Assembly: GCF_003148665.1 (NCBI RefSeq)
Contig: NZ_QGGQ01000010.1
Span: 62,001-126,000 of the forward strand
Reading direction: 5' to 3'
Origin: Maribacter polysiphoniae
GTDB lineage: Bacteria; Bacteroidota; Bacteroidia; Flavobacteriales; Flavobacteriaceae
Length of the DNA stretch: 64,000 nucleotides
Shown here: positions 1-64,000 of the stretch, piece by piece
Numbering within the stretch: the first letter of the stretch is position 1
Layout of the letters: every line of letters starts with the position of its first letter
Notes under the pieces: model-generated
What the model was told of the DNA's origin: nothing
What the model saw: only the letters and a program-made list of their open reading frames with translations
Database searches by the model: none
Translations under genes and position numbers: made by a program

Positions 1-983
1 GTGCCGGTGTTGGGGCAGGGGATGAGGTAATCATACCCACCTTTACTTTCGTGGCCAGTTTTGAAGCCGTTTTGGTATTGGGGGCAATCCCTATATTGGT
101 TGATATTGATGATACCTTGACCTTAGCTCCCGAATCGGTGGAAAAAGCCATTACCAAAAAAACCAAGGTTGTTATGCCGGTACATATGTGTGGTTCCATG
201 GCCGATTTGGATGCATTGAAGTCGATTTGTGATAAGCACGGTTTATTGTTACTGGAAGATGCTTGTCAGGCTATCGGAGGCAGTTATAAAGGTAAACCAC
301 TGGGAAGCTATGGGGATTTAGGTTGTTTTTCTTTCGATTATGTAAAAACCATCACCTGTGGTGAAGGTGGCGCTTTGATTACTAATAATGCAAGCTATTA
401 TAAAAACGCAGACCATTATTCCGATCACGGCCATGATCATATTGGAAATGATAGGGGGGCGGAAAGCCATCCCTTTTTAGGTTATAATTATCGTATCTCA
501 GAGCTTAATGCCGCTATGGGTGTAGCCCAATTAAGCAGGTTGGATGAATTTATAGATTTACAACAACGTAATTATTCCATTTTGAGAAATACCTTGGATC
601 AGGTTAAGGGTATTTCCTTTAGGACGGTTCCTGAAGGTGGGATAGAAAATTATTCCTTTCTTAGTTTTTTCCTGCCCGATGGAGAAAAGGCGAAAGCAGC
701 ACAAAAAGGATTTTCAGAAGCAGGAGTAGACGGTTGCTTTTATTGGTATGATAACAACTGGCACTATTACCGTAAATGGGAGCATTTGATCCATAGGAAA
801 TCCTTGGGTAATATGACCCAAGAGGTAAAAGACCAATTGCCCGATTATACCCAATCCGATTTTTCGAAATCCGATCAGTGGATTCGCCGAAATATTTCCT
901 GCTTGATCAAATTAAGTTGGTCAGAGGACGAAGTACGGGAACGGGCCACAAAAATGGCCGCGGTTTTAAGAAACCTCCTATAG
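1..983 (+). CDS. kdnA: KdnA, 8-amino-3,8-dideoxy-manno-octulosonate (Kdo8N) aminotransferase, 5'-truncated
   Basis: PLP-dependent DegT/DnrJ/EryC1/StrS aminotransferase. The reading frame is open from base 3 and enters the window inside the fold (AGVGAGDEVIIPTFTFVAS), so the true start lies upstream. KdnA converts 8-keto-Kdo to 8-amino-Kdo with glutamate as amino donor, for lipopolysaccharide inner core. The call rests on long stretches that match Shewanella KdnA as I remember it: VHMCGSMADLDALKSIC, LLEDACQAIGGSYKG, FDYVKTITCGEGGALIT (PLP-lysine region), DHGHDHIGNDRGAESHP and GVDGCFYWYDNNWHY. Generic sugar aminotransferases of this family lack the DHGHDHIG and FYWYDNNWHY blocks. The partner alcohol dehydrogenase KdnB would be expected just upstream, outside the window. 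It converges with ribB across 3 bp. Confidence 0.82.
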   Translation, partial: AGVGAGDEVIIPTFTFVASFEAVLVLGAIPILVDIDDTLTLAPESVEKAITKKTKVVMPVHMCGSMADLDALKSICDKHGLLLLEDACQAIGGSYKGKPLGSYGDLGCFSFDYVKTITCGEGGALITNNASYYKNADHYSDHGHDHIGNDRGAESHPFLGYNYRISELNAAMGVAQLSRLDEFIDLQQRNYSILRNTLDQVKGISFRTVPEGGIENYSFLSFFLPDGEKAKAAQKGFSEAGVDGCFYWYDNNWHYYRKWEHLIHRKSLGNMTQEVKDQLPDYTQSDFSKSDQWIRRNISCLIKLSWSEDEVRERATKMAAVLRNLL

Positions 984-986
984 ATT

Positions 987-2129
987 TCAGTAGTTGACGT
1001 AGTCCACAATTTCCAGACCGTACCCGACGATACCAACACGTTTGGATTGTTGGGTATTGGTCAATAATCGTATTTTGGTTATTTTAAGGTCGTGCAGTAT
1101 TTGCGCACCAACACCAAAATCCCTGGAATCCATTTCAATCTTAGGGGCTTCAAAAACGCCCTCGGATTGTAATTTTTTCAATTCGGACAACCTTTTTAAA
1201 AGGTTTAAGGATTGGGTTTCCTGATTGATGAAAACAAAAGCACCGTTTTCGGCATCATTGATGGCCTTGAACATTTGTTGTAACTTCTTGTCAGGATTGT
1301 TGGTCAAGGTTCCCAATATGTCATTGTTGACCAATGTGGCATTAATGCGGGTCAAAACGGGCTCGTCTACCTCCCAGCTTCCTTTTGTCAGTGCAATATG
1401 GACTTGGTTGTTCGTTGTTTGTTGATAGGCATGTAGCCTAAATTTGCCGAATCGGGTAGTGATTTCAAAATCCTCTTTCTTCTCAATGAGGCTATCATGC
1501 TCCATACGGTAGGCAACAAGATCCTCAATGGATATAATCTTTAAATTGAACTTATGGGCCACTTTTACCAATTGTGGTAAACGGGCCATGGTTCCATCCT
1601 CATTCAATATTTCGACCAAGATACCTGCAGGCTTAGCCCCAGCCAATCTTGCAAGGTCGATTGCGGCCTCTGTGTGGCCTGTTCTGCGCAGTACACCACC
1701 ATTCCTTGCCCGTAATGGAAAAATGTGTCCAGGACGACCTAAATCATGGGGTTTTGTGGATTCTTCCACCAGGGATAAAATTGTTTTCGACCGATCATGT
1801 ACCGAGATTCCCGTGGTACAACCATGCCCGATTAAATCGACCGACACTGTAAAGGGGGTATGGTGCAATACGGTACTGTGCTGTACCATCAAATCAAGAT
1901 TCAATTCCTTACATCGATCTTCGGTCAATGGGGCACAGATCAACCCGCGCCCGTGTTGGGCCATAAAGTTTATCATTTCAGGGGTTACCTTTTCAGCCGC
2001 TGCGATGAAATCCCCTTCGTTTTCACGATTTTCATCATCTACAACAATGATTACCTCTCCTTTACCAATGGCTTCAATTGCCTCTTCAATGGTATTTAAT
2101 TGTATTTTGTTTTTCATCTCGATCATCAT
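987..2129 (-). CDS. ribB: 3,4-dihydroxy-2-butanone 4-phosphate synthase with a degenerate GTP cyclohydrolase II domain
   Basis: Riboflavin biosynthesis. The N-terminal half (about residues 8-205) is a complete RibB domain that turns ribulose 5-phosphate into dihydroxybutanone phosphate: VVDDENRENEGDFIAAAE, HHTPFTVSVD, GCTTGISVHDRSKTI and RRTGHTEAAIDLARLAG are all present. The C-terminal half (about 220-380) aligns with GTP cyclohydrolase II by its last segment (DFGVGAQILHDLKITKIRLL and GYGLEIVDYV). It contains no cysteine, so the three zinc ligands of the SxC-GD-RCDC motif are gone, and the RQEGRGIGL-type catalytic loop is replaced. The protein is therefore probably RibB only, and a separate ribA is expected elsewhere. 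Its start overlaps the lptF stop as ATGA, indicating translational coupling. Confidence 0.9.
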   Translation of the reverse strand: MMIEMKNKIQLNTIEEAIEAIGKGEVIIVVDDENRENEGDFIAAAEKVTPEMINFMAQHGRGLICAPLTEDRCKELNLDLMVQHSTVLHHTPFTVSVDLIGHGCTTGISVHDRSKTILSLVEESTKPHDLGRPGHIFPLRARNGGVLRRTGHTEAAIDLARLAGAKPAGILVEILNEDGTMARLPQLVKVAHKFNLKIISIEDLVAYRMEHDSLIEKKEDFEITTRFGKFRLHAYQQTTNNQVHIALTKGSWEVDEPVLTRINATLVNNDILGTLTNNPDKKLQQMFKAINDAENGAFVFINQETQSLNLLKRLSELKKLQSEGVFEAPKIEMDSRDFGVGAQILHDLKITKIRLLTNTQQSKRVGIVGYGLEIVDYVNY

Positions 2130-3631
2130 GTCGTAACTGTTTTCTTTTCTTTCTTTTTGAATATTTTTTGAAAAAATTCAACAACCCCATCCAAATTCAT
2201 CAACCCACGGTCTGCAGTTGCCCTTTTTGTCAAAACAATGCTCAAAGGTAACATAATCATGGTAGATAACCATGCTCCAAGAATGGGATGTATCTCATTT
2301 TTCTTAGCATAATTGTCTGCAAAAACCCCGATAAAATAATACGTAAGAAACAAGATAATCGCGATTACCATGGGTAGCCCAATACCCCCTTTGCGTATGA
2401 TGGCGCCCAATGGGGCACCAACAAAAAACAAAATGACACAGGAGAGGGCCAAGGCGAACTTTTTGTGTAAAGCCAAAATATGCCTGTTATAAATTTCATA
2501 ACGTTTGTCCAGTTCATTCTTTTTGCCCTTGATCGAAGTCAATAAATTCGAAGCGTTGGTTTTGGCAGCGGTTATAACCTGTACCTTCTGCCAGTCTTGA
2601 AAAAGATTGATCACATCGTTACGCGATAGGATAGTGTCTGACTTTATGGAGTCATTTTCAAACTTCTTGGGTTTCGCTTTCTGTGCTGCTAGTTCAGGAA
2701 TCAATAAGGAATCTTTTTTCGTTTCAATAAAAGCCCCTATTCGGGTTTGTATATTTTTTGCAAAGGCACCTACGATCCTAAGGTTATCATGTTTTAATGA
2801 ATCTATATCCTTGGTAAGTCGGGATACATTTTTCATTTTTTCCGTACTGATGTCCCGTTCCTCATCCATATCAACATTATTGAACTCCGATAGGTCGATA
2901 TTCATGGTATAGGTGTCGAAATCCGCATTGGCGAAAGGGTAGGTATTCTTGCCCTTGGTGGTGCTCTTTTCCAAATCACGGTAATAATGCCCATCATATA
3001 ATACCAACTGCAGAATATCGGAGGATTCGCTACTTTTCAGCTCCCCGGTCTTGGCTTTTATAACTGTTGAATTTATTTTGGTCTTGGTCTTTAGGTGAAT
3101 GGTTACGTTTTCAAGAAAACGATCGTTTTCACCGTATTTCCTATCGACCTTTATATTCATGTCAGCTCCCTCAAAGTCACTGAATACACCTTCAACAATG
3201 GCCACGGCAGGTTTTACCTTGGCAATATTACGTCGTAGATTGTATATTTTCTGTTCAGAGGCGGGAATGACACTGTTGGCAAAATAGAATGTGACACCAC
3301 CCAAAAAGACAATAAAGATGATTAGGCTCAACATGGATCTTTGCAAAGAAATCCCCGAAGCCTTCATGGCCGCGAATTCATAGTTTTCCGCCAAGGTGCC
3401 AAAGGTCAATATCGAAGAAAGTAAAACCGTTAATGGAAGTACTTTTTCGGTTAAATTGGGCATAAGGTAAAAAAGAAACTTACCGATGATTACGATGTCT
3501 AGGCCCTTACCGGCCAAATCATCTATAAAAAGCCAAATCGTCTGAAATATGAAGATGAACATCAATATTACAAACGAGCTGAAAAAGTTAAAAAGGAATC
3601 TCGATAAAATATACCGGTCTAGAATTCTCAA
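2126..3631 (-). CDS. LptF/LptG-family lipopolysaccharide export permease
   Basis: YjgP/YjgQ family inner-membrane protein. It would pair with the LptB ATPase to pull lipopolysaccharide out of the inner membrane. It begins with the typical MRILDRYILSRFL, followed by a first membrane helix, then TM segments around residues 60-120. A long periplasmic domain follows (about 130-390, rich in K, D and S), and three C-terminal helices at about 395-480 (LALSCVILFFVGAPLGAIIR, then a GLPMVIAIILFLTYYFIGV stretch). At 501 residues it is longer than the Escherichia coli proteins because of the periplasmic domain, as is usual in Flavobacteria. LptF and LptG cannot be told apart here. It overlaps ribB by 4 bp downstream and lies 161 bp after lolA. 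Confidence 0.88.
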   Translation of the reverse strand: MRILDRYILSRFLFNFFSSFVILMFIFIFQTIWLFIDDLAGKGLDIVIIGKFLFYLMPNLTEKVLPLTVLLSSILTFGTLAENYEFAAMKASGISLQRSMLSLIIFIVFLGGVTFYFANSVIPASEQKIYNLRRNIAKVKPAVAIVEGVFSDFEGADMNIKVDRKYGENDRFLENVTIHLKTKTKINSTVIKAKTGELKSSESSDILQLVLYDGHYYRDLEKSTTKGKNTYPFANADFDTYTMNIDLSEFNNVDMDEERDISTEKMKNVSRLTKDIDSLKHDNLRIVGAFAKNIQTRIGAFIETKKDSLLIPELAAQKAKPKKFENDSIKSDTILSRNDVINLFQDWQKVQVITAAKTNASNLLTSIKGKKNELDKRYEIYNRHILALHKKFALALSCVILFFVGAPLGAIIRKGGIGLPMVIAIILFLTYYFIGVFADNYAKKNEIHPILGAWLSTMIMLPLSIVLTKRATADRGLMNLDGVVEFFQKIFKKKEKKTVTT

Positions 3632-3792
3632 TGTAGTAATGTTAATTTAAATAAAACCTACAAATAGTGTCAATTGTCATGCGCGTCCAATGTTTAAAAC
3701 ATCATCCTGTACCCCAAACAAACAACGATGCATTGGTATGAACCAGCATGAGACACAACATTGTCCTGTTTTTTGTTTCTACGTAACCAGTA

Positions 3793-4440
3793 TTAATTCC
3801 TTATGATGTAATAACCTTCATCCTTATACTTGTTCTCATCAAATGTAAATAAGGTTTTCGATAAAGGTTGGTTTGTTTTAAAAGAATTAACAGTAATGGT
3901 CGTCATTGTACCGTTTTTGCCTGTTTCAATTACTTTGTAAATGTGTTTGGTCTCCGCATCAATACCTAACAGAATAGATTTGATTTCCGTATTGGTATCA
4001 ATCGGGGTCAATTTAATGAATTGTATCTTTCTTCCTTGTACGTTCTGTAGGATATCCCATTTATACGTATGTCCTTCCTGATAGAAGGTCAACATTTTTG
4101 AGGGGGTAATGGTGTTTTCATCCTCTGATTTGTCCTCAATGGTAACTTCTTCATTTTCTGGGACTATCGTGTATACCTTACTACCGTCGTACAGTTGTTG
4201 GGCACCGAAAAAGTTGGCAAGGTATTTATCACCTTGCATAGTGACATTACCTCTTGTCTCATCGTTGATGCCCGCTTCTTTGTTGTTGAGCACATATTTA
4301 AAGTCCACAAAAATATTATCGTACCCTTCGACTTTATTATAGACTTCGTCTAAAAGCGCCTTGGCTTTTTCCGAATTCTGGGCATTTGAAATACTTAGGC
4401 TTAAAAAGGTAACTGCGATTAAAAATATTTTCTTCATCAA
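3793..4440 (-). CDS. lolA: LolA-like outer-membrane lipoprotein carrier protein
   Basis: Periplasmic carrier that takes lipoproteins from the LolCDE complex to the outer membrane. The first 20 residues form a signal peptide (MMKKIFLIAVTFLSLSISNA). The mature part carries LolA features: an early helix (KAKALLDEVYNKVEGYDNI), a sheet-forming GNVTMQGDKYLANFFGAQQLYDGSKVYT, and a TPSKMLTFYQEGHTYKW segment corresponding to the conserved proline-rich region. At 215 residues it has the usual family size. It starts 3 bp after the ftsK stop on the same strand, so the two are co-transcribed. Position next to an lptF-type permease fits an envelope-biogenesis block. Confidence 0.85.
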   Translation of the reverse strand: MMKKIFLIAVTFLSLSISNAQNSEKAKALLDEVYNKVEGYDNIFVDFKYVLNNKEAGINDETRGNVTMQGDKYLANFFGAQQLYDGSKVYTIVPENEEVTIEDKSEDENTITPSKMLTFYQEGHTYKWDILQNVQGRKIQFIKLTPIDTNTEIKSILLGIDAETKHIYKVIETGKNGTMTTITVNSFKTNQPLSKTLFTFDENKYKDEGYYIIRN

Positions 4441-4443
4441 AAT

Positions 4444-6813
4444 TTACTTTAACTCGTTATTCAATAATTGATCTAATGCTATCATATCCGGCACTAAAAC
4501 CTGTCTGGCCTTACTGCCTTCGAAAGGTCCCACAATGCCTGCAGCCTCTAACTGGTCAATAATACGTCCTGCACGATTGTACCCCAGCTTTAGCTTTCGT
4601 TGCAATAATGAGGCCGATCCTTGTTGTGCGATTACGATGACTTCGGCGGCTTCCCTAAACATCGCATCCCTTTCGCTTATTTCATAATCAATACTTGTGC
4701 CAGAATCCTCACCAACGTATTCGGGTAATTCATGCGCCTGGGGATATGCCCTTTGAGCGCCGATGTAGGCCGTTATTTTTTCAACTTCGGGAGTATCCAC
4801 AAATGCACACTGTAACCGCGTAACTTCGTTTCCTTGGGTAAACAACATATCGCCACGTCCGATCAATTGGTCGGCTCCCTGGGCATCCAGAATGGTTCTT
4901 GAATCGATTTTTGAGGTAACCCTAAAGGCAATACGTGCCGGGAAGTTTGCCTTGATGATACCGGTAATTACGTTTACCGATGGTCTTTGGGTGGCGATGA
5001 TCAAGTGAATACCAATGGCCCTCGCCAATTGTGCCAAACGGGCAATAGGGGTTTCGACCTCTTTACCTGCGGTCATGATCAAATCGGCGAACTCATCGAT
5101 GACCAAAACAATATAGGGCAAAAACTTATGTCCGTCATTCGGATTCAGTTTACGTGCTTTGTACTTTGTATTGTATTCCTTGATATTTCGTACCATGGCC
5201 AATTTCAATAGCTCATACCTATTGTCCATTTCGATACAAAGGGAATTCAGGGTGTTGATTACCTTGTTATTGTCGGTAATAATGGCTTCTTCCGAATCTG
5301 GGAGTTTGGCCAAGAAATGTCTTTCGATTTTATTATATAGCGTAAGCTCTACCTTTTTGGGGTCTACTAGGATGAATTTAACTTCCGCTGGATGTTTTTT
5401 ATAGAGTAGGGAAGTTATTACCGCATTCAATCCTACTGATTTACCTTGACCGGTAGCACCTGCCATAAGCATGTGTGGCATTTTGGCCAAATCAACAACA
5501 AAAGTCTCATTGCTTATCGTTTTCCCAAAGGCAATGGGCAATTCCATTTCCGCTTTTTGGAACTTGCTTGAGACAATGACCGACCGCATGGATACCACTG
5601 TTGCATTTTTATTGGGAACTTCAATACCGATGGTGCCTTTTCCAGGAATAGGGGCAATGATACGAATTCCCAAAGCAGCCAATGATAGGGCGATATCGTC
5701 TTCCAGGTTCTTTATTTTGGAGATACGCACCCCAGCTTCGGGCACGATCTCATAAAGGGTGACCGTTGGACCAATGGTCGCCTTGATCTGGGCGATACCT
5801 ATCTTATAATTCTTAAGGGTATCGACAATTTTGTTCTTATTTTCCTCGAGCTCTTCTTGATTGATGGTAATTCCGCCCGCGGCACCATGTTGTTCGAGAA
5901 GATCTATGGTTGGGAATTTGTAATTCCCCAATTCCAAGGTGGGGTCGAATTCCCCAAAATCATCAACCAACTTATTGGCCAAAATATCGGTATCCTCTTG
6001 CTCTTCGACTATTTTCTCTACCTCCATGGCCAAAACATCCTCTTCAATGACTTCCTCAGTGGGTACATTGACCTCAAAATCATCGATAGGTTCCTCTTTC
6101 TCTATGGGGGGAATATCATTTTTGTGGGTATAGGGGTCTAATATGACCGGAACGTCATTATCTTTTTCGATGGCAACGGTATCTTCATCTTCCGGTGCAT
6201 TGGATTTGAATTCTGACGAAATGGATTCTTTTTTGGCCTTAAAATAGTGGATGAAATCTTCTGGTGTAAAATGGAACAATCGCACCAATATAAAGATGAG
6301 CCCAAATAACAAAAGCAGCAACACCCCGATCTTACCGGCATAGTCCTGAAGAAAATCATTCATCTCATAACCAACGATACCCCCTAATAAAGGTTTGGTC
6401 GTAGCAAAGAAACCAAGGCTGATGGATATCCAAATGATAAAAATCAACCCCCATATCCATTTTCTAAGCAACCCTTGTCCTTTAAGGTTTAGGAACATAT
6501 AGAGTCCTGTATATCCCAGAAGGAAGGGGAATATCATCGATGCCAATCCAAATCCCTTATATATGAATAAGTGACTTACACTAGCCCCAAATTTATTCAA
6601 TAGGTTTTTCGCCTGTTCATTGCGATTGGCAAATTCAGTCAATAGACTTTGGTCATCTTGCCATGTAAAATAAAACGATACGAAAGAGAAAAATAAAGCT
6701 ACACTGAAAAGCATCAAAAGACTTCCCAGAATAATTTTATTTTGATTGGATAACTTAAATGATAAGCCCTTTTTTGGGGTCTTAGGCTTTGACTTTCTCC
6801 CTTTTTTTGCCAT
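4444..6813 (-). CDS. ftsK: FtsK/SpoIIIE DNA translocase
   Basis: Septum-localised DNA pump that clears chromosome termini from the division site. Four to five membrane helices lie within residues 25-190. An acidic, low-complexity linker (about 195-300, runs of E, D and V) follows. Then come the alpha/beta motor domains with Walker A (MAGATGQGKSVG, about residue 450), the VDPKKVELTLYN motif, Walker B (VLVIDEFADLI, about residue 570) and the sensor region LIIATQRPSVNVITG. The C-terminal gamma winged helix (about 715-789, LLQRKLKLGYNRAGRIIDQL) would read KOPS-like sites. At 789 residues it is a complete, short-linker FtsK. A TAnnTTTG promoter sits just upstream, and lolA follows 3 bp after the stop. 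Confidence 0.96.
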   Translation of the reverse strand: MAKKGRKSKPKTPKKGLSFKLSNQNKIILGSLLMLFSVALFFSFVSFYFTWQDDQSLLTEFANRNEQAKNLLNKFGASVSHLFIYKGFGLASMIFPFLLGYTGLYMFLNLKGQGLLRKWIWGLIFIIWISISLGFFATTKPLLGGIVGYEMNDFLQDYAGKIGVLLLLLFGLIFILVRLFHFTPEDFIHYFKAKKESISSEFKSNAPEDEDTVAIEKDNDVPVILDPYTHKNDIPPIEKEEPIDDFEVNVPTEEVIEEDVLAMEVEKIVEEQEDTDILANKLVDDFGEFDPTLELGNYKFPTIDLLEQHGAAGGITINQEELEENKNKIVDTLKNYKIGIAQIKATIGPTVTLYEIVPEAGVRISKIKNLEDDIALSLAALGIRIIAPIPGKGTIGIEVPNKNATVVSMRSVIVSSKFQKAEMELPIAFGKTISNETFVVDLAKMPHMLMAGATGQGKSVGLNAVITSLLYKKHPAEVKFILVDPKKVELTLYNKIERHFLAKLPDSEEAIITDNNKVINTLNSLCIEMDNRYELLKLAMVRNIKEYNTKYKARKLNPNDGHKFLPYIVLVIDEFADLIMTAGKEVETPIARLAQLARAIGIHLIIATQRPSVNVITGIIKANFPARIAFRVTSKIDSRTILDAQGADQLIGRGDMLFTQGNEVTRLQCAFVDTPEVEKITAYIGAQRAYPQAHELPEYVGEDSGTSIDYEISERDAMFREAAEVIVIAQQGSASLLQRKLKLGYNRAGRIIDQLEAAGIVGPFEGSKARQVLVPDMIALDQLLNNELK

Positions 6814-6833
6814 TAATAGAATAATTCTTGGCG

Positions 6834-6863
6834 CAAAAATACAAATTTACACCCTAAGCCAAA
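6834..6863 (-). promoter_or_regulatory. predicted ftsK promoter (Bacteroidota type)
   Basis: Read on the minus strand, TATTTTTG (6834-6841) fits the TAnnTTTG -7 consensus. A TTTG (6860-6863) lies 18 bp upstream of it in the -33 position. The -7 element ends about 20 bp before the ftsK start. A second overlapping match (TAAATTTG) sits a few bases upstream. Confidence 0.55.
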
Positions 6864-6876
6864 GCGATGAATGTTT

Positions 6877-7242
6877 TTAAAAAATTTTAGGTAGATAGAT
6901 AATCAGTCCGATAATACTTGCGCCGATGGACACTAGCATAACGGCGCCGGCAGAAATATCCTTGATAAAACCGATTTTTTCATCGAATTCGGGCTGTACG
7001 AAATCAGCTAATTTTTCAACAGCGGTATTCAATCCTTCTATGCCCAGGACCAAGGAAATCGCGAAAATCTGAAGTATCCACTCCGTAGCGGATATATCAA
7101 AATAGAATCCGCCAGCGGTCATCACCAAAGCGATAAACACCTGGATTTTTATACTGGCTTCTGTTTTTATCAAAAGCAGTGCCCCTTTGAGGGCAAAACC
7201 CACACTACGGATCCTATTTTGAAGAAATGATTCCTTAGGCAT
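6877..7242 (-). CDS. dgkA: diacylglycerol kinase / undecaprenol kinase family protein (DgkA)
   Basis: Small trimeric inner-membrane lipid kinase that phosphorylates diacylglycerol or undecaprenol. It has 121 residues with three predicted helices (about 30-50, 53-70 and 95-118). The family signature EGLNTAVEKLADFV carries the catalytic Glu and Asn. It is followed by KDISAGAVMLVSIGASIIG, where the conserved Lys-Asp and Ala-Gly-Ala-Val are intact. The N-terminal RIRSVGFALKGALLLIKTEA is the usual amphipathic surface helix. Its start overlaps the last 8 bp of tpx, so the two are probably translated from one message. Substrate preference cannot be decided from sequence. Confidence 0.9.
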   Translation of the reverse strand: MPKESFLQNRIRSVGFALKGALLLIKTEASIKIQVFIALVMTAGGFYFDISATEWILQIFAISLVLGIEGLNTAVEKLADFVQPEFDEKIGFIKDISAGAVMLVSIGASIIGLIIYLPKIF

Positions 7243-7741
7243 CCATCAATGCTTCCAAGGCAGCCTTGTAATTAGGCTCTTCAACAGTTTCAGCAACTTG
7301 CTCAGAGTAAACAACGTTACCTTTTTCATTGATCACAACAACCGATCTGGATAACAAACCTTGCAAAGGACCATCGGTAAATTCAACCTGGTAGGCTTTA
7401 CCAAAGTTACCATCCTTGTAATCCGATAACATTACTACGTTATCAATACCCTCGGCACCACAAAAACGGGTTTGGGCAAACGGAAGATCTTTGGAGATAC
7501 AGAGAACAATGGTGTTTTCCAATTCTGCCGCTTCTTTATTGAATTGTCGTACGGAAGCTGCACAAGTACCTGTATCGATACTTGGAAATATGTTAAGGAC
7601 CAATTTTCTGCCTTCGTATTCCGATAGTGAACGGGTAGAAAGATCCGTCAAGGTCAATTTAAATTCCGGGGCAGCGCTGCCATTGGCAGGTAAATTACCA
7701 ACAGTATGTATTTCGTTTCCTTTTAGTGTTACAGTAGCCAT
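7235..7741 (-). CDS. tpx: thiol peroxidase Tpx
   Basis: Atypical 2-Cys peroxiredoxin of the Tpx family, which reduces H2O2 and alkyl hydroperoxides with thioredoxin. The peroxidatic Cys60 lies in SIDTGTCAASVRQFN and the resolving Cys94 in TRFCGAEG, the Tpx-specific pair. Thr57 (PSIDTGTC) and Arg134 are also in conserved positions. At 168 residues it is full length. It is the first gene of the tpx-dgkA pair and lies upstream of ftsK. The thioredoxin gene 370 bp away may supply reducing power, but that operon is closed by a terminator in between. Confidence 0.94.
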   Translation of the reverse strand: MATVTLKGNEIHTVGNLPANGSAAPEFKLTLTDLSTRSLSEYEGRKLVLNIFPSIDTGTCAASVRQFNKEAAELENTIVLCISKDLPFAQTRFCGAEGIDNVVMLSDYKDGNFGKAYQVEFTDGPLQGLLSRSVVVINEKGNVVYSEQVAETVEEPNYKAALEALMDA

Positions 7742-7810
7742 AATAGTCTATTTTAAATGAATGGTGAAAATAAAAAATATATACCTGAAAAGGAATGATT
7801 ATCAAATAAA

Positions 7811-7839
7811 AAAGTCCGTACCCTTACGGAACGGACTTT
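7811..7839 (-). terminator. rho-independent terminator after the thioredoxin operon
   Basis: A perfect 9-bp stem (AAAGTCCGT at 7811-7819, ACGGACTTT at 7831-7839) with an 11-nt loop. On the minus strand it is followed directly by TTTTTTATTTG. It lies just after the stop of the 85-residue protein gene and so ends the minus-strand thioredoxin unit before tpx. Confidence 0.8.
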
Positions 7840-7860
7840 AATTTCCTTAACAAAAATGTT

Positions 7861-8118
7861 TTAAGAATCAATGGCCCCCACAACACGTTGCATAAACTCA
7901 TTTAAGGCATCCTTTTTGTTCTTGCCTTCCTTTATCGCTTTGTGTACTTCGAGCGCCCCATACATATTTGAGATGATCTCACCGATCACATCGAGTTCCT
8001 CATCCTTCAATGAGGGTACTTCCGTAAGGGCTTCCAAGGTCTCAAGCGTTTCGATGATATAATCCTCATCGTTCTCTTCTATAAAACCGGTCAGATGTTT
8101 AATTACTGGTAACTTCAC
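7861..8118 (-). CDS. small conserved flavobacterial protein (possibly DUF6952)
   Basis: An 85-residue acidic soluble protein with no signal peptide or membrane segment. It is mostly helical by eye (EDYIIETLETLEAL, LDVIGEIISNMYGALEVHKA, KKDALNEFMQRVVGAI). I recall a flavobacterial family of this size coupled to thioredoxin genes and annotated DUF6952; that assignment is from memory. Its start overlaps the end of the thioredoxin gene by 20 bp, so translation is coupled and a role with that thioredoxin is likely. No biochemical function can be given. Confidence 0.75.
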   Translation of the reverse strand: MKLPVIKHLTGFIEENDEDYIIETLETLEALTEVPSLKDEELDVIGEIISNMYGALEVHKAIKEGKNKKDALNEFMQRVVGAIDS

Positions 8119-8413
8119 TGATCAATTCTTTTAAGACATCATATTTATTTGTCTGAATCTGATTTTTCAACTCCCCATTCACGAATGCGGCAAATGTGGG
8201 AAGGTTGTCCACTTTGGCCAATTTCCTTGACTCCGGAAATTTTTCGGCATCGACCAAAACAAAGGTCACATCTTCATTCACTGTGGATTCTTTTTTAAAC
8301 TTAGGTTTCATGATCCGGCAATTGCCGCACCATGTTGCCGAATACTGTACCACAACATTTTTATTTTCAGAGATAATTTCATTTAAATTATCCTTTTCCA
8401 ATTCTAAAAGCAT
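8099..8413 (-). CDS. thioredoxin-family protein
   Basis: A 104-residue cytoplasmic thioredoxin fold with the active site WCGNC (Cys29 and Cys32) in place of the classical WCGPC. The cis-proline is in VDNLPTFAAFVNGE. Replacing Pro with Asn between the cysteines is expected to change redox potential or partner choice. It is co-transcribed with the downstream 85-residue protein (20-bp overlap) and follows the peroxiredoxin gene, from which it is separated by a terminator hairpin. It probably serves as reductant for nearby peroxiredoxins (inference from position). Confidence 0.9.
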   Translation of the reverse strand: MLLELEKDNLNEIISENKNVVVQYSATWCGNCRIMKPKFKKESTVNEDVTFVLVDAEKFPESRKLAKVDNLPTFAAFVNGELKNQIQTNKYDVLKELISEVTSN

Positions 8414-8449
8414 AGGATTATTTTTTTATTGATGTAAAACAAAAATCAA

Positions 8450-8480
8450 GGCAATGTCCTTTTAAATAAAGGACATTGCC
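8450..8480 (-). terminator. strong hairpin terminator after the peroxiredoxin gene
   Basis: A perfect 13-bp stem (GGCAATGTCCTTT at 8450-8462, AAAGGACATTGCC at 8468-8480) with a 5-nt loop. It lies directly after the minus-strand peroxiredoxin stop and is followed on that strand by CTTGATTTTTGTTTT. Confidence 0.8.
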
Positions 8481-8493
8481 ATAACTCCCACTG

Positions 8494-9138
8494 TTAGTTG
8501 GAATGCGTAGCCAAATATTGGGAAACCCCTTTTCTGTCAGCAGTCATCGCATCCTTGCCTTCTTCCCAGTTTGCAGGGCAAACTTCCCCGTTTTTCTGAA
8601 CATGGGTATAGGCATCGATCAAACGTAAAAATTCATTCACGTTTCTGCCCAATGGCATATGGTTGATACCTTCATGAAAGACAGTGCCTTCCTCATCAAT
8701 TAAATAAGTAGCCCTATAGGTTACATTGTCACCTTCAACGGTAACTACACCTGTTTCTTCATTGTATTGCTCATTGGTGATGTCCAGGATACCTAAGGTA
8801 GATGCAAGGTTTCTGTTGCTATCTGCCAATATGGGATAGGTTACGCCTTCGATACCACCATTGTCCTTAGCGGTATTCAACCAAGCAAAGTGAACTTCGG
8901 CAGTATCACATGAAGCACCGATAACAATGGTGTTTCTCTTTTCGAATTCCTTTAATGAATCTTGGAAAGCAAGCAATTCAGTAGGACAAACAAAGGTAAA
9001 ATCCTTTGGGTACCAAAAAAGCAATACCTTCTTATTGTTCTTTTGGGCTTCTTCCAATACGTTCAATTTGAAAGTATCACCCATTTCATTCATTGCGTTT
9101 ACATCTAAATCCGGAAATTTTTTTCCTACAAAAGCCAT
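8494..9138 (-). CDS. 2-Cys peroxiredoxin (AhpC/Prx1 type)
   Basis: Typical 2-Cys peroxiredoxin of 214 residues. The peroxidatic Cys51 is in KDFTFVCPTELLAF and the resolving Cys187 in NGEVCPANWEEGK; both are intact. The catalytic Thr (FTFVCP) and Arg (SDSNRNLAST region and YRATYLI) positions are conserved. It would reduce H2O2 and organic peroxides using thioredoxin or AhpF. It stands alone with its own promoter (TAATTTTG on the minus strand, 9173-9180) and terminator. It differs from the second peroxiredoxin at 36.3-37.0 kb, which carries an N-terminal extension. Confidence 0.93.
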   Translation of the reverse strand: MAFVGKKFPDLDVNAMNEMGDTFKLNVLEEAQKNNKKVLLFWYPKDFTFVCPTELLAFQDSLKEFEKRNTIVIGASCDTAEVHFAWLNTAKDNGGIEGVTYPILADSNRNLASTLGILDITNEQYNEETGVVTVEGDNVTYRATYLIDEEGTVFHEGINHMPLGRNVNEFLRLIDAYTHVQKNGEVCPANWEEGKDAMTADRKGVSQYLATHSN

Positions 9139-9172
9139 ATATAATATTTTTTAGAGTTTATTATTTCTCTTG

Positions 9173-9180
9173 CAAAATTA
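9173..9180 (-). promoter_or_regulatory. predicted -7 element of the peroxiredoxin gene
   Basis: TAATTTTG on the minus strand matches TAnnTTTG and lies 35 bp before the peroxiredoxin start. I see no clear TTG at the -33 position. Confidence 0.4.
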
Positions 9181-9376
9181 AGACATGATACTAAGATAAT
9201 GATATATGTTAATTAGTAAAATCAATAGCCTTATAACTATTGTAAATACTAATTGAAAAAAAGGGATTTCGTTAAAAAAAGGGAATTAAAAAAGGCCTGT
9301 GGTTGTCGGTTTGATAAAAAATAAGGGTGTAAATTACCGACTTCGCAAATTTGTTTTTTAAAAAATTTCAAAGGGT

Positions 9377-10858
9377 TCAATGTCCCTTGACCAATTGCTT
9401 TATTTTGATCTGGAAAGCCGCGAAAATCAAGGTCATGATAGGGCTCAGCCAGTTGAAAATGGCATATAGAAAGTATTCGGCCACTCCTACACCCAAAACC
9501 CCGCTATGGTATGCCCCGCAGGTATTCCAAGGAATCAGCACCGAAGTGACCGTTCCTGAGTCCTCAAGGGTACGACTTAAATTTTCCGGGGCAAGATTTC
9601 TATCCGAATAGGCTTTGGCGAACATTTTTCCAGGAACCACAATGGCTAAATATTGGTCAGAGGCCGTAATATTCAGGGCTATACAGCTACCAACGGTACT
9701 GGCAAATAGTCCGAATGTTGTTTTAGCCATGTGCAGTAACGACTTCGTGATTCGGGATAAGGCGCCAATGCCATCCATAACCCCACCAAAGAACATAGCA
9801 CATACAATGAGCCAAATGGTGCCGAGCATTCCTTCCATGCCTTTACCGGTGAATAAATCGTTCAATGCGGGATTGTCAGTGGCCACATGGGTCTTGACGG
9901 TAATGGCCATTAAGACCCCTTTATATCCAGATTCAAAAGTCAGATTTTTAGAGTTGGTGAGTCCGGTTACAATCTCCGGTTGGAAAATAAGCGCGAAAAC
10001 GGCACCCAAAAGTGTGCCGATCAATAAGGCGGCCAATGGGGGTGTTTTTTTAATGATTAGGAATATTACAGCAATGGGCACCAAAAAGAGCCAACCATTG
10101 ATATTGAACGTTGCGTCGATATCACTTAATATGGCGGCAGTATCCGCCGAACCCGTGGTGTCTATCACAAACCCAAGGACAATAAAGACCAATACGGTAA
10201 TGATTATCGTGGGTATGGTAGTGAGTGACATGTATTTTATATGGTCGAACAGATCACCCCCGGCCATGGCAGGGGCTAAATTGGTCGTATCACTTAAGGG
10301 TGACATCTTATCGCCGAAATAGGCTCCGGATAGCACGGCACCGGCAGTCATACCCAATGAGATCCCCAAGGCCTCACCAATACCGATCAGGGCAATACCA
10401 ACGGTTGCCGAAGTGGTCCAGCTACTCCCTGTGGCAATGGATATGATGGCACAGATGACAACACATGCAGCCAAAAATATGGTAGGGTTCAATATTTGCA
10501 GTCCATAATAAATCATAGCGGGAATGATTCCGCTTATCAGCCATGTACCGGCCAATGATCCCACCAATAATAGGATAAGTAATGCCCCAGTGGTCGATTT
10601 TATGTTCTCGGCCACCTCGTTCAACATCTGTGTGTAGCTCACGTTGTTTAAAAAACCAACAATCGCCGCCACGGCACCACCAAGTAAAAGTATGAACTGA
10701 TTGGAACCTCCAATAGCTTCATCCCCAAAAACATAAACGTTGTAGGCAAGCATACCCACCAATGCTATAACGGGAATCAAGGCTTCCCAAATACTCAGCT
10801 CCTTATTATTTACGATATGCTCATCCGCTCTATGTCCATCGGGATTGTTTATTTGCAT
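9377..10858 (-). CDS. nhaC: NhaC-family Na+/H+ antiporter
   Basis: Inner-membrane sodium/proton antiporter of 493 residues with about 11-12 hydrophobic segments. Family signatures include SGAYFGDKMSPLSDTTNLA, the NhaC cation-site motif with Asp and Ser/Thr residues, and IATGSSWTTSATVG earlier in the chain. The short N-terminus (MQINNPDGHRADEHIVNNKE) is hydrophilic and cytoplasmic. Sodium export fits a marine lifestyle. The gene has its own likely promoter (TAGGTTTG, 10909-10916 on the minus strand). A perfect palindrome, CGTAATATTACG, lies in the leader at 10879-10890. Malate/lactate-Na+ antiport is a known variant of this family and cannot be excluded. Confidence 0.88.
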   Translation of the reverse strand: MQINNPDGHRADEHIVNNKELSIWEALIPVIALVGMLAYNVYVFGDEAIGGSNQFILLLGGAVAAIVGFLNNVSYTQMLNEVAENIKSTTGALLILLLVGSLAGTWLISGIIPAMIYYGLQILNPTIFLAACVVICAIISIATGSSWTTSATVGIALIGIGEALGISLGMTAGAVLSGAYFGDKMSPLSDTTNLAPAMAGGDLFDHIKYMSLTTIPTIIITVLVFIVLGFVIDTTGSADTAAILSDIDATFNINGWLFLVPIAVIFLIIKKTPPLAALLIGTLLGAVFALIFQPEIVTGLTNSKNLTFESGYKGVLMAITVKTHVATDNPALNDLFTGKGMEGMLGTIWLIVCAMFFGGVMDGIGALSRITKSLLHMAKTTFGLFASTVGSCIALNITASDQYLAIVVPGKMFAKAYSDRNLAPENLSRTLEDSGTVTSVLIPWNTCGAYHSGVLGVGVAEYFLYAIFNWLSPIMTLIFAAFQIKIKQLVKGH

Positions 10859-10878
10859 TGACTTAGTTTTGGTTCGTT

Positions 10879-10916
10879 CGTAATATTACGATTTTACCAT
10901 TTGTTCTGCAAACCTA
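10879..10916 (-). promoter_or_regulatory. nhaC leader: -7 element and 12-bp palindrome
   Basis: TAGGTTTG (10909-10916, minus strand) fits TAnnTTTG. Between it and the nhaC start lies the perfect 12-bp palindrome CGTAATATTACG (10879-10890), a candidate operator or leader hairpin. Confidence 0.4.
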
Positions 10917-10930
10917 AATATAAAAGGACA

Positions 10931-12151
10931 TTAAACCATTGCCGTTTTGGGTTCAAGAATATTAAGTTCTACCATGCATTCCCGCATGATATTATAGGTT
11001 CTTTCAATATCATTGTCAAGTCCTATTGAAAAACGGACCAATCCGTCAGAGAGCCCCATCTGTTTTTGTTCTTCCAAAGGAATTTCGGAAGACGTAGAGG
11101 TTCCTGGAGCACTGAAAAGTGTTTTGTAAAAACCTAGGCTTACGGCCAAATAACCTAATTTTCGCTCTTGCATAAGTTCCATAAGGGCATTGGCTTTGTC
11201 CAATGACCCCATATCTATGGTCATTAGTCCGCCGAATCCAAACTCATGGTTCATAAAACTTTTTAATTTTTCATGGCCTTTATGTGATTTTAATCCGGGG
11301 TATACCACTCGGAGTCCGTCTTTTTCGAAACTCTCGGCCAAATATTGGGTGTTTTCGCTATGTTTCTTTATACGGATATGAAGCGTACGCATGTTTTTTA
11401 GGATTGATGCGGCCCTAAGGCTATCCAATGTGCTGCCCAGTAACATTCCAGCCCCACTGTGTACATCCTTTAGGGCAAGGCAAAAATCATTTGTACCACA
11501 AACCACTCCAGCCACACAGTCACTTGAACCATTGATGAATTTTGTCAAACTGTGGATCACGACGTCGGCCCCAAGTTTAGCGGGCGAAATCGAAAGTGGT
11601 GAAAAGGTATTGTCCACGACTAAGGGGATTCCATGTTTTTTTGCCAATTCCGATAAGGCTTTGATATCGGCAATCTCCAACAAGGGATTGCTTACGGCCT
11701 CACAATAGATCATTTTAGTTCTAGGGGTAATGGCTTTTTCAACAACCTCTAGATTGGTGATATCCACAAAGGAGGTGGAAATATTGAATTTCTTGAGGAA
11801 ATTCTTCATAAAGGCATAGGTTCCTCCATAAATGGTTCTACTGCTCACAATATGGTCGCCTGCATCACATAATTGTAGGGTAACCGCTGTAATGGCACCC
11901 ATACCGCTGGCGGTAACATTAGCGGTTTCGGTTCCTTCCAATGCAGCCAAGGCTTCACCCAAATAGAGGTTGGAGGGAGAGGAATGCCGTGTATATAGAT
12001 AACAACCTTCCGTATTTCCCTCAAAAGTGTCGAACATTTTTTTGGCTGACAGGAAAGTATAGGTTGATGAATCGGATATGGAAGGATTAACACCCCCATA
12101 TTCGCCGAAATATTGTAGATCTTGTAGATTATCCGTAGCCTTATTTTTCAT
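10931..12151 (-). CDS. Cys/Met-metabolism PLP enzyme (methionine gamma-lyase / cystathionine gamma-family)
   Basis: A 406-residue fold-type I PLP enzyme of the transsulfuration family. The PLP lysine is in HSLTKFINGSSDCVAG, the phosphate-binding motif is ASGMGAITA, and the Asp contacting the pyridine N is in VVDNTFSPL. The substrate loop reads IYGGTYAFM: the active-site Tyr is present, but the Cys that marks classical methionine gamma-lyases (YGCT) is Gly. The YxRxxNPT motif is changed to YTRHSSPSN. Annotation as methionine gamma-lyase is common for such proteins, but substrate choice is open. It is divergent from an Lrp/AsnC regulator with 155 bp between, which suggests amino-acid-responsive control. 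Confidence 0.82.
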   Translation of the reverse strand: MKNKATDNLQDLQYFGEYGGVNPSISDSSTYTFLSAKKMFDTFEGNTEGCYLYTRHSSPSNLYLGEALAALEGTETANVTASGMGAITAVTLQLCDAGDHIVSSRTIYGGTYAFMKNFLKKFNISTSFVDITNLEVVEKAITPRTKMIYCEAVSNPLLEIADIKALSELAKKHGIPLVVDNTFSPLSISPAKLGADVVIHSLTKFINGSSDCVAGVVCGTNDFCLALKDVHSGAGMLLGSTLDSLRAASILKNMRTLHIRIKKHSENTQYLAESFEKDGLRVVYPGLKSHKGHEKLKSFMNHEFGFGGLMTIDMGSLDKANALMELMQERKLGYLAVSLGFYKTLFSAPGTSTSSEIPLEEQKQMGLSDGLVRFSIGLDNDIERTYNIMRECMVELNILEPKTAMV

Positions 12152-12306
12152 AAAAGTTATATTTTAAACATTAAATTTACGATAATGGCGTTTTAAAATC
12201 AATGACTGACACATAACTTGGATAATAAAACTATTATATGGTATTTTTATAGAATAATTAATTGTTTCCGAATGGAACAACACCTATTTAACGAAAAATA
12301 TTCCAA

Positions 12307-12765
12307 ATGAAATTTGATACAATCGATAGTCGACTACTTGGATTATTGCAGGAGAACAGTAAAAAGACAACAAAAGAATACGCGAATAATTTAAATCTTT
12401 CGGTTACAGCGGTTTATGAGCGTATTAAGCGTTTGGAAAAATCAGGGATGATTAGAAAGTATGTGGCTTTGGTTGATAAGGCAAAAGTAGGTAAGGCCTT
12501 TGTTGTACTTTGCCATGTTAAACTGATACAACACGCCAAACCCTATGTGCTCCAGTTTGAAAAGGAAGTGCAGGGTTTGCAGGAAGTGGTCGAGTGTTAC
12601 CATACCAGTGGGGATTATGACTATATTCTGAAAATCTACGTTCGCGATATGGAAGCGTATAGGGATTTCATGGTCACCAAACTCACGGCCTTGAATCATA
12701 TTGGTAGCACACAAAGCTCTTTTGTAATCAATGAGGTTAAGCATACCACAAGAATACCCTTATAA
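12307..12765 (+). CDS. Lrp/AsnC-family transcriptional regulator
   Basis: A 152-residue regulator. The N-terminal winged HTH (residues 1-60: IDSRLLGLLQENSKKTTKEY, LNLSVTAVYERIKRLEKSG) is followed by a RAM/AsnC ligand domain (about 65-150). In the latter, the glycine-containing turn VECYHTSGDYDYILKIYV is the usual effector-pocket element. It is divergently transcribed from the PLP enzyme gene over 155 bp of AT-rich DNA. By the usual logic of such pairs it probably controls that enzyme in response to an amino acid such as methionine; this is inference from position. Confidence 0.9.
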   Translation: MKFDTIDSRLLGLLQENSKKTTKEYANNLNLSVTAVYERIKRLEKSGMIRKYVALVDKAKVGKAFVVLCHVKLIQHAKPYVLQFEKEVQGLQEVVECYHTSGDYDYILKIYVRDMEAYRDFMVTKLTALNHIGSTQSSFVINEVKHTTRIPL

Positions 12766-12781
12766 AATCGGAAAATAGTGC

Positions 12782-12789
12782 TAATTTTG
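12782..12789 (+). promoter_or_regulatory. predicted -7 element of lpdA
   Basis: TAATTTTG matches TAnnTTTG and lies 26 bp before the lpdA start, so lpdA is likely transcribed separately from the regulator gene in front of it. Confidence 0.5.
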
Positions 12790-12815
12790 TTAGACATTAA
12801 AAATCAAAAACTATT

Positions 12816-14222
12816 ATGACTGAATATGATGTGGCCGTAATCGGCTCTGGACCTGGCGGATATGTAGCTGCAATTCGTTGCGCCCAACTTGGAATGAAAA
12901 CAGCGATTATTGAAAAGTACAGCACCTTGGGTGGTACTTGCCTAAATGTTGGGTGCATTCCTTCCAAAGCGATGCTCGATTCTTCCCACCATTATGAGGA
13001 CGCCGTAAAACATTTTCAGGAACATGGTATTGATATTCCCGGGGAGATAAAGGTCAATTTAAAACAAATGATTACCCGTAAACAGGGTGTTGTGGATATG
13101 ACGACCAAAGGAATCCAATTTTTGATGGATAAAAATAAGATAGATGTTTATGAGGGGGTCGGTAGTTTTAAGGATGCCACACATATTGATATAGCAAAGA
13201 GCGATGGTAAAAATGAAACCATCCTAGCCAAAAATACCATTATCGCCACAGGTTCAAAACCTTCAACCTTACCCTTTATCACATTGGATAAGGAACGTGT
13301 TATCACTTCTACGGAAGCTTTGGAATTGAAGGAAATCCCCAAGCATATGATCGTCATTGGTGGCGGTGTCATCGGTTTGGAGTTGGGCCAAGTGTACAAA
13401 CGCTTAGGTTCAGAGGTTTCGGTTATTGAGTATATGGATCGAATCATTCCAACCATGGATGCCGGTTTATCGAAGGAACTGATGAAAGCGATGAAAAAGC
13501 AAAAGGTGAAATTCAATCTTTCGCATAAGGTAAAATCCGTTGAGCGCAAGGGAAAAGAGGTCATTGTAAAGGCTGATGACAAAAAGGGCAACGAAGTTAC
13601 CTTTACGGGTGATTATTGTTTGGTTTCCGTTGGTCGCCGCCCCTATACTGATGGTTTGAACGTAGAAGCGGCCGGTGTACAAATGGATGATCGAGGTAAG
13701 ATAGCCGTTAATGACCACTTACAGACGAATGTCCCGAATATATATGCCATCGGGGATGTGATTCGTGGTGCCATGTTGGCCCATAAGGCAGAGGAGGAAG
13801 GTACCATGGTGGCAGAGATCCTTGCGGGTCAAAAACCCCATATTGATTATAATTTGATTCCTGGGGTTGTCTATACTTGGCCTGAAGTCGCAGCAGTCGG
13901 CAAAACGGAAGAGCAATTGAAGGAAGCCGGTATTGCCTATAAGGTTGGTCAATTCCCAATGCGGGCCTTAGGGCGTGCCCGTGCCAGTATGGATGTTGAT
14001 GGTTTTGTGAAGATATTGGCCGACGCCAGTACCGATGAAGTACTCGGTGTTCACATGATCGGGGCACGTTGTGCCGATTTGATCAGCGAAGGGGTTACTG
14101 CCATGGAATTTAGGGCATCTGCCGAGGATATCGCCAGAATGAGCCATGCGCATCCGACCTATTCGGAAGCGGTGAAGGAAGCGGCATTGGCTGCAACTGA
14201 TGATAGGGCCTTACATGTCTAA
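12816..14222 (+). CDS. lpdA: dihydrolipoyl dehydrogenase (E3)
   Basis: FAD- and NAD-dependent E3 subunit shared by 2-oxoacid dehydrogenase and glycine-cleavage complexes; it reoxidises dihydrolipoamide. In order: FAD Rossmann motif VIGSGPGGYVAAI (residues 8-20), redox disulfide GGTCLNVGCIPSKA (about 40-53), NAD motif VIGGGVIGLELGQV (about 185), second FAD motif NIYAIGDVI (about 310), and the C-terminal His-Glu pair HAHPTYSEA near residue 446. At 468 residues it is complete. It is monocistronic as far as can be seen, with its own -7 element. Confidence 0.96.
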   Translation: MTEYDVAVIGSGPGGYVAAIRCAQLGMKTAIIEKYSTLGGTCLNVGCIPSKAMLDSSHHYEDAVKHFQEHGIDIPGEIKVNLKQMITRKQGVVDMTTKGIQFLMDKNKIDVYEGVGSFKDATHIDIAKSDGKNETILAKNTIIATGSKPSTLPFITLDKERVITSTEALELKEIPKHMIVIGGGVIGLELGQVYKRLGSEVSVIEYMDRIIPTMDAGLSKELMKAMKKQKVKFNLSHKVKSVERKGKEVIVKADDKKGNEVTFTGDYCLVSVGRRPYTDGLNVEAAGVQMDDRGKIAVNDHLQTNVPNIYAIGDVIRGAMLAHKAEEEGTMVAEILAGQKPHIDYNLIPGVVYTWPEVAAVGKTEEQLKEAGIAYKVGQFPMRALGRARASMDVDGFVKILADASTDEVLGVHMIGARCADLISEGVTAMEFRASAEDIARMSHAHPTYSEAVKEAALAATDDRALHV

Positions 14223-14306
14223 GTAAGGTTCGATAATTTTTTTAGTTCCTATAATAACTGATATGTACCATAAGGTATACATCGAAGCTGATAATTATAA
14301 AATATA

Positions 14307-15320
14307 ATGATGGAAATCAACGATAAAACCGGAGTTAAGGATTATCTACCCGTAGCGGATAGGTACGAATCCATGAAATACAATCGATGTGGAAAAAGTG
14401 GCGTTCTATTGCCGGCATTATCCCTTGGGTTGTGGCACAACTTCGGTTTTGTCGATAGTACCGAGAACGCTCGGGAAATTTTGAGGTGTGCCTTTGATTT
14501 AGGGATTACCCATTTTGATTTGGCCAATAATTACGGACCTCCATATGGTTCGGCTGAGGAAAATTTCGGACAACTTTTCAAAAAGGATTTCAAGCCTTAC
14601 CGCGATGAGCTTTTCATTGCTTCAAAAGCGGGGTACGACATGTGGCCTGGTCCATATGGGAATTTTGGATCCAGAAAATATTTGATTTCGAGTCTGGATC
14701 AAAGTCTAAAAAGAATGGGGTTGGACTATGTCGATGTTTTTTATCACCATAGACCCGATCCAGATACACCCCTTGAAGAGACCATGCTTGCCTTGGCTGA
14801 TATTGTACGCCAGGGAAAGGCGCTTTATGTGGGTATTTCCAACTATCAACCCAAGGAGACCGCAGAAGCAAGTAAATTATTAAAGGAATTGAAAGTGCCT
14901 TTTATTTTGCATCAGGCACGTTATTCTATTTTTGATCGATGGGTTGAGGATGGACTTTTGGAAACCTTGGGGAATGAGGGGGTTGGCTGTATAACCTTTT
15001 CCCCATTGGCACAAGGATTGCTTACCAATAAATATGTTAATGGTATTCCACCGGATTCCAGGGCAGCCAAGGACTTTACCTATTTGGACGCCTCTGCGGT
15101 CGAAAGCCATATGGCCAAGATCAGGAATCTTGCGGATATCGCCGATCAACGAGGGCAACAATTGTCGCAAATGGCGATTGCTTGGTTATTGGGTAGGCCA
15201 AATGTTGCTTCCGTTTTAATAGGGGCAAGCTCCCCCAAACAACTTAAGGAGAATATAGGGGCATTGAATCAGTTGGAGTTTACCGATGAAGAATTAAAGT
15301 TGATTGATGCTAATTCTTAA
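14307..15320 (+). CDS. aldo/keto reductase, YghZ/L-glyceraldehyde-3-phosphate reductase type
   Basis: NADPH-dependent oxidoreductase of 337 residues. It closely matches the YghZ/Gpr subfamily: RCGKSGVLLPALSLGLWHNF, ITHFDLANNYGPPYGSAEEN (with the catalytic Asp and Tyr), IASKAGYDMWPGPYG (catalytic Lys) and ADIVRQGKALYVGISNYQP. The C-terminal cofactor site SVLIGASSPKQLKENIGAL is intact. Members reduce L-glyceraldehyde 3-phosphate or methylglyoxal. The first 28 residues precede the conserved core, and a later Met (MKYNRCG) is an alternative start. No operon partner is seen. Confidence 0.88.
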   Translation: MMEINDKTGVKDYLPVADRYESMKYNRCGKSGVLLPALSLGLWHNFGFVDSTENAREILRCAFDLGITHFDLANNYGPPYGSAEENFGQLFKKDFKPYRDELFIASKAGYDMWPGPYGNFGSRKYLISSLDQSLKRMGLDYVDVFYHHRPDPDTPLEETMLALADIVRQGKALYVGISNYQPKETAEASKLLKELKVPFILHQARYSIFDRWVEDGLLETLGNEGVGCITFSPLAQGLLTNKYVNGIPPDSRAAKDFTYLDASAVESHMAKIRNLADIADQRGQQLSQMAIAWLLGRPNVASVLIGASSPKQLKENIGALNQLEFTDEELKLIDANS

Positions 15321-15357
15321 AGTCGGCTAAAAAAGAAATTTAAAGTGGGTTGATTAG

Positions 15358-16545
15358 TTAGTTGGTTTTTGTTCGTCCAACGGATCTCAATACCTTGGAG
15401 AGGTATCCTTTGATAAGTTTTTGTGAAAACAAATACCAAGGCTGCAGATTTCGATACAACTGCTTTGTACCTATCGATATGCCCGATTTGATCATTACTT
15501 TGTTTTTTTCATATTGGAGGGCCGTAAAGGCGCATACGGTCATGAAAACGATGGCGCCCGAAATGGCCATCATTGGACTCAATTGATGATGAAAGAACTT
15601 ATAAAGCCCAAGTCCTGTAAAACTGCCATAAAGTATAATGAAATGAATAATGTAAATACTCAAGGTGCTTTGACCGATCTTGAGTAGGGTTGGGTGTGTC
15701 ATTAATCCCCTAAAGAGCATAAAAACGGCAAAAACCAGGAAGACATCCCCCAATCTTATGAAAAGGTAATTGTTCATGGCAATGGCCTCGAAAAGGGTTG
15801 CTCCAGTCAAATCCGACAACCCTAAAAATAAATCCGAAGAAAAGAATATTAAAACAATGCCGGTCAAAAGCGACAATAGAATGGCATATTCATACAGAAA
15901 TTTGTGGTTTTTATAGCGGGTAAACAAAACTGAGAGGAATGCACCGAATGTGGTATAACCAAACCAAGGTATAATAGTGAATACAGAACCATTGGCCCTG
16001 GTAAGGAAATTAGCCAAAGCCTGGGGTAAAAAACCAAAAGTCCATTTTTCGTAAAGGGGCTCAAACAGGAATAGGAGTACCGTTACCCCCAATAATAGGG
16101 TTGAAAGCAATGCTTTGTTGGTTTTTTGCGCCAAGAGATAGATCCCTATGATCCCCAATAAGGAAAGACCTATGCAATGGAGTACATCCACCAAGAAAAA
16201 GGCATCATAGATTTCCCCTTTCAATATCCCAAAAAGATTGGCCCTTAAAAGATATCCGATGAACAACAATTGCAATCCCCGTTTTATTCCCTTTAAAACC
16301 CTTGGGTTTTGCCAGCCTTTTTGAGGTACTTTAATAAGTAGGTAAGTGAATATAAAACCAGAAACGGTAAAAAATACCGGAGCGGTAATACCCCTGAAAT
16401 ATTTCCAGATCGTATAGGTTGTATTGGTGTTGTCCTTAAAGGCAACATCCAAAAGTCCGTCAATGAAGTGTCCTTGGAGCATCATCAAAATGGCCCAAGC
16501 ACGCATGGCGTCGATAAAAAATAATCTGGCAGTTTTCTTCTCCAA
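15358..16545 (-). CDS. multi-spanning membrane acyltransferase-like protein (heparan-alpha-glucosaminide N-acetyltransferase-like / acyltransferase-3 fold)
   Basis: A 395-residue inner-membrane protein with about ten hydrophobic segments. It begins FFIDAMRAWAILMMLQGHFI, the Arg/His-containing first helix typical of DUF1624/heparan-alpha-glucosaminide N-acetyltransferase-like and acyltransferase-3 proteins. Other markers are ITAPVFFTVSGFIFTYLL and FFLVDVLHCIGLSLLGIIG. Such proteins acetylate cell-surface sugars or related acceptors using an acyl donor from the cytoplasm. Acceptor and donor cannot be read here. The gene stands alone, convergent with the aldo/keto reductase. Confidence 0.75.
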   Translation of the reverse strand: MEKKTARLFFIDAMRAWAILMMLQGHFIDGLLDVAFKDNTNTTYTIWKYFRGITAPVFFTVSGFIFTYLLIKVPQKGWQNPRVLKGIKRGLQLLFIGYLLRANLFGILKGEIYDAFFLVDVLHCIGLSLLGIIGIYLLAQKTNKALLSTLLLGVTVLLFLFEPLYEKWTFGFLPQALANFLTRANGSVFTIIPWFGYTTFGAFLSVLFTRYKNHKFLYEYAILLSLLTGIVLIFFSSDLFLGLSDLTGATLFEAIAMNNYLFIRLGDVFLVFAVFMLFRGLMTHPTLLKIGQSTLSIYIIHFIILYGSFTGLGLYKFFHHQLSPMMAISGAIVFMTVCAFTALQYEKNKVMIKSGISIGTKQLYRNLQPWYLFSQKLIKGYLSKVLRSVGRTKTN

Positions 16546-16710
16546 GGGTAAAATATTAATATATATTCAATGTTTTTGAAAAATTAATCTCTTCTATATA
16601 CTTGAATTACAAGGTATTTAGATGTTTTTGCCTGCAAAATTAGATAAAATACTCGCATTTAGAGGTTATTTGAGGTATTTTTGGTTGAACACAAACTAAC
16701 TATCCGTACT

Positions 16711-17244
16711 ATGTCGTCAATACTAGCTTTCGCTGGGAGCAATTCGGCCTCATCAATTAATTTTAAGTTGGTGAGATATACATCCTCCTTAATCCATGGC
16801 CATGAAGTTGAATTAGTGAATATGGCCAGTGAAACTTTCCCCATGTACAGTGAAGATCGGGAAAAACAGCTAGGTTTTCCCGAAGCGTTGGTTAAATTTC
16901 AAAAAAAAATAGAAACATCCGATGCGATTTTGGTTTCAGTTAATGAACATAATGGAGGGCCTTCAGCCTATTTTAAGAATTTATTGGATTGGATGTCCCG
17001 ATCCAACAGAAACTATTTAGAGAACACAAAGATTTTTTTAATGTCCACCTCACCCGGACAAAGAGCTGCCATAGGTGCCCATGAGTTCATTAAGAATACT
17101 TTACCTAGAGTGGGGGGGGAAGTATCAGCAACCTTTAGCCTACCTTCTTTCAATACTAATTTCGAAGAGACACAAGGTATTGTTGATCAGGAATTAAGAT
17201 TGGCGCATAAAATCGCCTTGGATAGCTTTTTACAACAATTATAG
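16711..17244 (+). CDS. NADPH-dependent FMN reductase family protein
   Basis: A 177-residue flavodoxin-like protein of the NADPH:FMN/azoreductase/ChrR class. The first ATG in the conserved frame is at 16711 and gives MSSILAFAGSNSASSINFKL, with the phosphate-binding loop GSNSASSIN right after the first strand. A second FMN-contact motif is SVNEHNGGPSAYFKNLLDWM (canonical: PEYNGSxPGxLKNAIDW). It would reduce FMN or quinones. It lies 4 bp before pabB, the start of a tight run of five genes. Confidence 0.88.
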   Translation: MSSILAFAGSNSASSINFKLVRYTSSLIHGHEVELVNMASETFPMYSEDREKQLGFPEALVKFQKKIETSDAILVSVNEHNGGPSAYFKNLLDWMSRSNRNYLENTKIFLMSTSPGQRAAIGAHEFIKNTLPRVGGEVSATFSLPSFNTNFEETQGIVDQELRLAHKIALDSFLQQL

Positions 17245-17248
17245 TACT

Positions 17249-18553
17249 TTGCGCACCGTAAAATCGTTCGAAATTTTAAGTGGAATGGTCTTTAGGGATC
17301 ATCTGTTACAGTGGTCCCAAGAATTTTATGAAGCGGTTTGGCTGGAAAGTAATGCGCATACCAAGGACTATAGTTCATTTGATGCTGTTTTGGCCGTGGA
17401 CGCCCTTACCTTGATCCAAACGGATTCAACAGGTGCATTTGAGGATTTAAGGGCCTATCAGAAGGAAACCAAGGACTGGATTTTTGGTTATCTTACCTAT
17501 GATCTAAAGAACGATGTGGAAAATCTTTCCTCAAGGAACCCGGATCAGCTGCATTTTCCGGAGCTCTTCTTCTTTCAACCCAAAAAGGTCATCAAAATCA
17601 TTGGTAATAAGGTTGAATTCCATTACTTGAATATGGTGGCCGATGAAATAGAGGAAGATTTTGATACGATCATAAAAGGTATTTCAGGGTATGTACCCAT
17701 CACCCCCACAAGGGATATCCGAATAAAAATGCGCATTTTCAAGGATGAGTATTTTCATGGGGCCCATGAAATGCTTAAGCACATTCACAGGGGCGATATC
17801 TATGAAGCTAATTTTTGTCAGGAGTTTTATGCGGAGGATACGCAAATAGACCCCCTTCGGACCTATAATAGTTTGAATGCGATCTCAAAAGCACCCTTTG
17901 CCACATTCTTGAAATTGAATGACAAGTATCTGTTATCGGCCTCTCCCGAACGCTATTTAAGAAAACAGGGGAGTAAAATCATTTCGCAACCTATCAAAGG
18001 GACGGCTAAAAGATCTACCGACACCAAAGAGGATGACGGTTTAAGGAATCGATTAAAGCTAGATCCCAAGGAACGTGCGGAGAATATCATGATTGTTGAT
18101 CTGGTTAGGAATGACCTGTCCAAAAGTGCAATAAAGGGTTCCGTGGTAATAGAGGAGTTATGTGGGGTGTATTCCTATGATCAGGTACATCAAATGGTAT
18201 CGACCGTAGTCGCTGAAGTTGAAGCGGGTAAGAACCCCGTCGATATAATCAGGGAAACCTTTCCTATGGGTAGTATGACGGGCGCCCCTAAAATTTCCGC
18301 CATGCAATTGATTGAGGAGATGGAAGCCTTTAAGAGAGGACTTTATAGTGGGGCGGTAGGTTATTTTACCCCAGATAATGATTTTGATTTTAATGTGGTT
18401 ATACGTAGTATTTTATACAATGCATCGAAGCGGTATGTTTCTTACGCCGTAGGTAGTGCATTAACAGCCAAGGCTTCACCAGAAGCCGAATATGAGGAAT
18501 GTTTGTTGAAAGCGAAGGCGATGCGGGAGGTTTTGGAGAAGTCAAATGAATAA
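17249..18553 (+). CDS. pabB: aminodeoxychorismate synthase component I (PabB-like chorismate-binding enzyme)
   Basis: Chorismate-utilising enzyme of the PabB/TrpE family, 434 residues. It carries the C-terminal signatures IYEANFCQEFYAED, ASPERYLRKQGSKIISQPIK (the PIKGT lysine region), MIVDLVRNDLSK (Mg site), FPMGSMTGAPKISAMQLIEE and YSGAVGYFTPDNDFDFNVVI. PIKGT, rather than the PIAGT of TrpE, favours PabB, making p-aminobenzoate precursor for folate. The N-terminal domain is short (about 120 residues). The start is TTG at 17249, chosen because the conserved N-terminus continues to it and the previous stop lies 4 bp upstream. The next gene overlaps by 8 bp. Confidence 0.9.
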   Translation: MRTVKSFEILSGMVFRDHLLQWSQEFYEAVWLESNAHTKDYSSFDAVLAVDALTLIQTDSTGAFEDLRAYQKETKDWIFGYLTYDLKNDVENLSSRNPDQLHFPELFFFQPKKVIKIIGNKVEFHYLNMVADEIEEDFDTIIKGISGYVPITPTRDIRIKMRIFKDEYFHGAHEMLKHIHRGDIYEANFCQEFYAEDTQIDPLRTYNSLNAISKAPFATFLKLNDKYLLSASPERYLRKQGSKIISQPIKGTAKRSTDTKEDDGLRNRLKLDPKERAENIMIVDLVRNDLSKSAIKGSVVIEELCGVYSYDQVHQMVSTVVAEVEAGKNPVDIIRETFPMGSMTGAPKISAMQLIEEMEAFKRGLYSGAVGYFTPDNDFDFNVVIRSILYNASKRYVSYAVGSALTAKASPEAEYEECLLKAKAMREVLEKSNE

Positions 18554-19397
18554 TGGTCATAGTTGCTTTATGGAAATACATCATTTCAAAACAATATCAA
18601 GTGGCATTCCTATTTATGGAGGGTATGTGCAGCCCAAAACAATAAGGGGGCTAGTGGTGTTGGTTCATGGTTTTGGGGAACATTCCGGACGTTATTTAAA
18701 AGACGTGATCCCTATGTTCACCGATTCAGGCCTAGCTGTTTTATTCTACGATAATTTTGGACATGGCAAATCCGGTGGCAAACGAGGGCATTGTCCCAGT
18801 TATGGGGCACTTATGGAACTATTGGCGGAAATGCTTGAAAAAAGTGGGGCGTTGTTCCCAAAAGTACCCCAATTTCTTTATGGTCATAGTATGGGTGGGA
18901 ATTTGGTTCTAAACTATGCGTTGCGGAATGAAAGTTCCCTTACGGGTATCATTGCTTCCAGTCCTTATCTAAGGTTGGCTTTTCAACCTCCCAAATGGAA
19001 AATGGTCTTGGGGAAGGCCATGTTGAAAATTTGGCCATCATTAACGATGCCTTCAGGTCTGGATCCCAACGGAATATCCAGCATAGGGAAAGAAGTAGCG
19101 CTGTATAAGGCAGACCCCATGGTGCATGATAAGGTAAGTCCCATGTTCTCGTTTCCTATTATCGAGGCGGGTGAATGGGCCATAGCCAATGCGGCCAACC
19201 TGCGTATACCCACACTCCTGATACACGGTACGGCCGATCCCATAATTGATTTTAACGGAAGTGCGGAATTCCATAAAAACAACCCCGATTTTACCACTTT
19301 GGAGCTTTTTAAGGATGGATATCACGAATTGCATCACGACCGTTGTCGCGAAGAAGTATTCAATGTCATACAGAGTTGGCTACGGCAACAACTTTAA
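18546..19397 (+). CDS. alpha/beta-hydrolase, monoacylglycerol-lipase-like
   Basis: Serine hydrolase of 283 residues. The oxyanion motif is VHGFGEHSGRYLKD, the nucleophile elbow YGHSMGGNL, the acid is in HGTADPIIDFN and the His in GYHELHHD. GFGEHSGRY and FYDNFGHGKSGGKRGH place it in the lysophospholipase/monoacylglycerol lipase (Hydrolase_4) group. No signal peptide is visible, so it is cytoplasmic. The start at 18546 overlaps pabB by 8 bp; a Met 24 bp later (MEIHHF) is an alternative. Natural ester substrate unknown. Confidence 0.87.
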   Translation: MNNGHSCFMEIHHFKTISSGIPIYGGYVQPKTIRGLVVLVHGFGEHSGRYLKDVIPMFTDSGLAVLFYDNFGHGKSGGKRGHCPSYGALMELLAEMLEKSGALFPKVPQFLYGHSMGGNLVLNYALRNESSLTGIIASSPYLRLAFQPPKWKMVLGKAMLKIWPSLTMPSGLDPNGISSIGKEVALYKADPMVHDKVSPMFSFPIIEAGEWAIANAANLRIPTLLIHGTADPIIDFNGSAEFHKNNPDFTTLELFKDGYHELHHDRCREEVFNVIQSWLRQQL

Positions 19398-19410
19398 GTA
19401 AATTTACAGC

Positions 19411-20715
19411 GTGCAGAACGAATTTAGAAAACATATAGAAGAACACTTCCCCGAATTATTGCAAAATAAATTTCTTTTGGCCTGTAGTGGGGGGTTGGAC
19501 AGTGTTGTGCTCGCCCATTTATGTAACCAATGTGGACTTGATTTTTCATTGGCCCATTGTAACTTTCAACTCCGTGGGACCGATAGTGATCAGGATGAGC
19601 AATTTGTCAGGGAATTGGCCAAACAATTGAATAAATCCCTTTGGGTTGAACATTTCAATACCAAGGCTTATGTAAATGACCATAAGGTTTCTGTGCAAAT
19701 GGCAGCAAGGGAACTGCGCTATGATTGGTTTAAGGACTTGATGGCCAAGCATCAGATAAAAACCTTGGTTACGGCCCATCATGCCGATGATAACCTCGAA
19801 ACTTTTCTTATAAACCTTTCCCGAGGTACAGGTTTAAAGGGTTTGAGTGGTATTCCAGCTAAAACCGACATGATTTCCCGTCCCCTTTTACCTTATTCCA
19901 GGGTGCAGTTGTCGGAATATGCAAAGGAAAATAATATCCAATGGAGGGAGGATCGGAGTAATGCCGAAACGAAATATTTACGAAACAAGATTCGTCATGA
20001 TATTATCCCTCTATTGAAAGAAACCCACCCAACGTTTCTACATAATTTTCAAACCACCCAAAGAAATCTGCAACAAATCGTAGCTATTTCCGATATCCAT
20101 TTATCAAACCTAAAAAAGGAACTTTTCAGGGAAGATGGTGAGGTTGTTCGTATCTCAACAGAAGCATTACTGGCACTCGATCCTATTGGGGCGTACATGT
20201 ACGGTTTGTTCAATGCATATGGTTTTACCGCCTGGAGCGATGTTGTACAGTTGATTACGGCGATGAGCGGAAAGGAGATACGTTCAAAGACACATCGATT
20301 GCTAAAGGATAGGGACGAATTGATTTTGGGCAAAATAGAGGAAGAACAAATCAATTCCTATACCATTGAGGAAACTACCACGGCTATAGAAGAGCCAGTG
20401 GCGATGACCATTACGTTGGTGAATAATATTGGGGAAACAGGCCCAGATGTACTATATATCGATAAAGAAACGTTAAAGTATCCCCTAGTGTTAAGAAAGC
20501 GGCAAAAAGGCGACTATTTTTATCCATTGGGAATGCAAGGCCGTAAAAAATTGTCCAAATTCTTTAAGGATGAGAAGATGGATGTTTTTTCAAAGGAAAA
20601 GCAGTGGTTGCTTTGTTCCGATACCGATATTGTTTGGGTAGTGGGCAAACGCCTTGACAATCGTTTTAAAATAACGCCCAGTACCAAGAAGATTTTAAAA
20701 ATAACATTGAATTGA
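19411..20715 (+). CDS. tilS: tRNA(Ile)-lysidine synthase TilS
   Basis: ATP-dependent ligase that adds lysine to C34 of the CAU-anticodon isoleucine tRNA, an essential modification. The PP-loop motif SGGLDS (residues 26-31) is followed by VTAHHADDNLETFLINLSRG and the tRNA-binding KTDMISRPLLPYSR and LRNKIRHDIIPLL motifs. The C-terminal domain (about 350-434, with LRKRQKGDYFYPLGMQGRKK) is the usual TilS tail. Length 434 is normal. The start is GTG at 19411; no ATG fits. The stop overlaps the next start as TGATG. Confidence 0.95.
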   Translation: MQNEFRKHIEEHFPELLQNKFLLACSGGLDSVVLAHLCNQCGLDFSLAHCNFQLRGTDSDQDEQFVRELAKQLNKSLWVEHFNTKAYVNDHKVSVQMAARELRYDWFKDLMAKHQIKTLVTAHHADDNLETFLINLSRGTGLKGLSGIPAKTDMISRPLLPYSRVQLSEYAKENNIQWREDRSNAETKYLRNKIRHDIIPLLKETHPTFLHNFQTTQRNLQQIVAISDIHLSNLKKELFREDGEVVRISTEALLALDPIGAYMYGLFNAYGFTAWSDVVQLITAMSGKEIRSKTHRLLKDRDELILGKIEEEQINSYTIEETTTAIEEPVAMTITLVNNIGETGPDVLYIDKETLKYPLVLRKRQKGDYFYPLGMQGRKKLSKFFKDEKMDVFSKEKQWLLCSDTDIVWVVGKRLDNRFKITPSTKKILKITLN

Positions 20716-22688
20716 TGAGACAAATAATTGTATTTGCACTATTGGTTTTTAGTTTATCAACCTATGCCCAGGACGATGAAAATCCGGTATCCTGGTCCCA
20801 TGAAGTGAACAAGGTTTCAGATACGGAATACGACTTGATCATTAAAGGGGATATTTTCAAAGGTTGGCATGTGTATTCCCAATTCACATCGGATGGGGGT
20901 TCTTTGCCGAGTGAGTTCACCTATAAAAAAGCGGGGGTCGATTATGAATTGGTAGGAGCTACCAAAGAGAGTCCGACTGAAACCGCCTATAGCGATATCT
21001 TCGAGGTCGATGAAACCTTTTTTAAGAAAGAGGCCATTTTTACCCAAAGGATTAAATTATTGAATCCCGATGTTCGGCAAATCGATGTAAACCTCTTTTA
21101 TCAGGTTTGTAAGGAGGTGTGTTTGGCGGTGGATAAGGATTTCCATTTTGTGCTCGATGGGGGTGAGGCCGTAACTGTTGAAAAAACGGTTGATGACCGA
21201 AGCTTGGCCATGGGCTCCGCCTTAAAATTGGACCTTAAGAATAAGGACATATTAAATGAGGGTGACGATCAGAATGAAGGCCAATCCAGTTTATGGGTGG
21301 TCTTTGGATTGGGTTTTTTGGGAGGACTCATAGCCCTTTTGACCCCATGTGTATTCCCGATGATTCCGTTGACCGTATCTTTCTTTACCAAACAATCGCA
21401 GAATAAGTCAAAAGGTATTGTAAATGCGGTTCTTTATGGGTTTTTCATTGTTCTGATTTACTTTTTATTGAGTCTGCCTTTCCATATTTTCGATTCGGTC
21501 GATTCCCAGATATTGAATACCATTGCTACGAATATTTGGCTCAACCTTGCCTTCTTTATCATTTTCGTCTTTTTCGCCTTTTCGTTTTTCGGGTATTATG
21601 AATTGACCCTCCCAAGTTCATGGGCCAATAAGATGGATGCCGCCTCGAATAAGGTAGGTGGTGGCATCGGAATCTTTTTTATGGCGGTTACCCTGGCAAT
21701 CGTATCTTTTTCATGTACGGGACCAATTCTTGGTGGACTGCTGGGGAGTACTACTTTGGCGGAAGGTGAAGTAGCCAATAATCTTACTGCGGGCATGACT
21801 GGTTTCGGAGTGGCCTTGGCCTTGCCCTTTGCCTTGTTTGCAATGTTCCCCGCATGGCTGAACTCCCTTCCCAAATCCGGGGGATGGATGACCACCGTAA
21901 AAGTCGTACTTGGTTTCTTGGAATTGGCCTTGGCCTTTAAATTCCTTTCCAATGCCGATTTGGTGGGTAACTGGGGCATTTTTAAACGGGAGATTTTCCT
22001 AGGGGTTTGGATCTTACTTTTTGTATTGTTGACATTATATCTCTTTGGGGTAATCAGGTTCAAGCATGACGGACCCAAACAGAAATTGTCATTAGGTAGA
22101 AAAATGACTGGATTGCTAAGCTTGGCCTTTACGGTCTATCTGGGGCTTGGATTGGGCAATTTGGTCAATCTAAAACTATTGAGCGGTTTTCCTCCACCTC
22201 AATTCTATAGTGTTTTTCAGCAAGAGAGCGATTGTCCATTGGGAATCGATTGTTATAAGGATTTTGAAGAAGGGTTGGCACATGCCAAATCGGTCAATAA
22301 GCCGGTCTTGTTGGACTTTACAGGATGGGCCTGTGTAAACTGTCGAAAGATGGAGGAAAATGTATGGAGCGACCCAGAAGTATACCGTTTATTGAAAGAT
22401 GATTATGTGTTGATTTCCCTGTATATCGATGATCGTAAGGAGTTGCCCAAGGAAGAACAGTTCGATTATAAATTTGATAGCGGTCGGGTAAAGGCCATTA
22501 CCACCGTGGGGCAAAAGTGGGGTACATTTCAGACCATTAATTTCAACTCGGCCTCCCAACCCTATTATGTGCTTCTTTCACCAGAGATGGAGATCCTGAA
22601 TAGTGCCATTCAAAGCGCGGATAAGGATGAATATCGGGATTGGTTGTTGGAAGGGTTGAAAAACTATAAAAAAGGCATGGACAAATAG
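20715..22688 (+). CDS. dsbD: DsbD-family protein-disulfide reductase (thiol:disulfide interchange protein)
   Basis: Membrane reductase that carries electrons from cytoplasmic thioredoxin to periplasmic disulfides. An N-terminal signal peptide (to about residue 18) leads to a periplasmic domain with a Cys pair (YQVCKEVCLAV, about 137-141). The central membrane domain of eight helices follows, with its redox cysteines in LTPCVFPMIPLTV and VSFSCTGPILGG. The C-terminal thioredoxin domain has the active site WACVNCRK near residue 540. At 657 residues all three modules are present. The start ATG overlaps the tilS stop (TGATG). A terminator follows at 22717. Confidence 0.94.
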   Translation: MRQIIVFALLVFSLSTYAQDDENPVSWSHEVNKVSDTEYDLIIKGDIFKGWHVYSQFTSDGGSLPSEFTYKKAGVDYELVGATKESPTETAYSDIFEVDETFFKKEAIFTQRIKLLNPDVRQIDVNLFYQVCKEVCLAVDKDFHFVLDGGEAVTVEKTVDDRSLAMGSALKLDLKNKDILNEGDDQNEGQSSLWVVFGLGFLGGLIALLTPCVFPMIPLTVSFFTKQSQNKSKGIVNAVLYGFFIVLIYFLLSLPFHIFDSVDSQILNTIATNIWLNLAFFIIFVFFAFSFFGYYELTLPSSWANKMDAASNKVGGGIGIFFMAVTLAIVSFSCTGPILGGLLGSTTLAEGEVANNLTAGMTGFGVALALPFALFAMFPAWLNSLPKSGGWMTTVKVVLGFLELALAFKFLSNADLVGNWGIFKREIFLGVWILLFVLLTLYLFGVIRFKHDGPKQKLSLGRKMTGLLSLAFTVYLGLGLGNLVNLKLLSGFPPPQFYSVFQQESDCPLGIDCYKDFEEGLAHAKSVNKPVLLDFTGWACVNCRKMEENVWSDPEVYRLLKDDYVLISLYIDDRKELPKEEQFDYKFDSGRVKAITTVGQKWGTFQTINFNSASQPYYVLLSPEMEILNSAIQSADKDEYRDWLLEGLKNYKKGMDK

Positions 22689-22716
22689 GATATGTTCAAT
22701 CTTTATAAGACTTAAG

Positions 22717-22741
22717 GCACCCCAAGAGGGTGCTTTTTTTA
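22717..22741 (+). terminator. rho-independent terminator after dsbD
   Basis: GCACCC (22717-22722) pairs with GGGTGC (22728-22733), loop of 5 nt, followed by eight T residues. It closes the FMN reductase-to-dsbD operon. Confidence 0.85.
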
Positions 22742-22785
22742 TACCCTAAATAATCCTATCTTTCTGATTGATTCAAACCCCCTGT

Positions 22786-25182
22786 ATGAAACGTATTAAA
22801 AAAATTGGAATTATCGTAGTGGTAATTCTAGCAGTGATAGCCATCTTCGCAGGAGTGTCCGTGAACACCCTATCGCCTACATATGATGGGAAAAGGGCAC
22901 TTCCTAAACTCTTGAATGAGACCAATGTATATTACGATTCCTATGGAATCCCACATATTTATGCAGCCAATGAGGAAGATGCTTTCCGAACCTTGGGCTA
23001 TGTTCATGCCCAAGACCGTTTATGGCAAATGGAGTTGTTGCGAAGAATCGGTTCAGGTCGACTTTCCGAGGTTTTCGGTGGTACAATGTTGGATACCGAC
23101 AAGTTCTTCCTATCCCTTGGGATAGATGAGGCTACAAAACAAAAAGTCGCTGAATTGGATGGGAATAATCCAACGGTTCAATTATCGCAAGCGTATTTGG
23201 ATGGTATCAACCAATTTATTGAAGAAGGACCAACTCCTATAGAATTTTACTTAACGGGCATTGACAAAGCCCCTTTCCAATTGGAGGATATTTTCAATAC
23301 CGTCGGCTATATGGCCTTTAGTTTTGCCATGGCCCATAAGACCGATCCCTTACTGACCAACATCAAAGATAAATTGGGACCGGAATATTTGGACGATTTA
23401 GACCTGTCCGTGGATCCGAATACTATTTGGATAAAAAACCATAAGGATGCACCAAAAGAAACAATACGGAATTCCATTGCCGCGACAGTATCCCAAGCCT
23501 TGGGAGCCCTTTCCCTGCCTTTGTTCGAAGGTAGTAACAGTTGGGTGATAGCCCCGGAAAAGACAAAGAATGGCAAGGTGATATTTGCCAATGACCCGCA
23601 TATAGGGTTTTCACAACCAGCTGTTTGGTATGAGGCCCATGTAAGCGCCCCCAATTTTGAGAAATATGGGTTTTTCATGGGGGGTATACCCTTCCCCTTA
23701 TTGGCCCATGACCATCATTTAGCGTATGGGATGACCATGTTTGAAAATGACGATATTGATTTTTTTTATGAGGAAACACATCCAACGGAAAAAGAAAAGT
23801 ACAGGACTAAGGAAGGGTGGTCTACCTATGAAGAGGTGAATAAAATCATCAAGATAAAGGATTCTACGGATTATAAGTTCACGTACAGGAAAACGGTACA
23901 CGGACCTATAATGAATGGAATCGCAGATCAAGTAACAGGGGAGCGGCCCATTGCCATGTGGTGGATGTACACCCAGCATAAGAATGAGGTGATGGATGCG
24001 TTGTACGGTATGACCCATGCAAAGAACAAAACGGAATTTCAAAATGCCTTACCCAAAATACATGCCCCCGGTTTGAATATTATGTATGGTGATGCTGAAG
24101 GAAATGTAGCGTGGTGGGCCTCGGCAAAATTGTATAAAGATGTGAATAGTACAAATACCAAATTCGTTTTGCAGGATACTTCCGATTTGAATGCACCAGA
24201 ACGTTATTTGGATTTTTCCCAGAATCCGCAGGCGATCAACCCACCATGGAAGTATGTGTATTCTGCAAACAACCAACCCGATTCCATTGCAGGTATTCAA
24301 TATCCAGGATACTATTTACCGGAAAATAGGGCCAAACGTATTGTAAACTTATTGGAGGCAAAAAATGATTGGGATTTGGAAGATGCCAAGGAAATGATCA
24401 ATGATGTCGTCTCTTCCGTAAACCCTTCGATTATTGCGGACTTGAATGGAGATGTCAATAGGGAAGAATTATCCGACGCCCAAATTTCGGTCTTGGATAA
24501 ACTGTTGGATTGGCAGGGAGAGAACAATCTGGACAATACAGAGCCCACGGTATTCCATCGGTGGGTGTACTTTTTTCTAAAGAACACCTTTGCCGATGAA
24601 TTAGGGGAAGAAATGTTCAAACAATTCTTGTCCACCCATTTATTAAAGAGAACCATAGCCCCGATGGCATCAAAAAAGGAATCGGTTTGGTGGAATAATA
24701 TAACTACGGAACAAGAGGAAACCAAATCACAGATCGTAACAGCATCTTTTATCCAAGCCTATGAATCCTTGGTGAATGACTTTGGACCCGAAAGTGGGGG
24801 TTGGACATGGGACAAAGTGCATACGTTGGAACATCCACATCCTATAGGGCAGGTGGCCGCTTTGCGTTCGTTTTTCAATGTGGGGCCCTATCCTGTTTCG
24901 GGCACAAGGGAAGTTATCAATAATATGGCATTCAATTATGATGGTGATGGCATGTACGAAGTTACCGCAGGACCGTCTACAAGACGTATTATTGATTTTG
25001 CCGATATAGAGAACAGTTTGGGGATATCACCAACGGGACAATCAGGTAATCCGTTCAGTGAACATTACAGCGATCAAGCTGAAATGTTTGTAAAAGGGGA
25101 ATTTCGAAAAATGATGCTGAATGAAAAAGAAATTAAGGACACCTCAAAATCTTTACTTACATTTAAACCTACACAAGATTAA
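22786..25182 (+). CDS. penicillin acylase family (Ntn) hydrolase, membrane-anchored
   Basis: N-terminal-nucleophile amidase of the penicillin G/acyl-homoserine-lactone acylase superfamily, 798 residues from the ATG. An N-terminal hydrophobic segment (KIGIIVVVILAVIAIFAGV) gives export with membrane anchoring. The autoproteolytic site is FEGSNSWVIAP: cleavage before Ser at about residue 250 would create the alpha and beta chains. The beta chain then carries the expected ANDPHIGFSQPAVWYEAH and AYGMTMFENDDIDFFYEE motifs. It lies 5 bp upstream of yifB. The substrate (beta-lactam, N-acyl amino acid or acyl-homoserine lactone) cannot be told from sequence. Confidence 0.9.
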   Translation: MKRIKKIGIIVVVILAVIAIFAGVSVNTLSPTYDGKRALPKLLNETNVYYDSYGIPHIYAANEEDAFRTLGYVHAQDRLWQMELLRRIGSGRLSEVFGGTMLDTDKFFLSLGIDEATKQKVAELDGNNPTVQLSQAYLDGINQFIEEGPTPIEFYLTGIDKAPFQLEDIFNTVGYMAFSFAMAHKTDPLLTNIKDKLGPEYLDDLDLSVDPNTIWIKNHKDAPKETIRNSIAATVSQALGALSLPLFEGSNSWVIAPEKTKNGKVIFANDPHIGFSQPAVWYEAHVSAPNFEKYGFFMGGIPFPLLAHDHHLAYGMTMFENDDIDFFYEETHPTEKEKYRTKEGWSTYEEVNKIIKIKDSTDYKFTYRKTVHGPIMNGIADQVTGERPIAMWWMYTQHKNEVMDALYGMTHAKNKTEFQNALPKIHAPGLNIMYGDAEGNVAWWASAKLYKDVNSTNTKFVLQDTSDLNAPERYLDFSQNPQAINPPWKYVYSANNQPDSIAGIQYPGYYLPENRAKRIVNLLEAKNDWDLEDAKEMINDVVSSVNPSIIADLNGDVNREELSDAQISVLDKLLDWQGENNLDNTEPTVFHRWVYFFLKNTFADELGEEMFKQFLSTHLLKRTIAPMASKKESVWWNNITTEQEETKSQIVTASFIQAYESLVNDFGPESGGWTWDKVHTLEHPHPIGQVAALRSFFNVGPYPVSGTREVINNMAFNYDGDGMYEVTAGPSTRRIIDFADIENSLGISPTGQSGNPFSEHYSDQAEMFVKGEFRKMMLNEKEIKDTSKSLLTFKPTQD

Positions 25183-25187
25183 ATAGT

Positions 25188-26723
25188 ATGCTTACAAAAG
25201 TTTTTGGAAGTGCCGTATTTGGGGTAGAGGCAACAACGATTACGGTAGAAGTGAATATTGACAAAGGAGTGGGGTATCATTTGGTAGGATTGCCCGATAA
25301 TGCGATTAAGGAAAGTAATTATCGAATTGCAGCGGCCTTATTGAACAATGGTTACAAGATCCCTGGAAAAAAAATCACCATCAATATGGCTCCGGCGGAT
25401 CTTCGCAAGGAAGGATCGGCCTACGACCTGACCCTCGCCTTGGGGATTTTAACTGCATCAGGACAGATAAAGGCCAACAACTTGGAGAAATACCTTATCA
25501 TGGGGGAACTGTCGTTGGATGGTAGCCTGCAGCCCATAAAAGGGGCATTGCCCATAGCCGTTAAAGCCAGGGAAGAAGGCTTTATGGGCTTTATTTTGCC
25601 GAAGGATAATGCCATGGAAGCTGCCATTGTTTCCGATTTACAGGTGTATGGCATTGAGAATATTAAAGAGGTCATTGATTTTTTTGATAAGGACGAACCC
25701 TTGGAACAAACGATAGTCGATACCCGGGCTGAGTTTTACAAAAAACTTGATTTTCCGGAATTTGATTTTTCAGATGTAAAGGGACAGGAAAGTATAAAAC
25801 GCTGTATGGAGATTGCAGCGGCTGGCGGACATAATATAATCTTAATAGGTCCTCCGGGGTCAGGAAAAACGATGCTTGCCAAACGATTGCCCTCCATATT
25901 ACCACCGATGACCTTGCATGAAGCCTTGGAAACGACCAAAATACATAGTGTTGTCGGGAAGATAAAGAATATGGGGTTAATGAGTCAACGCCCTTTCCGT
26001 AGTCCCCACCATACGATTTCGGATGTTGCCCTTGTCGGTGGCGGCGCCTATCCGCAGCCAGGGGAGATTTCCCTTTCCCATAATGGGGTGTTGTTCTTGG
26101 ACGAACTTCCTGAATTTAAAAGAGGGGTGCTCGAAGTCATGCGCCAACCTTTGGAAGATAGGGAAGTCACTATTTCAAGGGCGCGATTTACCGTAACCTA
26201 TCCCAGTAGTTTTATGCTCGTCGCCAGTATGAATCCTAGTCCAGGTGGTTATTTCAATGACCCGGATGCTCCCGTGACCTCATCCCCGGCGGAGATGCAG
26301 CGATATATGGGTAAGATATCGGGTCCACTTTTGGATCGTATTGACATCCATATCGAAGTAACGCCTGTACCGTTCGAAAAGCTTTCAGAAGACCGGAAAG
26401 GGGAGAGTAGTGTTGAGATACGGAAGCGGGTTACTGCCGCGCGGGAACTGCAGACCGAACGTTTTAAGGAGTTGGAAAACGTGCATTACAATGCCCAAAT
26501 GAATACCAAACAAATTCGGGAGTATTGTAAGTTGGATGAAGCTTCAAAACTGCTTTTAAAGAACGCCATGGAGCGTTTGAACCTTTCCGCCCGTGCCTAT
26601 GACCGTATTCTTAAAGTCGCCCGCACCATTGCGGATTTGGAAAATACCGACGCAGTCTCAGGAAACCATATTAGTGAAGCCATTCAATATAGGAGTCTTG
26701 ACAGGGAAGGTTGGTTGGGGTAG
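25188..26723 (+). CDS. yifB: YifB/ComM-family Mg-chelatase-like AAA+ ATPase
   Basis: A 511-residue AAA+ protein related to ComM, a helicase that promotes branch migration during natural transformation. The N-terminal Lon-protease-like ChlI domain (GVGYHLVGLPDNAIKESNYR, about 1-170) is followed by the Mg-chelatase ATPase domain with Walker A (LIGPPGSGKTMLAKRL, about residue 220), Walker B (GVLFLDELPEF) and PFRSPHHTISD. The C-terminal helical domain closes the protein (LNLSARAYDRILKVARTIAD). Its last 200 bp are repeated in decayed form at about 40487-40689, which makes this gene end the left border of the accessory island. Both copies are on the plus strand. Confidence 0.93.
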   Translation: MLTKVFGSAVFGVEATTITVEVNIDKGVGYHLVGLPDNAIKESNYRIAAALLNNGYKIPGKKITINMAPADLRKEGSAYDLTLALGILTASGQIKANNLEKYLIMGELSLDGSLQPIKGALPIAVKAREEGFMGFILPKDNAMEAAIVSDLQVYGIENIKEVIDFFDKDEPLEQTIVDTRAEFYKKLDFPEFDFSDVKGQESIKRCMEIAAAGGHNIILIGPPGSGKTMLAKRLPSILPPMTLHEALETTKIHSVVGKIKNMGLMSQRPFRSPHHTISDVALVGGGAYPQPGEISLSHNGVLFLDELPEFKRGVLEVMRQPLEDREVTISRARFTVTYPSSFMLVASMNPSPGGYFNDPDAPVTSSPAEMQRYMGKISGPLLDRIDIHIEVTPVPFEKLSEDRKGESSVEIRKRVTAARELQTERFKELENVHYNAQMNTKQIREYCKLDEASKLLLKNAMERLNLSARAYDRILKVARTIADLENTDAVSGNHISEAIQYRSLDREGWLG

Positions 26724-27070
26724 TTGAAAGTGCGAAGTTTTAAGTTTAAATAGCGAGTGCGTATAGTCAATCTTGAAGGTTCCCGGATAATGGGTTAAAA
26801 CTTCACTATTTTTTCTAGAAACACTTTTTGAAACTAATATTATAATCAAAGGCGTAGGCCCTTTTTTTTCAATATTTCCAACCTTGGACAAATTGTTTTT
26901 TATTAGGATTAAAGAGGGAAAACTCTATTGTTTTCTATGTTTTTAGGCTAATTTTCATTATCTTAATACCCGTAAGTATTATTGTGTTCAATGTTTGGAA
27001 AAAGTTGGTTTGATTGCAATAAACCCAAGGAGTAATTACGATAAGATTATCAGTCATAAGTTAAGTTCAT
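26724..27070. other. intergenic region, left edge of the island
   Basis: No credible gene. A weak hairpin, AAAGG (26848-26852) with CCTTT (26860-26864) followed by T8 overall, may be the yifB terminator. An AATAC...GTATT dyad lies near 26965. The shared 30-bp box of the island promoters is not present here, so the AraC-family gene seems not to use it for itself. Confidence 0.5.
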
Positions 27071-28003
27071 TTGCAAACTACAAAGGACATACCATTCCAT
27101 CATTATTCGGAGACGTACAAATATGTAAATATTACGGACGGTCATCCTGCCCTTTCAATTAATCCTGATTTCCCATTTGTAATGACGAGATTCGACCTGA
27201 TGGGTCGCAGGGCACAGGCCGAAATTCCCCATCGCCATGATTATTTTGAAATCATATTTTTGGAAGACGGCGCAGGACAACATATCATTGATTATGAATC
27301 ATACGAAATACAAACCCCTGCTTTTTATTTACTGTCTAAGGGACAGATACATTTTTGGAAATTGACAAAAGGATTACAAGGGAGTGTATTACTTTTTCCA
27401 AGGGAATTTCTGATCCCTCCTACAACCGCTTTGAATCAAGAAGGGGATTTGGCGATTTTCAATACGTTAAGTAAAGCGCCTTATGTTCTCTTAGACGATG
27501 ATAATTTTTCTAAAATACATGGATTATTAAAGAATATCAATGAAGAATTCTTGAGGCAATCCGACTGTAGTCTTTCCATGCTCCGTGCTTACTTGCATAT
27601 TTTACTGGGGAATCTGTTTCGTGTTTATGCCCACGGCCAGAAAAGCGATATTTTAGATAATACCAATGCAATGGTTCGTAAGTTCCGACAGTTGGTTTCT
27701 GAAAATTATCTTAGGGTCCGTTCCGTTCAAGAGTATGCCGATCTGATAGGAATCAGTGCGACGCACCTTAGGGATACCGTAAAGAATATTACTGGTTATT
27801 CCCCAGGGCAACTTATACGACAAGAACTGATTTTTGAAGCAAAAAGAAGATTGGCGAATACCGAATTAACAACGGCGGAAATCGGTTATTCCCTTAATTT
27901 TGAGGATACTTCCTATTTCAGTAGGTTTTTTAAGCGTGAAACCGGTGAATGTCCATCGCGCTACAGAGAGGAAATCAGAAAGAAATACAATATCAAGATT
28001 TAA
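27071..28003 (+). CDS. AraC-family transcriptional regulator
   Basis: A 310-residue regulator. The N-terminal cupin-like ligand domain has IPHRHDYFEIIFLEDGAGQH and QTPAFYLLSKGQIHFWK (about 40-150). The C-terminal double HTH (about 205-305) has YADLIGISATHLRDTVKNIT and IGYSLNFEDTSYFSRFFKRE, the second being the AraC signature. The start is TTG at 27071: an in-frame TAA lies just upstream, and the first ATG would delete 37 residues of the ligand domain. It heads the island, and three units downstream share a 30-bp box at fixed spacing from a -7 element, so it is the best candidate for their activator. Confidence 0.9.
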   Translation: MQTTKDIPFHHYSETYKYVNITDGHPALSINPDFPFVMTRFDLMGRRAQAEIPHRHDYFEIIFLEDGAGQHIIDYESYEIQTPAFYLLSKGQIHFWKLTKGLQGSVLLFPREFLIPPTTALNQEGDLAIFNTLSKAPYVLLDDDNFSKIHGLLKNINEEFLRQSDCSLSMLRAYLHILLGNLFRVYAHGQKSDILDNTNAMVRKFRQLVSENYLRVRSVQEYADLIGISATHLRDTVKNITGYSPGQLIRQELIFEAKRRLANTELTTAEIGYSLNFEDTSYFSRFFKRETGECPSRYREEIRKKYNIKI

Positions 28004-28030
28004 TATTTCAAAGTCCTTTGGATTAAATCA

Positions 28031-28094
28031 TTGAAAAGTGCCATACTTTCGGTAATCAGTGTCTTATCTACCAATTACAGTACCAATAACTTTG
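28031..28094 (+). promoter_or_regulatory. island promoter 1: shared activator box plus -7 element
   Basis: Box at 28031-28060, starting TTGAAAAGTGCCATA and ending CGGTAATCAGT, with the -7 element TAACTTTG at 28087-28094. The distance from box start to -7 start is 56 bp, the same as in the other two copies. No TTG is seen at -33, as expected of an activator-dependent promoter. It drives the AhpD-like gene at 28153. Confidence 0.75.
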
Positions 28095-28152
28095 TATTTG
28101 AATATATAGATGTTCAGGGCTTTTTTAAGTATGCCTTCTAAAAATAAGTATC

Positions 28153-28776
28153 ATGGAATCAAATAAATTAAAAGCTAAAATATTTACAACATCAACCTTT
28201 TACAGGCATTTAAAAATAGTGATTGCTAACTTTTCCGATGTGCTTAAATCCAGAAAAACCGGGAATGTCAATAAAGCGTTTCGGTCCAAGATAATGTTGG
28301 CAGTTACCCACGTGAATGGTTGTAGGTATTGTAATTATTTCCATACTAAAAATGCAATTGATGCAGGAACTTCGGAAGATGAATTAAAATCCATGCTTAA
28401 TGGGGAATTCGGCGAAATCGGTAGCGATGAATCCGTGGCACTTCTGTTTGCCCAACATTATGCTTACACCGATGGATATCCCGACAAGAAAACCTATGTA
28501 AAATTTGTTGAACACTATGGAAATCAGAAAGCAGCGGATATCATGGCTATGATACGACTGATCATGGTCGGAAATATTCACGGTATTGCATTGGATGCAT
28601 TGCAAAGTAGGTTGAAAGGAAGAAAAATGGAAGGCAGTAAATTTAAACATGAGATGGGAATCTTCTTTGGGATATTCGTAATGATTCCTTTAGCAATTGT
28701 GCAGGTATGGTTCGAAAAAATATTCTTAAAGGGTACCCATATGAAATTAAAAGGCATGCATTTTATACATAGATAG
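28153..28776 (+). CDS. AhpD-like / carboxymuconolactone decarboxylase-family protein with C-terminal membrane segment
   Basis: A 207-residue protein with the alkylhydroperoxidase AhpD core. The redox motif is NGCRYCNYFHTKNAIDAG (Cys57, Cys60 and His64), the CxxC-x3-H arrangement that gives thiol-dependent peroxidase activity in AhpD. The C-terminal part, which the core family lacks, has a hydrophobic helix (GIFFGIFVMIPLAIVQVW, about 173-190) and a basic tail, suggesting membrane attachment. It follows the AraC-family gene and has its own copy of the shared promoter box. A redox-protective role alongside the reductive dehalogenase is inference. Confidence 0.85.
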   Translation: MESNKLKAKIFTTSTFYRHLKIVIANFSDVLKSRKTGNVNKAFRSKIMLAVTHVNGCRYCNYFHTKNAIDAGTSEDELKSMLNGEFGEIGSDESVALLFAQHYAYTDGYPDKKTYVKFVEHYGNQKAADIMAMIRLIMVGNIHGIALDALQSRLKGRKMEGSKFKHEMGIFFGIFVMIPLAIVQVWFEKIFLKGTHMKLKGMHFIHR

Positions 28777-29080
28777 GGTAATCTACCCGCTAGTGTAATG
28801 AACCAAAGAGGTTTTGAAGGGTCCATTAAAAAATTTAAAAGTCTAAAAGAAGCATATAACAAGCGTGTATTTATATGCAATTATTTTCAGTAACTACTTA
28901 CGATCTTGGTAATCTAAGGAATTATAAGCCATAATAGCTAGAGGATCCTATTTCCATGGGCATTGAAAAGTGCCATATTATCCGTATTTAGTCTCTTATA
29001 TATCTAATTCTTCGCGAATACATTTGTACGGTACAAGCAAGTATTCACTAAGAAATAATATATAATTTGAAAGGAGAAAA
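28777..29080. other. intergenic region holding island promoter 2
   Basis: Apart from the box and -7 element listed separately I see no gene here. A purine-rich AAAGGAGAAAA sits 5-15 bp before the 29081 start, a clearer ribosome-binding site than is usual in this genome. Confidence 0.5.
28963..29026 (+). promoter_or_regulatory. island promoter 2: shared activator box plus -7 element
   Basis: Box at 28963-28992 (starts TTGAAAAGTGCCATA, ends CCGTATTTAGT) and -7 element TACATTTG at 29019-29026, 56 bp from box start. It drives the OsmC-like genes. It matches the copy at 31931 in 28 of 30 positions. Confidence 0.78.
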
Positions 29081-29929
29081 ATGAAAACAATAAAAAATGT
29101 GAACCTCATTACCGTACTGGTTGCTTTTTTAATTAGTGCTGGAACAGTTCAAGCTCAAAACAAAGAAGCTTATAAAGACTACAATGTAATATCAAGAAGT
29201 GATATTGGACCTAGGCCAGCGGGCTTTCAACCAACAAAAGCAGCACCTGCTAATGGTGCCTATAGTGAGAGTGTAGCTACGGCTTCAAGCAGGGTGTTGA
29301 ATGAAGAAACGGTCATGCTAAAAAAAGTGAACGTGCAGCCTATTGGCGAAAAAGAATTTAGCGCATGGGAATTATTATGTGATGAAGGTGGCCATACCTA
29401 CAAACAATCGGCTCCAAACCCATTAAGTTATATGGTAGGAGGTATTTCTTCCAGTTTGCTGACACGTGTGGAACAGGCTATAAGGGTTATGGATTTAAAT
29501 GTTGCCAGTGCAAAAGTTGAAGCGAAAGTGTTTTATAGATTCGATGAGCCTATGACACCGAATTGGAGAGGATATACCGATAAACTTATTGCCAATATCC
29601 TTATTGAAAGTGATGAACCTGCGGAAAAAATTGCAGTGATGAAGAAGATGGCCGTTCAGGCATGGGCTATTGGGGAATGTATTATGAATACTACTCCTGT
29701 GGATGCACAATTTGAGTATAATACCAAAATTTGGGAAACAGATTCTGCCAGGCCAGGGAAAGTAGCCGGTCCGGATTCGTTTGATAATGGTTTGAAAATC
29801 TCTTCACAAGGTAATAGCCCACAACCCGAAAGTTTTTCACTGGGTGCTGATGCCAGTATGGAGAAATTCACCGATCCATTTATTTTCGAAGTGGTAAGTG
29901 TTTCGGAATCCGCCAATGACACCCAATGA
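29081..29929 (+). CDS. secreted OsmC-like protein, N-terminal part of a tandem-domain gene ended by an in-frame TGA
   Basis: 282 residues: a Sec signal peptide (to QAQ at residue 26), a linker, and an OsmC-like domain (about 75-215) with NPLSYMVGGISSSLLTRVEQ in the place of the OsmC helix that normally carries the first redox Cys. That Cys is Ser here; one Cys remains in WAIGECIMN. The reading frame continues past the TGA at 29927 without shift into a second OsmC-like domain, and the next gene encodes the same two domains as one chain. The aligned residue at the stop is Arg (DTQ-stop-PYLHK against NSD-Arg-PYLNK), so a CGA to TGA change explains it. Function unknown; probably periplasmic. Confidence 0.8.
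   Translation: MKTIKNVNLITVLVAFLISAGTVQAQNKEAYKDYNVISRSDIGPRPAGFQPTKAAPANGAYSESVATASSRVLNEETVMLKKVNVQPIGEKEFSAWELLCDEGGHTYKQSAPNPLSYMVGGISSSLLTRVEQAIRVMDLNVASAKVEAKVFYRFDEPMTPNWRGYTDKLIANILIESDEPAEKIAVMKKMAVQAWAIGECIMNTTPVDAQFEYNTKIWETDSARPGKVAGPDSFDNGLKISSQGNSPQPESFSLGADASMEKFTDPFIFEVVSVSESANDTQ
29927..29929 (+). other. in-frame TGA interrupting the first tandem OsmC-like gene
   Basis: The frame before (from 29081) and after (to 30367) is the same and remains open on both sides. The TGA replaces the codon for a conserved Arg in the paralogue and is followed by C, the leakiest context for UGA. It is either a recent nonsense mutation or a readthrough site. Confidence 0.85.
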
Positions 29930-30367
29930 CCTTATTTGCATAAAGTGAAAATCAGGGCCATTCAGGAAAACTATCTGGCATGGGATATTTATACGGATGA
30001 CAGTCACGGATTTAAGGGTGTGGACAAAGCCCCGACTTCAAGTGATCTGTTTACGGCAGGCACTAGTTTATGCTTAATGAGTCAACTAACCGGGTGGTCG
30101 GAGTTTTATAAACATCAGGGTATTGAATTCGATGATTTCCGTGTGGAACACCAATTCAATTATCAAGTGGATAATTATATGACGCCATCGGCAGTAGGAC
30201 ATGTAGATGGGGTAACTACAAGGATCCTTATAAAAAGTGGGAATAGCGGGAAAGTAATGGGCGATTATGCCAGACATGCCCTTCGTACTTGTTTCGCTGT
30301 GGAAGCGGTTACAGGAGCAACAACAACGGAAATCGGTGTTTATCAAAACGGAAAACCCATTAAATAA
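29930..30367 (+). CDS. OsmC-like domain, C-terminal part of the interrupted tandem gene
   Basis: About 145 codons open directly after the TGA, in the same frame. If translated alone, the first start codon is TTG at 29936. The product is one OsmC-like domain with a Cys in LFTAGTSLCLMSQL and a second in ALRTCFAVEAVTGAT, matching the spaced cysteine pair of OsmC/Ohr peroxidases. It has no signal peptide of its own, so expression alone would leave it in the cytoplasm, unlike its paralogue. That argues it was, or is, the second half of the upstream gene. The next gene begins 17 bp later, preceded by a clear GAGGAGG ribosome-binding site. Confidence 0.72.
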   Translation, partial: PYLHKVKIRAIQENYLAWDIYTDDSHGFKGVDKAPTSSDLFTAGTSLCLMSQLTGWSEFYKHQGIEFDDFRVEHQFNYQVDNYMTPSAVGHVDGVTTRILIKSGNSGKVMGDYARHALRTCFAVEAVTGATTTEIGVYQNGKPIK

Positions 30368-30384
30368 TTGAGGAGGAAATAAAA

Positions 30385-31719
30385 ATGAAAAAAGGATATA
30401 AGATTAGCATAGCGATTGTAATCGCAGCAGCAGTAATAGCGGTCATCTTTTGGTTTTCAATGCCCAGTGAGCAAAGGCACATGATTTCATTCATGACACT
30501 AAACGGAGATAGTTATGATAATTATCAAGAATATCAGGTAATTGACCGTAATGATAAAGCCTTAGTGCCAACATCTTTTGAACCTGATGTCGCAGATACA
30601 ATTGCAGGAAATAATAATCGTAATGTAGTTGCAATCACCGAAATGGTAAAGAATGAAAATTCAAAGATGATGAAAAAAGCAATGGTACAAGCTACGGGTA
30701 TTGATGATTACACAGGATGGCATTTAATCGCTGACGAAGGTGCTAAGAAAGGAGCAAACCCTTTTGGACCTTCTCCCCTTAGTTATTACACCAGTGGTTT
30801 GGCAGCAAATCTACATACGCAAATTCTTAAGGCCGCAGAAGTCAAAGGTGTTGAATTAGATAATGTTAAAGTAGAAATATTAAATAAATTTCGTTGGAAT
30901 GAAATGATGTCTCCTGAAGGTGCTGGATTTCTAGATGTAACAACTACAAATATAATTATAAAAAGTAAAGTGTCTAAAGAACTAATTGGGGAAATAAAAA
31001 AAATGGCTCTAAATTCATGGACTGCAGGTGAAGCTATCCGAAATGAAACAGTGATTGAACCTACTTTAATTGTAAATAATAACGACTTTGAAGATTATCA
31101 TGCCACGTCAGGAACAACCCTTTCTGAGATATCTATTGTTGATGGACTTAAATTAAGTTCTATTACTAAGGTATCCATAAAACCGGAGTATTTAAAGCCT
31201 GTTGTTAAGGACGAAGGAGATATTGGCTTTGATGCCTTGGCGAATATGGAGTTTGAAATATTTGCAATCTCTGAATCTACCGAAAACAGTGATAGACCCT
31301 ATTTGAACAAAATCACGCTGTCAACACCTTCGTCAGAAACTTGGGAAATATACGCAGATGAATTTATGGGAGCTAATGACCGTCCTGTAGCACCAACTTC
31401 TTTAGAATACTTTACGGCAGGAACTGCTTTATGCTTAACGTCACAAACAACATTGGTTAGCGCAATGATGGGCTTGGACTATAATGACTATCGTATTGAA
31501 AACCAAATGGATTACAGACAGGAAGCTATAGATTCTACCAACATGGCTAGTTATACTGATACCGTTCATTCATACATTATAATTGAATCAAATGAATCTC
31601 AAGAACGATTAAAAACCTTCTATAATAAATCTTTATCGTTGTGCTTTGCGGGCGAGGGACTAAAAAATGCAACGGATATGAATACCAACTGCTATTTAAA
31701 CGGCGAACTTGTAAAATAG
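30385..31719 (+). CDS. membrane-anchored protein with two tandem OsmC-like domains
   Basis: 444 residues with an N-terminal anchor (ISIAIVIAAAVIAVIFWF). Domain 1 (about 95-220: GPSPLSYYTSGLAANLHTQI) has lost both OsmC cysteines. Domain 2 (about 310-444) keeps them: YFTAGTALCLTSQT and NKSLSLCFAGEGL. It is the intact paralogue of the interrupted gene just upstream, in the same order and probably the same transcript. Codon use is visibly more AT-rich than in flanking genes, suggesting separate acquisition. OsmC proteins reduce organic hydroperoxides in the cytoplasm; an exported tandem form is unusual and its substrate is unknown. Two hairpins follow the stop. Confidence 0.85.
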   Translation: MKKGYKISIAIVIAAAVIAVIFWFSMPSEQRHMISFMTLNGDSYDNYQEYQVIDRNDKALVPTSFEPDVADTIAGNNNRNVVAITEMVKNENSKMMKKAMVQATGIDDYTGWHLIADEGAKKGANPFGPSPLSYYTSGLAANLHTQILKAAEVKGVELDNVKVEILNKFRWNEMMSPEGAGFLDVTTTNIIIKSKVSKELIGEIKKMALNSWTAGEAIRNETVIEPTLIVNNNDFEDYHATSGTTLSEISIVDGLKLSSITKVSIKPEYLKPVVKDEGDIGFDALANMEFEIFAISESTENSDRPYLNKITLSTPSSETWEIYADEFMGANDRPVAPTSLEYFTAGTALCLTSQTTLVSAMMGLDYNDYRIENQMDYRQEAIDSTNMASYTDTVHSYIIIESNESQERLKTFYNKSLSLCFAGEGLKNATDMNTNCYLNGELVK

Positions 31720-31734
31720 TCTTTTTGTAAGTAT

Positions 31735-31813
31735 CAGAGCAAGCATTTCCTGCTCTGGTTGAATTACAAAAATAGTAAGACCTATTTGGGATTATCTTCC
31801 TAAATGGGTCTTA
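31735..31813 (+). terminator. double hairpin after the tandem OsmC-like gene
   Basis: First stem: CAGAGCA (31735-31741) with TGCTCTG (31751-31757). Second: an imperfect stem from TAAGACC (31776-31782) to GGTCTTA (31807-31813), extended inward by ATTTgGGA/TTCCtAAAT and followed by TGTGTTTTT. The second looks like the functional terminator. Confidence 0.7.
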
Positions 31814-31930
31814 TGTGTTTTTAAGAAATAAGTCAAGGCTTATAGAGGTAAAACACTTAATAGAAGCAGTTTTAAATAAGGAGCAAATTCACCCTGGTAA
31901 AACCCTTCGGAAAACGTAATATCCAAATCG

Positions 31931-31994
31931 TTGAAAAGTACCATATAATCCGTATTTAGTTAATTATTTGCAGTAAATCAATAAGTTAAATTTG
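31931..31994 (+). promoter_or_regulatory. island promoter 3: shared activator box plus -7 element (rdh operon)
   Basis: Box at 31931-31960 (starts TTGAAAAGTACCATA, ends CCGTATTTAGT) with the -7 element TAAATTTG at 31987-31994, again exactly 56 bp from box start to -7 start. It lies directly in front of the RdhA gene. Confidence 0.78.
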
Positions 31995-32022
31995 ATTAGT
32001 TCAATTTTAAAAAGGGATTATT

Positions 32023-33480
32023 ATGGCAAAGTCAAATAAGAAGTATCACTCCACCGTTGGCCGAAGGGATTTCATGAAAAAGTTGGGTGTAGGGGCCGGT
32101 GCCCTAGGATTGGGGGCTGCCGGGTTTGCGGCATCGGGAATCGGTGCTGAGGGATTTAAAGATCTTGATGAAATGATGGCTTCCCCATTAGCTGAACGCA
32201 AATTACCGTTCTGGGTCAAAGAAGTGGATGAACCTACGGTAAAAATAGATTGGGAGAATATGGAAATATTCGAAGGTCCTGAAAAGACATTGTTCAATCC
32301 TGCTTCTTGGGAGAATCCCCAAGATTATAAAGATATCTATGATAGGAACATTGCATCGACAAAAAAAAATGTACAAGAAAATGTTCCCGGACTTTCGTTA
32401 AAGGATAGGGCACTGGCTGATGCCAACTGTTGGGGTTGGGGAGGACGTTCCGGTGCTGATTTGGCTCCACCTTGGGCCGGTACTGAAGTGAAGGCCAATC
32501 CAATGTGGGAACACCCAACCATGTTTTATACCCCTGAAGATTATGGGGTGCCTAAATACAATGGTACTCCCGAAGAAAATTCCAGAATGCTTAGGACTGC
32601 AGGAAGGATTATGGGGGCTTCGGATATGGGATTTGTAAAACTCGACGAAAGAACGAAAAAATTACTCTGGGGCAAGATCAAATTTGAAAACGTAGAGAAA
32701 GGATATGCAGAGGTTGAAAAAAACAAATATGTATTGCCGAACAAAGATTTATGGGCCATATGCTCCGTAATCCCACAATCGTTATGGATGCAGCAATTTA
32801 CCGAACGTATGAGCTGGGCATCGAGTAATACGATGAGTTATTCAAGAGCCAATATCTACGGGAATAGATTGAGTGTGTTTCTAAGAGGATTGGGATACCA
32901 AGCTTATGGCGGGGATACGGAATCCGTAGGACGATTGGTAGGTTTTGGTGTCATGTCGGGAATGGGGGAATACGGTAGAGCAGGTATTCTTGTGAGTCCA
33001 CAATATGGTACCAACATAAGAACGGTAATGGTAACGATTACCGACTTGCCGTTGGCTGTGACAAAACCAATAGATGCAGGTATTTCCAAATTTTGCGAAA
33101 CTTGTAAAAAGTGTGGTGAAATGTGTCCTTCGGGAGCAATAAGTATGGAGGATAAGCCATTCTGGGGAGGTAATACTGCCAGTCAGGCAAAAGGAATTAA
33201 AGGCTGGTATATGGATAATAAAAAATGTTACTCCTACATGTTAGGGGGCGAACCGGATTGTAGTCGTTGTCAAACCGTATGTCCGTTTACAAAATTCGAT
33301 GATGCGGTAATACATGATCTAATCAAATTATCGATCGGGTCTACCTCTAAATTAAATGCCGCGATCCGAAAAATGGATGATGTATTTGGCTATGGTAAGG
33401 AGCCTGATCTGAGCAAAACAGCATGGGATCTTGATCCAATGGATATTCCTGTATATGGTCTGGATAAATCACGTTCGTAA
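32023..33480 (+). CDS. reductive dehalogenase catalytic subunit (RdhA-like), Tat-exported Fe-S/corrinoid protein
   Basis: 485 residues. A twin-arginine signal (GRRDFMKKLGVGAGALGLG, about 13-31) directs a folded cofactor protein across the inner membrane. The middle (about 180-350) is the RdhA catalytic region (MLRTAGRIMGASDMGFVKL, SRANIYGNRLSVFLRGLGY). The C-terminal 2[4Fe-4S] ferredoxin part has CETCKKCGEMCP (Cys358, 361, 364, 368) and C-X10-C-X2-C-X3-C (Cys402, 413, 416, 420). RdhA enzymes use a cob(I)amide to remove halide from organohalides. The related queuosine enzyme QueG lacks a Tat signal and RdhB/RdhC partners, so RdhA is favoured. The substrate cannot be inferred. It is first in a five-gene operon under the shared activator box. 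Confidence 0.87.
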   Translation: MAKSNKKYHSTVGRRDFMKKLGVGAGALGLGAAGFAASGIGAEGFKDLDEMMASPLAERKLPFWVKEVDEPTVKIDWENMEIFEGPEKTLFNPASWENPQDYKDIYDRNIASTKKNVQENVPGLSLKDRALADANCWGWGGRSGADLAPPWAGTEVKANPMWEHPTMFYTPEDYGVPKYNGTPEENSRMLRTAGRIMGASDMGFVKLDERTKKLLWGKIKFENVEKGYAEVEKNKYVLPNKDLWAICSVIPQSLWMQQFTERMSWASSNTMSYSRANIYGNRLSVFLRGLGYQAYGGDTESVGRLVGFGVMSGMGEYGRAGILVSPQYGTNIRTVMVTITDLPLAVTKPIDAGISKFCETCKKCGEMCPSGAISMEDKPFWGGNTASQAKGIKGWYMDNKKCYSYMLGGEPDCSRCQTVCPFTKFDDAVIHDLIKLSIGSTSKLNAAIRKMDDVFGYGKEPDLSKTAWDLDPMDIPVYGLDKSRS

Positions 33481-33497
33481 AACTAAAAAATGATATT

Positions 33498-33806
33498 ATG
33501 AGATTAATAAGTTGGATTTGGTTTTGGTATGTTTTGGTCGGATTTATAATGGGGGGTGGCGCCGTATTGATTTGGCACATTCTAAAAAGTGTTCACCTAA
33601 AATTGGTCTGGTACGAGTGGATTTTAATGATACTGGTTTATTTTGTTTTTATGTTGATGTGTCAAACATTTATAGCATCATTTCAAGAGTTTGAACCGAA
33701 AGCTGCATGGTTTTCATTGATTTTTATGGGAATCCCGGTACTCATAATGGGGGTTGTCTTATTCAGGTCTCTAAGAAAAAGATATACTAAAAAACAAGTC
33801 GATTAA
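33498..33806 (+). CDS. RdhB-like membrane anchor of the reductive dehalogenase
   Basis: A 102-residue, three-helix membrane protein (helices about 5-25, 38-58 and 72-92). The segment WYEWILMILVYF followed by FQEFEPKAAWFSLIFMGIPV matches the RdhB pattern, in which the E-x-EPKAAW loop on the outer face is thought to dock RdhA. It starts 17 bp after rdhA, as is normal for rdhAB pairs. This is strong contextual support for calling the upstream gene a respiratory-type reductive dehalogenase. Confidence 0.82.
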   Translation: MRLISWIWFWYVLVGFIMGGGAVLIWHILKSVHLKLVWYEWILMILVYFVFMLMCQTFIASFQEFEPKAAWFSLIFMGIPVLIMGVVLFRSLRKRYTKKQVD

Positions 33807-33849
33807 GTCCATTCTGAATAGTTGAAAATCGAGCATGTAAACTATTTAA

Positions 33850-35034
33850 ATGATCTATAACAAAACAAGTTCAAAGAAAATTGAAGCTAAGTTGGCTATT
33901 GTTTCCATAGCGGTGATTATAGTCGCTTGGTTTATCGGAGGCCAATTGGAAGTAGCTGATATTGTTTCCACCATTAAGGCGAAAATGCCAGAAATCGTTA
34001 AACTTGAGGAAATAGGAAAAGTATCATACAAGATTTATAATGCTGAAGAAGAACCTTTAGGGTATGTAACCATAGAATCGTCGATGGGGTACGGCGGTCC
34101 ACTGCAAATGGCAGTAGCTGTTGATAACAAAGGGAAGATATTCGATCTGGCGGTAATCAATTCAAAGGAAACACCATCGTATCTGGATAAGGTTTTAAAA
34201 ACGGATTTTATAGAAGGACTTTTAGGTAAGAATTATGATGATGAATATTCGATAGGCAATGAGGTTGATGCTGTATCAAGTGCAACGTATTCTTCTAGGG
34301 CCATAGTCGAAGCCACTAAAAAAGGGAATAGGTTTGTTGCGGCCAAGGTACTGGGTTATGAAATTCCTAAGGATGAAACACCCGCACTTCGGTTCGGTGT
34401 TCAGGAAATAGTATTGTTATTACTATTTGCCGTTGGGTATTTCGCCCATAAAAACACCTTTAAGTATAAAAAAATGGCGCGGTGGGGGACAATGCTCATT
34501 GGTTTATTCGTAATCGGTTTTTATTACAATCAACCTTTTACACTTTCGATGTTTAACCAATTACTTTTAGGATATTTTCCTCCGTTGTATTCACAATTAT
34601 ATTGGTATTTGTTATTGGGGGGTGTATTCCTTGTATTTACAGTGGACAATAAAAATCCGTACTGCTCTTGGTTTTGTCCTTTCGGGGCCGCACAGGAATG
34701 TATGGGTGTGATTGGTGGTGCAAAACACAGACCAATAGGAAAATTTAAGATTGTATTGAAATGGACTTTGAGGATTCTGGTCCTGTTGGCGATTGTGATC
34801 GCATTGTTATTGAGAAACCCCGGTGTTACCAGTTATGAGGTATTCGGAACCTTGTTTAAATTAACGGGAAGCAATTTTCAATTTGCAATATTGGGAATAG
34901 TACTGGTTTCATCCTTGTTCATTAAAAGGCCTTGGTGTAACTACCTATGTCCCTTAGGTCCTGTCACCGAACATTTTACCTATATAAGAAAAATGATAAT
35001 GGATAAATGGAAAAGAAAAAAAGTAAACGTTTAA
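33850..35034 (+). CDS. RdhC/NosR-like membrane flavoprotein with 4Fe-4S motifs
   Basis: 394 residues. One N-terminal helix (about 14-32) precedes a periplasmic FMN-binding domain (about 60-165) whose attachment motif is DAVSSATYSSRAIVEA. Then come about five to six helices and two CxxxCP motifs, CSWFCPFGAAQE (Cys272, Cys276) and CNYLCPLGPVTE (Cys363, Cys367), as in NosR, RnfG/NqrC-like and RdhC proteins. It would carry electrons from the quinol pool or flavin to the exported RdhA. It lies 43 bp after rdhB. The gene end overlaps a small membrane-peptide gene by 28 bp. Confidence 0.85.
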   Translation: MIYNKTSSKKIEAKLAIVSIAVIIVAWFIGGQLEVADIVSTIKAKMPEIVKLEEIGKVSYKIYNAEEEPLGYVTIESSMGYGGPLQMAVAVDNKGKIFDLAVINSKETPSYLDKVLKTDFIEGLLGKNYDDEYSIGNEVDAVSSATYSSRAIVEATKKGNRFVAAKVLGYEIPKDETPALRFGVQEIVLLLLFAVGYFAHKNTFKYKKMARWGTMLIGLFVIGFYYNQPFTLSMFNQLLLGYFPPLYSQLYWYLLLGGVFLVFTVDNKNPYCSWFCPFGAAQECMGVIGGAKHRPIGKFKIVLKWTLRILVLLAIVIALLLRNPGVTSYEVFGTLFKLTGSNFQFAILGIVLVSSLFIKRPWCNYLCPLGPVTEHFTYIRKMIMDKWKRKKVNV

Positions 35035-35120
35035 GGGAGGCTATTGTTATTGCTGTGATATGGGTATGCTTGGGATTGATAATCCTTGAGTTACAATCGA
35101 ACATTCATAACATACTCTAA
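35007..35120 (+). CDS. 37-residue single-helix membrane peptide in the rdh operon
   Basis: Starts at an ATG inside the rdhC 3' end in another frame and runs to TAA at 35118. The product has a lysine/arginine-rich head (MEKKKSKRLREA) and one hydrophobic helix (IVIAVIWVCLGLIILEL), an inside-positive topology. Overlap with rdhC and placement between rdhC and the next gene suggest coupled translation. I know no family for it. It could be a small subunit of the RdhABC complex, or a chance reading frame. Confidence 0.5.
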   Translation: MEKKKSKRLREAIVIAVIWVCLGLIILELQSNIHNIL

Positions 35121-35158
35121 ACAGCTATTGGTTAAAAACTATAAATAATCAACTTAAT

Positions 35159-36082
35159 ATGGAAAATAGTAAGTGTTTAAAGCAAGGGTTATGTCTTTTG
35201 GGATTGATGTTGCTTGTTATCGGGACAACAATATCGTATGGTCAAGAGACCGGACATTATACCCCGGGTGTGCAAGGGATTAAAGTTGGGACACTTCCTC
35301 CTCCCGGATTCTATTACATCATGCATAATGTATTTTATGCTGCAGACACCTATTATGATGGGGATGGAAATAAATCCGATATTGATTTTGATGTGAATGT
35401 GTTCGCCAATGTCCACCGGTTTCTTTATGTATGGGAAGATGTAATGTTCGGTGCCAATTACGGGGTACATGTACTCATACCTACTACCTATACGGATATT
35501 CGTATTGGTGCATTTGGTATAGATGATAGCAAATATGGTATTGGGGACATCGTAATTGAACCATTTTTATTGTCATGGAACAAATCAAGATATGATATAT
35601 CCGTGGCCTTAGCGGCAATTGCACCAGTAGGAAGTTATGATAGTCATAATGCCGCATCGCCCGGGAAAGGTTTTTGGTCTGGGATGTTGACTTTTGGTGG
35701 GACCTATTATTTCGATTCCAACAAATCATGGCATGCTTCTATTTTAAATAGATATGAGGTACATAGTGGGAAAAAGGATTTTGATGTAACCCCTGGGGAT
35801 GATTTGACCTTTGAATGGGGGATTGGCAAAACGATCGTTTCCAAAGCCATTTATAATGTGGGGGTTTCTGGGTATTCGCATTGGCAATTATCCAACGATA
35901 AGGGAAGCGATGTTTTATATGATCCAGAGCTGCATGATAAAATCTTTGCTGTCGGACCTGAAGTTACTTGTTATATACCTCAGGCGAAATTGAATCTCGA
36001 GCTTCGAAGTCAATTCGAATTCGGGGCAATAGACAGATCTCAAGGTTCAAAGGTGTGTTTATCCTTATTCAAGAACTTCTAA
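35159..36082 (+). CDS. outer-membrane protein of the phenol-pathway MetA/SphA-like porin family
   Basis: 307 residues with a signal peptide (cleaved near SYGQE, about residue 29) and alternating beta-strand pattern to a C-terminal Phe (LSLFKNF), typical of outer-membrane barrels. The start of the mature part, GVQGIKVGTLPPPGFYY, is the signature of the family called MetA-pathway of phenol degradation, found in aromatic-degradation operons. It lies last in the rdh operon, 38 bp after the small peptide gene. Its presence suggests uptake of a hydrophobic, perhaps aromatic, substrate for the reductive dehalogenase (inference). Confidence 0.8.
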   Translation: MENSKCLKQGLCLLGLMLLVIGTTISYGQETGHYTPGVQGIKVGTLPPPGFYYIMHNVFYAADTYYDGDGNKSDIDFDVNVFANVHRFLYVWEDVMFGANYGVHVLIPTTYTDIRIGAFGIDDSKYGIGDIVIEPFLLSWNKSRYDISVALAAIAPVGSYDSHNAASPGKGFWSGMLTFGGTYYFDSNKSWHASILNRYEVHSGKKDFDVTPGDDLTFEWGIGKTIVSKAIYNVGVSGYSHWQLSNDKGSDVLYDPELHDKIFAVGPEVTCYIPQAKLNLELRSQFEFGAIDRSQGSKVCLSLFKNF

Positions 36083-36155
36083 TATTACATTGTGGTATTG
36101 TAATATAAGTTGAAAATCGCCGAATAATTTGTTCTATCCAGGCTATATTATTAAT

Positions 36156-36219
36156 GCAATTGGATCTCAATAATATTGGCAGGAACATTGTGTTTGGCCT
36201 GCATATCCCTTTTAAGGTT
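36156..36219 (+). pseudogene. duplicated 64-bp fragment of the TonB receptor 3' end
   Basis: This stretch is identical to 39770-39833 (the last codons of the TonB receptor gene) at 62 of 64 positions; the differences are at 36165 and 36215. There is no other receptor sequence around it. The direct repeat brackets a 3.6-kb module (peroxiredoxin, Fur-family regulator, TonB receptor). Confidence 0.88.
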
Positions 36220-36267
36220 TCCTAGAGGAAGTTACATTCCTAAAGATCGGTAATTGACTACATAAAC

Positions 36268-36299
36268 AAAGGGCCATACGGAAAAACGTATCGCCCTTT
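36268..36299. terminator. convergent terminator between the rdh operon and the peroxiredoxin gene
   Basis: AAAGGGC (36268-36274) pairs with GCCCTTT (36293-36299), with an inner TACG/CGTA pairing and a short A-rich loop. TTTGTTTATG follows on the minus strand, so it best serves the peroxiredoxin gene and may work in both directions. Confidence 0.7.
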
Positions 36300-36328
36300 A
36301 AGATATCCCTTGTCAATAGTACATTGAA

Positions 36329-37027
36329 TTAGCTCAATATTTCTTCTAAAGTGATATAGTCACCAACCTTTCCGGTCATGTTCTCTGCATCCGTATTTAC
36401 AGGAAGGGTCTTTTTACCGGGTCTCCATCCAGCAGGACAAACTTCACCGGTTTTACTTGCATGCTGCCAAGCCTGTACTTGCCTTAGAAATTCGTTTACA
36501 TTTCGTCCCACGGAATCAGCCTGAACTTCTTGGGCTACACAAATACCATCGGCATTAAACAGGAAACGACCTCTTAAGGCAATCCCTTCTTCTTCTATTA
36601 AGACACCAAAAGCACGACTAACTTCTTGGTTGGTGTCAGCGCCTATCGTAAGTTTCAATCCCTTTAATATTGGTTCTGTTTCCACAAACCTTTTATGTGA
36701 AAATTGTGAATCCACGGAAACAGCCAAAATTTCTACCCCTAATTTTTGAAAATCATCATAATGGGCATTCATTGCTGCAATTTCTGTTGGACAGACAAAT
36801 GTAAAATCGGCAGGATAAAAACATACCACTGACCATTTATCTTTATAATCCTCACTTGATACCGTTTTGTAATGCCCCGTTTTAGCATCATAGGCATCCA
36901 TTGTAAATTCTGGCATTTGCTGCCTTACCATTGTTGAGCTCATAGTTTCTTCTTCTTTTGTATTCGTACTTAAATTATTATTTTCCATGATTTTCTTTCT
37001 CGGCTTTACACCACTTGCACATCCCAT
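36329..37027 (-). CDS. 2-Cys peroxiredoxin with N-terminal extension
   Basis: 232 residues. The peroxiredoxin core begins near residue 36, with peroxidatic Cys79 (ADFTFVCPTEIAAM) and resolving Cys197 (GEVCPAGWRPGKK). The AhpC-type arrangement is intact. The first 35 residues (MGCASGVKPRKKI, then a polar stretch) are an extension; later in-frame Met codons (MENNN and MSSTM) are alternative starts. It is downstream of the Fur-family regulator on the same strand, 135 bp away, so peroxide- or metal-responsive control is plausible. It differs from the 8.5-kb peroxiredoxin in sequence and context. Confidence 0.9.
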   Translation of the reverse strand: MGCASGVKPRKKIMENNNLSTNTKEEETMSSTMVRQQMPEFTMDAYDAKTGHYKTVSSEDYKDKWSVVCFYPADFTFVCPTEIAAMNAHYDDFQKLGVEILAVSVDSQFSHKRFVETEPILKGLKLTIGADTNQEVSRAFGVLIEEEGIALRGRFLFNADGICVAQEVQADSVGRNVNEFLRQVQAWQHASKTGEVCPAGWRPGKKTLPVNTDAENMTGKVGDYITLEEILS

Positions 37028-37162
37028 AATTATTTATTTTAAAAATTCTTATTCTTTATATCCTATATGGTCAATATGATTCTCTTTCGATTTCCATAAA
37101 GTATTTAGTGTTTTATATTTTTGGGAGCGACCATTCAACATAATTTGGCTCCCACTAATATG

Positions 37163-37540
37163 TTAGTTGTTTTTGCAAAGGGCACATACTCCGGTTATCC
37201 AAAAATTTACATTTTCCACCATATAATCCTTAGGGACTTTCACTTCAATTTCGTTGTGCATACATTCTACTTTGCCGCATTGGTCACATTTAAAGTGATA
37301 ATGGTTGTGGTAATGGATTTCACTACAATTAAGACATTTGAAGTAATAGAATTTACCGTCATTGGATATCACTTTATGAATAATGCCATCATCTAGAAAA
37401 CCCTGTAGTATTCTATAAATGGTAACGCGGTCGAACTGTGGCAATTGGTTTTCAATCTCTTCTGCCTTTAAACCATAGTTATCGGAACATTTGAGGCAGT
37501 TCAATACAGCCTTTTTGGATTTAGTCTGTCTTTTTTTCAT
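37163..37540 (-). CDS. Fur-family metalloregulator (Zur- or PerR-like)
   Basis: A 125-residue regulator. The N-terminal winged helix (about 1-75: NYGLKAEEIENQLPQFDRVT, IYRILQGFLDDGIIH) is followed by a metal-binding dimerisation domain with KCLNCSEIHYHNHYHF, CDQCGKVEC and C-terminal CALC, giving the structural zinc site and a His-rich sensing site. It is divergent from the TonB receptor gene, whose promoter contains a TGTAACAACGTTACA palindrome overlapping both upstream regions. Control of an outer-membrane receptor favours Zur; the neighbouring peroxiredoxin would favour PerR. Sequence alone does not decide. Confidence 0.87.
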   Translation of the reverse strand: MKKRQTKSKKAVLNCLKCSDNYGLKAEEIENQLPQFDRVTIYRILQGFLDDGIIHKVISNDGKFYYFKCLNCSEIHYHNHYHFKCDQCGKVECMHNEIEVKVPKDYMVENVNFWITGVCALCKNN

Positions 37541-37547
37541 TTCTTAA

Positions 37548-37588
37548 TGTAACAACGTTACAATAGTAAGAATTAATAAGTATATTTG
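37548..37588 (+). promoter_or_regulatory. Fur-family operator and promoter of the TonB receptor gene
   Basis: A perfect palindrome, TGTAAC-AAC-GTTACA (37548-37562), lies 18 bp upstream of a TATATTTG -7 element (37581-37588), covering the -33 region. The receptor start is 25 bp further on. The divergent regulator gene starts 7 bp to the left, so one operator can control both. Confidence 0.75.
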
Positions 37589-37613
37589 CTAGATATATTT
37601 CAAATAATTGGAT

Positions 37614-39854
37614 ATGAAATCCTTCATTATCATTTTGTCTTTATGTTTATCCCACATAATGGTCGCTCAAACCGAAATAAAAGGGACAATCATAGACGCT
37701 GAATCGGAAATTCCAATACGGGAAGTTCTTATTTATGCATACGAATTGAATAAATCCGTGGTAACGGATAACAATGGGAGTTTTAATTTAAGTACCAATG
37801 ATAAGTCCGAAATCCAAGTTGAAATATCTGCTGATGGCTACAAAACCCAAATTATAACATTAAGTCCATCGAGTACTGATACAATTAAGCTAGCGAAGAA
37901 TTTCATTGAATTACAAGAAGTGATTATCACTGGGGATAGTAATAAGAGTCGTGAAAAAGTATCCGTAGCCATAGAAACGGTCAAGAAAAGTGATCTGTTC
38001 CAATCCGGTAAGATTTCTTTGGCGGATAACCTGTCCAAACTTCCCGGTTTAAGTAATGCCAGTAATGGTGTTGGCATTACCAAGCCTGTAATTAGGGGGT
38101 TGAGCAATACGAACATTGTTTTCTTGAATAATGGCATCAAATCGGAAAATTTCCAATTTTCGAGCAACCACCCTTTTATCTCTGATGAATTTTCGGCAAA
38201 AAAAATAGAAGTTATTAAAGGTCCTGTATCATTGATATACGGATCTGATGCCGTTGGTGGTGTTATCAATGTCATAAAGGAAAATCCCGCCAGCACCAAT
38301 ACGCTAGAGGCAAAAGTGAACACACAATACCACAGCAATACGGAAGGTTTGGTTACTAATTTTGATATAAAGGCAAGTGGAGAAAAATGGTTTGGAGGGG
38401 CTTCCTTTACCAATAAAAACCATAAAGATTATAAAGACGGAAACGGCGATCAAGTTATCAATAGCCGATTTAAGGACATGAATCTCAGTTCGAACATTGG
38501 GTACAGAAGTGCATTGGGCAATTTTGCTTTATATTTTGATTACAATGCACCAACCTATGGTCTAACCAATCAAAAATCAACTACCCTGATTACCGATGAT
38601 GATAGATCAATGGATTTTTGGTATGTGGACTTGGATAATAAACTTTTAGCCTCTAAAAACAAGCTATTCATAGGGGACGGCATCTTGGATATTAATATGT
38701 CTTATCAACAAAATATGAGAAAAGGTATTTCTGATGCATCGAGCGCATATTCCGATATGGTCTTTGCTTCTATGGATTTATCAACGATATCCTATAGTTC
38801 CAAGTACAGCTTACGAAAAGACACAAGCAAATATACTTTTGGGTTCAATGGTGCCTATATGGAGAATGATGCCGATGATTATTATGGAAACAATAATCCC
38901 ATGCCAGATACAAAAATAAATGACCTTGGGTTTTTCGTGGTGGACGAGATCGATCTTTCCGATGCATTGACCCTAAACGCAGGGTTACGGTATGATATCA
39001 GGACAATGAAATCGTACCCTTTTGAATCCACAGGTTTGGACAAATACGAAATAGATAATGATTACAGTAGTTTAAGCGGTTCTTTAGGTTCGACTTACAA
39101 AATAAACAACCATTTGTTCAAATTAAATATTGCTTCGGGTTTTAGAAGTCCCAATATCTCCGAGCTTACACAAAATGGCATACACCAAGCGCGTTTTGAA
39201 AGGGGGGATATTGATCTAAAGGCACAACGAAATTACCAATTGGACCTTAATTACCATTATCATATTGATAAATTGGTCTTTGATATCAGTCCTTTTTATA
39301 ATAGTGTAAATGACTTTATCTACATTGTTCAGACAGAAGGGGACGCACCGCTAGGCGATGGGAAAATTTGGCAATATGTACAAAATGACGCCCTTTTGTA
39401 TGGAGGTGAAATCGCTTTGGACTATCATCCGAATAATTGGTTGGGTCTACATTCCAATTACACCTATACAAGGGGAGAACTTAAGGATGGCGGAAGTTTG
39501 ACGCAAATACCCCAGAACAGATATGTAGCTGAAGTAAAATTGCAACAGAACAAAATTGGCGTCCTTGAGGAACCCTATTTTGTTTTGAACTTCTCATCTT
39601 TTCAAAGTCAAAAAAACTTGGGACAGTCAGAAACCTATAGCCGTAGCTATGAACTTTTCAATATTAATTTCGGTTCGGAAATCAATATGGGCAAACAAAG
39701 TTTTGATTGGTACGTATCGGTAAACAACTTGCTCGATAAAGTATATATAGATCATTTGTCTTCCTTGAAGCAATTGGACCTCAATAATATTGGCAGGAAC
39801 ATTGTGTTTGGCCTGCATATCCCTTTTATGGTTAATCTTAAACCTGTGGATTGA
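37614..39854 (+). CDS. TonB-dependent outer-membrane receptor
   Basis: 746 residues from the ATG. A signal peptide (to VAQ) is followed by a carboxypeptidase-like regulatory domain (EIKGTIIDAESEIPIREVLI, about 20-105). Next are the plug (SLADNLSKLPGLSNASNGVG, IYGSDAVGGVINVI, about 120-230) and a 22-strand-type barrel ending in a C-terminal beta strand (NIVFGLHIPF). The Fur-family palindrome in its promoter suggests metal, possibly zinc, uptake. No B12 riboswitch is seen upstream, which argues against a cobalamin receptor for RdhA. Its last 64 bp are duplicated at 36156. Confidence 0.92.
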   Translation: MKSFIIILSLCLSHIMVAQTEIKGTIIDAESEIPIREVLIYAYELNKSVVTDNNGSFNLSTNDKSEIQVEISADGYKTQIITLSPSSTDTIKLAKNFIELQEVIITGDSNKSREKVSVAIETVKKSDLFQSGKISLADNLSKLPGLSNASNGVGITKPVIRGLSNTNIVFLNNGIKSENFQFSSNHPFISDEFSAKKIEVIKGPVSLIYGSDAVGGVINVIKENPASTNTLEAKVNTQYHSNTEGLVTNFDIKASGEKWFGGASFTNKNHKDYKDGNGDQVINSRFKDMNLSSNIGYRSALGNFALYFDYNAPTYGLTNQKSTTLITDDDRSMDFWYVDLDNKLLASKNKLFIGDGILDINMSYQQNMRKGISDASSAYSDMVFASMDLSTISYSSKYSLRKDTSKYTFGFNGAYMENDADDYYGNNNPMPDTKINDLGFFVVDEIDLSDALTLNAGLRYDIRTMKSYPFESTGLDKYEIDNDYSSLSGSLGSTYKINNHLFKLNIASGFRSPNISELTQNGIHQARFERGDIDLKAQRNYQLDLNYHYHIDKLVFDISPFYNSVNDFIYIVQTEGDAPLGDGKIWQYVQNDALLYGGEIALDYHPNNWLGLHSNYTYTRGELKDGGSLTQIPQNRYVAEVKLQQNKIGVLEEPYFVLNFSSFQSQKNLGQSETYSRSYELFNINFGSEINMGKQSFDWYVSVNNLLDKVYIDHLSSLKQLDLNNIGRNIVFGLHIPFMVNLKPVD

Positions 39855-39951
39855 TTTTATTACGTATACAAATTTCCTTTCTAAATGGTCGCTGAGGATT
39901 AATGATCTTCATTCTTTCCATATAGCATATTAAAACATAAAAAAGTAAAAG

Positions 39952-40419
39952 ATGAATGAAATTTACAATTCAGGGTTTCGCAAGATCATGCAAGCGAATT
40001 GTGACTACACAAGCATGAGGTCAAATCGGATTGAAGAAATATTGAATATTGCGAGAGGAATGCATATCAGCCGATTAGGTATTGCACACTGTATAACATT
40101 CTCTCATGAAGCCCAGGTATTGGAGCGCTACTTTTCCAAATATTTTACGGTTTTCACAGTGGGCTGTAAGCATGATAAGGTAAGGAAGAAAGACATACTT
40201 GGAGGGGATAGTAAACGAATAATGTGCAACCCGGCCGGACAAGCCGAGTATTTAAACGACCATGGCACCGAATTGAATATTTCCATGGGGTTGTGCGTAG
40301 GACATGATATGATATTCAGTAAGCAGTCAAAGGGTCTGGTCACTAATTTGTTCGATAAGGATTTTACAAATAACAATAATCCCGCAATCGCATTTTCAGA
40401 AATAGAAAGACAACTATAA
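39952..40419 (+). CDS. DUF1847 metal-binding protein
   Basis: A 155-residue cytoplasmic protein matching the DUF1847 family by RLGIAHCITFSHEAQVLERY, VGCKHDKVRKKDI, MCNPAGQAEYLND and LNISMGLCVGHDMIFSKQSK. The conserved cysteines in these motifs suggest a metal site. Function is unknown. It follows the TonB receptor by 97 bp on the same strand and may be part of its metal-responsive unit. It is the last intact gene of the accessory island; the decayed yifB tail begins about 70 bp after it. Confidence 0.82.
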   Translation: MNEIYNSGFRKIMQANCDYTSMRSNRIEEILNIARGMHISRLGIAHCITFSHEAQVLERYFSKYFTVFTVGCKHDKVRKKDILGGDSKRIMCNPAGQAEYLNDHGTELNISMGLCVGHDMIFSKQSKGLVTNLFDKDFTNNNNPAIAFSEIERQL

Positions 40420-40486
40420 GAACCAGAAAAGCGAATAGGATGAATAAACGCATTAGGAACACCATCCACTACGCTAGTCCATCGCG

Positions 40487-40689
40487 GGTATTGTACGTTG
40501 GATGAAGCTTCAAAATCACTTTTAAGGAAAATCTTGGAACGCTTGAACCTTTGCACCCGTGCCTATGATCGTATTCTTAAAGTCGATCGGACCATTGTGC
40601 ATTTGGAAAATACCGACGCAGTCTTAGGTTGCCATATTGGAGAAGCCATTCAATATAGGAGTCTTGACAGGGAAGGATAATTGGGCAGT
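40487..40689 (+). pseudogene. decayed copy of the yifB 3' end (right border of the island)
   Basis: About 200 bp aligning without gaps to 26521-26723, the last 65 codons of yifB, at roughly four-fifths identity. It encodes LERLNLCTRAYDRILKVDRT, then IQYRSLDREG, but the conserved Trp codon TGG is TAA and there is no upstream yifB body. It is not a functional gene. As a same-orientation repeat 13.97 kb from the intact gene end, it marks an insertion or recombination border. Confidence 0.9.
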
Positions 40690-40701
40690 TATGGGACACC
40701 A

Positions 40702-40774
40702 CTCGTTACAAACGAGCGGCAGCAAGAGGAAATCAGATTGTATTTTTATAACGCTATGAACATAATACGTTATA
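40702..40774. repeat. pair of small inverted repeats beside the yifB remnant
   Basis: CTCGTT-aca-AACGAG (40702-40716) and TATAACG (40747-40753) with CGTTATA (40768-40774). They lie between the yifB remnant and the sugar kinase gene in otherwise empty DNA and could be the remnant of a mobile-element end. Confidence 0.45.
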
Positions 40775-40909
40775 AACCTAAACAGCGGAATGAAAGCCTC
40801 GGTATAGGTAGTAAAACAACTAATTTAGAAGCGTTTTAAAAGGGTGTTTTTTTCGGGTAAGGGTTTATTATTTGGTGATCCTTTGGTAATTTAGGGGCAA
40901 ATTTACAGT

Positions 40910-41914
40910 ATGGGTCAAATAATAACATTCGGGGAGGTTTTAATGCGTATTTCCCCAACAAGCAATAAAAAATTCATCCAATCGAATATTGTCGAATTTT
41001 ATTTTGGGGGTACGGAGCTGAATGTAGGTGTTTCCATTGCAAATTTCGGAGGGGATGTAAAACACATAAGTGCAGTCTCAGATGATTTTATAGGGGAAGC
41101 AGCTATTTCTTATATCAGAAAGTTCGGAGTGGACACTTCCATGATTTCATTATCAAAGCGCCCCTTGGGGGTTTATTTTTTGGAAGTTGGGGCGGTAATG
41201 CGACCAAGTACCATATCATACAATAGATCACATTCCGCATTTTCTGAAATTGTACCCGAAAAAGTCAACTGGGAAAAAGCTTTGGAAAACGGCTCTTGGA
41301 TGCACTGGACGGGTATTACCCCGGCACTGTCCAAAGGTGCTTTTGATACCTTGAAGGCCGGTCTTAAACTGGCAAGACAAAAAGGAATGACCGTCTCTGC
41401 CGATCCAACCTATCGCAGTGGTTTATGGAATTATGACCAAGATCCTAAAGAGGCCCTGGTCGAATTACTCCATTATTCAACCATATTCATCGGAGGTATA
41501 AATGAGATCAATGAGGTCTTGGGTACTTCGTTTGGGTATTCCAATGAAGACTTTATTGAAGCGAGTAAACAATTGATGCAGACTTTTCCATCCATTGAAA
41601 AGGTATTCGATAAAATCAGGACCTCCTTAAATTCATCATGGCATAAAATCAGGGCAAGAATGTGGAATGGTATCGAGTTTCGGGAAACAGAGGATTTGGA
41701 TATCACCCATGTTATTGACCGTATTGGTACCGGTGATGCCTTTGCAGCTGGACTCATCTATGGGTTGCAGCAGTATGATGATTATAAGGCTATTGAATTT
41801 GCAAGTGCGGCTTGTGCCCTAAAGCATACCTACGAAGGTGATGTTAATTTAACAACACTCAAAGAAGTAACCAATATATTAGGGGGGAATACGACAGGGC
41901 GGTTGGTTCGCTAG
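40910..41914 (+). CDS. kdgK: PfkB-family sugar kinase, 2-keto-3-deoxygluconate kinase type
   Basis: A 334-residue ribokinase-fold kinase. It starts with the sugar-binding GEVLMRISPTSNKKFIQ and has the first PfkB signature region (FYFGGTELNVGVSIANFGG) and the second (DRIGTGDAFAAGLIYGLQQ) with the catalytic Asp and anion-hole GTGD. KDG kinases make KDPG from 2-keto-3-deoxygluconate in uronate and alginate catabolism, and the LGVYFLEVGAVMRPSTISYN substrate loop fits that subfamily. No aldolase or uronate genes are nearby, so the assignment is by sequence only. It lies just right of the island border. Confidence 0.83.
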   Translation: MGQIITFGEVLMRISPTSNKKFIQSNIVEFYFGGTELNVGVSIANFGGDVKHISAVSDDFIGEAAISYIRKFGVDTSMISLSKRPLGVYFLEVGAVMRPSTISYNRSHSAFSEIVPEKVNWEKALENGSWMHWTGITPALSKGAFDTLKAGLKLARQKGMTVSADPTYRSGLWNYDQDPKEALVELLHYSTIFIGGINEINEVLGTSFGYSNEDFIEASKQLMQTFPSIEKVFDKIRTSLNSSWHKIRARMWNGIEFRETEDLDITHVIDRIGTGDAFAAGLIYGLQQYDDYKAIEFASAACALKHTYEGDVNLTTLKEVTNILGGNTTGRLVR

Positions 41915-42403
41915 TGGTGAACTATAGAGGTATTCGTACTGTTGTTGTGTCCGGTATACTTTAAAATCTGCTTTATATCAATGTCTTGTTTTTATTTGGG
42001 TAGTATCTAAGTCAAGGTAGTTTCTGCCAATGGTTAGGCCCAAAAAAGCAGTACGTACATGGCCCCTAAAAACAAAAGGCGCAAAATGCGTAACACCTAT
42101 ATTGTGGTTTGGTTTGGTTCTTCATTTTAATTTGTTTGGTACACAAATAACCGTTGAATTTGCCTTAATACGTTTTTGCTTCGAGTAAAGGGAAATAAAT
42201 TCGTTGTAGGGTTGATTCTTTGTTTATGTCCCGAAATTTTGTCTTATCAATGATTGGGAAATAGGAACTAAACCCTATAAAAAAATATTGGTCGATAGGA
42301 TAATACCCTGTCAAATGGATAATATCCTACGTTTCATAACAATAGATTGAATTAGGGTAATGGGTAGTCAACGAATAGTTTTGGGAATGGAGATCACGAA
42401 TCC
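41915..42403. other. 490-bp intergenic region, nothing recognised
   Basis: Between convergent genes. I see no credible reading frame, RNA gene or strong terminator. Confidence 0.5.
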
Positions 42404-42967
42404 CTATGCCTGTAATTCCTCGCCATTCGTATCTTCGTTCTTTAATCCTTCTACGGCAAAAGTATCCCGGAACACATAGGCGCAAACAACCACAATCCCG
42501 AGAACGAGTAAGGAAAGTGCATATTCCCAATTTAGGATTTTCATTAAGCTCCCTGCGATTATGGCCAAGGTGCCAAAGACCATAGCGATATTCCATAGTA
42601 ATTGTAGGGTACTGTTTTTTGTATGTTGATTGCCGTGTATAAGATAGCCCGCACCTTCCAGTACAAACCAAAGCACAAAGGATATGGCAATGACCAAATG
42701 GATGAAAATCGTATGTTGTACATCCAAGATACTTAAAACACCATTGATGACCCAGAAAAGGACCAAAATCAATTTGTTGTAATCCTTAAATTGCTTTATG
42801 GGTTTTTTCCAAAAACGTAAACCATAGAGTAAACCGATTGTCGTAAAAGAGACAAACATAACTTGTGAAGCCATGGGCCAACCCAGGATTTTCATTAGTA
42901 GACCAATCAACATGGCTACAATGAAAATCCGTAAGGGTTGGGTCAATATTTTTTTGGTATTGCTCAT
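42404..42967 (-). CDS. membrane protein with GldL-like helix pairs
   Basis: 187 residues with about six hydrophobic segments. Two stretches resemble each other and the N-terminal helices of the gliding-motility protein GldL: FIVAMLIGLLMKILGWPMAS and LAIIAGSLMKILNWEYALSL (LMKILxW followed by a second helix). GldL proteins use such KxxHWP helices in the proton-driven gliding/type 9 secretion motor. This protein lacks the GldL cytoplasmic region and partner genes, so it is only distantly related, and its function is unknown. It lies 39 bp after the 43007 gene on the same strand. Confidence 0.7.
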   Translation of the reverse strand: MSNTKKILTQPLRIFIVAMLIGLLMKILGWPMASQVMFVSFTTIGLLYGLRFWKKPIKQFKDYNKLILVLFWVINGVLSILDVQHTIFIHLVIAISFVLWFVLEGAGYLIHGNQHTKNSTLQLLWNIAMVFGTLAIIAGSLMKILNWEYALSLLVLGIVVVCAYVFRDTFAVEGLKNEDTNGEELQA

Positions 42968-43006
42968 GACTGCATTTTATGGTTGTACTTATGCTATCCA
43001 TTAGGG

Positions 43007-43450
43007 TTAAATAACTTTAATATTTGCCCTTAATCCTTCCATTATTCCTAGGATGTTATGTACGGTTTCCTTTAAATAATGTTTGATCAGAACATGCGGT
43101 ATACGTATTGTGGTAAACCCGTTTTTAAAGGAATGCATGGTTCTTTCCAAGTCATTTATAGCTTGTTCATGGGTCAACATACTATATTCAGCATCGATTT
43201 CGATATTCAATTTCACCCTCGAAATGGCGATATCAACAGATTTATTGCCATCCCACCATTCCAACATGGCGCTTACACCGGCCTCTTTTAAGCCATAGTA
43301 AAGTTGTATGGCTTCGGTAGGTGTATTCTTCATCTCGATCAACTTCACCATTCGGGTCTGGTGGTTTTCACAAAGTTCAACACCCAAAAGGTCCATTGAT
43401 TCTCTGTGTTCTAAGTAATCGAGTTTCTTACTACATTCTAAACAGGTCAT
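43007..43450 (-). CDS. small protein with CxxC head and PD-(D/E)XK-like core
   Basis: 147 residues. The N-terminus MTCLECSKKLDYLEHRESMD has CxxC, and VELCENHQ may complete a small zinc site. The body, KSVDIAISRVKLNIEIDAEY followed by AINDLERTMHSFKNGFTTIR, has the D-x-hydrophobic...(I/L)xIExD order and D-x2-R helix seen in DUF559/Vsr-like PD-(D/E)XK nuclease folds. I infer a nuclease-like fold; activity is unproven. It lies upstream of the GldL-like membrane protein on the same strand, 39 bp apart. Confidence 0.65.
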   Translation of the reverse strand: MTCLECSKKLDYLEHRESMDLLGVELCENHQTRMVKLIEMKNTPTEAIQLYYGLKEAGVSAMLEWWDGNKSVDIAISRVKLNIEIDAEYSMLTHEQAINDLERTMHSFKNGFTTIRIPHVLIKHYLKETVHNILGIMEGLRANIKVI

Positions 43451-43689
43451 TTAATTAGTTTGATTTTGATTTGGGATTATTATAACCGCATACTTTTAGG
43501 ATTATTATAAATTTTCGATGTACTGCATCCCACTTTTAGATGAACTGCATTTTTTTAGATGAACTGCATTTTAGAATGTTAAAACTGTGGTGAAACGCAC
43601 ATTTTGAAACATGATATTTTTCAGTAAGGAATGGTACGCTCTATTGGGTCATAATGTGTAACTTTATGGGTTATTCAAGACGGTATATT

Positions 43690-44799
43690 ATGATTGGAAA
43701 TTATATGAAATATAACACGATACTTTTCTTATTGCTTTTGATGTTTGGTTGTAAGGAAGGGGCTGACCAACAAAATACAACGACAAAGGAAGCGATTAGA
43801 CCTGAATTGAACTTGTCGGAGGCCAATAGGCTCGCAAGCCTACCTTTTGGGTGTATGCAGACGGAATATCCGAATAGATTGGGGCAAACATTGCAGGATT
43901 CGTCCCATCTCAGGAATCCAAAATCCTTGCATCCGGCATTTTATGGTTGTTATGATTGGCATTCTTCGGTGCATGGGCATTGGTCCTTGGTTTCACTTTT
44001 AAAGCAATTTCCCAATATAAATGAAGCTGCCGCAATTCGAACAAAACTAACAGCGAACTTATCCAAGGAGAATATAGAATCCGAAGTGAGCTATTTCCGG
44101 ATGGAAGGGAATGCCACTTATGAACGTACGTATGGTTGGGCCTGGTTGCTGAAATTGGCAGAGGAACTCCATACTTGGGATGACCCCATGGCAGAGGAAT
44201 TGAGTGTTAATCTTCAACCCTTGGTAGATATAATTGTACAGGGCTATATTGATTTTCTTCCCAAATTGAATTATCCCATTCGTGTTGGGGAACATAGCAA
44301 TACCGCTTTCGGTATGTCATTGGCATGGGATTATGCGAAAACAATGAATCATTTGGAGCTTCAAGAAATCATAAAAAAGAGTGTCAAACGCTTTTATATA
44401 AAAGATATTGAATGTCCATTGGAATGGGAGCCAAGTGGTTTCGACTTTTTATCACCTTGCCTTCAAGAGGCAGATGTGGTTCGAAAGGTGTTGACAGCTA
44501 AGGAATTCAAACATTGGATCAAGAATTTTTTACCGCAATTGACAAAACCATCCTTTGTTATGGAACCCGGAAAGGTGTCCGATCGTACCGATGGGAAACT
44601 GGTACATATCGATGGACTTAATTTTAGCCGGGCATGGTGCTTATATGGCATAGCCAAAACGCTTCCGGAATATTCGTATTTGAATAAAATAGCAGATGAG
44701 CATCTAAGTTATTCGTTGCCAAGTATCGTAGATGATAATTATGAGGGTACCCATTGGTTGGGAACGTTTGCCCTGTACGCCTTAAACCATTCGGAATAG
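43690..44799 (+). CDS. DUF2891 lipoprotein
   Basis: A 369-residue protein from the ATG at 43690, with a lipoprotein signal (LFLLLLMFGCKEG, lipobox Cys about 22). The body matches DUF2891: HPAFYGCYDWHSSVHGHWSL and RTYGWAWLLKLAEELHTWDD, an alpha/alpha-barrel-type fold with conserved His, Trp and Asp residues. Later markers are VGEHSNTAFGMSLAWDYA and EPSGFDFLSPCLQEADVV. Its biochemical role is unknown. It lies 1 bp before the Nramp-like gene, so it seems part of the 5-oxoprolinase operon. Confidence 0.82.
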   Translation: MIGNYMKYNTILFLLLLMFGCKEGADQQNTTTKEAIRPELNLSEANRLASLPFGCMQTEYPNRLGQTLQDSSHLRNPKSLHPAFYGCYDWHSSVHGHWSLVSLLKQFPNINEAAAIRTKLTANLSKENIESEVSYFRMEGNATYERTYGWAWLLKLAEELHTWDDPMAEELSVNLQPLVDIIVQGYIDFLPKLNYPIRVGEHSNTAFGMSLAWDYAKTMNHLELQEIIKKSVKRFYIKDIECPLEWEPSGFDFLSPCLQEADVVRKVLTAKEFKHWIKNFLPQLTKPSFVMEPGKVSDRTDGKLVHIDGLNFSRAWCLYGIAKTLPEYSYLNKIADEHLSYSLPSIVDDNYEGTHWLGTFALYALNHSE

Positions 44800-44800
44800 T

Positions 44801-45994
44801 ATGTTTAAAAAAATGGGCCCTGGAGTTTTGGTGGCAGCGGCCTTTATTGGTCCAGGGACTGTAACGGCCTGTACCTTGGCTGGAGTGGGCTTTGGTTTTG
44901 CACTTTTATGGGCTTTATTACTTTCTATCATCGCTACTGGTGTTTTACAGGAAATGTCTGCTAGGTTGGGGATAATCACCCAAAATGGTTTGGCAGATGC
45001 CATAAAGGCCGAATTGAATATTCCATGGGTCCGTACACTGCTTATTGGTATTGTATTGGCCGCCATAGTATTGGGTAATGCGGCATATGAAGCAGGTAAT
45101 ATCGGCGGTGCCACCTTAGGAATGAACGCCCTTTTCGGAACGGAACATTCGGTGTATTATCCCATAATCATCGGAACCTTGGCGTTTGTATTATTATTTG
45201 TGGGCAGTTATAAGGTCTTGGAAAAGGTGTTTATTGCCTTGGTCCTGATTATGAGCCTTTCCTTTCTTCTGACGGCTATGGTCACTAAACCCGATTTAGT
45301 TGCCATATTGAAAGGGACCTTCGTACCTAAAATACCAGAAGGTAGTATCTTGAATATGATGGCCTTGGTCGGCACAACGGTGGTACCCTATAACTTATTT
45401 CTACATGCTTCCCTAGTGAGTGAAAAATGGAAGCACGAATCCGATCTACCATATGCCCGAAAGGATACGATAATGGCAATAGCTTTAGGGGGATTGGTAT
45501 CCATGGCCATCGTTATTGCGGCCGCTTCCATACCCAGTGGGGAGATAACCAATGTCATGGACCTGGCGAAAGGCTTGGAACCGCTATATGGGGATAGTGC
45601 CCATTACTTTATGGGAATAGGTTTGTTCGCGGCAGGTATAACATCCGCTATCACCGCTCCTTTGGCGGCAGCCTATGTTGCCAATAGTTGTTTTGGCTGG
45701 AAAGCCGGTCTAAAGGATAAGCGATTTAGGATGGTTTGGATGTTTATTCTGGGGTTGGGGGTATTTTTTCTTTCCTTTGGAATCAAACCGATTGAAATTA
45801 TAAAATTTGCCCAAGTGGCCAACGGAATATTACTGCCCGTAATCGCTATTTTCCTGTTCTGGGTGGTCAACAAATCAACGGTTATGGGAAAGTATACAAA
45901 CTCTAAAATGCAGAATGTACTAGGTTTTGTGATCATAGTTCTGGCGTTGGTTTTAGGGGTAAAAAGTATCATTAAAGTATTGGGTTTTCTATAA
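44801..45994 (+). CDS. Nramp-like transporter (YcsG type) of the 5-oxoprolinase operon
   Basis: A 397-residue membrane protein with about 11 helices and Nramp/APC-like architecture. Canonical Nramp metal transporters have DPGN in helix 1 and MPH in helix 6. Here the matching positions read GPGTVTACTLAGVG and VPYNLFLHASLVS, so the Asp, Asn, Met and His pattern for metal is missing or changed. It is followed directly by pxpA (no gap), as Bacillus subtilis ycsG is beside ycsF (pxpA). It may move 5-oxoproline or another small molecule rather than Mn2+ or Fe2+ (inference). Confidence 0.82.
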   Translation: MFKKMGPGVLVAAAFIGPGTVTACTLAGVGFGFALLWALLLSIIATGVLQEMSARLGIITQNGLADAIKAELNIPWVRTLLIGIVLAAIVLGNAAYEAGNIGGATLGMNALFGTEHSVYYPIIIGTLAFVLLFVGSYKVLEKVFIALVLIMSLSFLLTAMVTKPDLVAILKGTFVPKIPEGSILNMMALVGTTVVPYNLFLHASLVSEKWKHESDLPYARKDTIMAIALGGLVSMAIVIAAASIPSGEITNVMDLAKGLEPLYGDSAHYFMGIGLFAAGITSAITAPLAAAYVANSCFGWKAGLKDKRFRMVWMFILGLGVFFLSFGIKPIEIIKFAQVANGILLPVIAIFLFWVVNKSTVMGKYTNSKMQNVLGFVIIVLALVLGVKSIIKVLGFL

Positions 45995-46738
45995 ATGAAA
46001 AAGATAATTATCGATATCAATTGTGATGTAGGTGAGGGGATAGGCAATGAAGCGGATATTCTCCCTTTGATCTCATCCTGCAATATTGCCTGTGGTGGAC
46101 ATACGGGTGATGCTGAATCGATGGCCCGGACCGTGGCATTGGCAAAAAAGCATAGGGTGCTTGTCGGAGCGCATCCATCGTACCCTGATCGCGGGAATTT
46201 TGGGCGTACAACAATGGTTATTGAAGACGATTTGCTAAAAAAAGATATTCAACGCCAGATAAGCGACCTGACAACCATTTTAAATAGGGAACAGGTTCCA
46301 TTAAATCATATAAAGGCCCATGGGGCCCTCTACAACGATTTGGCCAAGAACCCTGCTTTGGCCGATTTGTTTTTATCGGTCATTGAACCTTATAAACCCT
46401 CCGCGGTATTATATGTGCCCCCGGATTCCATTATAGCCCTAAAAGCTAAAGAACAGGGTTTCTCAATAAAGTTTGAAGCCTTTGCGGACAGAAATTATAA
46501 TGATGATTTAAGTCTGGTTTCCAGAAGCCTTCCCTCAGCGGTCATTAGGGAACCTAAAGCTGTTTTGGATCATTTGGTTGCCATGGTCGAAAAAGAAAAG
46601 GTGATAACGATCAATGGTGTTGAACGAGTCTTACATGCAGACACCTATTGTCTTCATGGAGATACCCCGAACGCGTTTCAAATTTTAATGTATCTTTCGC
46701 AGGAATTGCCCAAGCAACAAATCTATATCAAAAAGTGA
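45995..46738 (+). CDS. pxpA: 5-oxoprolinase subunit A (LamB/YcsF family)
   Basis: A 247-residue subunit of the ATP-dependent enzyme that opens 5-oxoproline to glutamate. The family motifs DINCDVGEGIGNEADILPLI, SSCNIACGGHTGDAESMART, VGAHPSYPDRGNFGRTTM and LNHIKAHGALYNDLA are intact, with metal/catalytic His, Asp and Cys residues in place. It begins directly after the transporter stop and its own stop overlaps pxpB as TGATG. Confidence 0.95.
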   Translation: MKKIIIDINCDVGEGIGNEADILPLISSCNIACGGHTGDAESMARTVALAKKHRVLVGAHPSYPDRGNFGRTTMVIEDDLLKKDIQRQISDLTTILNREQVPLNHIKAHGALYNDLAKNPALADLFLSVIEPYKPSAVLYVPPDSIIALKAKEQGFSIKFEAFADRNYNDDLSLVSRSLPSAVIREPKAVLDHLVAMVEKEKVITINGVERVLHADTYCLHGDTPNAFQILMYLSQELPKQQIYIKK

Positions 46739-47472
46739 TGGAATATCCGATTTCAATTAGATCCTTTGGTGAGCATGCTGTTTTGATCGAATGGCCTAAT
46801 GAAGTAGATGATGCTATTTTGGAGGACATAATTCAATTTAGGTCCTTTCTAAAACAAAATTGCTTGGAACCACAGGAATGGGAAATGGTTCCGGCCTATA
46901 ATTCCCTTACCTTGATAGATAGGGAGCGAACAATCGATTATCAGATGTTCAAGGCACAATTAAAAACTTGGTATCGTGAACGGGTTGGGGTCAAAAGTAG
47001 GTTGCGGTATTTGTGGAAATTGCCCGTGTGCTATGATCTCGATTTTGCCATAGACCTTGAGGAAGTTGCAGAAAGATTGGGACAGTCGGTAGCGAGGATT
47101 ATTGAACTGCATACATCAAATATTTTTACGGTATACGGTATCGGTTTTTTGCCCGGTTTCATGTATTTGGGAGGATTGCCAAAGGAATTGGAAGTACCCA
47201 GACGCTTGGAACCCCGTCAGAAGGTTGCGAAAGGGGCGGTAGGCCTGGCAGGTAAACAAACCGGGATTTATCCACAGGAATCACCTGGAGGGTGGAATAT
47301 AATCGGCAATTGCTCGGTTCCTATCTTTGATGCTAAAAGGGAGGAACCCTGTTTTGTGAATGTGGGTGATCGAATACAGTTTTATGCTATTTCCCGTGCG
47401 GAATACGATTTGCATAAGATTCAAGGGGAAGTAGGAATTTACCAATTTGAAAAAATAAAGTTGGATGTTTAA
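46738..47472 (+). CDS. pxpB: 5-oxoprolinase subunit B (KipI family)
   Basis: 244 residues. The ATG at 46738 overlaps the pxpA stop and gives MEYPISIRSFGEHAVLIEWP, the usual N-terminus; longer frames upstream lie inside pxpA. KipI-family motifs are VYGIGFLPGFMYLGGLPKEL, RLEPRQKVAKGAVGLAGKQT and YPQESPGGWNIIGN. The homologue in Bacillus, KipI, also inhibits the sporulation kinase KinA, a lineage-specific role. It overlaps pxpC by 8 bp. Confidence 0.93.
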   Translation: MEYPISIRSFGEHAVLIEWPNEVDDAILEDIIQFRSFLKQNCLEPQEWEMVPAYNSLTLIDRERTIDYQMFKAQLKTWYRERVGVKSRLRYLWKLPVCYDLDFAIDLEEVAERLGQSVARIIELHTSNIFTVYGIGFLPGFMYLGGLPKELEVPRRLEPRQKVAKGAVGLAGKQTGIYPQESPGGWNIIGNCSVPIFDAKREEPCFVNVGDRIQFYAISRAEYDLHKIQGEVGIYQFEKIKLDV

Positions 47473-48304
47473 GGTATTGAAATCCGGTTTTTACACAACC
47501 CTTCAGGATGAGGGGCGTTTTGGATATCGCGATAAGGGTGTTCCCGTATCAGGGGTAATGGATGTAGGTGTGGTTCGTAATGCCAATATATTATTGGAGA
47601 ATGATCACGATGCAGCCGTTTTGGAAATAACCATGACGGGTCCGACCTTACAATTTGAACGGGATACGTACATTGCATTGGCTGGGGCGGAATTTGCGAC
47701 AACCCTGAACAATGAACCGATTTCAAACAATAAAGTCCATAAGGTAAAGGCAGGTGATATTCTTTCCTATGGTAGATTGATTAATGGTTTTAGGGCTTAT
47801 TTAGCCATTAAGAACGGTTTTAAAACCAAAGAGGTGTTGGGAAGCCGATCTCAGTATTATCCGATAACGAAAAGAGGTTCACTCAAAGATCATGAGGAAT
47901 TGAAGTATGACCCGTATATTGATTTTGAACCTAAAATAAGTGAGCTAAAGGTAAAATCGCTCTTGGATGAAAAGGTTTTGGAAGTTTCGAAAGGACCGGA
48001 ATTCAAGTTATTGGACGATGAGCAACTGGAGAATATTTTTATTAAGGAATTTACCGTAGCCAAGGAATACAATAGGATGGGGTACCAATTCAACGAAAAG
48101 ATCAAGGGCCATGATTGGTCTATGTTGACTTCCGCGACACTGCCGGGTACGGTGCAACTAACACCTTCGGGCAAATTGATCGTTTTGATGAAAGACGGAC
48201 AAACAACCGGGGGATATCCTAGGATCCTACAATTAAGGGACAAGGCCATCTCTATTTTGGCACAAAAGAAATTAGGCGATAAAGTTACTTTTAAATTGGC
48301 TTAA
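47465..48304 (+). CDS. pxpC: 5-oxoprolinase subunit C (biotin-dependent carboxyltransferase-like, KipA family)
   Basis: 279 residues, with the family's start LKSGFYTTLQDEGRFGYRDK and the following GVPVSGVMDVGVVRNANILL. Other markers are EITMTGPTLQF, LAGAEF and IVLMKDGQTTGGYPRI near the end. The fold is that of carboxyltransferase domains, but here it works with PxpA and PxpB on 5-oxoproline. It closes the transporter-pxpABC operon, whose genes overlap or abut. Confidence 0.93.
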   Translation: MFKVLKSGFYTTLQDEGRFGYRDKGVPVSGVMDVGVVRNANILLENDHDAAVLEITMTGPTLQFERDTYIALAGAEFATTLNNEPISNNKVHKVKAGDILSYGRLINGFRAYLAIKNGFKTKEVLGSRSQYYPITKRGSLKDHEELKYDPYIDFEPKISELKVKSLLDEKVLEVSKGPEFKLLDDEQLENIFIKEFTVAKEYNRMGYQFNEKIKGHDWSMLTSATLPGTVQLTPSGKLIVLMKDGQTTGGYPRILQLRDKAISILAQKKLGDKVTFKLA

Positions 48305-48353
48305 GGTTCTTACCTGAAATTATCTTCCGGTATACGAATAGGCAAAGTATGTC

Positions 48354-49082
48354 CTAGACTTTATGGTATACCTCTTCAAAGGGTATTCTAAACCTTGGTC
48401 CGTAAACCCCTTTATCATCCCGTAGGCCGCAGCCGATGACCATATTGATTTCTGCTCCCCTTGGTAGATTTAAGATCTTTTTGACCCTTAAGGTATCACT
48501 GCCTTCCATAGGACAGGTATCATAACCGATAGCTGCCATCGATACCATAAAATTCTCTGAAGCCAAGGCAGCACTTTTATGGGCTACGATACGCATATCT
48601 GAATTTCGTACTTGCCTGTAAATAGGTCTAAAAAGGCCTACAGTCTGAAAAAAGACATATTTCAATGCCCCAAAAATACCCAAGAACTCCATATAGAGCG
48701 TAGGGATAAGTTGACTGTAATATTTCAGCGTGAATTTTTCCCGGGTAGAATAATCTTCCTTCGATTTATTGCCATACCCCTTTTTTAAAAATTCAAGATT
48801 TGCCTTACTCCGTTTACGCCAAAGGTCCTTGCGGGTAACGACTACCACCAATTGCTGTGCGGTTTTGGCGGCAGGTTGGTCAAAACAAGCCTTTGCCAAG
48901 GCCTTGAGTTTTGTTTTGTCGGTCACATGATAAAACTCCCATAATTGCATATTACTGCTGGTTGGGGCTAGGGAGGCATTAACCAGACATTGTTTTACTT
49001 TTTCGTCATCCAAGGCAACATCATCCTTGTAGATACGAACCGAACGGCGATATGCAATTGCTTCTGTAACTGTTTTTTCCAT
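48354..49082 (-). CDS. nitroreductase-family FMN oxidoreductase
   Basis: A 242-residue FMN enzyme. The N-terminal phosphate-binding RRSVRIYKDD and LAPTSSNMQLWEFYHV motifs are standard. The C-terminal AALASENFMVSMAAIGYDTC and INMVIGCGLRDDKGVYGPR also fit. A 60-residue insertion in the middle (about 95-155, with a hydrophobic patch) is longer than in NfsB-type enzymes. Start codon ATG is 4 bp from the stop of the upstream aldehyde dehydrogenase gene, so the two form an operon. Natural substrate unknown. Confidence 0.88.
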   Translation of the reverse strand: MEKTVTEAIAYRRSVRIYKDDVALDDEKVKQCLVNASLAPTSSNMQLWEFYHVTDKTKLKALAKACFDQPAAKTAQQLVVVVTRKDLWRKRSKANLEFLKKGYGNKSKEDYSTREKFTLKYYSQLIPTLYMEFLGIFGALKYVFFQTVGLFRPIYRQVRNSDMRIVAHKSAALASENFMVSMAAIGYDTCPMEGSDTLRVKKILNLPRGAEINMVIGCGLRDDKGVYGPRFRIPFEEVYHKV

Positions 49083-49086
49083 GGTT

Positions 49087-50451
49087 TTAAAAAAGATGTT
49101 TTACTTTTTTTATCAATTTTAAAGGGAGGTTGTAGGGGGGATACCGAAGTGGGGCATCCAACCAATTGGCTTTTTTAATGATTGCCTTCTGATGGGAGAA
49201 CAATTCGAAGGAGGACTTTCCGTGATAGGCTCCAATGCCGCTGGCACCAACACCACCAAAAGGGAGTTTCTTGTTCGTGATTTGGATTACCGTATCATTA
49301 ATGGCCCCACCTCCAAAGCCATATTCTGTGATGATTTTATTTTGGAATTTTTTATTGGTGGAAAACACGTAGGTGGCCAAGGGTTTACCATAACGAGTGA
49401 TATAATTGTGAATAACCTCATGGTTGTCATAGGCTATGATTGGAAGTATAGGGCCAAATATTTCCCCTTCCATGAGTTTGCTATCCACTTTAGGTTCATT
49501 GACCAAGGTGGGAGCTAGAAAGTTGTCGCTATCATTGGTCTCCCCGCCATATAAAATAGCCTCGCCCTGCAACATTGCTTTTAAACCGTTATAATGTTTT
49601 TCATCCACAAGACGGGTATAATCCGGGGAGGTTTCGACGGACTTCCCAAAACTATGTTCAATACTTCGTTTTAAGGCCTCAATAAGTTTATCCTTTACAC
49701 GGCTATGTACTAAAATATAATCCGGTGCAATACAGGTTTGTCCGGCATTTAAAAATTTACCCCAGACAATTCTTTTGGCAGCAAGGTTTATTGCAGCGGT
49801 GTCATCAACGATACATGGGTTTTTACCTCCCAATTCCAGGGTAACCGGTGTTAAATGCTTTGCCGCACTTTCGTAAACGATCTTGCCTACACGGGTGCTC
49901 CCCGTAAAGAAGATATAGTCCCATTTTTGTGAGAGTAATCGTTGGGAGACCTCCACACCACCTTCTACAACCGACACATGTTCCGGCATAAATACAGTGG
50001 TTATGATTTCCTGAACGATCCTTGATGTATTGGGTGTGGCTTCAGAGGGTTTTACCACGGCGGTATTGCCTGCGGCAATGGCTCCGATTAGCGGGGCAAA
50101 CACCAATTGAAAAGGATAGTTCCAAGGCGCAATGATCAAAACCGAACCATAAGGCTCCTTGTAGATCCAATCAGAGGAAGGCCAATTCAATAACGTACCC
50201 GATTTTCGCTCGGGGCGCGCCCACAAGGCAAGATTCTTTATGGCCAATTTCAATTCGGCAAGGACAAACTGGGTTTCGGCAGCCAAGGTTTCGAACTTGG
50301 GCTTCTTGAAATCGGCATATAACGCATCACAAATAGCATCTTCCCTCAATTCGATTTCCTTTTGCAAATCCTTTAGGGCCTTTTTGCGAAAAGCCAAATT
50401 TTTTGTTTGTTGGGAATCAAAAAAATCACGTTGTCTTTTAAGTATATCCAT
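49087..50451 (-). CDS. aldehyde dehydrogenase, class 3-like
   Basis: 454 residues, NAD(P)-dependent. Key motifs: EPYGSVLIIAPWNYPFQLVF (cofactor binding), FFTGSTRVGKIVYESAAKHL, the general-base Glu in VTLELGGKNPCIVDD, and the catalytic Cys in FLNAGQTCIAPDYILVH. The ADFKKPKFETLAAE N-terminus and GEIFGPILPIIAYD are typical of the ALDH3 group (fatty and aromatic aldehydes). It ends with basic residues but no clear membrane anchor. The nitroreductase gene follows 4 bp downstream. Confidence 0.92.
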   Translation of the reverse strand: MDILKRQRDFFDSQQTKNLAFRKKALKDLQKEIELREDAICDALYADFKKPKFETLAAETQFVLAELKLAIKNLALWARPERKSGTLLNWPSSDWIYKEPYGSVLIIAPWNYPFQLVFAPLIGAIAAGNTAVVKPSEATPNTSRIVQEIITTVFMPEHVSVVEGGVEVSQRLLSQKWDYIFFTGSTRVGKIVYESAAKHLTPVTLELGGKNPCIVDDTAAINLAAKRIVWGKFLNAGQTCIAPDYILVHSRVKDKLIEALKRSIEHSFGKSVETSPDYTRLVDEKHYNGLKAMLQGEAILYGGETNDSDNFLAPTLVNEPKVDSKLMEGEIFGPILPIIAYDNHEVIHNYITRYGKPLATYVFSTNKKFQNKIITEYGFGGGAINDTVIQITNKKLPFGGVGASGIGAYHGKSSFELFSHQKAIIKKANWLDAPLRYPPYNLPLKLIKKVKHLF

Positions 50452-50811
50452 ACGATTGAAATGAAATCAAATGTAGCGAATAAAAAGATGACCGTCATGC
50501 TTACAACGCTATTGGACCTATCCGGATAAAAGGGCTTACCAATAAGCCAAAGTAATTCCACCCTTGTCTTTTACCCTGTAATGGGAAAGGCTTGGTTTTT
50601 ACTTGGGAACATGTCTTTTTTAAGATATTAAAAGTATTGAATATGGTATAAAAAGTCAAGTTAAACAATTGATAAACAGTATTTTGTGTAGATTATACAA
50701 GTCTTGGATTTAGAGCAGGCATCATTGTTAAAAATTTAGCTTTCATTATTGAATTATATTTGATTGTTAAATAACATGCGGTAGCATAAATCATCAATAA
50801 TTATTTTCTAG
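50452..50811. other. ilv operon upstream region
   Basis: 360 bp between divergent genes. A -7 match TATATTTG sits at 50755-50762. I looked for a leader peptide rich in Ile, Leu or Val and found none, so classical attenuation is not supported. Confidence 0.5.
50755..50762 (+). promoter_or_regulatory. predicted -7 element of the ilv operon
   Basis: TATATTTG matches TAnnTTTG and lies 49 bp before ilvD. There is no clear TTG at the expected -33 distance. Confidence 0.45.
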
Positions 50812-52488
50812 ATGGAATTGAATAAATATAGCAAAAATGTAACCCAAGACCCTACGCAACCCGCGGCTCAGGCCATGTTGTACGGTATTGGTTTTAAGGA
50901 TGAGGATTTTAATAAACCGTTGGTCGGCATTGCAAGTACAGGATACGAAGGTAACCCCTGTAATATGCATTTGAATGATTTGGCCAAATTGGTGAAGGAA
51001 GGGGTCAATTCAAGGGAAACCGTCGGATTGATATTCAATACCATTGGTGTTAGCGATGGTATATCAATGGGAACTCCGGGTATGCGTTTTTCCTTACCGT
51101 CAAGGGATATTATTGCGGATTCTATGGAAACCGTTGTACAGGGCATGTCTTATGATGCTTTGGTGACAGTGGTTGGGTGTGATAAAAACATGCCAGGAGC
51201 CTTGATGGCCATGTTGCGTTTAAACAGACCCGCTATTTTGGTATATGGGGGAACTATAGCCTCGGGTTGTCATAACCATAAAAAATTGGATATCGTTTCG
51301 GCTTTTGAGGCATGGGGCGAGAAGGTTGCCGGGACCATGGAGGAATCGGAATTCAAAAGTATCATTAAGAAATCGATTCCAGGAGCTGGGGCGTGTGGCG
51401 GTATGTACACAGCCAATACCATGGCTTCTGCCATAGAGGCTTTGGGAATGTCATTGCCTTATAATTCCTCTAACCCAGCGATCAGTAAGGATAAGGAAGC
51501 GGAATGTTTGGAAGCCGGGAAACAAATGCGGGTCCTTATTGAAAAAGATATTAAACCTTTGGACATCGTAACCCGAAAATCCTTGGAAAATGCCATTCGT
51601 TTGGTAACGATTTTAGGAGGTTCGACAAATGCGGTACTTCACTTCCTTGCTATTGCCAGGGCGGCAGATATCGATTTTACTTTGCAGGATTTTCAACATA
51701 TTAGTGATACAACGCCTTTTATCGCCGACTTAAAACCAAGTGGCAAATATTTGATGGAAGATGTTCACCGTGTTGGAGGTATTCCAGCGGTATTGAAATA
51801 TTTATTGAAGAATGGTCTTTTGCATGGTGATTGTTTGACGGTTACCGGTAAGACCTTGGCGGAGAACTTGGAGAATGTTCCCGATTTGCAGGAAGGTCAG
51901 GATGTAATTATGCCTTTGGACAAGCCTATCAAGGCTACCGGCCATTTGCGCATGCTTTACGGCAACTTGGCGGAAAATGGGTCAGTGGCAAAGATTACAG
52001 GTAAGGAAGGTCTGCTTTTCAAAGGTAAGGCAAAGGTATTCGATAGTGAATATGATGCCAATGATGGTATACGTGACGGACTCGTAAAAAAAGGGGATGT
52101 CGTTGTAATTCGGTATGAAGGTCCTAAGGGAGGACCGGGAATGCCCGAAATGTTAAAACCAACTGCTGCCATTATGGGGGCAGGTTTGGGAAAAGAAGTG
52201 GCATTGATCACTGATGGTCGTTTTTCAGGGGGTACCCATGGATTTGTAGTTGGGCATATATCACCTGAAGCACAAGAAGGTGGTGTTATAGCCTTGGTGA
52301 AGGATGGTGATACCATTATAATTGATGCCGAAACGAATTCCATCAATGTAGAAGTCTCAGAAAACGAACTTGCACAGCGTAAAGCTGAGTGGGTACAACC
52401 GGAATTGAAATTCAAAAAAGGGGTATTGTATAAATATGCCCGTTCTGTCTCATCGGCAGCCCAAGGTTGTGTTACCGATGAATTCTAG
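50812..52488 (+). CDS. ilvD: dihydroxy-acid dehydratase
   Basis: Fe-S dehydratase for the penultimate step of isoleucine and valine synthesis, 558 residues. Cluster ligands are in [27 protein letters not shown] and [17 protein letters not shown]. The IlvD signature region [19 protein letters not shown] is intact, with [14 protein letters not shown] before it. It opens the operon, and ilvB follows after a 79-bp gap that contains a hairpin. Confidence 0.96.
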
Positions 52489-52507
52489 GAAATTATAATT
52501 GAAATGT

Positions 52508-52533
52508 ACCCCTTATTTGGGGAGTTAAGGGGT
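52508..52533 (+). repeat. intergenic hairpin between ilvD and ilvB
   Basis: ACCCCTTA (52508-52515) can pair with TAAGGGGT (52526-52533). A second G-run (GGGG, 52519-52522) can compete for the same C-run. There is no following T tract, so it is not a simple terminator. Confidence 0.45.
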
Positions 52534-52567
52534 GATGATTACGACCGCCCAATAAGTGTTAATAGTT

Positions 52568-54301
52568 ATGGAGACTTTGAAAGAAAAGAAAAAAGAAGCA
52601 AAAAACCCTGCTACCATTAGGATAAGTGGAGCTGAAGCAATAATACATTGTTTGTTGGCAGAAGGTGTTGATTTACTTTATGGGTACCCTGGTGGGGCAA
52701 TTATGCCAGTCTATGATGAACTTTATAAGTTTCAGGATAAACTGACCCATATCCTAACCCGACACGAACAAGGGGCTACCCATGCTGCCCAAGGATATGC
52801 AAGGGTAACGGGTAAAGTCGGTGTAGCAATGGCTACATCGGGACCTGGGGCCACGAATATGGTCACAGGTTTGGCAGATGCGCAAATCGACTCTACCCCA
52901 ATGGTATGTATAACAGGACAGGTAACACGCCAGTTATTGGGATCCGATGCTTTTCAGGAGACTGATATTATTGGAATTTCAACCCCGGTAACCAAGTGGA
53001 ATTATCAGGTTACAAGGGCTGAGGAGATTCCAGAGATTTTGGCCAAGGCATTCTATATCGCAAGATCGGGTCGTCCAGGACCCGTACTTGTGGATATAAC
53101 CAAAAATGCCCAGATCGATGAATTGGATTTCAGTTATGAACATTGTACGGGTATTCGCAGTTATAATCCGGTGCCAAAACCCGATGCATCGGCAATAGAA
53201 GCCGCTGCCCAAATGATCAATGCTGCCAAGAAACCCATGATCGTATTCGGTCAAGGGGTTATTCTAGGTCATGCAGAAGATGAATTGAAGGAACTGATCG
53301 AGAAAGCTGGGATTCCAGCTGCATGGACCGTCCTAGGACTTTCCGCCTTGGATTCAGACCACCCAATGAATGTGGGAATGGTAGGGATGCATGGTAATTA
53401 TGCGCCAAATATGTTAACCAATGAATGTGATGTGCTTATCGCTATTGGTATGCGATTCGATGATAGGGTAACAGGTAGTTTGGATACCTATGCCAAACAG
53501 GCGAAGGTTATCCATTTCGAAATCGATCCTGCTGAAATAAATAAAAATGTGATTGCGGATATTCCCGTATTGGGAAATTCAAAAGAAACATTAAGCTTGT
53601 TGTTGCCCAAAATCAAAAAGAACAATCATGGAGCGTGGCATGATGAATTCAAGAAAAGATATAAGATAGAGTACGATGCTGTCATAAAAGACGAATTGTA
53701 CCCTACTAAGGAAGGTATGACCATGGCTGAGGTAATCAATGAAATCAATATTGCCTCCGGTCATAAAGCTGTTATTGTCAGTGATGTAGGACAACATCAA
53801 ATGATTGCATGTAGGTATTCCAAATTCAAACAGTCTAAGAGTAATATCACTTCTGGTGGATTGGGAACCATGGGCTTTGCCTTACCTGCTGCAATTGGTG
53901 CCAAGATGGGCGCTATGGAAAGGGAAGTTGTTGCTATCATCGGTGATGGTGGGTATCAAATGACCATCCAGGAATTAGGGACCATCTTCCAAAATAAAAC
54001 ACCGGTGAAAATTGTTGTCTTGAACAACGATCATTTGGGAATGGTACGCCAATGGCAGGAACTTTTCTTTGAAAGTAGATATGCTTCTACCGTTATGAGC
54101 AATCCTAATTTTGTCAAAATCGCTGAAGGATATGATATTACGGCCAAAAAAATCACTGAACGAAAAGATCTTAAGGCTTCGGTGACGGAAATGTTGGCAT
54201 CCAAAGATGCCTATTTCTTGGAAGTCGAGGTTGAGAAGGAGGACAATGTTTTCCCTATGATACCATCAGGAGCCTGCGTAACGGAAATTAGATTGAAGTA
54301 G
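52568..54301 (+). CDS. ilvB: acetolactate synthase large subunit
   Basis: ThDP-dependent enzyme that condenses pyruvate to acetolactate, 577 residues from the ATG at 52568; a GTG 12 bp upstream is in frame but less likely. Motifs: GYPGGAIMPVYDEL, HILTRHEQGATHAAQGYAR (catalytic Glu), ATSGPGATNMVTGLADAQ, and the ThDP-Mg site GDGGYQMTIQELGTIFQN in the C-terminal domain. The FAD-region RFDDRVTG and the herbicide-pocket NNDHLGMVRQWQELFF are typical of biosynthetic AHAS. The methyltransferase gene follows after 1 bp. Confidence 0.96.
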   Translation: METLKEKKKEAKNPATIRISGAEAIIHCLLAEGVDLLYGYPGGAIMPVYDELYKFQDKLTHILTRHEQGATHAAQGYARVTGKVGVAMATSGPGATNMVTGLADAQIDSTPMVCITGQVTRQLLGSDAFQETDIIGISTPVTKWNYQVTRAEEIPEILAKAFYIARSGRPGPVLVDITKNAQIDELDFSYEHCTGIRSYNPVPKPDASAIEAAAQMINAAKKPMIVFGQGVILGHAEDELKELIEKAGIPAAWTVLGLSALDSDHPMNVGMVGMHGNYAPNMLTNECDVLIAIGMRFDDRVTGSLDTYAKQAKVIHFEIDPAEINKNVIADIPVLGNSKETLSLLLPKIKKNNHGAWHDEFKKRYKIEYDAVIKDELYPTKEGMTMAEVINEINIASGHKAVIVSDVGQHQMIACRYSKFKQSKSNITSGGLGTMGFALPAAIGAKMGAMEREVVAIIGDGGYQMTIQELGTIFQNKTPVKIVVLNNDHLGMVRQWQELFFESRYASTVMSNPNFVKIAEGYDITAKKITERKDLKASVTEMLASKDAYFLEVEVEKEDNVFPMIPSGACVTEIRLK

Positions 54302-54302
54302 A

Positions 54303-54884
54303 ATGAACGATTCGAACATTCAGGATACACCACGGATTTACAGTGCATTGGAAGAAACCTCCAGGAAAATAGGTTTTACCATGCCTTCAGATCTGTATGT
54401 AGGTACGTTGCTTAAAACGTTGGTTGCATCAAAGCCCAAAGGAAAGTTTTTAGAGCTGGGTACAGGCATGGGTTTGTCTTTATCCTGGTTAATAGATGGG
54501 ATGGATGAAGGTTCGAAGATCGTGTCTATCGATAATGACCCGGAATTGATAAAAATAGCAGAGGAAAATTTCGGCAGTGACCCTAGGGTATCCCTTTTAT
54601 GTGGTGACGGTGCCGCTTGGATCAAAGAAAATGAAAATCAATCCTTTGATCTTATTTTTGCCGATGCATGGCCAGGGAAATATTCTGAAATAGAGGAAAT
54701 CCTATCCATGGTAAAAGTTGGTGGATTTTATGTTATCGATGATATGGAGGCACAGTCCAATTGGCCAGAAGGACATGAATTGCATGTTGATGGGTTGGTA
54801 GCCTTATTGGAAGAAAGAAAAGATTTTATAATTACTAAAATGAATTGGTCCACCGGATTGGTCATTGCGGTCAAAAAATATTAA
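54303..54884 (+). CDS. class I SAM-dependent O-methyltransferase-like protein inside the ilv operon
   Basis: 193 residues. The SAM motif FLELGTGMGLSLSWLIDG (about 51-68) and acidic loop VSIDNDPELIKIAEENF, with SFDLIFADAWPGKY as motif II, match the O-methyltransferase family 3-like group. No membrane segment. It lies between ilvB (1 bp) and ilvN, where neither subunit of acetolactate synthase needs a methyltransferase. Its substrate is unknown; it may be a passenger or modify a product or protein of the pathway. Confidence 0.85.
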   Translation: MNDSNIQDTPRIYSALEETSRKIGFTMPSDLYVGTLLKTLVASKPKGKFLELGTGMGLSLSWLIDGMDEGSKIVSIDNDPELIKIAEENFGSDPRVSLLCGDGAAWIKENENQSFDLIFADAWPGKYSEIEEILSMVKVGGFYVIDDMEAQSNWPEGHELHVDGLVALLEERKDFIITKMNWSTGLVIAVKKY

Positions 54885-54894
54885 GTAGGTCCCC

Positions 54895-54952
54895 TCGAGC
54901 GCAGTCGAGAGGCCTATAACATCATTGGAAAATAGTTCTCGACTGCGCTCGA
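54895..54952. repeat. REP-like inverted repeat between the methyltransferase gene and ilvN
   Basis: TCGAGCGCAGTCGAGA (54895-54910) and its perfect complement TCTCGACTGCGCTCGA (54937-54952), 26 bp apart. Each arm also contains a smaller TCGA...TCGA dyad. From memory, such GACTGCGCTCGA palindromes recur in many flavobacterial genomes between genes, like REP elements. Confidence 0.8.
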
Positions 54953-54975
54953 ACAGACTTAGTGTTACTTTTATT

Positions 54976-55503
54976 ATGAAAAAAGAATGGTTTACGATTT
55001 CAGTGTATGCTGAAAATAATGTGGGATTACTGAATAGGATATCAGGGATATTCTTAAAAAGACATATCAATATAGAAAGTCTCAACGTCTCAAAGTCGGA
55101 AATTGAAAACGTATCGAAATTTACGATCGTTGTCAATACCACTGAGGATTGGACACGTAAAATAGTGCAGCAGATTGAAAAGCAAATTGAAGTGATCAAG
55201 GCTTTTCATCATGATGATGATGAAATCATCTATCAAGAATCCGCACTTTTTAAAGTAGCATCGGACCTTCTCTTTGATGAACGTCAAATACAGAACATCA
55301 TCAAGGATAGCAATTCACAGATCGTAACGGTTGCAAGGGACTTTTTTGTTCTGGCAAAAACAGGCCGACGACATGAGATCGATGAAATGCACGAGGCCTT
55401 ATTGCCTTATGGTATAATGCAATTTGTGCGTTCAGGAAGAATTGCGGTATCAAAGGCAGAGATGCCGATCAGTAAACTTTTAAATAATTTTTATCAAGAT
55501 TAA
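54976..55503 (+). CDS. ilvN: acetolactate synthase small (regulatory) subunit
   Basis: 175 residues from the ATG at 54976. A longer frame starting at 54925 begins inside the REP-like repeat and is rejected. An ACT domain (WFTISVYAENNVGLLNRISGI, about 5-75) binds valine for feedback control, followed by the ALS_ss_C region (about 90-165, TGRRHEIDEMHEALLPYG). It activates IlvB. Separation from ilvB by a methyltransferase gene is unusual. A small CCCGA/TCGGG hairpin lies between its stop and ilvC. Confidence 0.92.
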   Translation: MKKEWFTISVYAENNVGLLNRISGIFLKRHINIESLNVSKSEIENVSKFTIVVNTTEDWTRKIVQQIEKQIEVIKAFHHDDDEIIYQESALFKVASDLLFDERQIQNIIKDSNSQIVTVARDFFVLAKTGRRHEIDEMHEALLPYGIMQFVRSGRIAVSKAEMPISKLLNNFYQD

Positions 55504-55547
55504 TAATCAATCCCGATGGATTTCGGGGCTAAAAACGAGAATTTAAA

Positions 55548-57023
55548 ATGGCAAATTATTTTAATACACTATCACTAAGGGATCAATTGACCCAATTGGG
55601 AAAATGCAGATTTATGGATTCTAGTGAATTTGCAGATGGTGTAACTGCTTTAAAAGGTAAGAAAATAGTAATTGTAGGTTGCGGGGCCCAAGGCCTTAAC
55701 CAAGGATTGAATATGAGGGATTCGGGTCTTGATATTTCCTATACCCTTCGTGAAGCGGCCATCAAGGAAAAAAGACAATCCTATATCAATGCCTCAGAAA
55801 ATGGGTTTACCGTGGGTACGTATGAAGAATTAGTGCCTTCGGCGGATTTGGTGATCAATCTAACTCCGGACAAACAACATACCAATGTTGTAAGTGCCGT
55901 AATGCCATTGATGAAACAAGGGGCTACATTATCCTATTCCCATGGTTTCAATATCGTGGAAGAAGGCATGCAGATCCGTAAGGACCTTACCGTTATCATG
56001 GTCGCTCCTAAAAGTCCAGGTTCAGAGGTCCGTGAGGAATATAAAAGAGGTTTCGGAGTACCAACGTTAATCGCGGTACACCCTGACAATGACCCTCAAG
56101 GAAAAGGATTGGAACAGGCCAAGGCCTATGCCGCCGCTACCGGCGGTCACAAGGCTGGGGTATTGGAATCCTCTTTTGTTGCAGAGGTTAAATCGGATCT
56201 TATGGGCGAACAAACCATTCTTTGTGGCTTGTTGCAAACAGGGTCGATCCTTTGTTTTGATAAGATGATCGAAAAAGGTATCGATGCAGGTTATGCCTCA
56301 AAATTAATCCAATACGGTTGGGAAACCGTTACCGAAGGTTTAAAGTATGGTGGTATTACCAATATGATGGATCGTCTTTCGAATCCGGCCAAAATCAAAG
56401 CCTTTGAATTATCCGAAGAATTAAAGGACATTATGCGTCCTTTATTCCATAAGCATATGGATGATATCATGAGTGGTCATTTTTCCAAGACGATGATGGA
56501 GGATTGGGCCAATGATGATAAAAACCTTTTAACCTGGAGAGCAGAAACCGGGGAAACCGCTTTTGAAAAAACACCTGCCAGTGATGTAAAGATCAGTGAG
56601 CAGGAATTCTACGATAATGGTGTTTTAATGGTGGCTATGGTCCGTGCTGGAGTGGAATTGGCTTATGAATCAATGACCGAATCCGGTATTATTGGGGAAT
56701 CGGCCTATTACGAATCATTGCATGAGACTCCGTTGATCGCAAATACCATTGCAAGAAAAAAATTGTTCGAGATGAACCGCGTAATTTCCGATACTGCGGA
56801 GTACGGTTGCTATTTGTTCGATCATGCCTGTAAACCTTTATTGGCCGATTTTATGAAAGGTATCGATACTGATGTTATTGGTAAGCACTTCGGGGAAGAT
56901 AAGGATAATGGTGTTGACAATGCCAAGTTGATTACCGTCAATAAGGCACTTAGAGAACATCCGGTTGAAATCGTTGGAGCCCGTTTAAGAGCTTCTATGA
57001 CAGCGATGAAGCCTATCGTTTAA
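55548..57023 (+). CDS. ilvC: ketol-acid reductoisomerase, class II
   Basis: A 491-residue enzyme converting acetolactate to dihydroxyisovalerate with NADPH and Mg2+. The Rossmann motif is [34 protein letters not shown] carries the NADP-selecting Arg and Lys/Ser residues. Two C-terminal knotted domains are present ([19 protein letters not shown] and its repeat about 140 residues on), so this is the long class II form found in Enterobacteria, plants and Bacteroidota. A terminator follows at 57043. Confidence 0.95.
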
Positions 57024-57042
57024 TAATGGATTAGTAGTATAT

Positions 57043-57080
57043 AGACCTGCTAGGTTTTAAAAACTTAGCAGGTCTTTTTC
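57043..57080 (+). terminator. rho-independent terminator between ilvC and ilvA
   Basis: A perfect 10-bp stem AGACCTGCTA (57043-57052) / TAGCAGGTCT (57066-57075), with inner GTTT/AAAC pairing, followed by TTTTC. It lies after the ilvC stop, so ilvA needs readthrough or its own promoter. Confidence 0.85.
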
Positions 57081-57133
57081 ATTTAGGGATCCTTTTGGTG
57101 GTTATAGGCCGATAGGACTATTTATCTTTGAAT

Positions 57134-58384
57134 ATGACGTATTTTCCAAAAATAGAAGACATAAAGGCTGCTGCGGATATTATCCGTAAGGTGGCGAGGG
57201 TAACCCCTTTGGACGAAAGTATTCGACTCTCCAAACAATTTGGGGCCCATATCCTTTTAAAAAGGGAAGACCTTCATCGTGTGCGATCTTATAAGATTCG
57301 TGGGGCTTTCAACAAAATGAGTTCCCTTAACCAAGAAGAACGATCACATGGTGTGGTTTGCGCCAGTGCGGGCAACCATGCACAGGGAGTCGCTTTTGCA
57401 TGTCATCATCTAGGTATCAATGGGACAATTTATATGCCATCGGTAACCCCAAAACAAAAGATAGAGCAAACCAGGATGTTCGGGGGGGATAAAATCACCA
57501 TAGTGTTGGAAGGGGATACTTTCGATGATTCTTCGAAAGCAGCATTACAATTCTGCAAGGAGACCCATAAAACGTTTGTACATCCTTTTGATGATGAGAA
57601 GGTCATTGAAGGTCAGGGAACCATAGGGTTGGAGCTTCTTGATCAAGTAGCGTCCCCAATAGATTATGTTTTTGTGGCCATAGGGGGAGGTGGTCTGGCT
57701 TCCGGTTTATGTGGTGTTTTTAGTACCCTATCCCCAAATACTAAAATAATAGGGGTAGAACCCGAAGGGGCACCTTCTATGAAAATATCGATAGGGAAGG
57801 GAGTGAATACCCGTTTGGAAAAGATCGATAAATTTATCGATGGGGCTGCCGTACAAAGGGTAGGTGATTTAACCTTTGGGATATGTCGGAAGCATTTGAG
57901 CGATACACTCGCCATTCCCGAAGGCAAGGTCTGTCAGACGATCTTGGATCTTTACAATAGGGATGCCATAGTGGTAGAACCTGCAGGGGCTTTGACGATT
58001 TCGGCATTGGATACCTATGCCGATGAAATTAAAGGTAAAAATGTGGTTTGTATTGTCAGCGGAAGTAATAATGATATTACCCGTACGGCAGAAATTAAGG
58101 AACGGGCTTTGTTATACGGAAAGTTGAAACATTATTTTATCGTTCGTTTTCCACAACGTCCTGGTGCCTTAAAGCAATTTGTGGCCGATATCTTGGGGCC
58201 AGACGATGATATTACCCATTTTGAGTATTCCAAAAAGTCGAGCAAGGAGAATGCCCCGGCCATTGTGGGAATCGAATTGAAGAGTCCGGCTGACCTCGCT
58301 CCTTTGATCCAACGAATGAAGGCCGATAATTTTTATGGGGAGTACTTGAATGATAAACCCGATTTATTCCAGTATTTGGTGTAG
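57134..58384 (+). CDS. ilvA: threonine ammonia-lyase (threonine dehydratase)
   Basis: 416 residues from the ATG at 57134; a TTG 6 bp upstream is also in frame. PLP enzyme making 2-oxobutanoate, the first step to isoleucine. Motifs: the PLP Lys in REDLHRVRSYKIRGAFNK, CASAGNHAQGVAFACHHLG, and the phosphate cup AIGGGGLASGLCG. The C-terminal regulatory ACT-like domain (about 330-416: FPQRPGALKQFVADILGPDD) is single, as in the shorter IlvA form. A terminator separates it from ilvC. Confidence 0.93.
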   Translation: MTYFPKIEDIKAAADIIRKVARVTPLDESIRLSKQFGAHILLKREDLHRVRSYKIRGAFNKMSSLNQEERSHGVVCASAGNHAQGVAFACHHLGINGTIYMPSVTPKQKIEQTRMFGGDKITIVLEGDTFDDSSKAALQFCKETHKTFVHPFDDEKVIEGQGTIGLELLDQVASPIDYVFVAIGGGGLASGLCGVFSTLSPNTKIIGVEPEGAPSMKISIGKGVNTRLEKIDKFIDGAAVQRVGDLTFGICRKHLSDTLAIPEGKVCQTILDLYNRDAIVVEPAGALTISALDTYADEIKGKNVVCIVSGSNNDITRTAEIKERALLYGKLKHYFIVRFPQRPGALKQFVADILGPDDDITHFEYSKKSSKENAPAIVGIELKSPADLAPLIQRMKADNFYGEYLNDKPDLFQYLV

Positions 58385-58441
58385 TAGTGTCACATTTAGG
58401 GAAGTATTTATTATAAAAATGAACTCTTAAGTATTCTTTGG

Positions 58442-58471
58442 TTGTTCTTTATCGTTAAACCCATAATTTTG
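58442..58471 (+). promoter_or_regulatory. predicted promoter of the GapN-type gene
   Basis: TTG (58442-58444) and TAATTTTG (58464-58471) with a 19-bp spacer fit the Bacteroidota -33/-7 pattern well; the start lies 32 bp downstream. Confidence 0.6.
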
Positions 58472-58503
58472 TAATAGAATTTTAATCTTAAAAATTAAAT
58501 AGT

Positions 58504-60081
58504 ATGGCAATACCATCTGAATATAAAATTACGAAAACCTTGAACCAGACCACATATTTGGTCAATGGGGAATTAAAGGAATGGACAGGAAAAGTTTCTG
58601 AGGTATATTCCACTATTTCCAGTACTGAAAAATATAAACCTACCTTGCTTGGAACCATACCTGATATGGGGGAAAAGGAAGCTCTGGAGGCCTTGGATGC
58701 AGCAACCGGAGCCTATAATAGAGGTCAGGGGGCATGGCCAACCATGTTGGTTAGGGATCGTATCGCCTGTATGGAAGTATTTGTCGAGAAGATGAAAACC
58801 AAGCGGGAGGAAGTTGTTAAATTGTTGATGTGGGAAATTGGCAAATCACTGCCCGATTCCCAAAAGGAATTTGACCGTACCGTGGAATATATTTACGATA
58901 CTATTGAGGATTATAAACAAATGGATCGTGATGCGGCCAAGTTTCAAAAACAGGACGGTGTCTATGCCCATATCAAAAGAGGGCCACTTGGTGTGGTTTT
59001 GTGTTTAGGTCCCTATAATTATCCTTTGAATGAGACTTTTGCCCTTTTGATTCCCGCAATCATCATGGGGAACACGACCATATTCAAGCCTGCGAAACAT
59101 GGGGTGTTATTGATCGCTCCCTTGATCGATGCCTTTAAAAGCAGTTTCCCTAAAGGCGTTGTGAATATCCTTTTCGGTAGGGGTAGGGCGGTAGCCTCAC
59201 CTATTATGCAGACCGGTAAGGTAGATGTACTTGCTTTGATCGGAAACAGTAAATCGGCCAATGCCCTGCAAAACCAACACCCTAAAAGTAACCGATTACG
59301 ATTGGTGTTGGGCTTAGAGGCGAAAAATCCGGCTATTATATTACCAGACGCGGATCTTTCCTTAACCGTTGAGGAATGTTTGGCGGGTACCCTGTCTTTT
59401 AACGGACAACGTTGTACTGCCCTAAAAGTAGTATATGCCCATGAAAATATTGTGGACGGTTTCAATACCCAATTTGCGGAGCGTGTAGATGCCTTGAAAT
59501 TTGGGAATCCTTGGGATGATGGAGTGAATTTGACACCCTTACCAGAACCCGGTAAACCAGACTATATTCAGGAACTTATTGATGATGCCGTAGCTAAAGG
59601 AGCAAAAATCCTGAATAAAAAAGGAGGAAAACGCTTTGACAACTATATTTGGCCAGCGGTCTTATATCCGGTAACCAAGGATATGCGTGTATACCAAGAA
59701 GAACAATTCGGACCGATTATCCCTATCGTACCTTTTAGTGATATTGAAGAGCCGTTGAACGATATGGCAGAAAGTAATTATGGACAACAGGTGAGTTTGT
59801 TTGGTAAGGATGTGTATGCCGTAGCCCCATTGATCGATACTTTAGTGAACCTGGTATGCCGAGTAAACCTAAACAGTTCTTGCCAAAGGGGACCAGACGT
59901 TTATCCGTTTACTGGAAGAAAGGATTCCGCCCAGTCCACCTTGAGTGTGCACGATGCCTTGCGCTCATTCTCTATACGGACTTTTGTGGCCTTTAAGGAT
60001 AATGATCTAAATACCGAGATTGTGGAAAAATTGTTGGAAGCCAAGCTTTCCAACTTCGTAAGTACGGATTATATTCTTTAA
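58504..60081 (+). CDS. gapN: NADP-dependent non-phosphorylating glyceraldehyde-3-phosphate dehydrogenase (GapN type)
   Basis: A 525-residue aldehyde dehydrogenase. Catalytic Cys in [18 protein letters not shown] and general base Glu in [16 protein letters not shown], with cofactor motif [17 protein letters not shown]. The RCTALK context, the GxGR region [12 protein letters not shown] and the [21 protein letters not shown]-terminal substrate loop are characteristic of GapN and plant NADP-GAPDH (ALDH11). It oxidises glyceraldehyde 3-phosphate to 3-phosphoglycerate without ATP, giving NADPH. Monocistronic, with its own promoter and terminator. Confidence 0.87.
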
Positions 60082-60120
60082 TGAAGTACCATTCCTGCGA
60101 TAATCAGGATTGAAAATAAA

Positions 60121-60150
60121 AAGCCTTCCCATAACAGGAAGGCTTTTTTT
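60121..60150 (+). terminator. rho-independent terminator after gapN
   Basis: AAGCCTTCC (60121-60129) with GGAAGGCTT (60137-60145) and a T run to 60150. Confidence 0.88.
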
Positions 60151-60198
60151 ATATGACTACGTAAATTTGGGAGTACTTTATGAATCCTTGTTGCTCCT

Positions 60199-60489
60199 TT
60201 ATTGGAAATTGACGTCGACCCCTTGCAATAAAAATTCAAACAGTCCTGTCGGGTTGAACAACGCCCATGCCAGAGGCATACAAAAAAGGGTTATCAAAAC
60301 GTATTTCAAGAAAACATTATCCTTCCGATACAGAAAAGTAAGCCCAAGGTAAACAACCAAATAATACAGAAAAAGGAAGCCAAAGGCTATATATAAGAAC
60401 GGAATAAATCCTTCTGAAAAAACACTGATAATTCCGGCAAGACCTAGTAATGCCAGAATGAAGATGGAAAGGGTTTTTATTGTTTTCAT
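60199..60489 (-). CDS. small hypothetical membrane protein
   Basis: 96 residues with three hydrophobic segments (about 5-25, 28-55 and 62-80) and short hydrophilic loops. No family recognised. It lies 82 bp downstream of marC on the same strand and may share its transcript. The reading frame has codon use like its neighbours, and the start has no shadowing gene on the other strand, so it is probably real. Confidence 0.6.
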   Translation of the reverse strand: MKTIKTLSIFILALLGLAGIISVFSEGFIPFLYIAFGFLFLYYLVVYLGLTFLYRKDNVFLKYVLITLFCMPLAWALFNPTGLFEFLLQGVDVNFQ

Positions 60490-60571
60490 AAATTCTGAAT
60501 GTTATTTAAAGTTGCCCAAGCCAATCTTGGTTTACGGTCTATTCCATTAGATCTTGTCCAATTTTGGCCTT

Positions 60572-61186
60572 CTATAGATCAAAAGATATTTTTATTCCCT
60601 CGATTACCATGCTGGTGCCTATGATTGCGATGATCAAGCCCATTATTTTACCAATTACGGAAATGACATTATCCCCGATTTTACTGGCAATGATCTCACT
60701 GAGACTAAACGTTATATAGGTCAGTATACACATCAATCCGAAAATAACTATCACTAATCCGATATGGACATACGATGCATTGGAAACAAAATTCATTGCC
60801 GTGACAATTGTGCCAGGACCTGCCAAAATAGGGATGGCCAAAGGGGATACGGCAATATTTTCATCAATGTTGGGTTGTTGCAAATGTTTGACATTCGATT
60901 TTTTGGACTGAAGCATCTCAAAGCCGACATAGAAAATAAGGATACCTCCCGTTATTTTGAATGCGGGTATGGTTATACCGAATAATTCAAATATGAATTT
61001 TCCCAGGATGACAAAGACACAAACAATGACAAATGCGATAAACACTGCTTTTTTGTTCACTCTTTGTTTTGTTTTTTTATCGGCACCCTCTAACAGGGTC
61101 AGAAAAATGGGCAAATTGGAAATCGGATTCATAATAGCGAAAAAACCTGTGAATACGGTAATCGAAAAGGTTATTAAATGATCCAT
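60572..61186 (-). CDS. MarC-family integral membrane protein
   Basis: 204 residues with six helices. MarC/UPF0056 signatures: FFAIMNPISNLPIFLTL at the first helix pair, AVSPLAIPILAGPGTIVTAM in the middle (conserved PLAIP-x-LAGPG), and VISVIGKIMGLIIAIIGTSM at the end. The family is of unproven transport function; a link to multiple antibiotic resistance was withdrawn. The start codon abuts the stop of the upstream permease gene with no gap. Confidence 0.9.
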   Translation of the reverse strand: MDHLITFSITVFTGFFAIMNPISNLPIFLTLLEGADKKTKQRVNKKAVFIAFVIVCVFVILGKFIFELFGITIPAFKITGGILIFYVGFEMLQSKKSNVKHLQQPNIDENIAVSPLAIPILAGPGTIVTAMNFVSNASYVHIGLVIVIFGLMCILTYITFSLSEIIASKIGDNVISVIGKIMGLIIAIIGTSMVIEGIKISFDL

Positions 61187-62587
61187 TCAGTTTTTTTCTG
61201 TTTTCTTATATATCCATTCCACTAAAAAGCAAAAACCGATAAGTACCATGGAAATGACTACTCCAGTGGTATTCGAAGCGTATTCTTGCGCTATTAAAAC
61301 CAAGGTTGCGAGTAAGCATAAAACAAAACCGATCAAGGGGATGGTTTTATGGGCACCCGTTTCTTTCGATAACCGAAAGCCAACAAGGTTTACGACACCA
61401 AAAATAAGTAAAAAGCCAACACTTCCCGCAGTTGAAATGCTCTCCAATTCCAATACATTGACCAAAATCAATGTGGCTATGGCAGTTATCAGTAAGCCGA
61501 TTGGCTGGTTCCATAACTTAGCCAAAAAGTTATGGGGTAATTCATCATCCTCAGCGATTTCAAAATTGACCCTACTTCCCCCATATAGGGAGGCATTGAT
61601 TGCCGAAAATGTGGATATTAAGGCTGCAACGGTAATTATCGAGAATCCAATTTTACCCAGCATGGGTTTAGCGGCTTCGGCCAAAACGTAATCCTGGGCC
61701 GTTGCAATTTTTTGAAAGGGAAGTGAACCTACGGTAACAAAGGCAATAATAATATACAATGCGATTACGAAAATCACCGAATAATAATAAGCTCTTGGAA
61801 TGTTCTTTTCAGGATCAACGATATCGGGAGCCGCATTGGCGATAAGTTCAAAGCCTTCATAGGCTACGAAAATGACCATTCCCCCGGCGAAAAGCTTTAT
61901 AGGAGTTTCCCATTCACTCATTGCGAGTTGGGACATATTGGGGTTTCCTATCAAACCGTAGGCCCCAATAAAAATGAATGCGATCAGGATCACTAACTTA
62001 ATGATCACGGCGTAGGATTCTATCTTACCCACCACAGCGATGCTATAGTAATTGATTAAGGTGGCTAGAATGATGATGGCACTGGCGTACATATGGAAAT
62101 CCATGTTTTTGTCATGTGTTATTTCCAATAAATTTGGGGCGTAAGAGCCAAATGCTGAGGCATATAAAGAAAGCATTATGATGTAACTTACCCATAAAAG
62201 ATTGTTCATGCCACCACTAAAGATTGTTTTTCCGAACCCCTGATTGATGAACTTTACCGTTCCGCCCCTATCAGGGTATTTTTTTGAAAGTTTTACATAA
62301 CTGTATGAAGTGATCAAAGCTAAAATTCCGGCAAACAAAAAGGCAATTGGTGTTCCTCCTTTAGCTAGGGATACGGCCAGGCCTAGGACGGCAAAAATAC
62401 CACCGCCTACCATGCCTCCAATTCCAATGGAAATGGCATCCCTTAAGCTTATTTTTTTAGTCATCGGTGGTTGTTTTTTGAAAGCAGGGTAATCTGAATT
62501 ATGCGTACGGGCATATTTCAGTTCAAATTTATCGATTTGTTTTTTGATTTGTTTTTTATGGGCTCTTTTTCTTTGATAAAGCCACAT
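61187..62587 (-). CDS. APC-family amino acid permease
   Basis: 466 residues, about 12 helices, beginning the conserved part at MTKKISLRDAISIGIGGMVG (residue 42), the APC helix-1 substrate motif (GIGGMVGGGIF). Other features: ANAAPDIVDPEKNIPRAYYY in the loop before helix 7 and SAINASLYGGSRVNFEIAED. The first 41 residues are basic and hydrophilic; a start at 62464 (MTKKIS) is an alternative. Substrate unknown. Its stop abuts marC, so the two form an operon. Confidence 0.87.
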   Translation of the reverse strand: MWLYQRKRAHKKQIKKQIDKFELKYARTHNSDYPAFKKQPPMTKKISLRDAISIGIGGMVGGGIFAVLGLAVSLAKGGTPIAFLFAGILALITSYSYVKLSKKYPDRGGTVKFINQGFGKTIFSGGMNNLLWVSYIIMLSLYASAFGSYAPNLLEITHDKNMDFHMYASAIIILATLINYYSIAVVGKIESYAVIIKLVILIAFIFIGAYGLIGNPNMSQLAMSEWETPIKLFAGGMVIFVAYEGFELIANAAPDIVDPEKNIPRAYYYSVIFVIALYIIIAFVTVGSLPFQKIATAQDYVLAEAAKPMLGKIGFSIITVAALISTFSAINASLYGGSRVNFEIAEDDELPHNFLAKLWNQPIGLLITAIATLILVNVLELESISTAGSVGFLLIFGVVNLVGFRLSKETGAHKTIPLIGFVLCLLATLVLIAQEYASNTTGVVISMVLIGFCFLVEWIYKKTEKN

Positions 62588-62701
62588 CGATTTGGGATTT
62601 GGTCCTCTCCTTTTAGTGGGGGTAGAGGAGCAAAGAAGGGATGGGAAGCTGCTCTATTACGTTGTTTTAGGTAATTGTAGGTGTAGGGACAAATCCTACT
62701 G

Positions 62702-63421
62702 CTATTTATAAGTTATGAGTATGTCCGCTACTTGCTTTAAATCGGGCGCTACAATTTCTGTCATAGGGGCCAACGGATATAATTGTTGCCCCGGTCTACT
62801 GACAAATGCGGCACGCCATCCGGCCCAAAGTGCTCCGGCAACATCCCATCCATGGGCGGCAATCAGCATGCACTCATCAAGGTTTACACCCATTTTATGG
62901 GCTCCCCAAGCATAAGTATCGGTAAACGGTTTGAATTTGCCAACATCCTCTATACTTAAACACGCATCAAAATAATCCGTTAGGCCAGCATTTAGAAATT
63001 GATTTTTGACCCCTTCATTGGATGAATTTGTAAACGAAACCAACGTATACCCGTGCTTTTTCAAAAGAGATAAGGCGGACGTAACCTCAGGATGTGGAGG
63101 GAGTGAGCGTAAGGATGCAAGAACAATATTTCTGGCTTCTTCCTGGGAAATCGTGATACCATTATTGGCAGCTACCATTTGTAATGTGGCAGCCCCTATA
63201 TGTCCAAAATGTTGGTATTGCCCACTGGCTGAAGTCACTAAGGAATACTGCAACATTGTCGTAAACCACAGAGAGAGCATTTCTTCTTTTCCACCCAATG
63301 CATTGCCCAATTGCTTTTTCATATTGGTCAAATCCAATAACGTTTCATTGACATCGAAGAATAAAACCTTTGGGCGTTTTCTTACTCGTGAATCGGTTTT
63401 GTTTTCCTGTGGGTGTTTCAT
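62702..63421 (-). CDS. L-2-haloacid dehalogenase type II (HAD superfamily)
   Basis: A 239-residue HAD hydrolase. Nucleophile Asp in VLFFDVNETLLDL, the second motif Thr/Asn in LVSFTNSSNEGVKN, Lys in SIEDVGKFKPFTDTYAWG and the acidic motif replaced by AHGWDVAGALWAGWRAAFVS, the haloacid-dehalogenase type II signature. It hydrolyses L-2-haloalkanoates to hydroxy acids. About 17 residues precede the core. It is not linked to the reductive dehalogenase island (22 kb away), but it adds to the organohalide theme. It stands alone on the minus strand. Confidence 0.88.
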   Translation of the reverse strand: MKHPQENKTDSRVRKRPKVLFFDVNETLLDLTNMKKQLGNALGGKEEMLSLWFTTMLQYSLVTSASGQYQHFGHIGAATLQMVAANNGITISQEEARNIVLASLRSLPPHPEVTSALSLLKKHGYTLVSFTNSSNEGVKNQFLNAGLTDYFDACLSIEDVGKFKPFTDTYAWGAHKMGVNLDECMLIAAHGWDVAGALWAGWRAAFVSRPGQQLYPLAPMTEIVAPDLKQVADILITYK

Positions 63422-63746
63422 TATGGCTCTATTTTCAAAAAAGTATGTGCTATTGTTCCGATAACCGTCCTCTTCTACTCGAATTTCCTATAAAAATTTC
63501 GGGAGGGTATTTGATTGATAAAGGTAGGGTTTTCCATGTTTTAAATAGGATATAGGTAAAACAAAGGAGCTAGTGAATCAATTTTTTGACATAAAATACT
63601 GGGGTAAAATTCCATAAAAATTGGATAAGCGTGTATAGTGATCGGTAGATTTCCAAAGGTAATTTTGCATTGTCAACATTAATAATTCGAATAAGGTAAG
63701 GGTAGTGTTCCCGAAATTGGATGTTGAAGAATAAAAATTGGAAATT

Positions 63747-64000
63747 ATGGAAAAGAATTTAACAAACAAAAAAGCCTTGATTGCCCTTGCTATAGGTGGT
63801 TTTGGCATTGGATTGACAGAATTCGTGATTATGGGTATTTTACCTGATGTAGCGAAGGGCCTGGATATTAGTATTTCAGAAGCTGGACATTTTATCGCGG
63901 CTTATGCGTTGGGCGTAGTGGTGGGAGCACCGCTTTTGACTTCTTTCGCTGCCAAGATGGATTCCCGAAAGATTTTACTCCTTTTAATGGGGTGGTTTAC
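63747..64000 (+). CDS. MFS transporter (AraJ/arabinose-efflux-like), 3'-truncated by the window
   Basis: The first 84 codons from the ATG at 63747, open to the window end. A hydrophobic helix (ALIALAIGGFGIGLTEFVIM) is followed by ILPDVAKGLDISISEAGHFI and AAYALGVVVGAPLLTSFAAK, the helix 1-2 pattern of MFS AraJ/CmlA-type efflux proteins, with the Asp-Ser-Arg-Lys (MDSRKILL) loop between helices 2 and 3. The rest lies outside the window, so substrate cannot be judged. Confidence 0.85.
   Translation, partial: MEKNLTNKKALIALAIGGFGIGLTEFVIMGILPDVAKGLDISISEAGHFIAAYALGVVVGAPLLTSFAAKMDSRKILLLLMGWF

Follow-up and report, generated by a model that had tools for sequence, protein, structure and literature searches.

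A conserved promoter box at fixed spacing in a reductive dehalogenase gene cluster of Maribacter polysiphoniae and its candidate AraC-family activator

Described regulators and the Maribacter locus

At the pBAD promoter the AraC operator ends at the -33/-35 region. The AraC-family motifs of Bacteroides have been described as direct repeats of 21 bp in the portion of PMC3870299 available to us. For reductive dehalogenase (rdh) genes other types of regulators have been characterised, namely the CRP/FNR type, two-component systems and MarR, and GlxR, HrcA, SigW and more are named as further regulators expressed near these genes; the term AraC is absent from the main text of this source as far as our extract of it extends (PMC12090745). 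The same extract reports reductive dehalogenase genes in 112 Bacteroidota genomes and no isolate shown to respire organohalides. In PMC8865925, again in extract, an AraC-family gene family is merely listed among those exclusive to dehalogenating Sulfurospirillum. Desulfoluna strains debrominate and do not dechlorinate organohalogens, a strain-level trait of organisms with three RdhAs, according to the sections of PMC7031245 at hand. Our searches of the open-licence literature, a coverage outside which most subscription papers fall, returned no description of an AraC-controlled reductive dehalogenase or of the regulon presented here.

We analyzed a window of 64,000 nucleotides from Maribacter polysiphoniae which contains an rdh cluster, three copies of a promoter box and a gene for an AraC-family protein (Table 1). 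In our view the box is likely, with a probability of roughly 0.8, to be the operator of this AraC-family protein, which would be a dedicated class-II activator travelling with the rdh cassette. Binding, activation and inducer are what we infer from the sequence features given below.

Table 1. Features of the rdh cluster in the analyzed window (positions refer to the window)
Feature	Position	Strand	Remarks
Housekeeping-type protein, ComM-like by eye	25188-26723		adjoins the cluster
AraC-family protein of 310 aa, candidate activator at the promoters with boxes 1-3	27071..28003	+	HTH_18, HTH_AraC, AraC_binding
Box 1	28031..28066	+	36 bp, upstream of the AhpD-like gene; leave-one-genome-out score 46.3 bits
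-7 element TAACTTTG	28087..28094	+	56 bp from start of box 1
AhpD/CMD-like protein, 207 aa	28153..28776	+	PF02627 34.9 bits vs cut-off 23
Box 2	28963..28998	+	36 bp, upstream of the OsmC-like genes; leave-one-genome-out score 49.3 bits
-7 element TACATTTG	29019..29026	+	56 bp from start of box 2
OsmC-like gene 1, in-frame stop at 29927-29929, likely signal peptide (by eye)	29081..30367	+	
OsmC-like gene 2, 444 aa, two OsmC domains	30385..31719	+	PF02566 53.7 bits (cut-off 27.5), NF041052 128.4 bits
Terminator-like hairpin, 17 pairs, between OsmC genes and rdh promoter	31775..31814	+	consensus scan
Box 3	31931..31966	+	36 bp, upstream of rdhA; leave-one-genome-out score 44.1 bits
-7 element TAAATTTG	31987..31994	+	56 bp from start of box 3
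rdhA, reductive dehalogenase catalytic subunit	32023..33480	+	TIGR02486 254.8 bits vs cut-off 160.35; PF13486
Small membrane protein, rdhB position	33498..33806	+	53-81% homologues after rdhA in nine related loci
FMN-binding/polyferredoxin membrane protein (NosR/RdhC-like)	33850..35034	+	PF04205, PF12801
Outer-membrane MetA-like protein	35159..36082	+	PF13557; 75-85% homologues after rdhC in loci L005, L006 and L012

A box at a fixed distance from the -7 element

The original prediction of three boxes in this region is borne out, since the consensus TTGAAAAGTRCCATANNNTCSGTAWTYAGT is matched without mismatch by all three; in 100 dinucleotide shuffles no match to this pattern was obtained. The distance to TAnnTTTG, which had been claimed to be identical, is indeed exactly 56 bp from start to start at all three promoters. 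TAnnTTTG as such is found at 194 of 283,808 positions (0.07%) when both strands of the five sequences examined are counted. Two further parts of the prediction stood only in part. The box had been described as 30 bp long; it is present, but the conserved box comprises about 36 bp and is built of TTGAAAAGTRCCATA, TC at positions 19-20, GTAWTYAGT at 22-30 and a largely kept CTTA at 33-36. The proposed absence of a -33 motif holds for 11 of the 13 boxes now known, in which TTG is missing from positions 29-56, and fails for the other two, namely the window's own rdhA promoter (TTG at position 38) and a promoter from Lutibacter (L073:12670; TTG at position 41). These two exceptional TTGs would sit near -31 and -28.

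Searching the complete genome of M. polysiphoniae (5,129,962 bases in 30 contigs) with up to three mismatches returned the three boxes of the window and no further copy. A composite pattern consisting of the two half-sites and the -7 element, again with up to three mismatches, matched the three cluster promoters at 0-1 mismatch and four places outside the cluster, all with three mismatches, compared to 12 hits for the reversed-pattern control. Because the outside hits stay below the control level, we rejected a wider regulon in this genome and claim no further member.

Scanning the RdhA protein against genome contigs by means of short peptide patterns yielded at least nine loci. Among the Bacteroidota the identity of RdhA is 87% in Lutibacter citreus, 88% in Lutibacter oricola, 86% in Labilibaculum filiforme and 82% in a Labilibaculum MAG; the other loci belong to two Desulfoluna (71%), two Chloroflexi MAGs (64%) and Shewanella algicola (69%, partial). 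Ten further boxes were found in the loci and their extensions of the four Bacteroidota genomes, giving 13 boxes in five genomes, and none at 18 or more of the 27 consensus letters in the five loci from Desulfoluna, Chloroflexi and Shewanella. With a looser pattern applied to seven whole genomes (the window's own, the four Bacteroidota relatives and the two Desulfoluna) 12 of the 13 boxes were recovered, every one inside a cluster. The single extra match outside the clusters has three mismatches and lies in the Labilibaculum MAG (G003:C10), and the two Desulfoluna genomes searched in this way contain no box. The thirteenth box (L073:10656) is too diverged for the looser pattern and was found by comparison at the locus level.

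TAnnTTTG follows at exactly +56 in 12 of the 13 boxes, and the remaining one carries TAATTTCG at this position, one letter off. Our column table was built from the 12 boxes selected for TAnnTTTG at +56, so that its -7 columns are not independent, whereas the count of 12 in 13 is. When each genome was scanned with a matrix derived from the other four (283,088 positions in total, both strands of five sequences), all 13 boxes came out on top with 28.2-50.9 bits, compared to 13.0 for the highest-scoring position elsewhere. Comparing promoters of different genes (66 pairs) gave an identity of 0.89 for box positions 1-15, 0.69 for columns 19-30, 0.83 for columns 33-36 and 0.83 for the -7 element. 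The spacer (38-56) has an identity of 0.32, compared to 0.31 for the upstream DNA and 0.39 for positions 65-90 downstream. Its length is thus kept and its sequence is free, at background identity, as expected if a bound activator contacts RNA polymerase.

Boxes at random genome positions without TAnnTTTG at this distance had been named as evidence that would speak against the reading, and the search for them leaves the reading unrefuted. Among 395 genomes of the class, 76 have matches to the looser pattern at up to three mismatches, and copies with 0-1 mismatch are confined to M. polysiphoniae itself, which has three. The 75 other genomes contain 88 matches with 2-3 mismatches, about twice the 44 obtained with the reversed-pattern control. 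Twenty-nine of the 88 were readable; in none of them TAnnTTTG is present at +56, and 28 are enclosed by an open frame 150 or more codons long, compared to none of the 13 boxes. In the readable matches the excess of look-alikes is therefore coding sequence and not promoters.

Within the box the motif AGTnnCnTA is present twice, 21 bp apart. On the matrix columns an offset of 21 bp scores best of 18 offsets for a direct repeat, a score matched by 27 of 2000 column shuffles at 21 bp and by 752 of 2000 at some offset. We regard this as a modest indication of an imperfect direct repeat as in AraC-family sites. In Flavobacterium psychrophilum TAnnTTTG occupies -12 to -5, as stated in the accessible part of PMC9723704. 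Transferring these positions to M. polysiphoniae, the box would span about -68 to -33, and the leaders would measure about 54 nt for the AhpD-like gene, 50 nt for the OsmC-like genes and 24 nt for rdhA. The position of the box in these promoters resembles the one of the AraC operator at pBAD, and a promoter architecture in which an AraC-type operator replaces the -33 element is textbook.

Genes of the cluster and the AraC-family protein

The product of rdhA is, by its family score, its Tat signal (TIGR01409, 21.2 vs 16.7) and its ferredoxin-type 4Fe-4S motifs (Fer4_7, Fer4_16), a reductive dehalogenase of predicted activity. It is related to the solved PceA structure 4uqu (E 5.4e-38) and to other solved reductive dehalogenases. 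The protein at the rdhB position had no match in the family profile searches. The hairpin ahead of the rdh promoter comes from a consensus scan with 10 finds compared to 6.7 expected in shuffles and is a candidate terminator.

A tandem of OsmC-like genes had been proposed. The pair is there; the first gene is, however, not intact, its in-frame stop being absent from the relatives, whose OsmC-1 reads through without interruption in loci L004, L005 and L012. In these three loci an ordinary non-cysteine residue occupies the site of the stop, and selenocysteine was accordingly rejected. The two parts of OsmC-1 score 65.5 and 55.3 bits with NF041052, both under the cut-off of 95; in the Pfam search nothing was found for the first part, and the second taken by itself reaches 27.0 with PF02566, just under its cut-off. 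In the window 17 bp separate OsmC-2 from OsmC-1, and the promoter of OsmC-1 may serve both genes.

A regulon made up of the AhpD, OsmC and rdh genes had been suggested, and its core, rdhA, is confirmed by a box in five of five genomes, no other gene having one in every genome. The exact gene list did not hold, as membership varies: a box lies upstream of OsmC-1 in two of four, of OsmC-2 in two of three and of AhpD in one of three genomes carrying the respective gene. Boxes are also located upstream of genes for a TonB-dependent receptor and a metallo-beta-lactamase-fold protein in L. oricola and for a DUF4405 membrane protein in L. citreus, and a third OsmC-type gene, found in three relatives, has none. 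As judged from the sequences, a regulon "built around a reductive dehalogenase" is a more accurate description than the exact list of genes.

The AraC-family protein possesses a C-terminal helix-turn-helix (HTH) region (PF12833, HTH_18, 73 bits vs cut-off 33.6; PF00165, HTH_AraC, 44.1 vs 26.6) and an N-terminal ligand-binding domain (PF02311, AraC_binding, 28.2 bits vs 21.1); its predicted structure, with a mean pLDDT of 46.1, is of too low quality to be used. The best-scoring named family is HpaA (TIGR02297) with 112.8 bits, far under the cut-off of 274.65, and membership was rejected. HpaA, the regulator for 4-hydroxyphenylacetate, a phenolic by name, is thus the nearest named family of the protein and yet not its own.

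Alignment revealed in all four relatives one orthologue per genome with 75-80% identity (78-80% in Lutibacter, 75-76% in Labilibaculum) on the same contig as the boxes; the match ranking second by E-value (6.6e-33) has 30% identity. The DNA-binding domain is 88-92% identical across the orthologues compared to 70-74% for the sensor domain. The two Desulfoluna genomes, with a RdhA of 71% identity, contain no AraC orthologue. At E 1e-60 the AraC gene was detected in one of 395 class genomes (its own), in one of 397 genomes of the L. citreus family (L. citreus itself) and in one of 378 genomes of its own family (again its own), where the two family draws seem to overlap largely and scoring was limited to the top five or six first-look candidates of each genome. 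RdhA is, at E 1e-100 and one of 395 class genomes, as rare as the AraC gene. The draws therefore test rarity more than independence, and the co-occurrence rests on few independent events: box and AraC orthologue are found together in the same five of five genomes, which are few. Autoregulation of the AraC gene through the box was rejected, as no box lies within 350 bp upstream of it in any of the five genomes.

Lutibacter and Labilibaculum belong to different orders. For the ComM-like protein adjoining the cluster the identity amounts to 83-84% with Lutibacter and 68% with Labilibaculum, and the corresponding values for RdhA are 87-88% and 82-86%; the 16S identity to L. filiforme is 84.8% (16S genes were found in two of the five genomes). 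Since the identity of RdhA falls little across the orders, the comparison points to horizontal transfer of the rdh cassette together with its regulator and operator. Viral contigs held no exact match to the box pattern. Among plasmid records, all 51 which match the AraC protein are below 60% identity, with 31-34% for the five listed.

Alternative readings, proposed mechanism and comparison with known systems

The suggestion that one activator, most likely the AraC-family protein, serves the three promoters is supported by the exact 56-bp spacing in other genomes, by the co-occurrence of box and orthologue in the same five genomes and by a repeat offset expected of AraC sites. It is unlikely, in our estimate, that another transcription factor reads the box, be it encoded elsewhere or by the adjoining AraC gene. 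Three of the five clusters do contain a second AraC-type gene next to the first; however, the window's genome, with its three boxes, lacks any match to it at E 1e-40, and L. citreus with four boxes has only a 45% match on another contig. A gene missing from box-bearing clusters cannot be what reads the box in all of them. A global regulator would have sites elsewhere, whereas the pattern hits in five genomes all lie in clusters with the one exception mentioned, and the Fur-like gene of the window has no match in nine related loci.

The AraC protein could also bind the box and repress, or act both ways. The box extends up to the -33 region, and a protein bound there might obstruct RNA polymerase, which would suit such a role. 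We consider repression or a dual action very improbable, because the TTG missing from most of the promoters suits a promoter needing help and because the AraC-type rhamnose regulator of Bacteroides thetaiotaomicron is an activator (PMC3870299, in the portion available). Hardly any weight is left for the box as a leftover of repeat duplication, for example of a small mobile repeat, without regulatory function. Multiple copies per cluster are what such a duplication would leave behind; yet the likeness between promoters is confined to the box and the -7 element, with upstream DNA and spacer at background and downstream DNA little above it, and all 13 boxes point at a gene start 76-260 bp downstream (the OsmC-2 start in L072 was set approximately).

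For class-II activation by the AraC-family protein, the reading we prefer, we propose that an AraC dimer would occupy two directly repeated half-sites, spaced by about 21 bp and lying on the same face of the DNA, roughly at -68 to -33 of each start site, with the downstream half-site standing in for the -33 element. The housekeeping sigma factor would still recognise TAnnTTTG and would fire well only with the activator bound. A small molecule likely switches the AraC protein on via the N-terminal domain, and the likeness to HpaA together with the debromination by Desulfoluna leads us to think that this inducer is probably a halogenated phenol or related aromatic. Activation would turn on rdhA and its partner genes, in M. 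polysiphoniae the AhpD- and OsmC-like genes too, and regulator, operator and rdh genes would move together between Bacteroidota.

A dedicated switch with a defined operator offers a direct route to the natural substrate via the compound that activates the AraC protein. In addition the boxes flag products whose synthesis probably accompanies that of the dehalogenase in at least one of the genomes, i.e., OsmC-like and AhpD-like proteins, a metallo-beta-lactamase-fold protein and a TonB receptor. Tentatively, and at less than even odds, we suggest a mobile Bacteroidota rdh cassette which brings along a sensor of the AraC type for natural (brominated) phenols, together with an operator code private to it; AraC proteins would then form a further class of rdh regulators, with the OsmC-like proteins as dedicated helpers. 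If this is true, the cassette would be switched on by its substrate wherever it lands.

The rdh clusters of Desulfoluna have the order rdhA-rdhB-rdhC in common with M. polysiphoniae, with RdhA proteins 71% identical. Their regulators differ, being sigma-54-dependent, LuxR and MarR proteins in the sections of PMC7031245 at hand, and neither box nor AraC orthologue was found there. Like the known rdh regulators the AraC protein is encoded beside rdhA and is presumably organohalide-responsive; the AraC family as such lies outside the three characterised regulator classes in the extract of PMC12090745. The AraC HTH and the two-domain build are shared with the AraC/XylS class-II activators such as AraC at pBAD and Bacteroides RhaR, and the Bacteroides AraC-family operators have, in the portion of PMC3870299 consulted, a direct repeat of 21-bp period as does the box. 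Unlike the sugar regulators AraC and RhaR the Maribacter system has its own operator sequence and a reductive dehalogenase as predicted target. The mechanism would thus be a textbook one, and its target, a reductive dehalogenase, is new within the open-licence literature as far as our searches go.

OsmC-like proteins and the interrupted gene

OsmC-like proteins of about 420-470 aa are encoded in the window and in the rdh clusters of four Bacteroidota relatives (L072, L073, L074 and L075), with one to three copies per cluster, and each of the three full-length proteins tested contained two OsmC stretches. A single uninterrupted open frame of 634 aa spans both the AhpD-like and the OsmC-like protein in Lutibacter oricola.

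OsmC-like gene 1 of the window carries an in-frame stop which falls between its two OsmC-type halves. Its relatives in Labilibaculum filiforme, Lutibacter oricola and a further related rdh locus (L005) are free of this interruption. The gene may be a pseudogene or encode two separate peptides, or the stop may have arisen as an error of the assembly.

Additional genes at the clusters

A second AraC-type gene directly follows the first AraC gene in three of the five clusters; no close match to it was found in the genome of the window. In Labilibaculum filiforme two further genes lie between rdhB and rdhC; judged by eye, one resembles an oxidoreductase and the other a cytochrome-like membrane protein. 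The window cluster is adjoined on the opposite strand by genes for a peroxiredoxin of the AhpC type and for a Fur/PerR-like regulator, neither of which had a match in the nine related RdhA-homologue loci (E 1e-5).

Coordinates of the features at the rdh clusters
Feature	Sequence	Position	Strand
Second AraC-type gene	L072	3317-4057	
Second AraC-type gene	L074	3826-4566	
Second AraC-type gene	L075	3589-4359	
In-frame stop, OsmC-like gene 1	window	29927-29929	
AhpD-like/OsmC-like open frame	L012, Lutibacter oricola	2427-4331	
Two genes between rdhB and rdhC (230 and 157 aa)	L004, Labilibaculum filiforme	11956-13318	
AhpC-type peroxiredoxin and Fur/PerR-like regulator	window	36329-37540	-

Loose box matches in the class genomes

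Loose matches to the box pattern (two to three mismatches) were about twice as frequent in the class genomes as matches to the reversed control pattern. Since 28 of the 29 matches read (L043-L071) lie within long open frames, codon usage is the likely cause of this excess.
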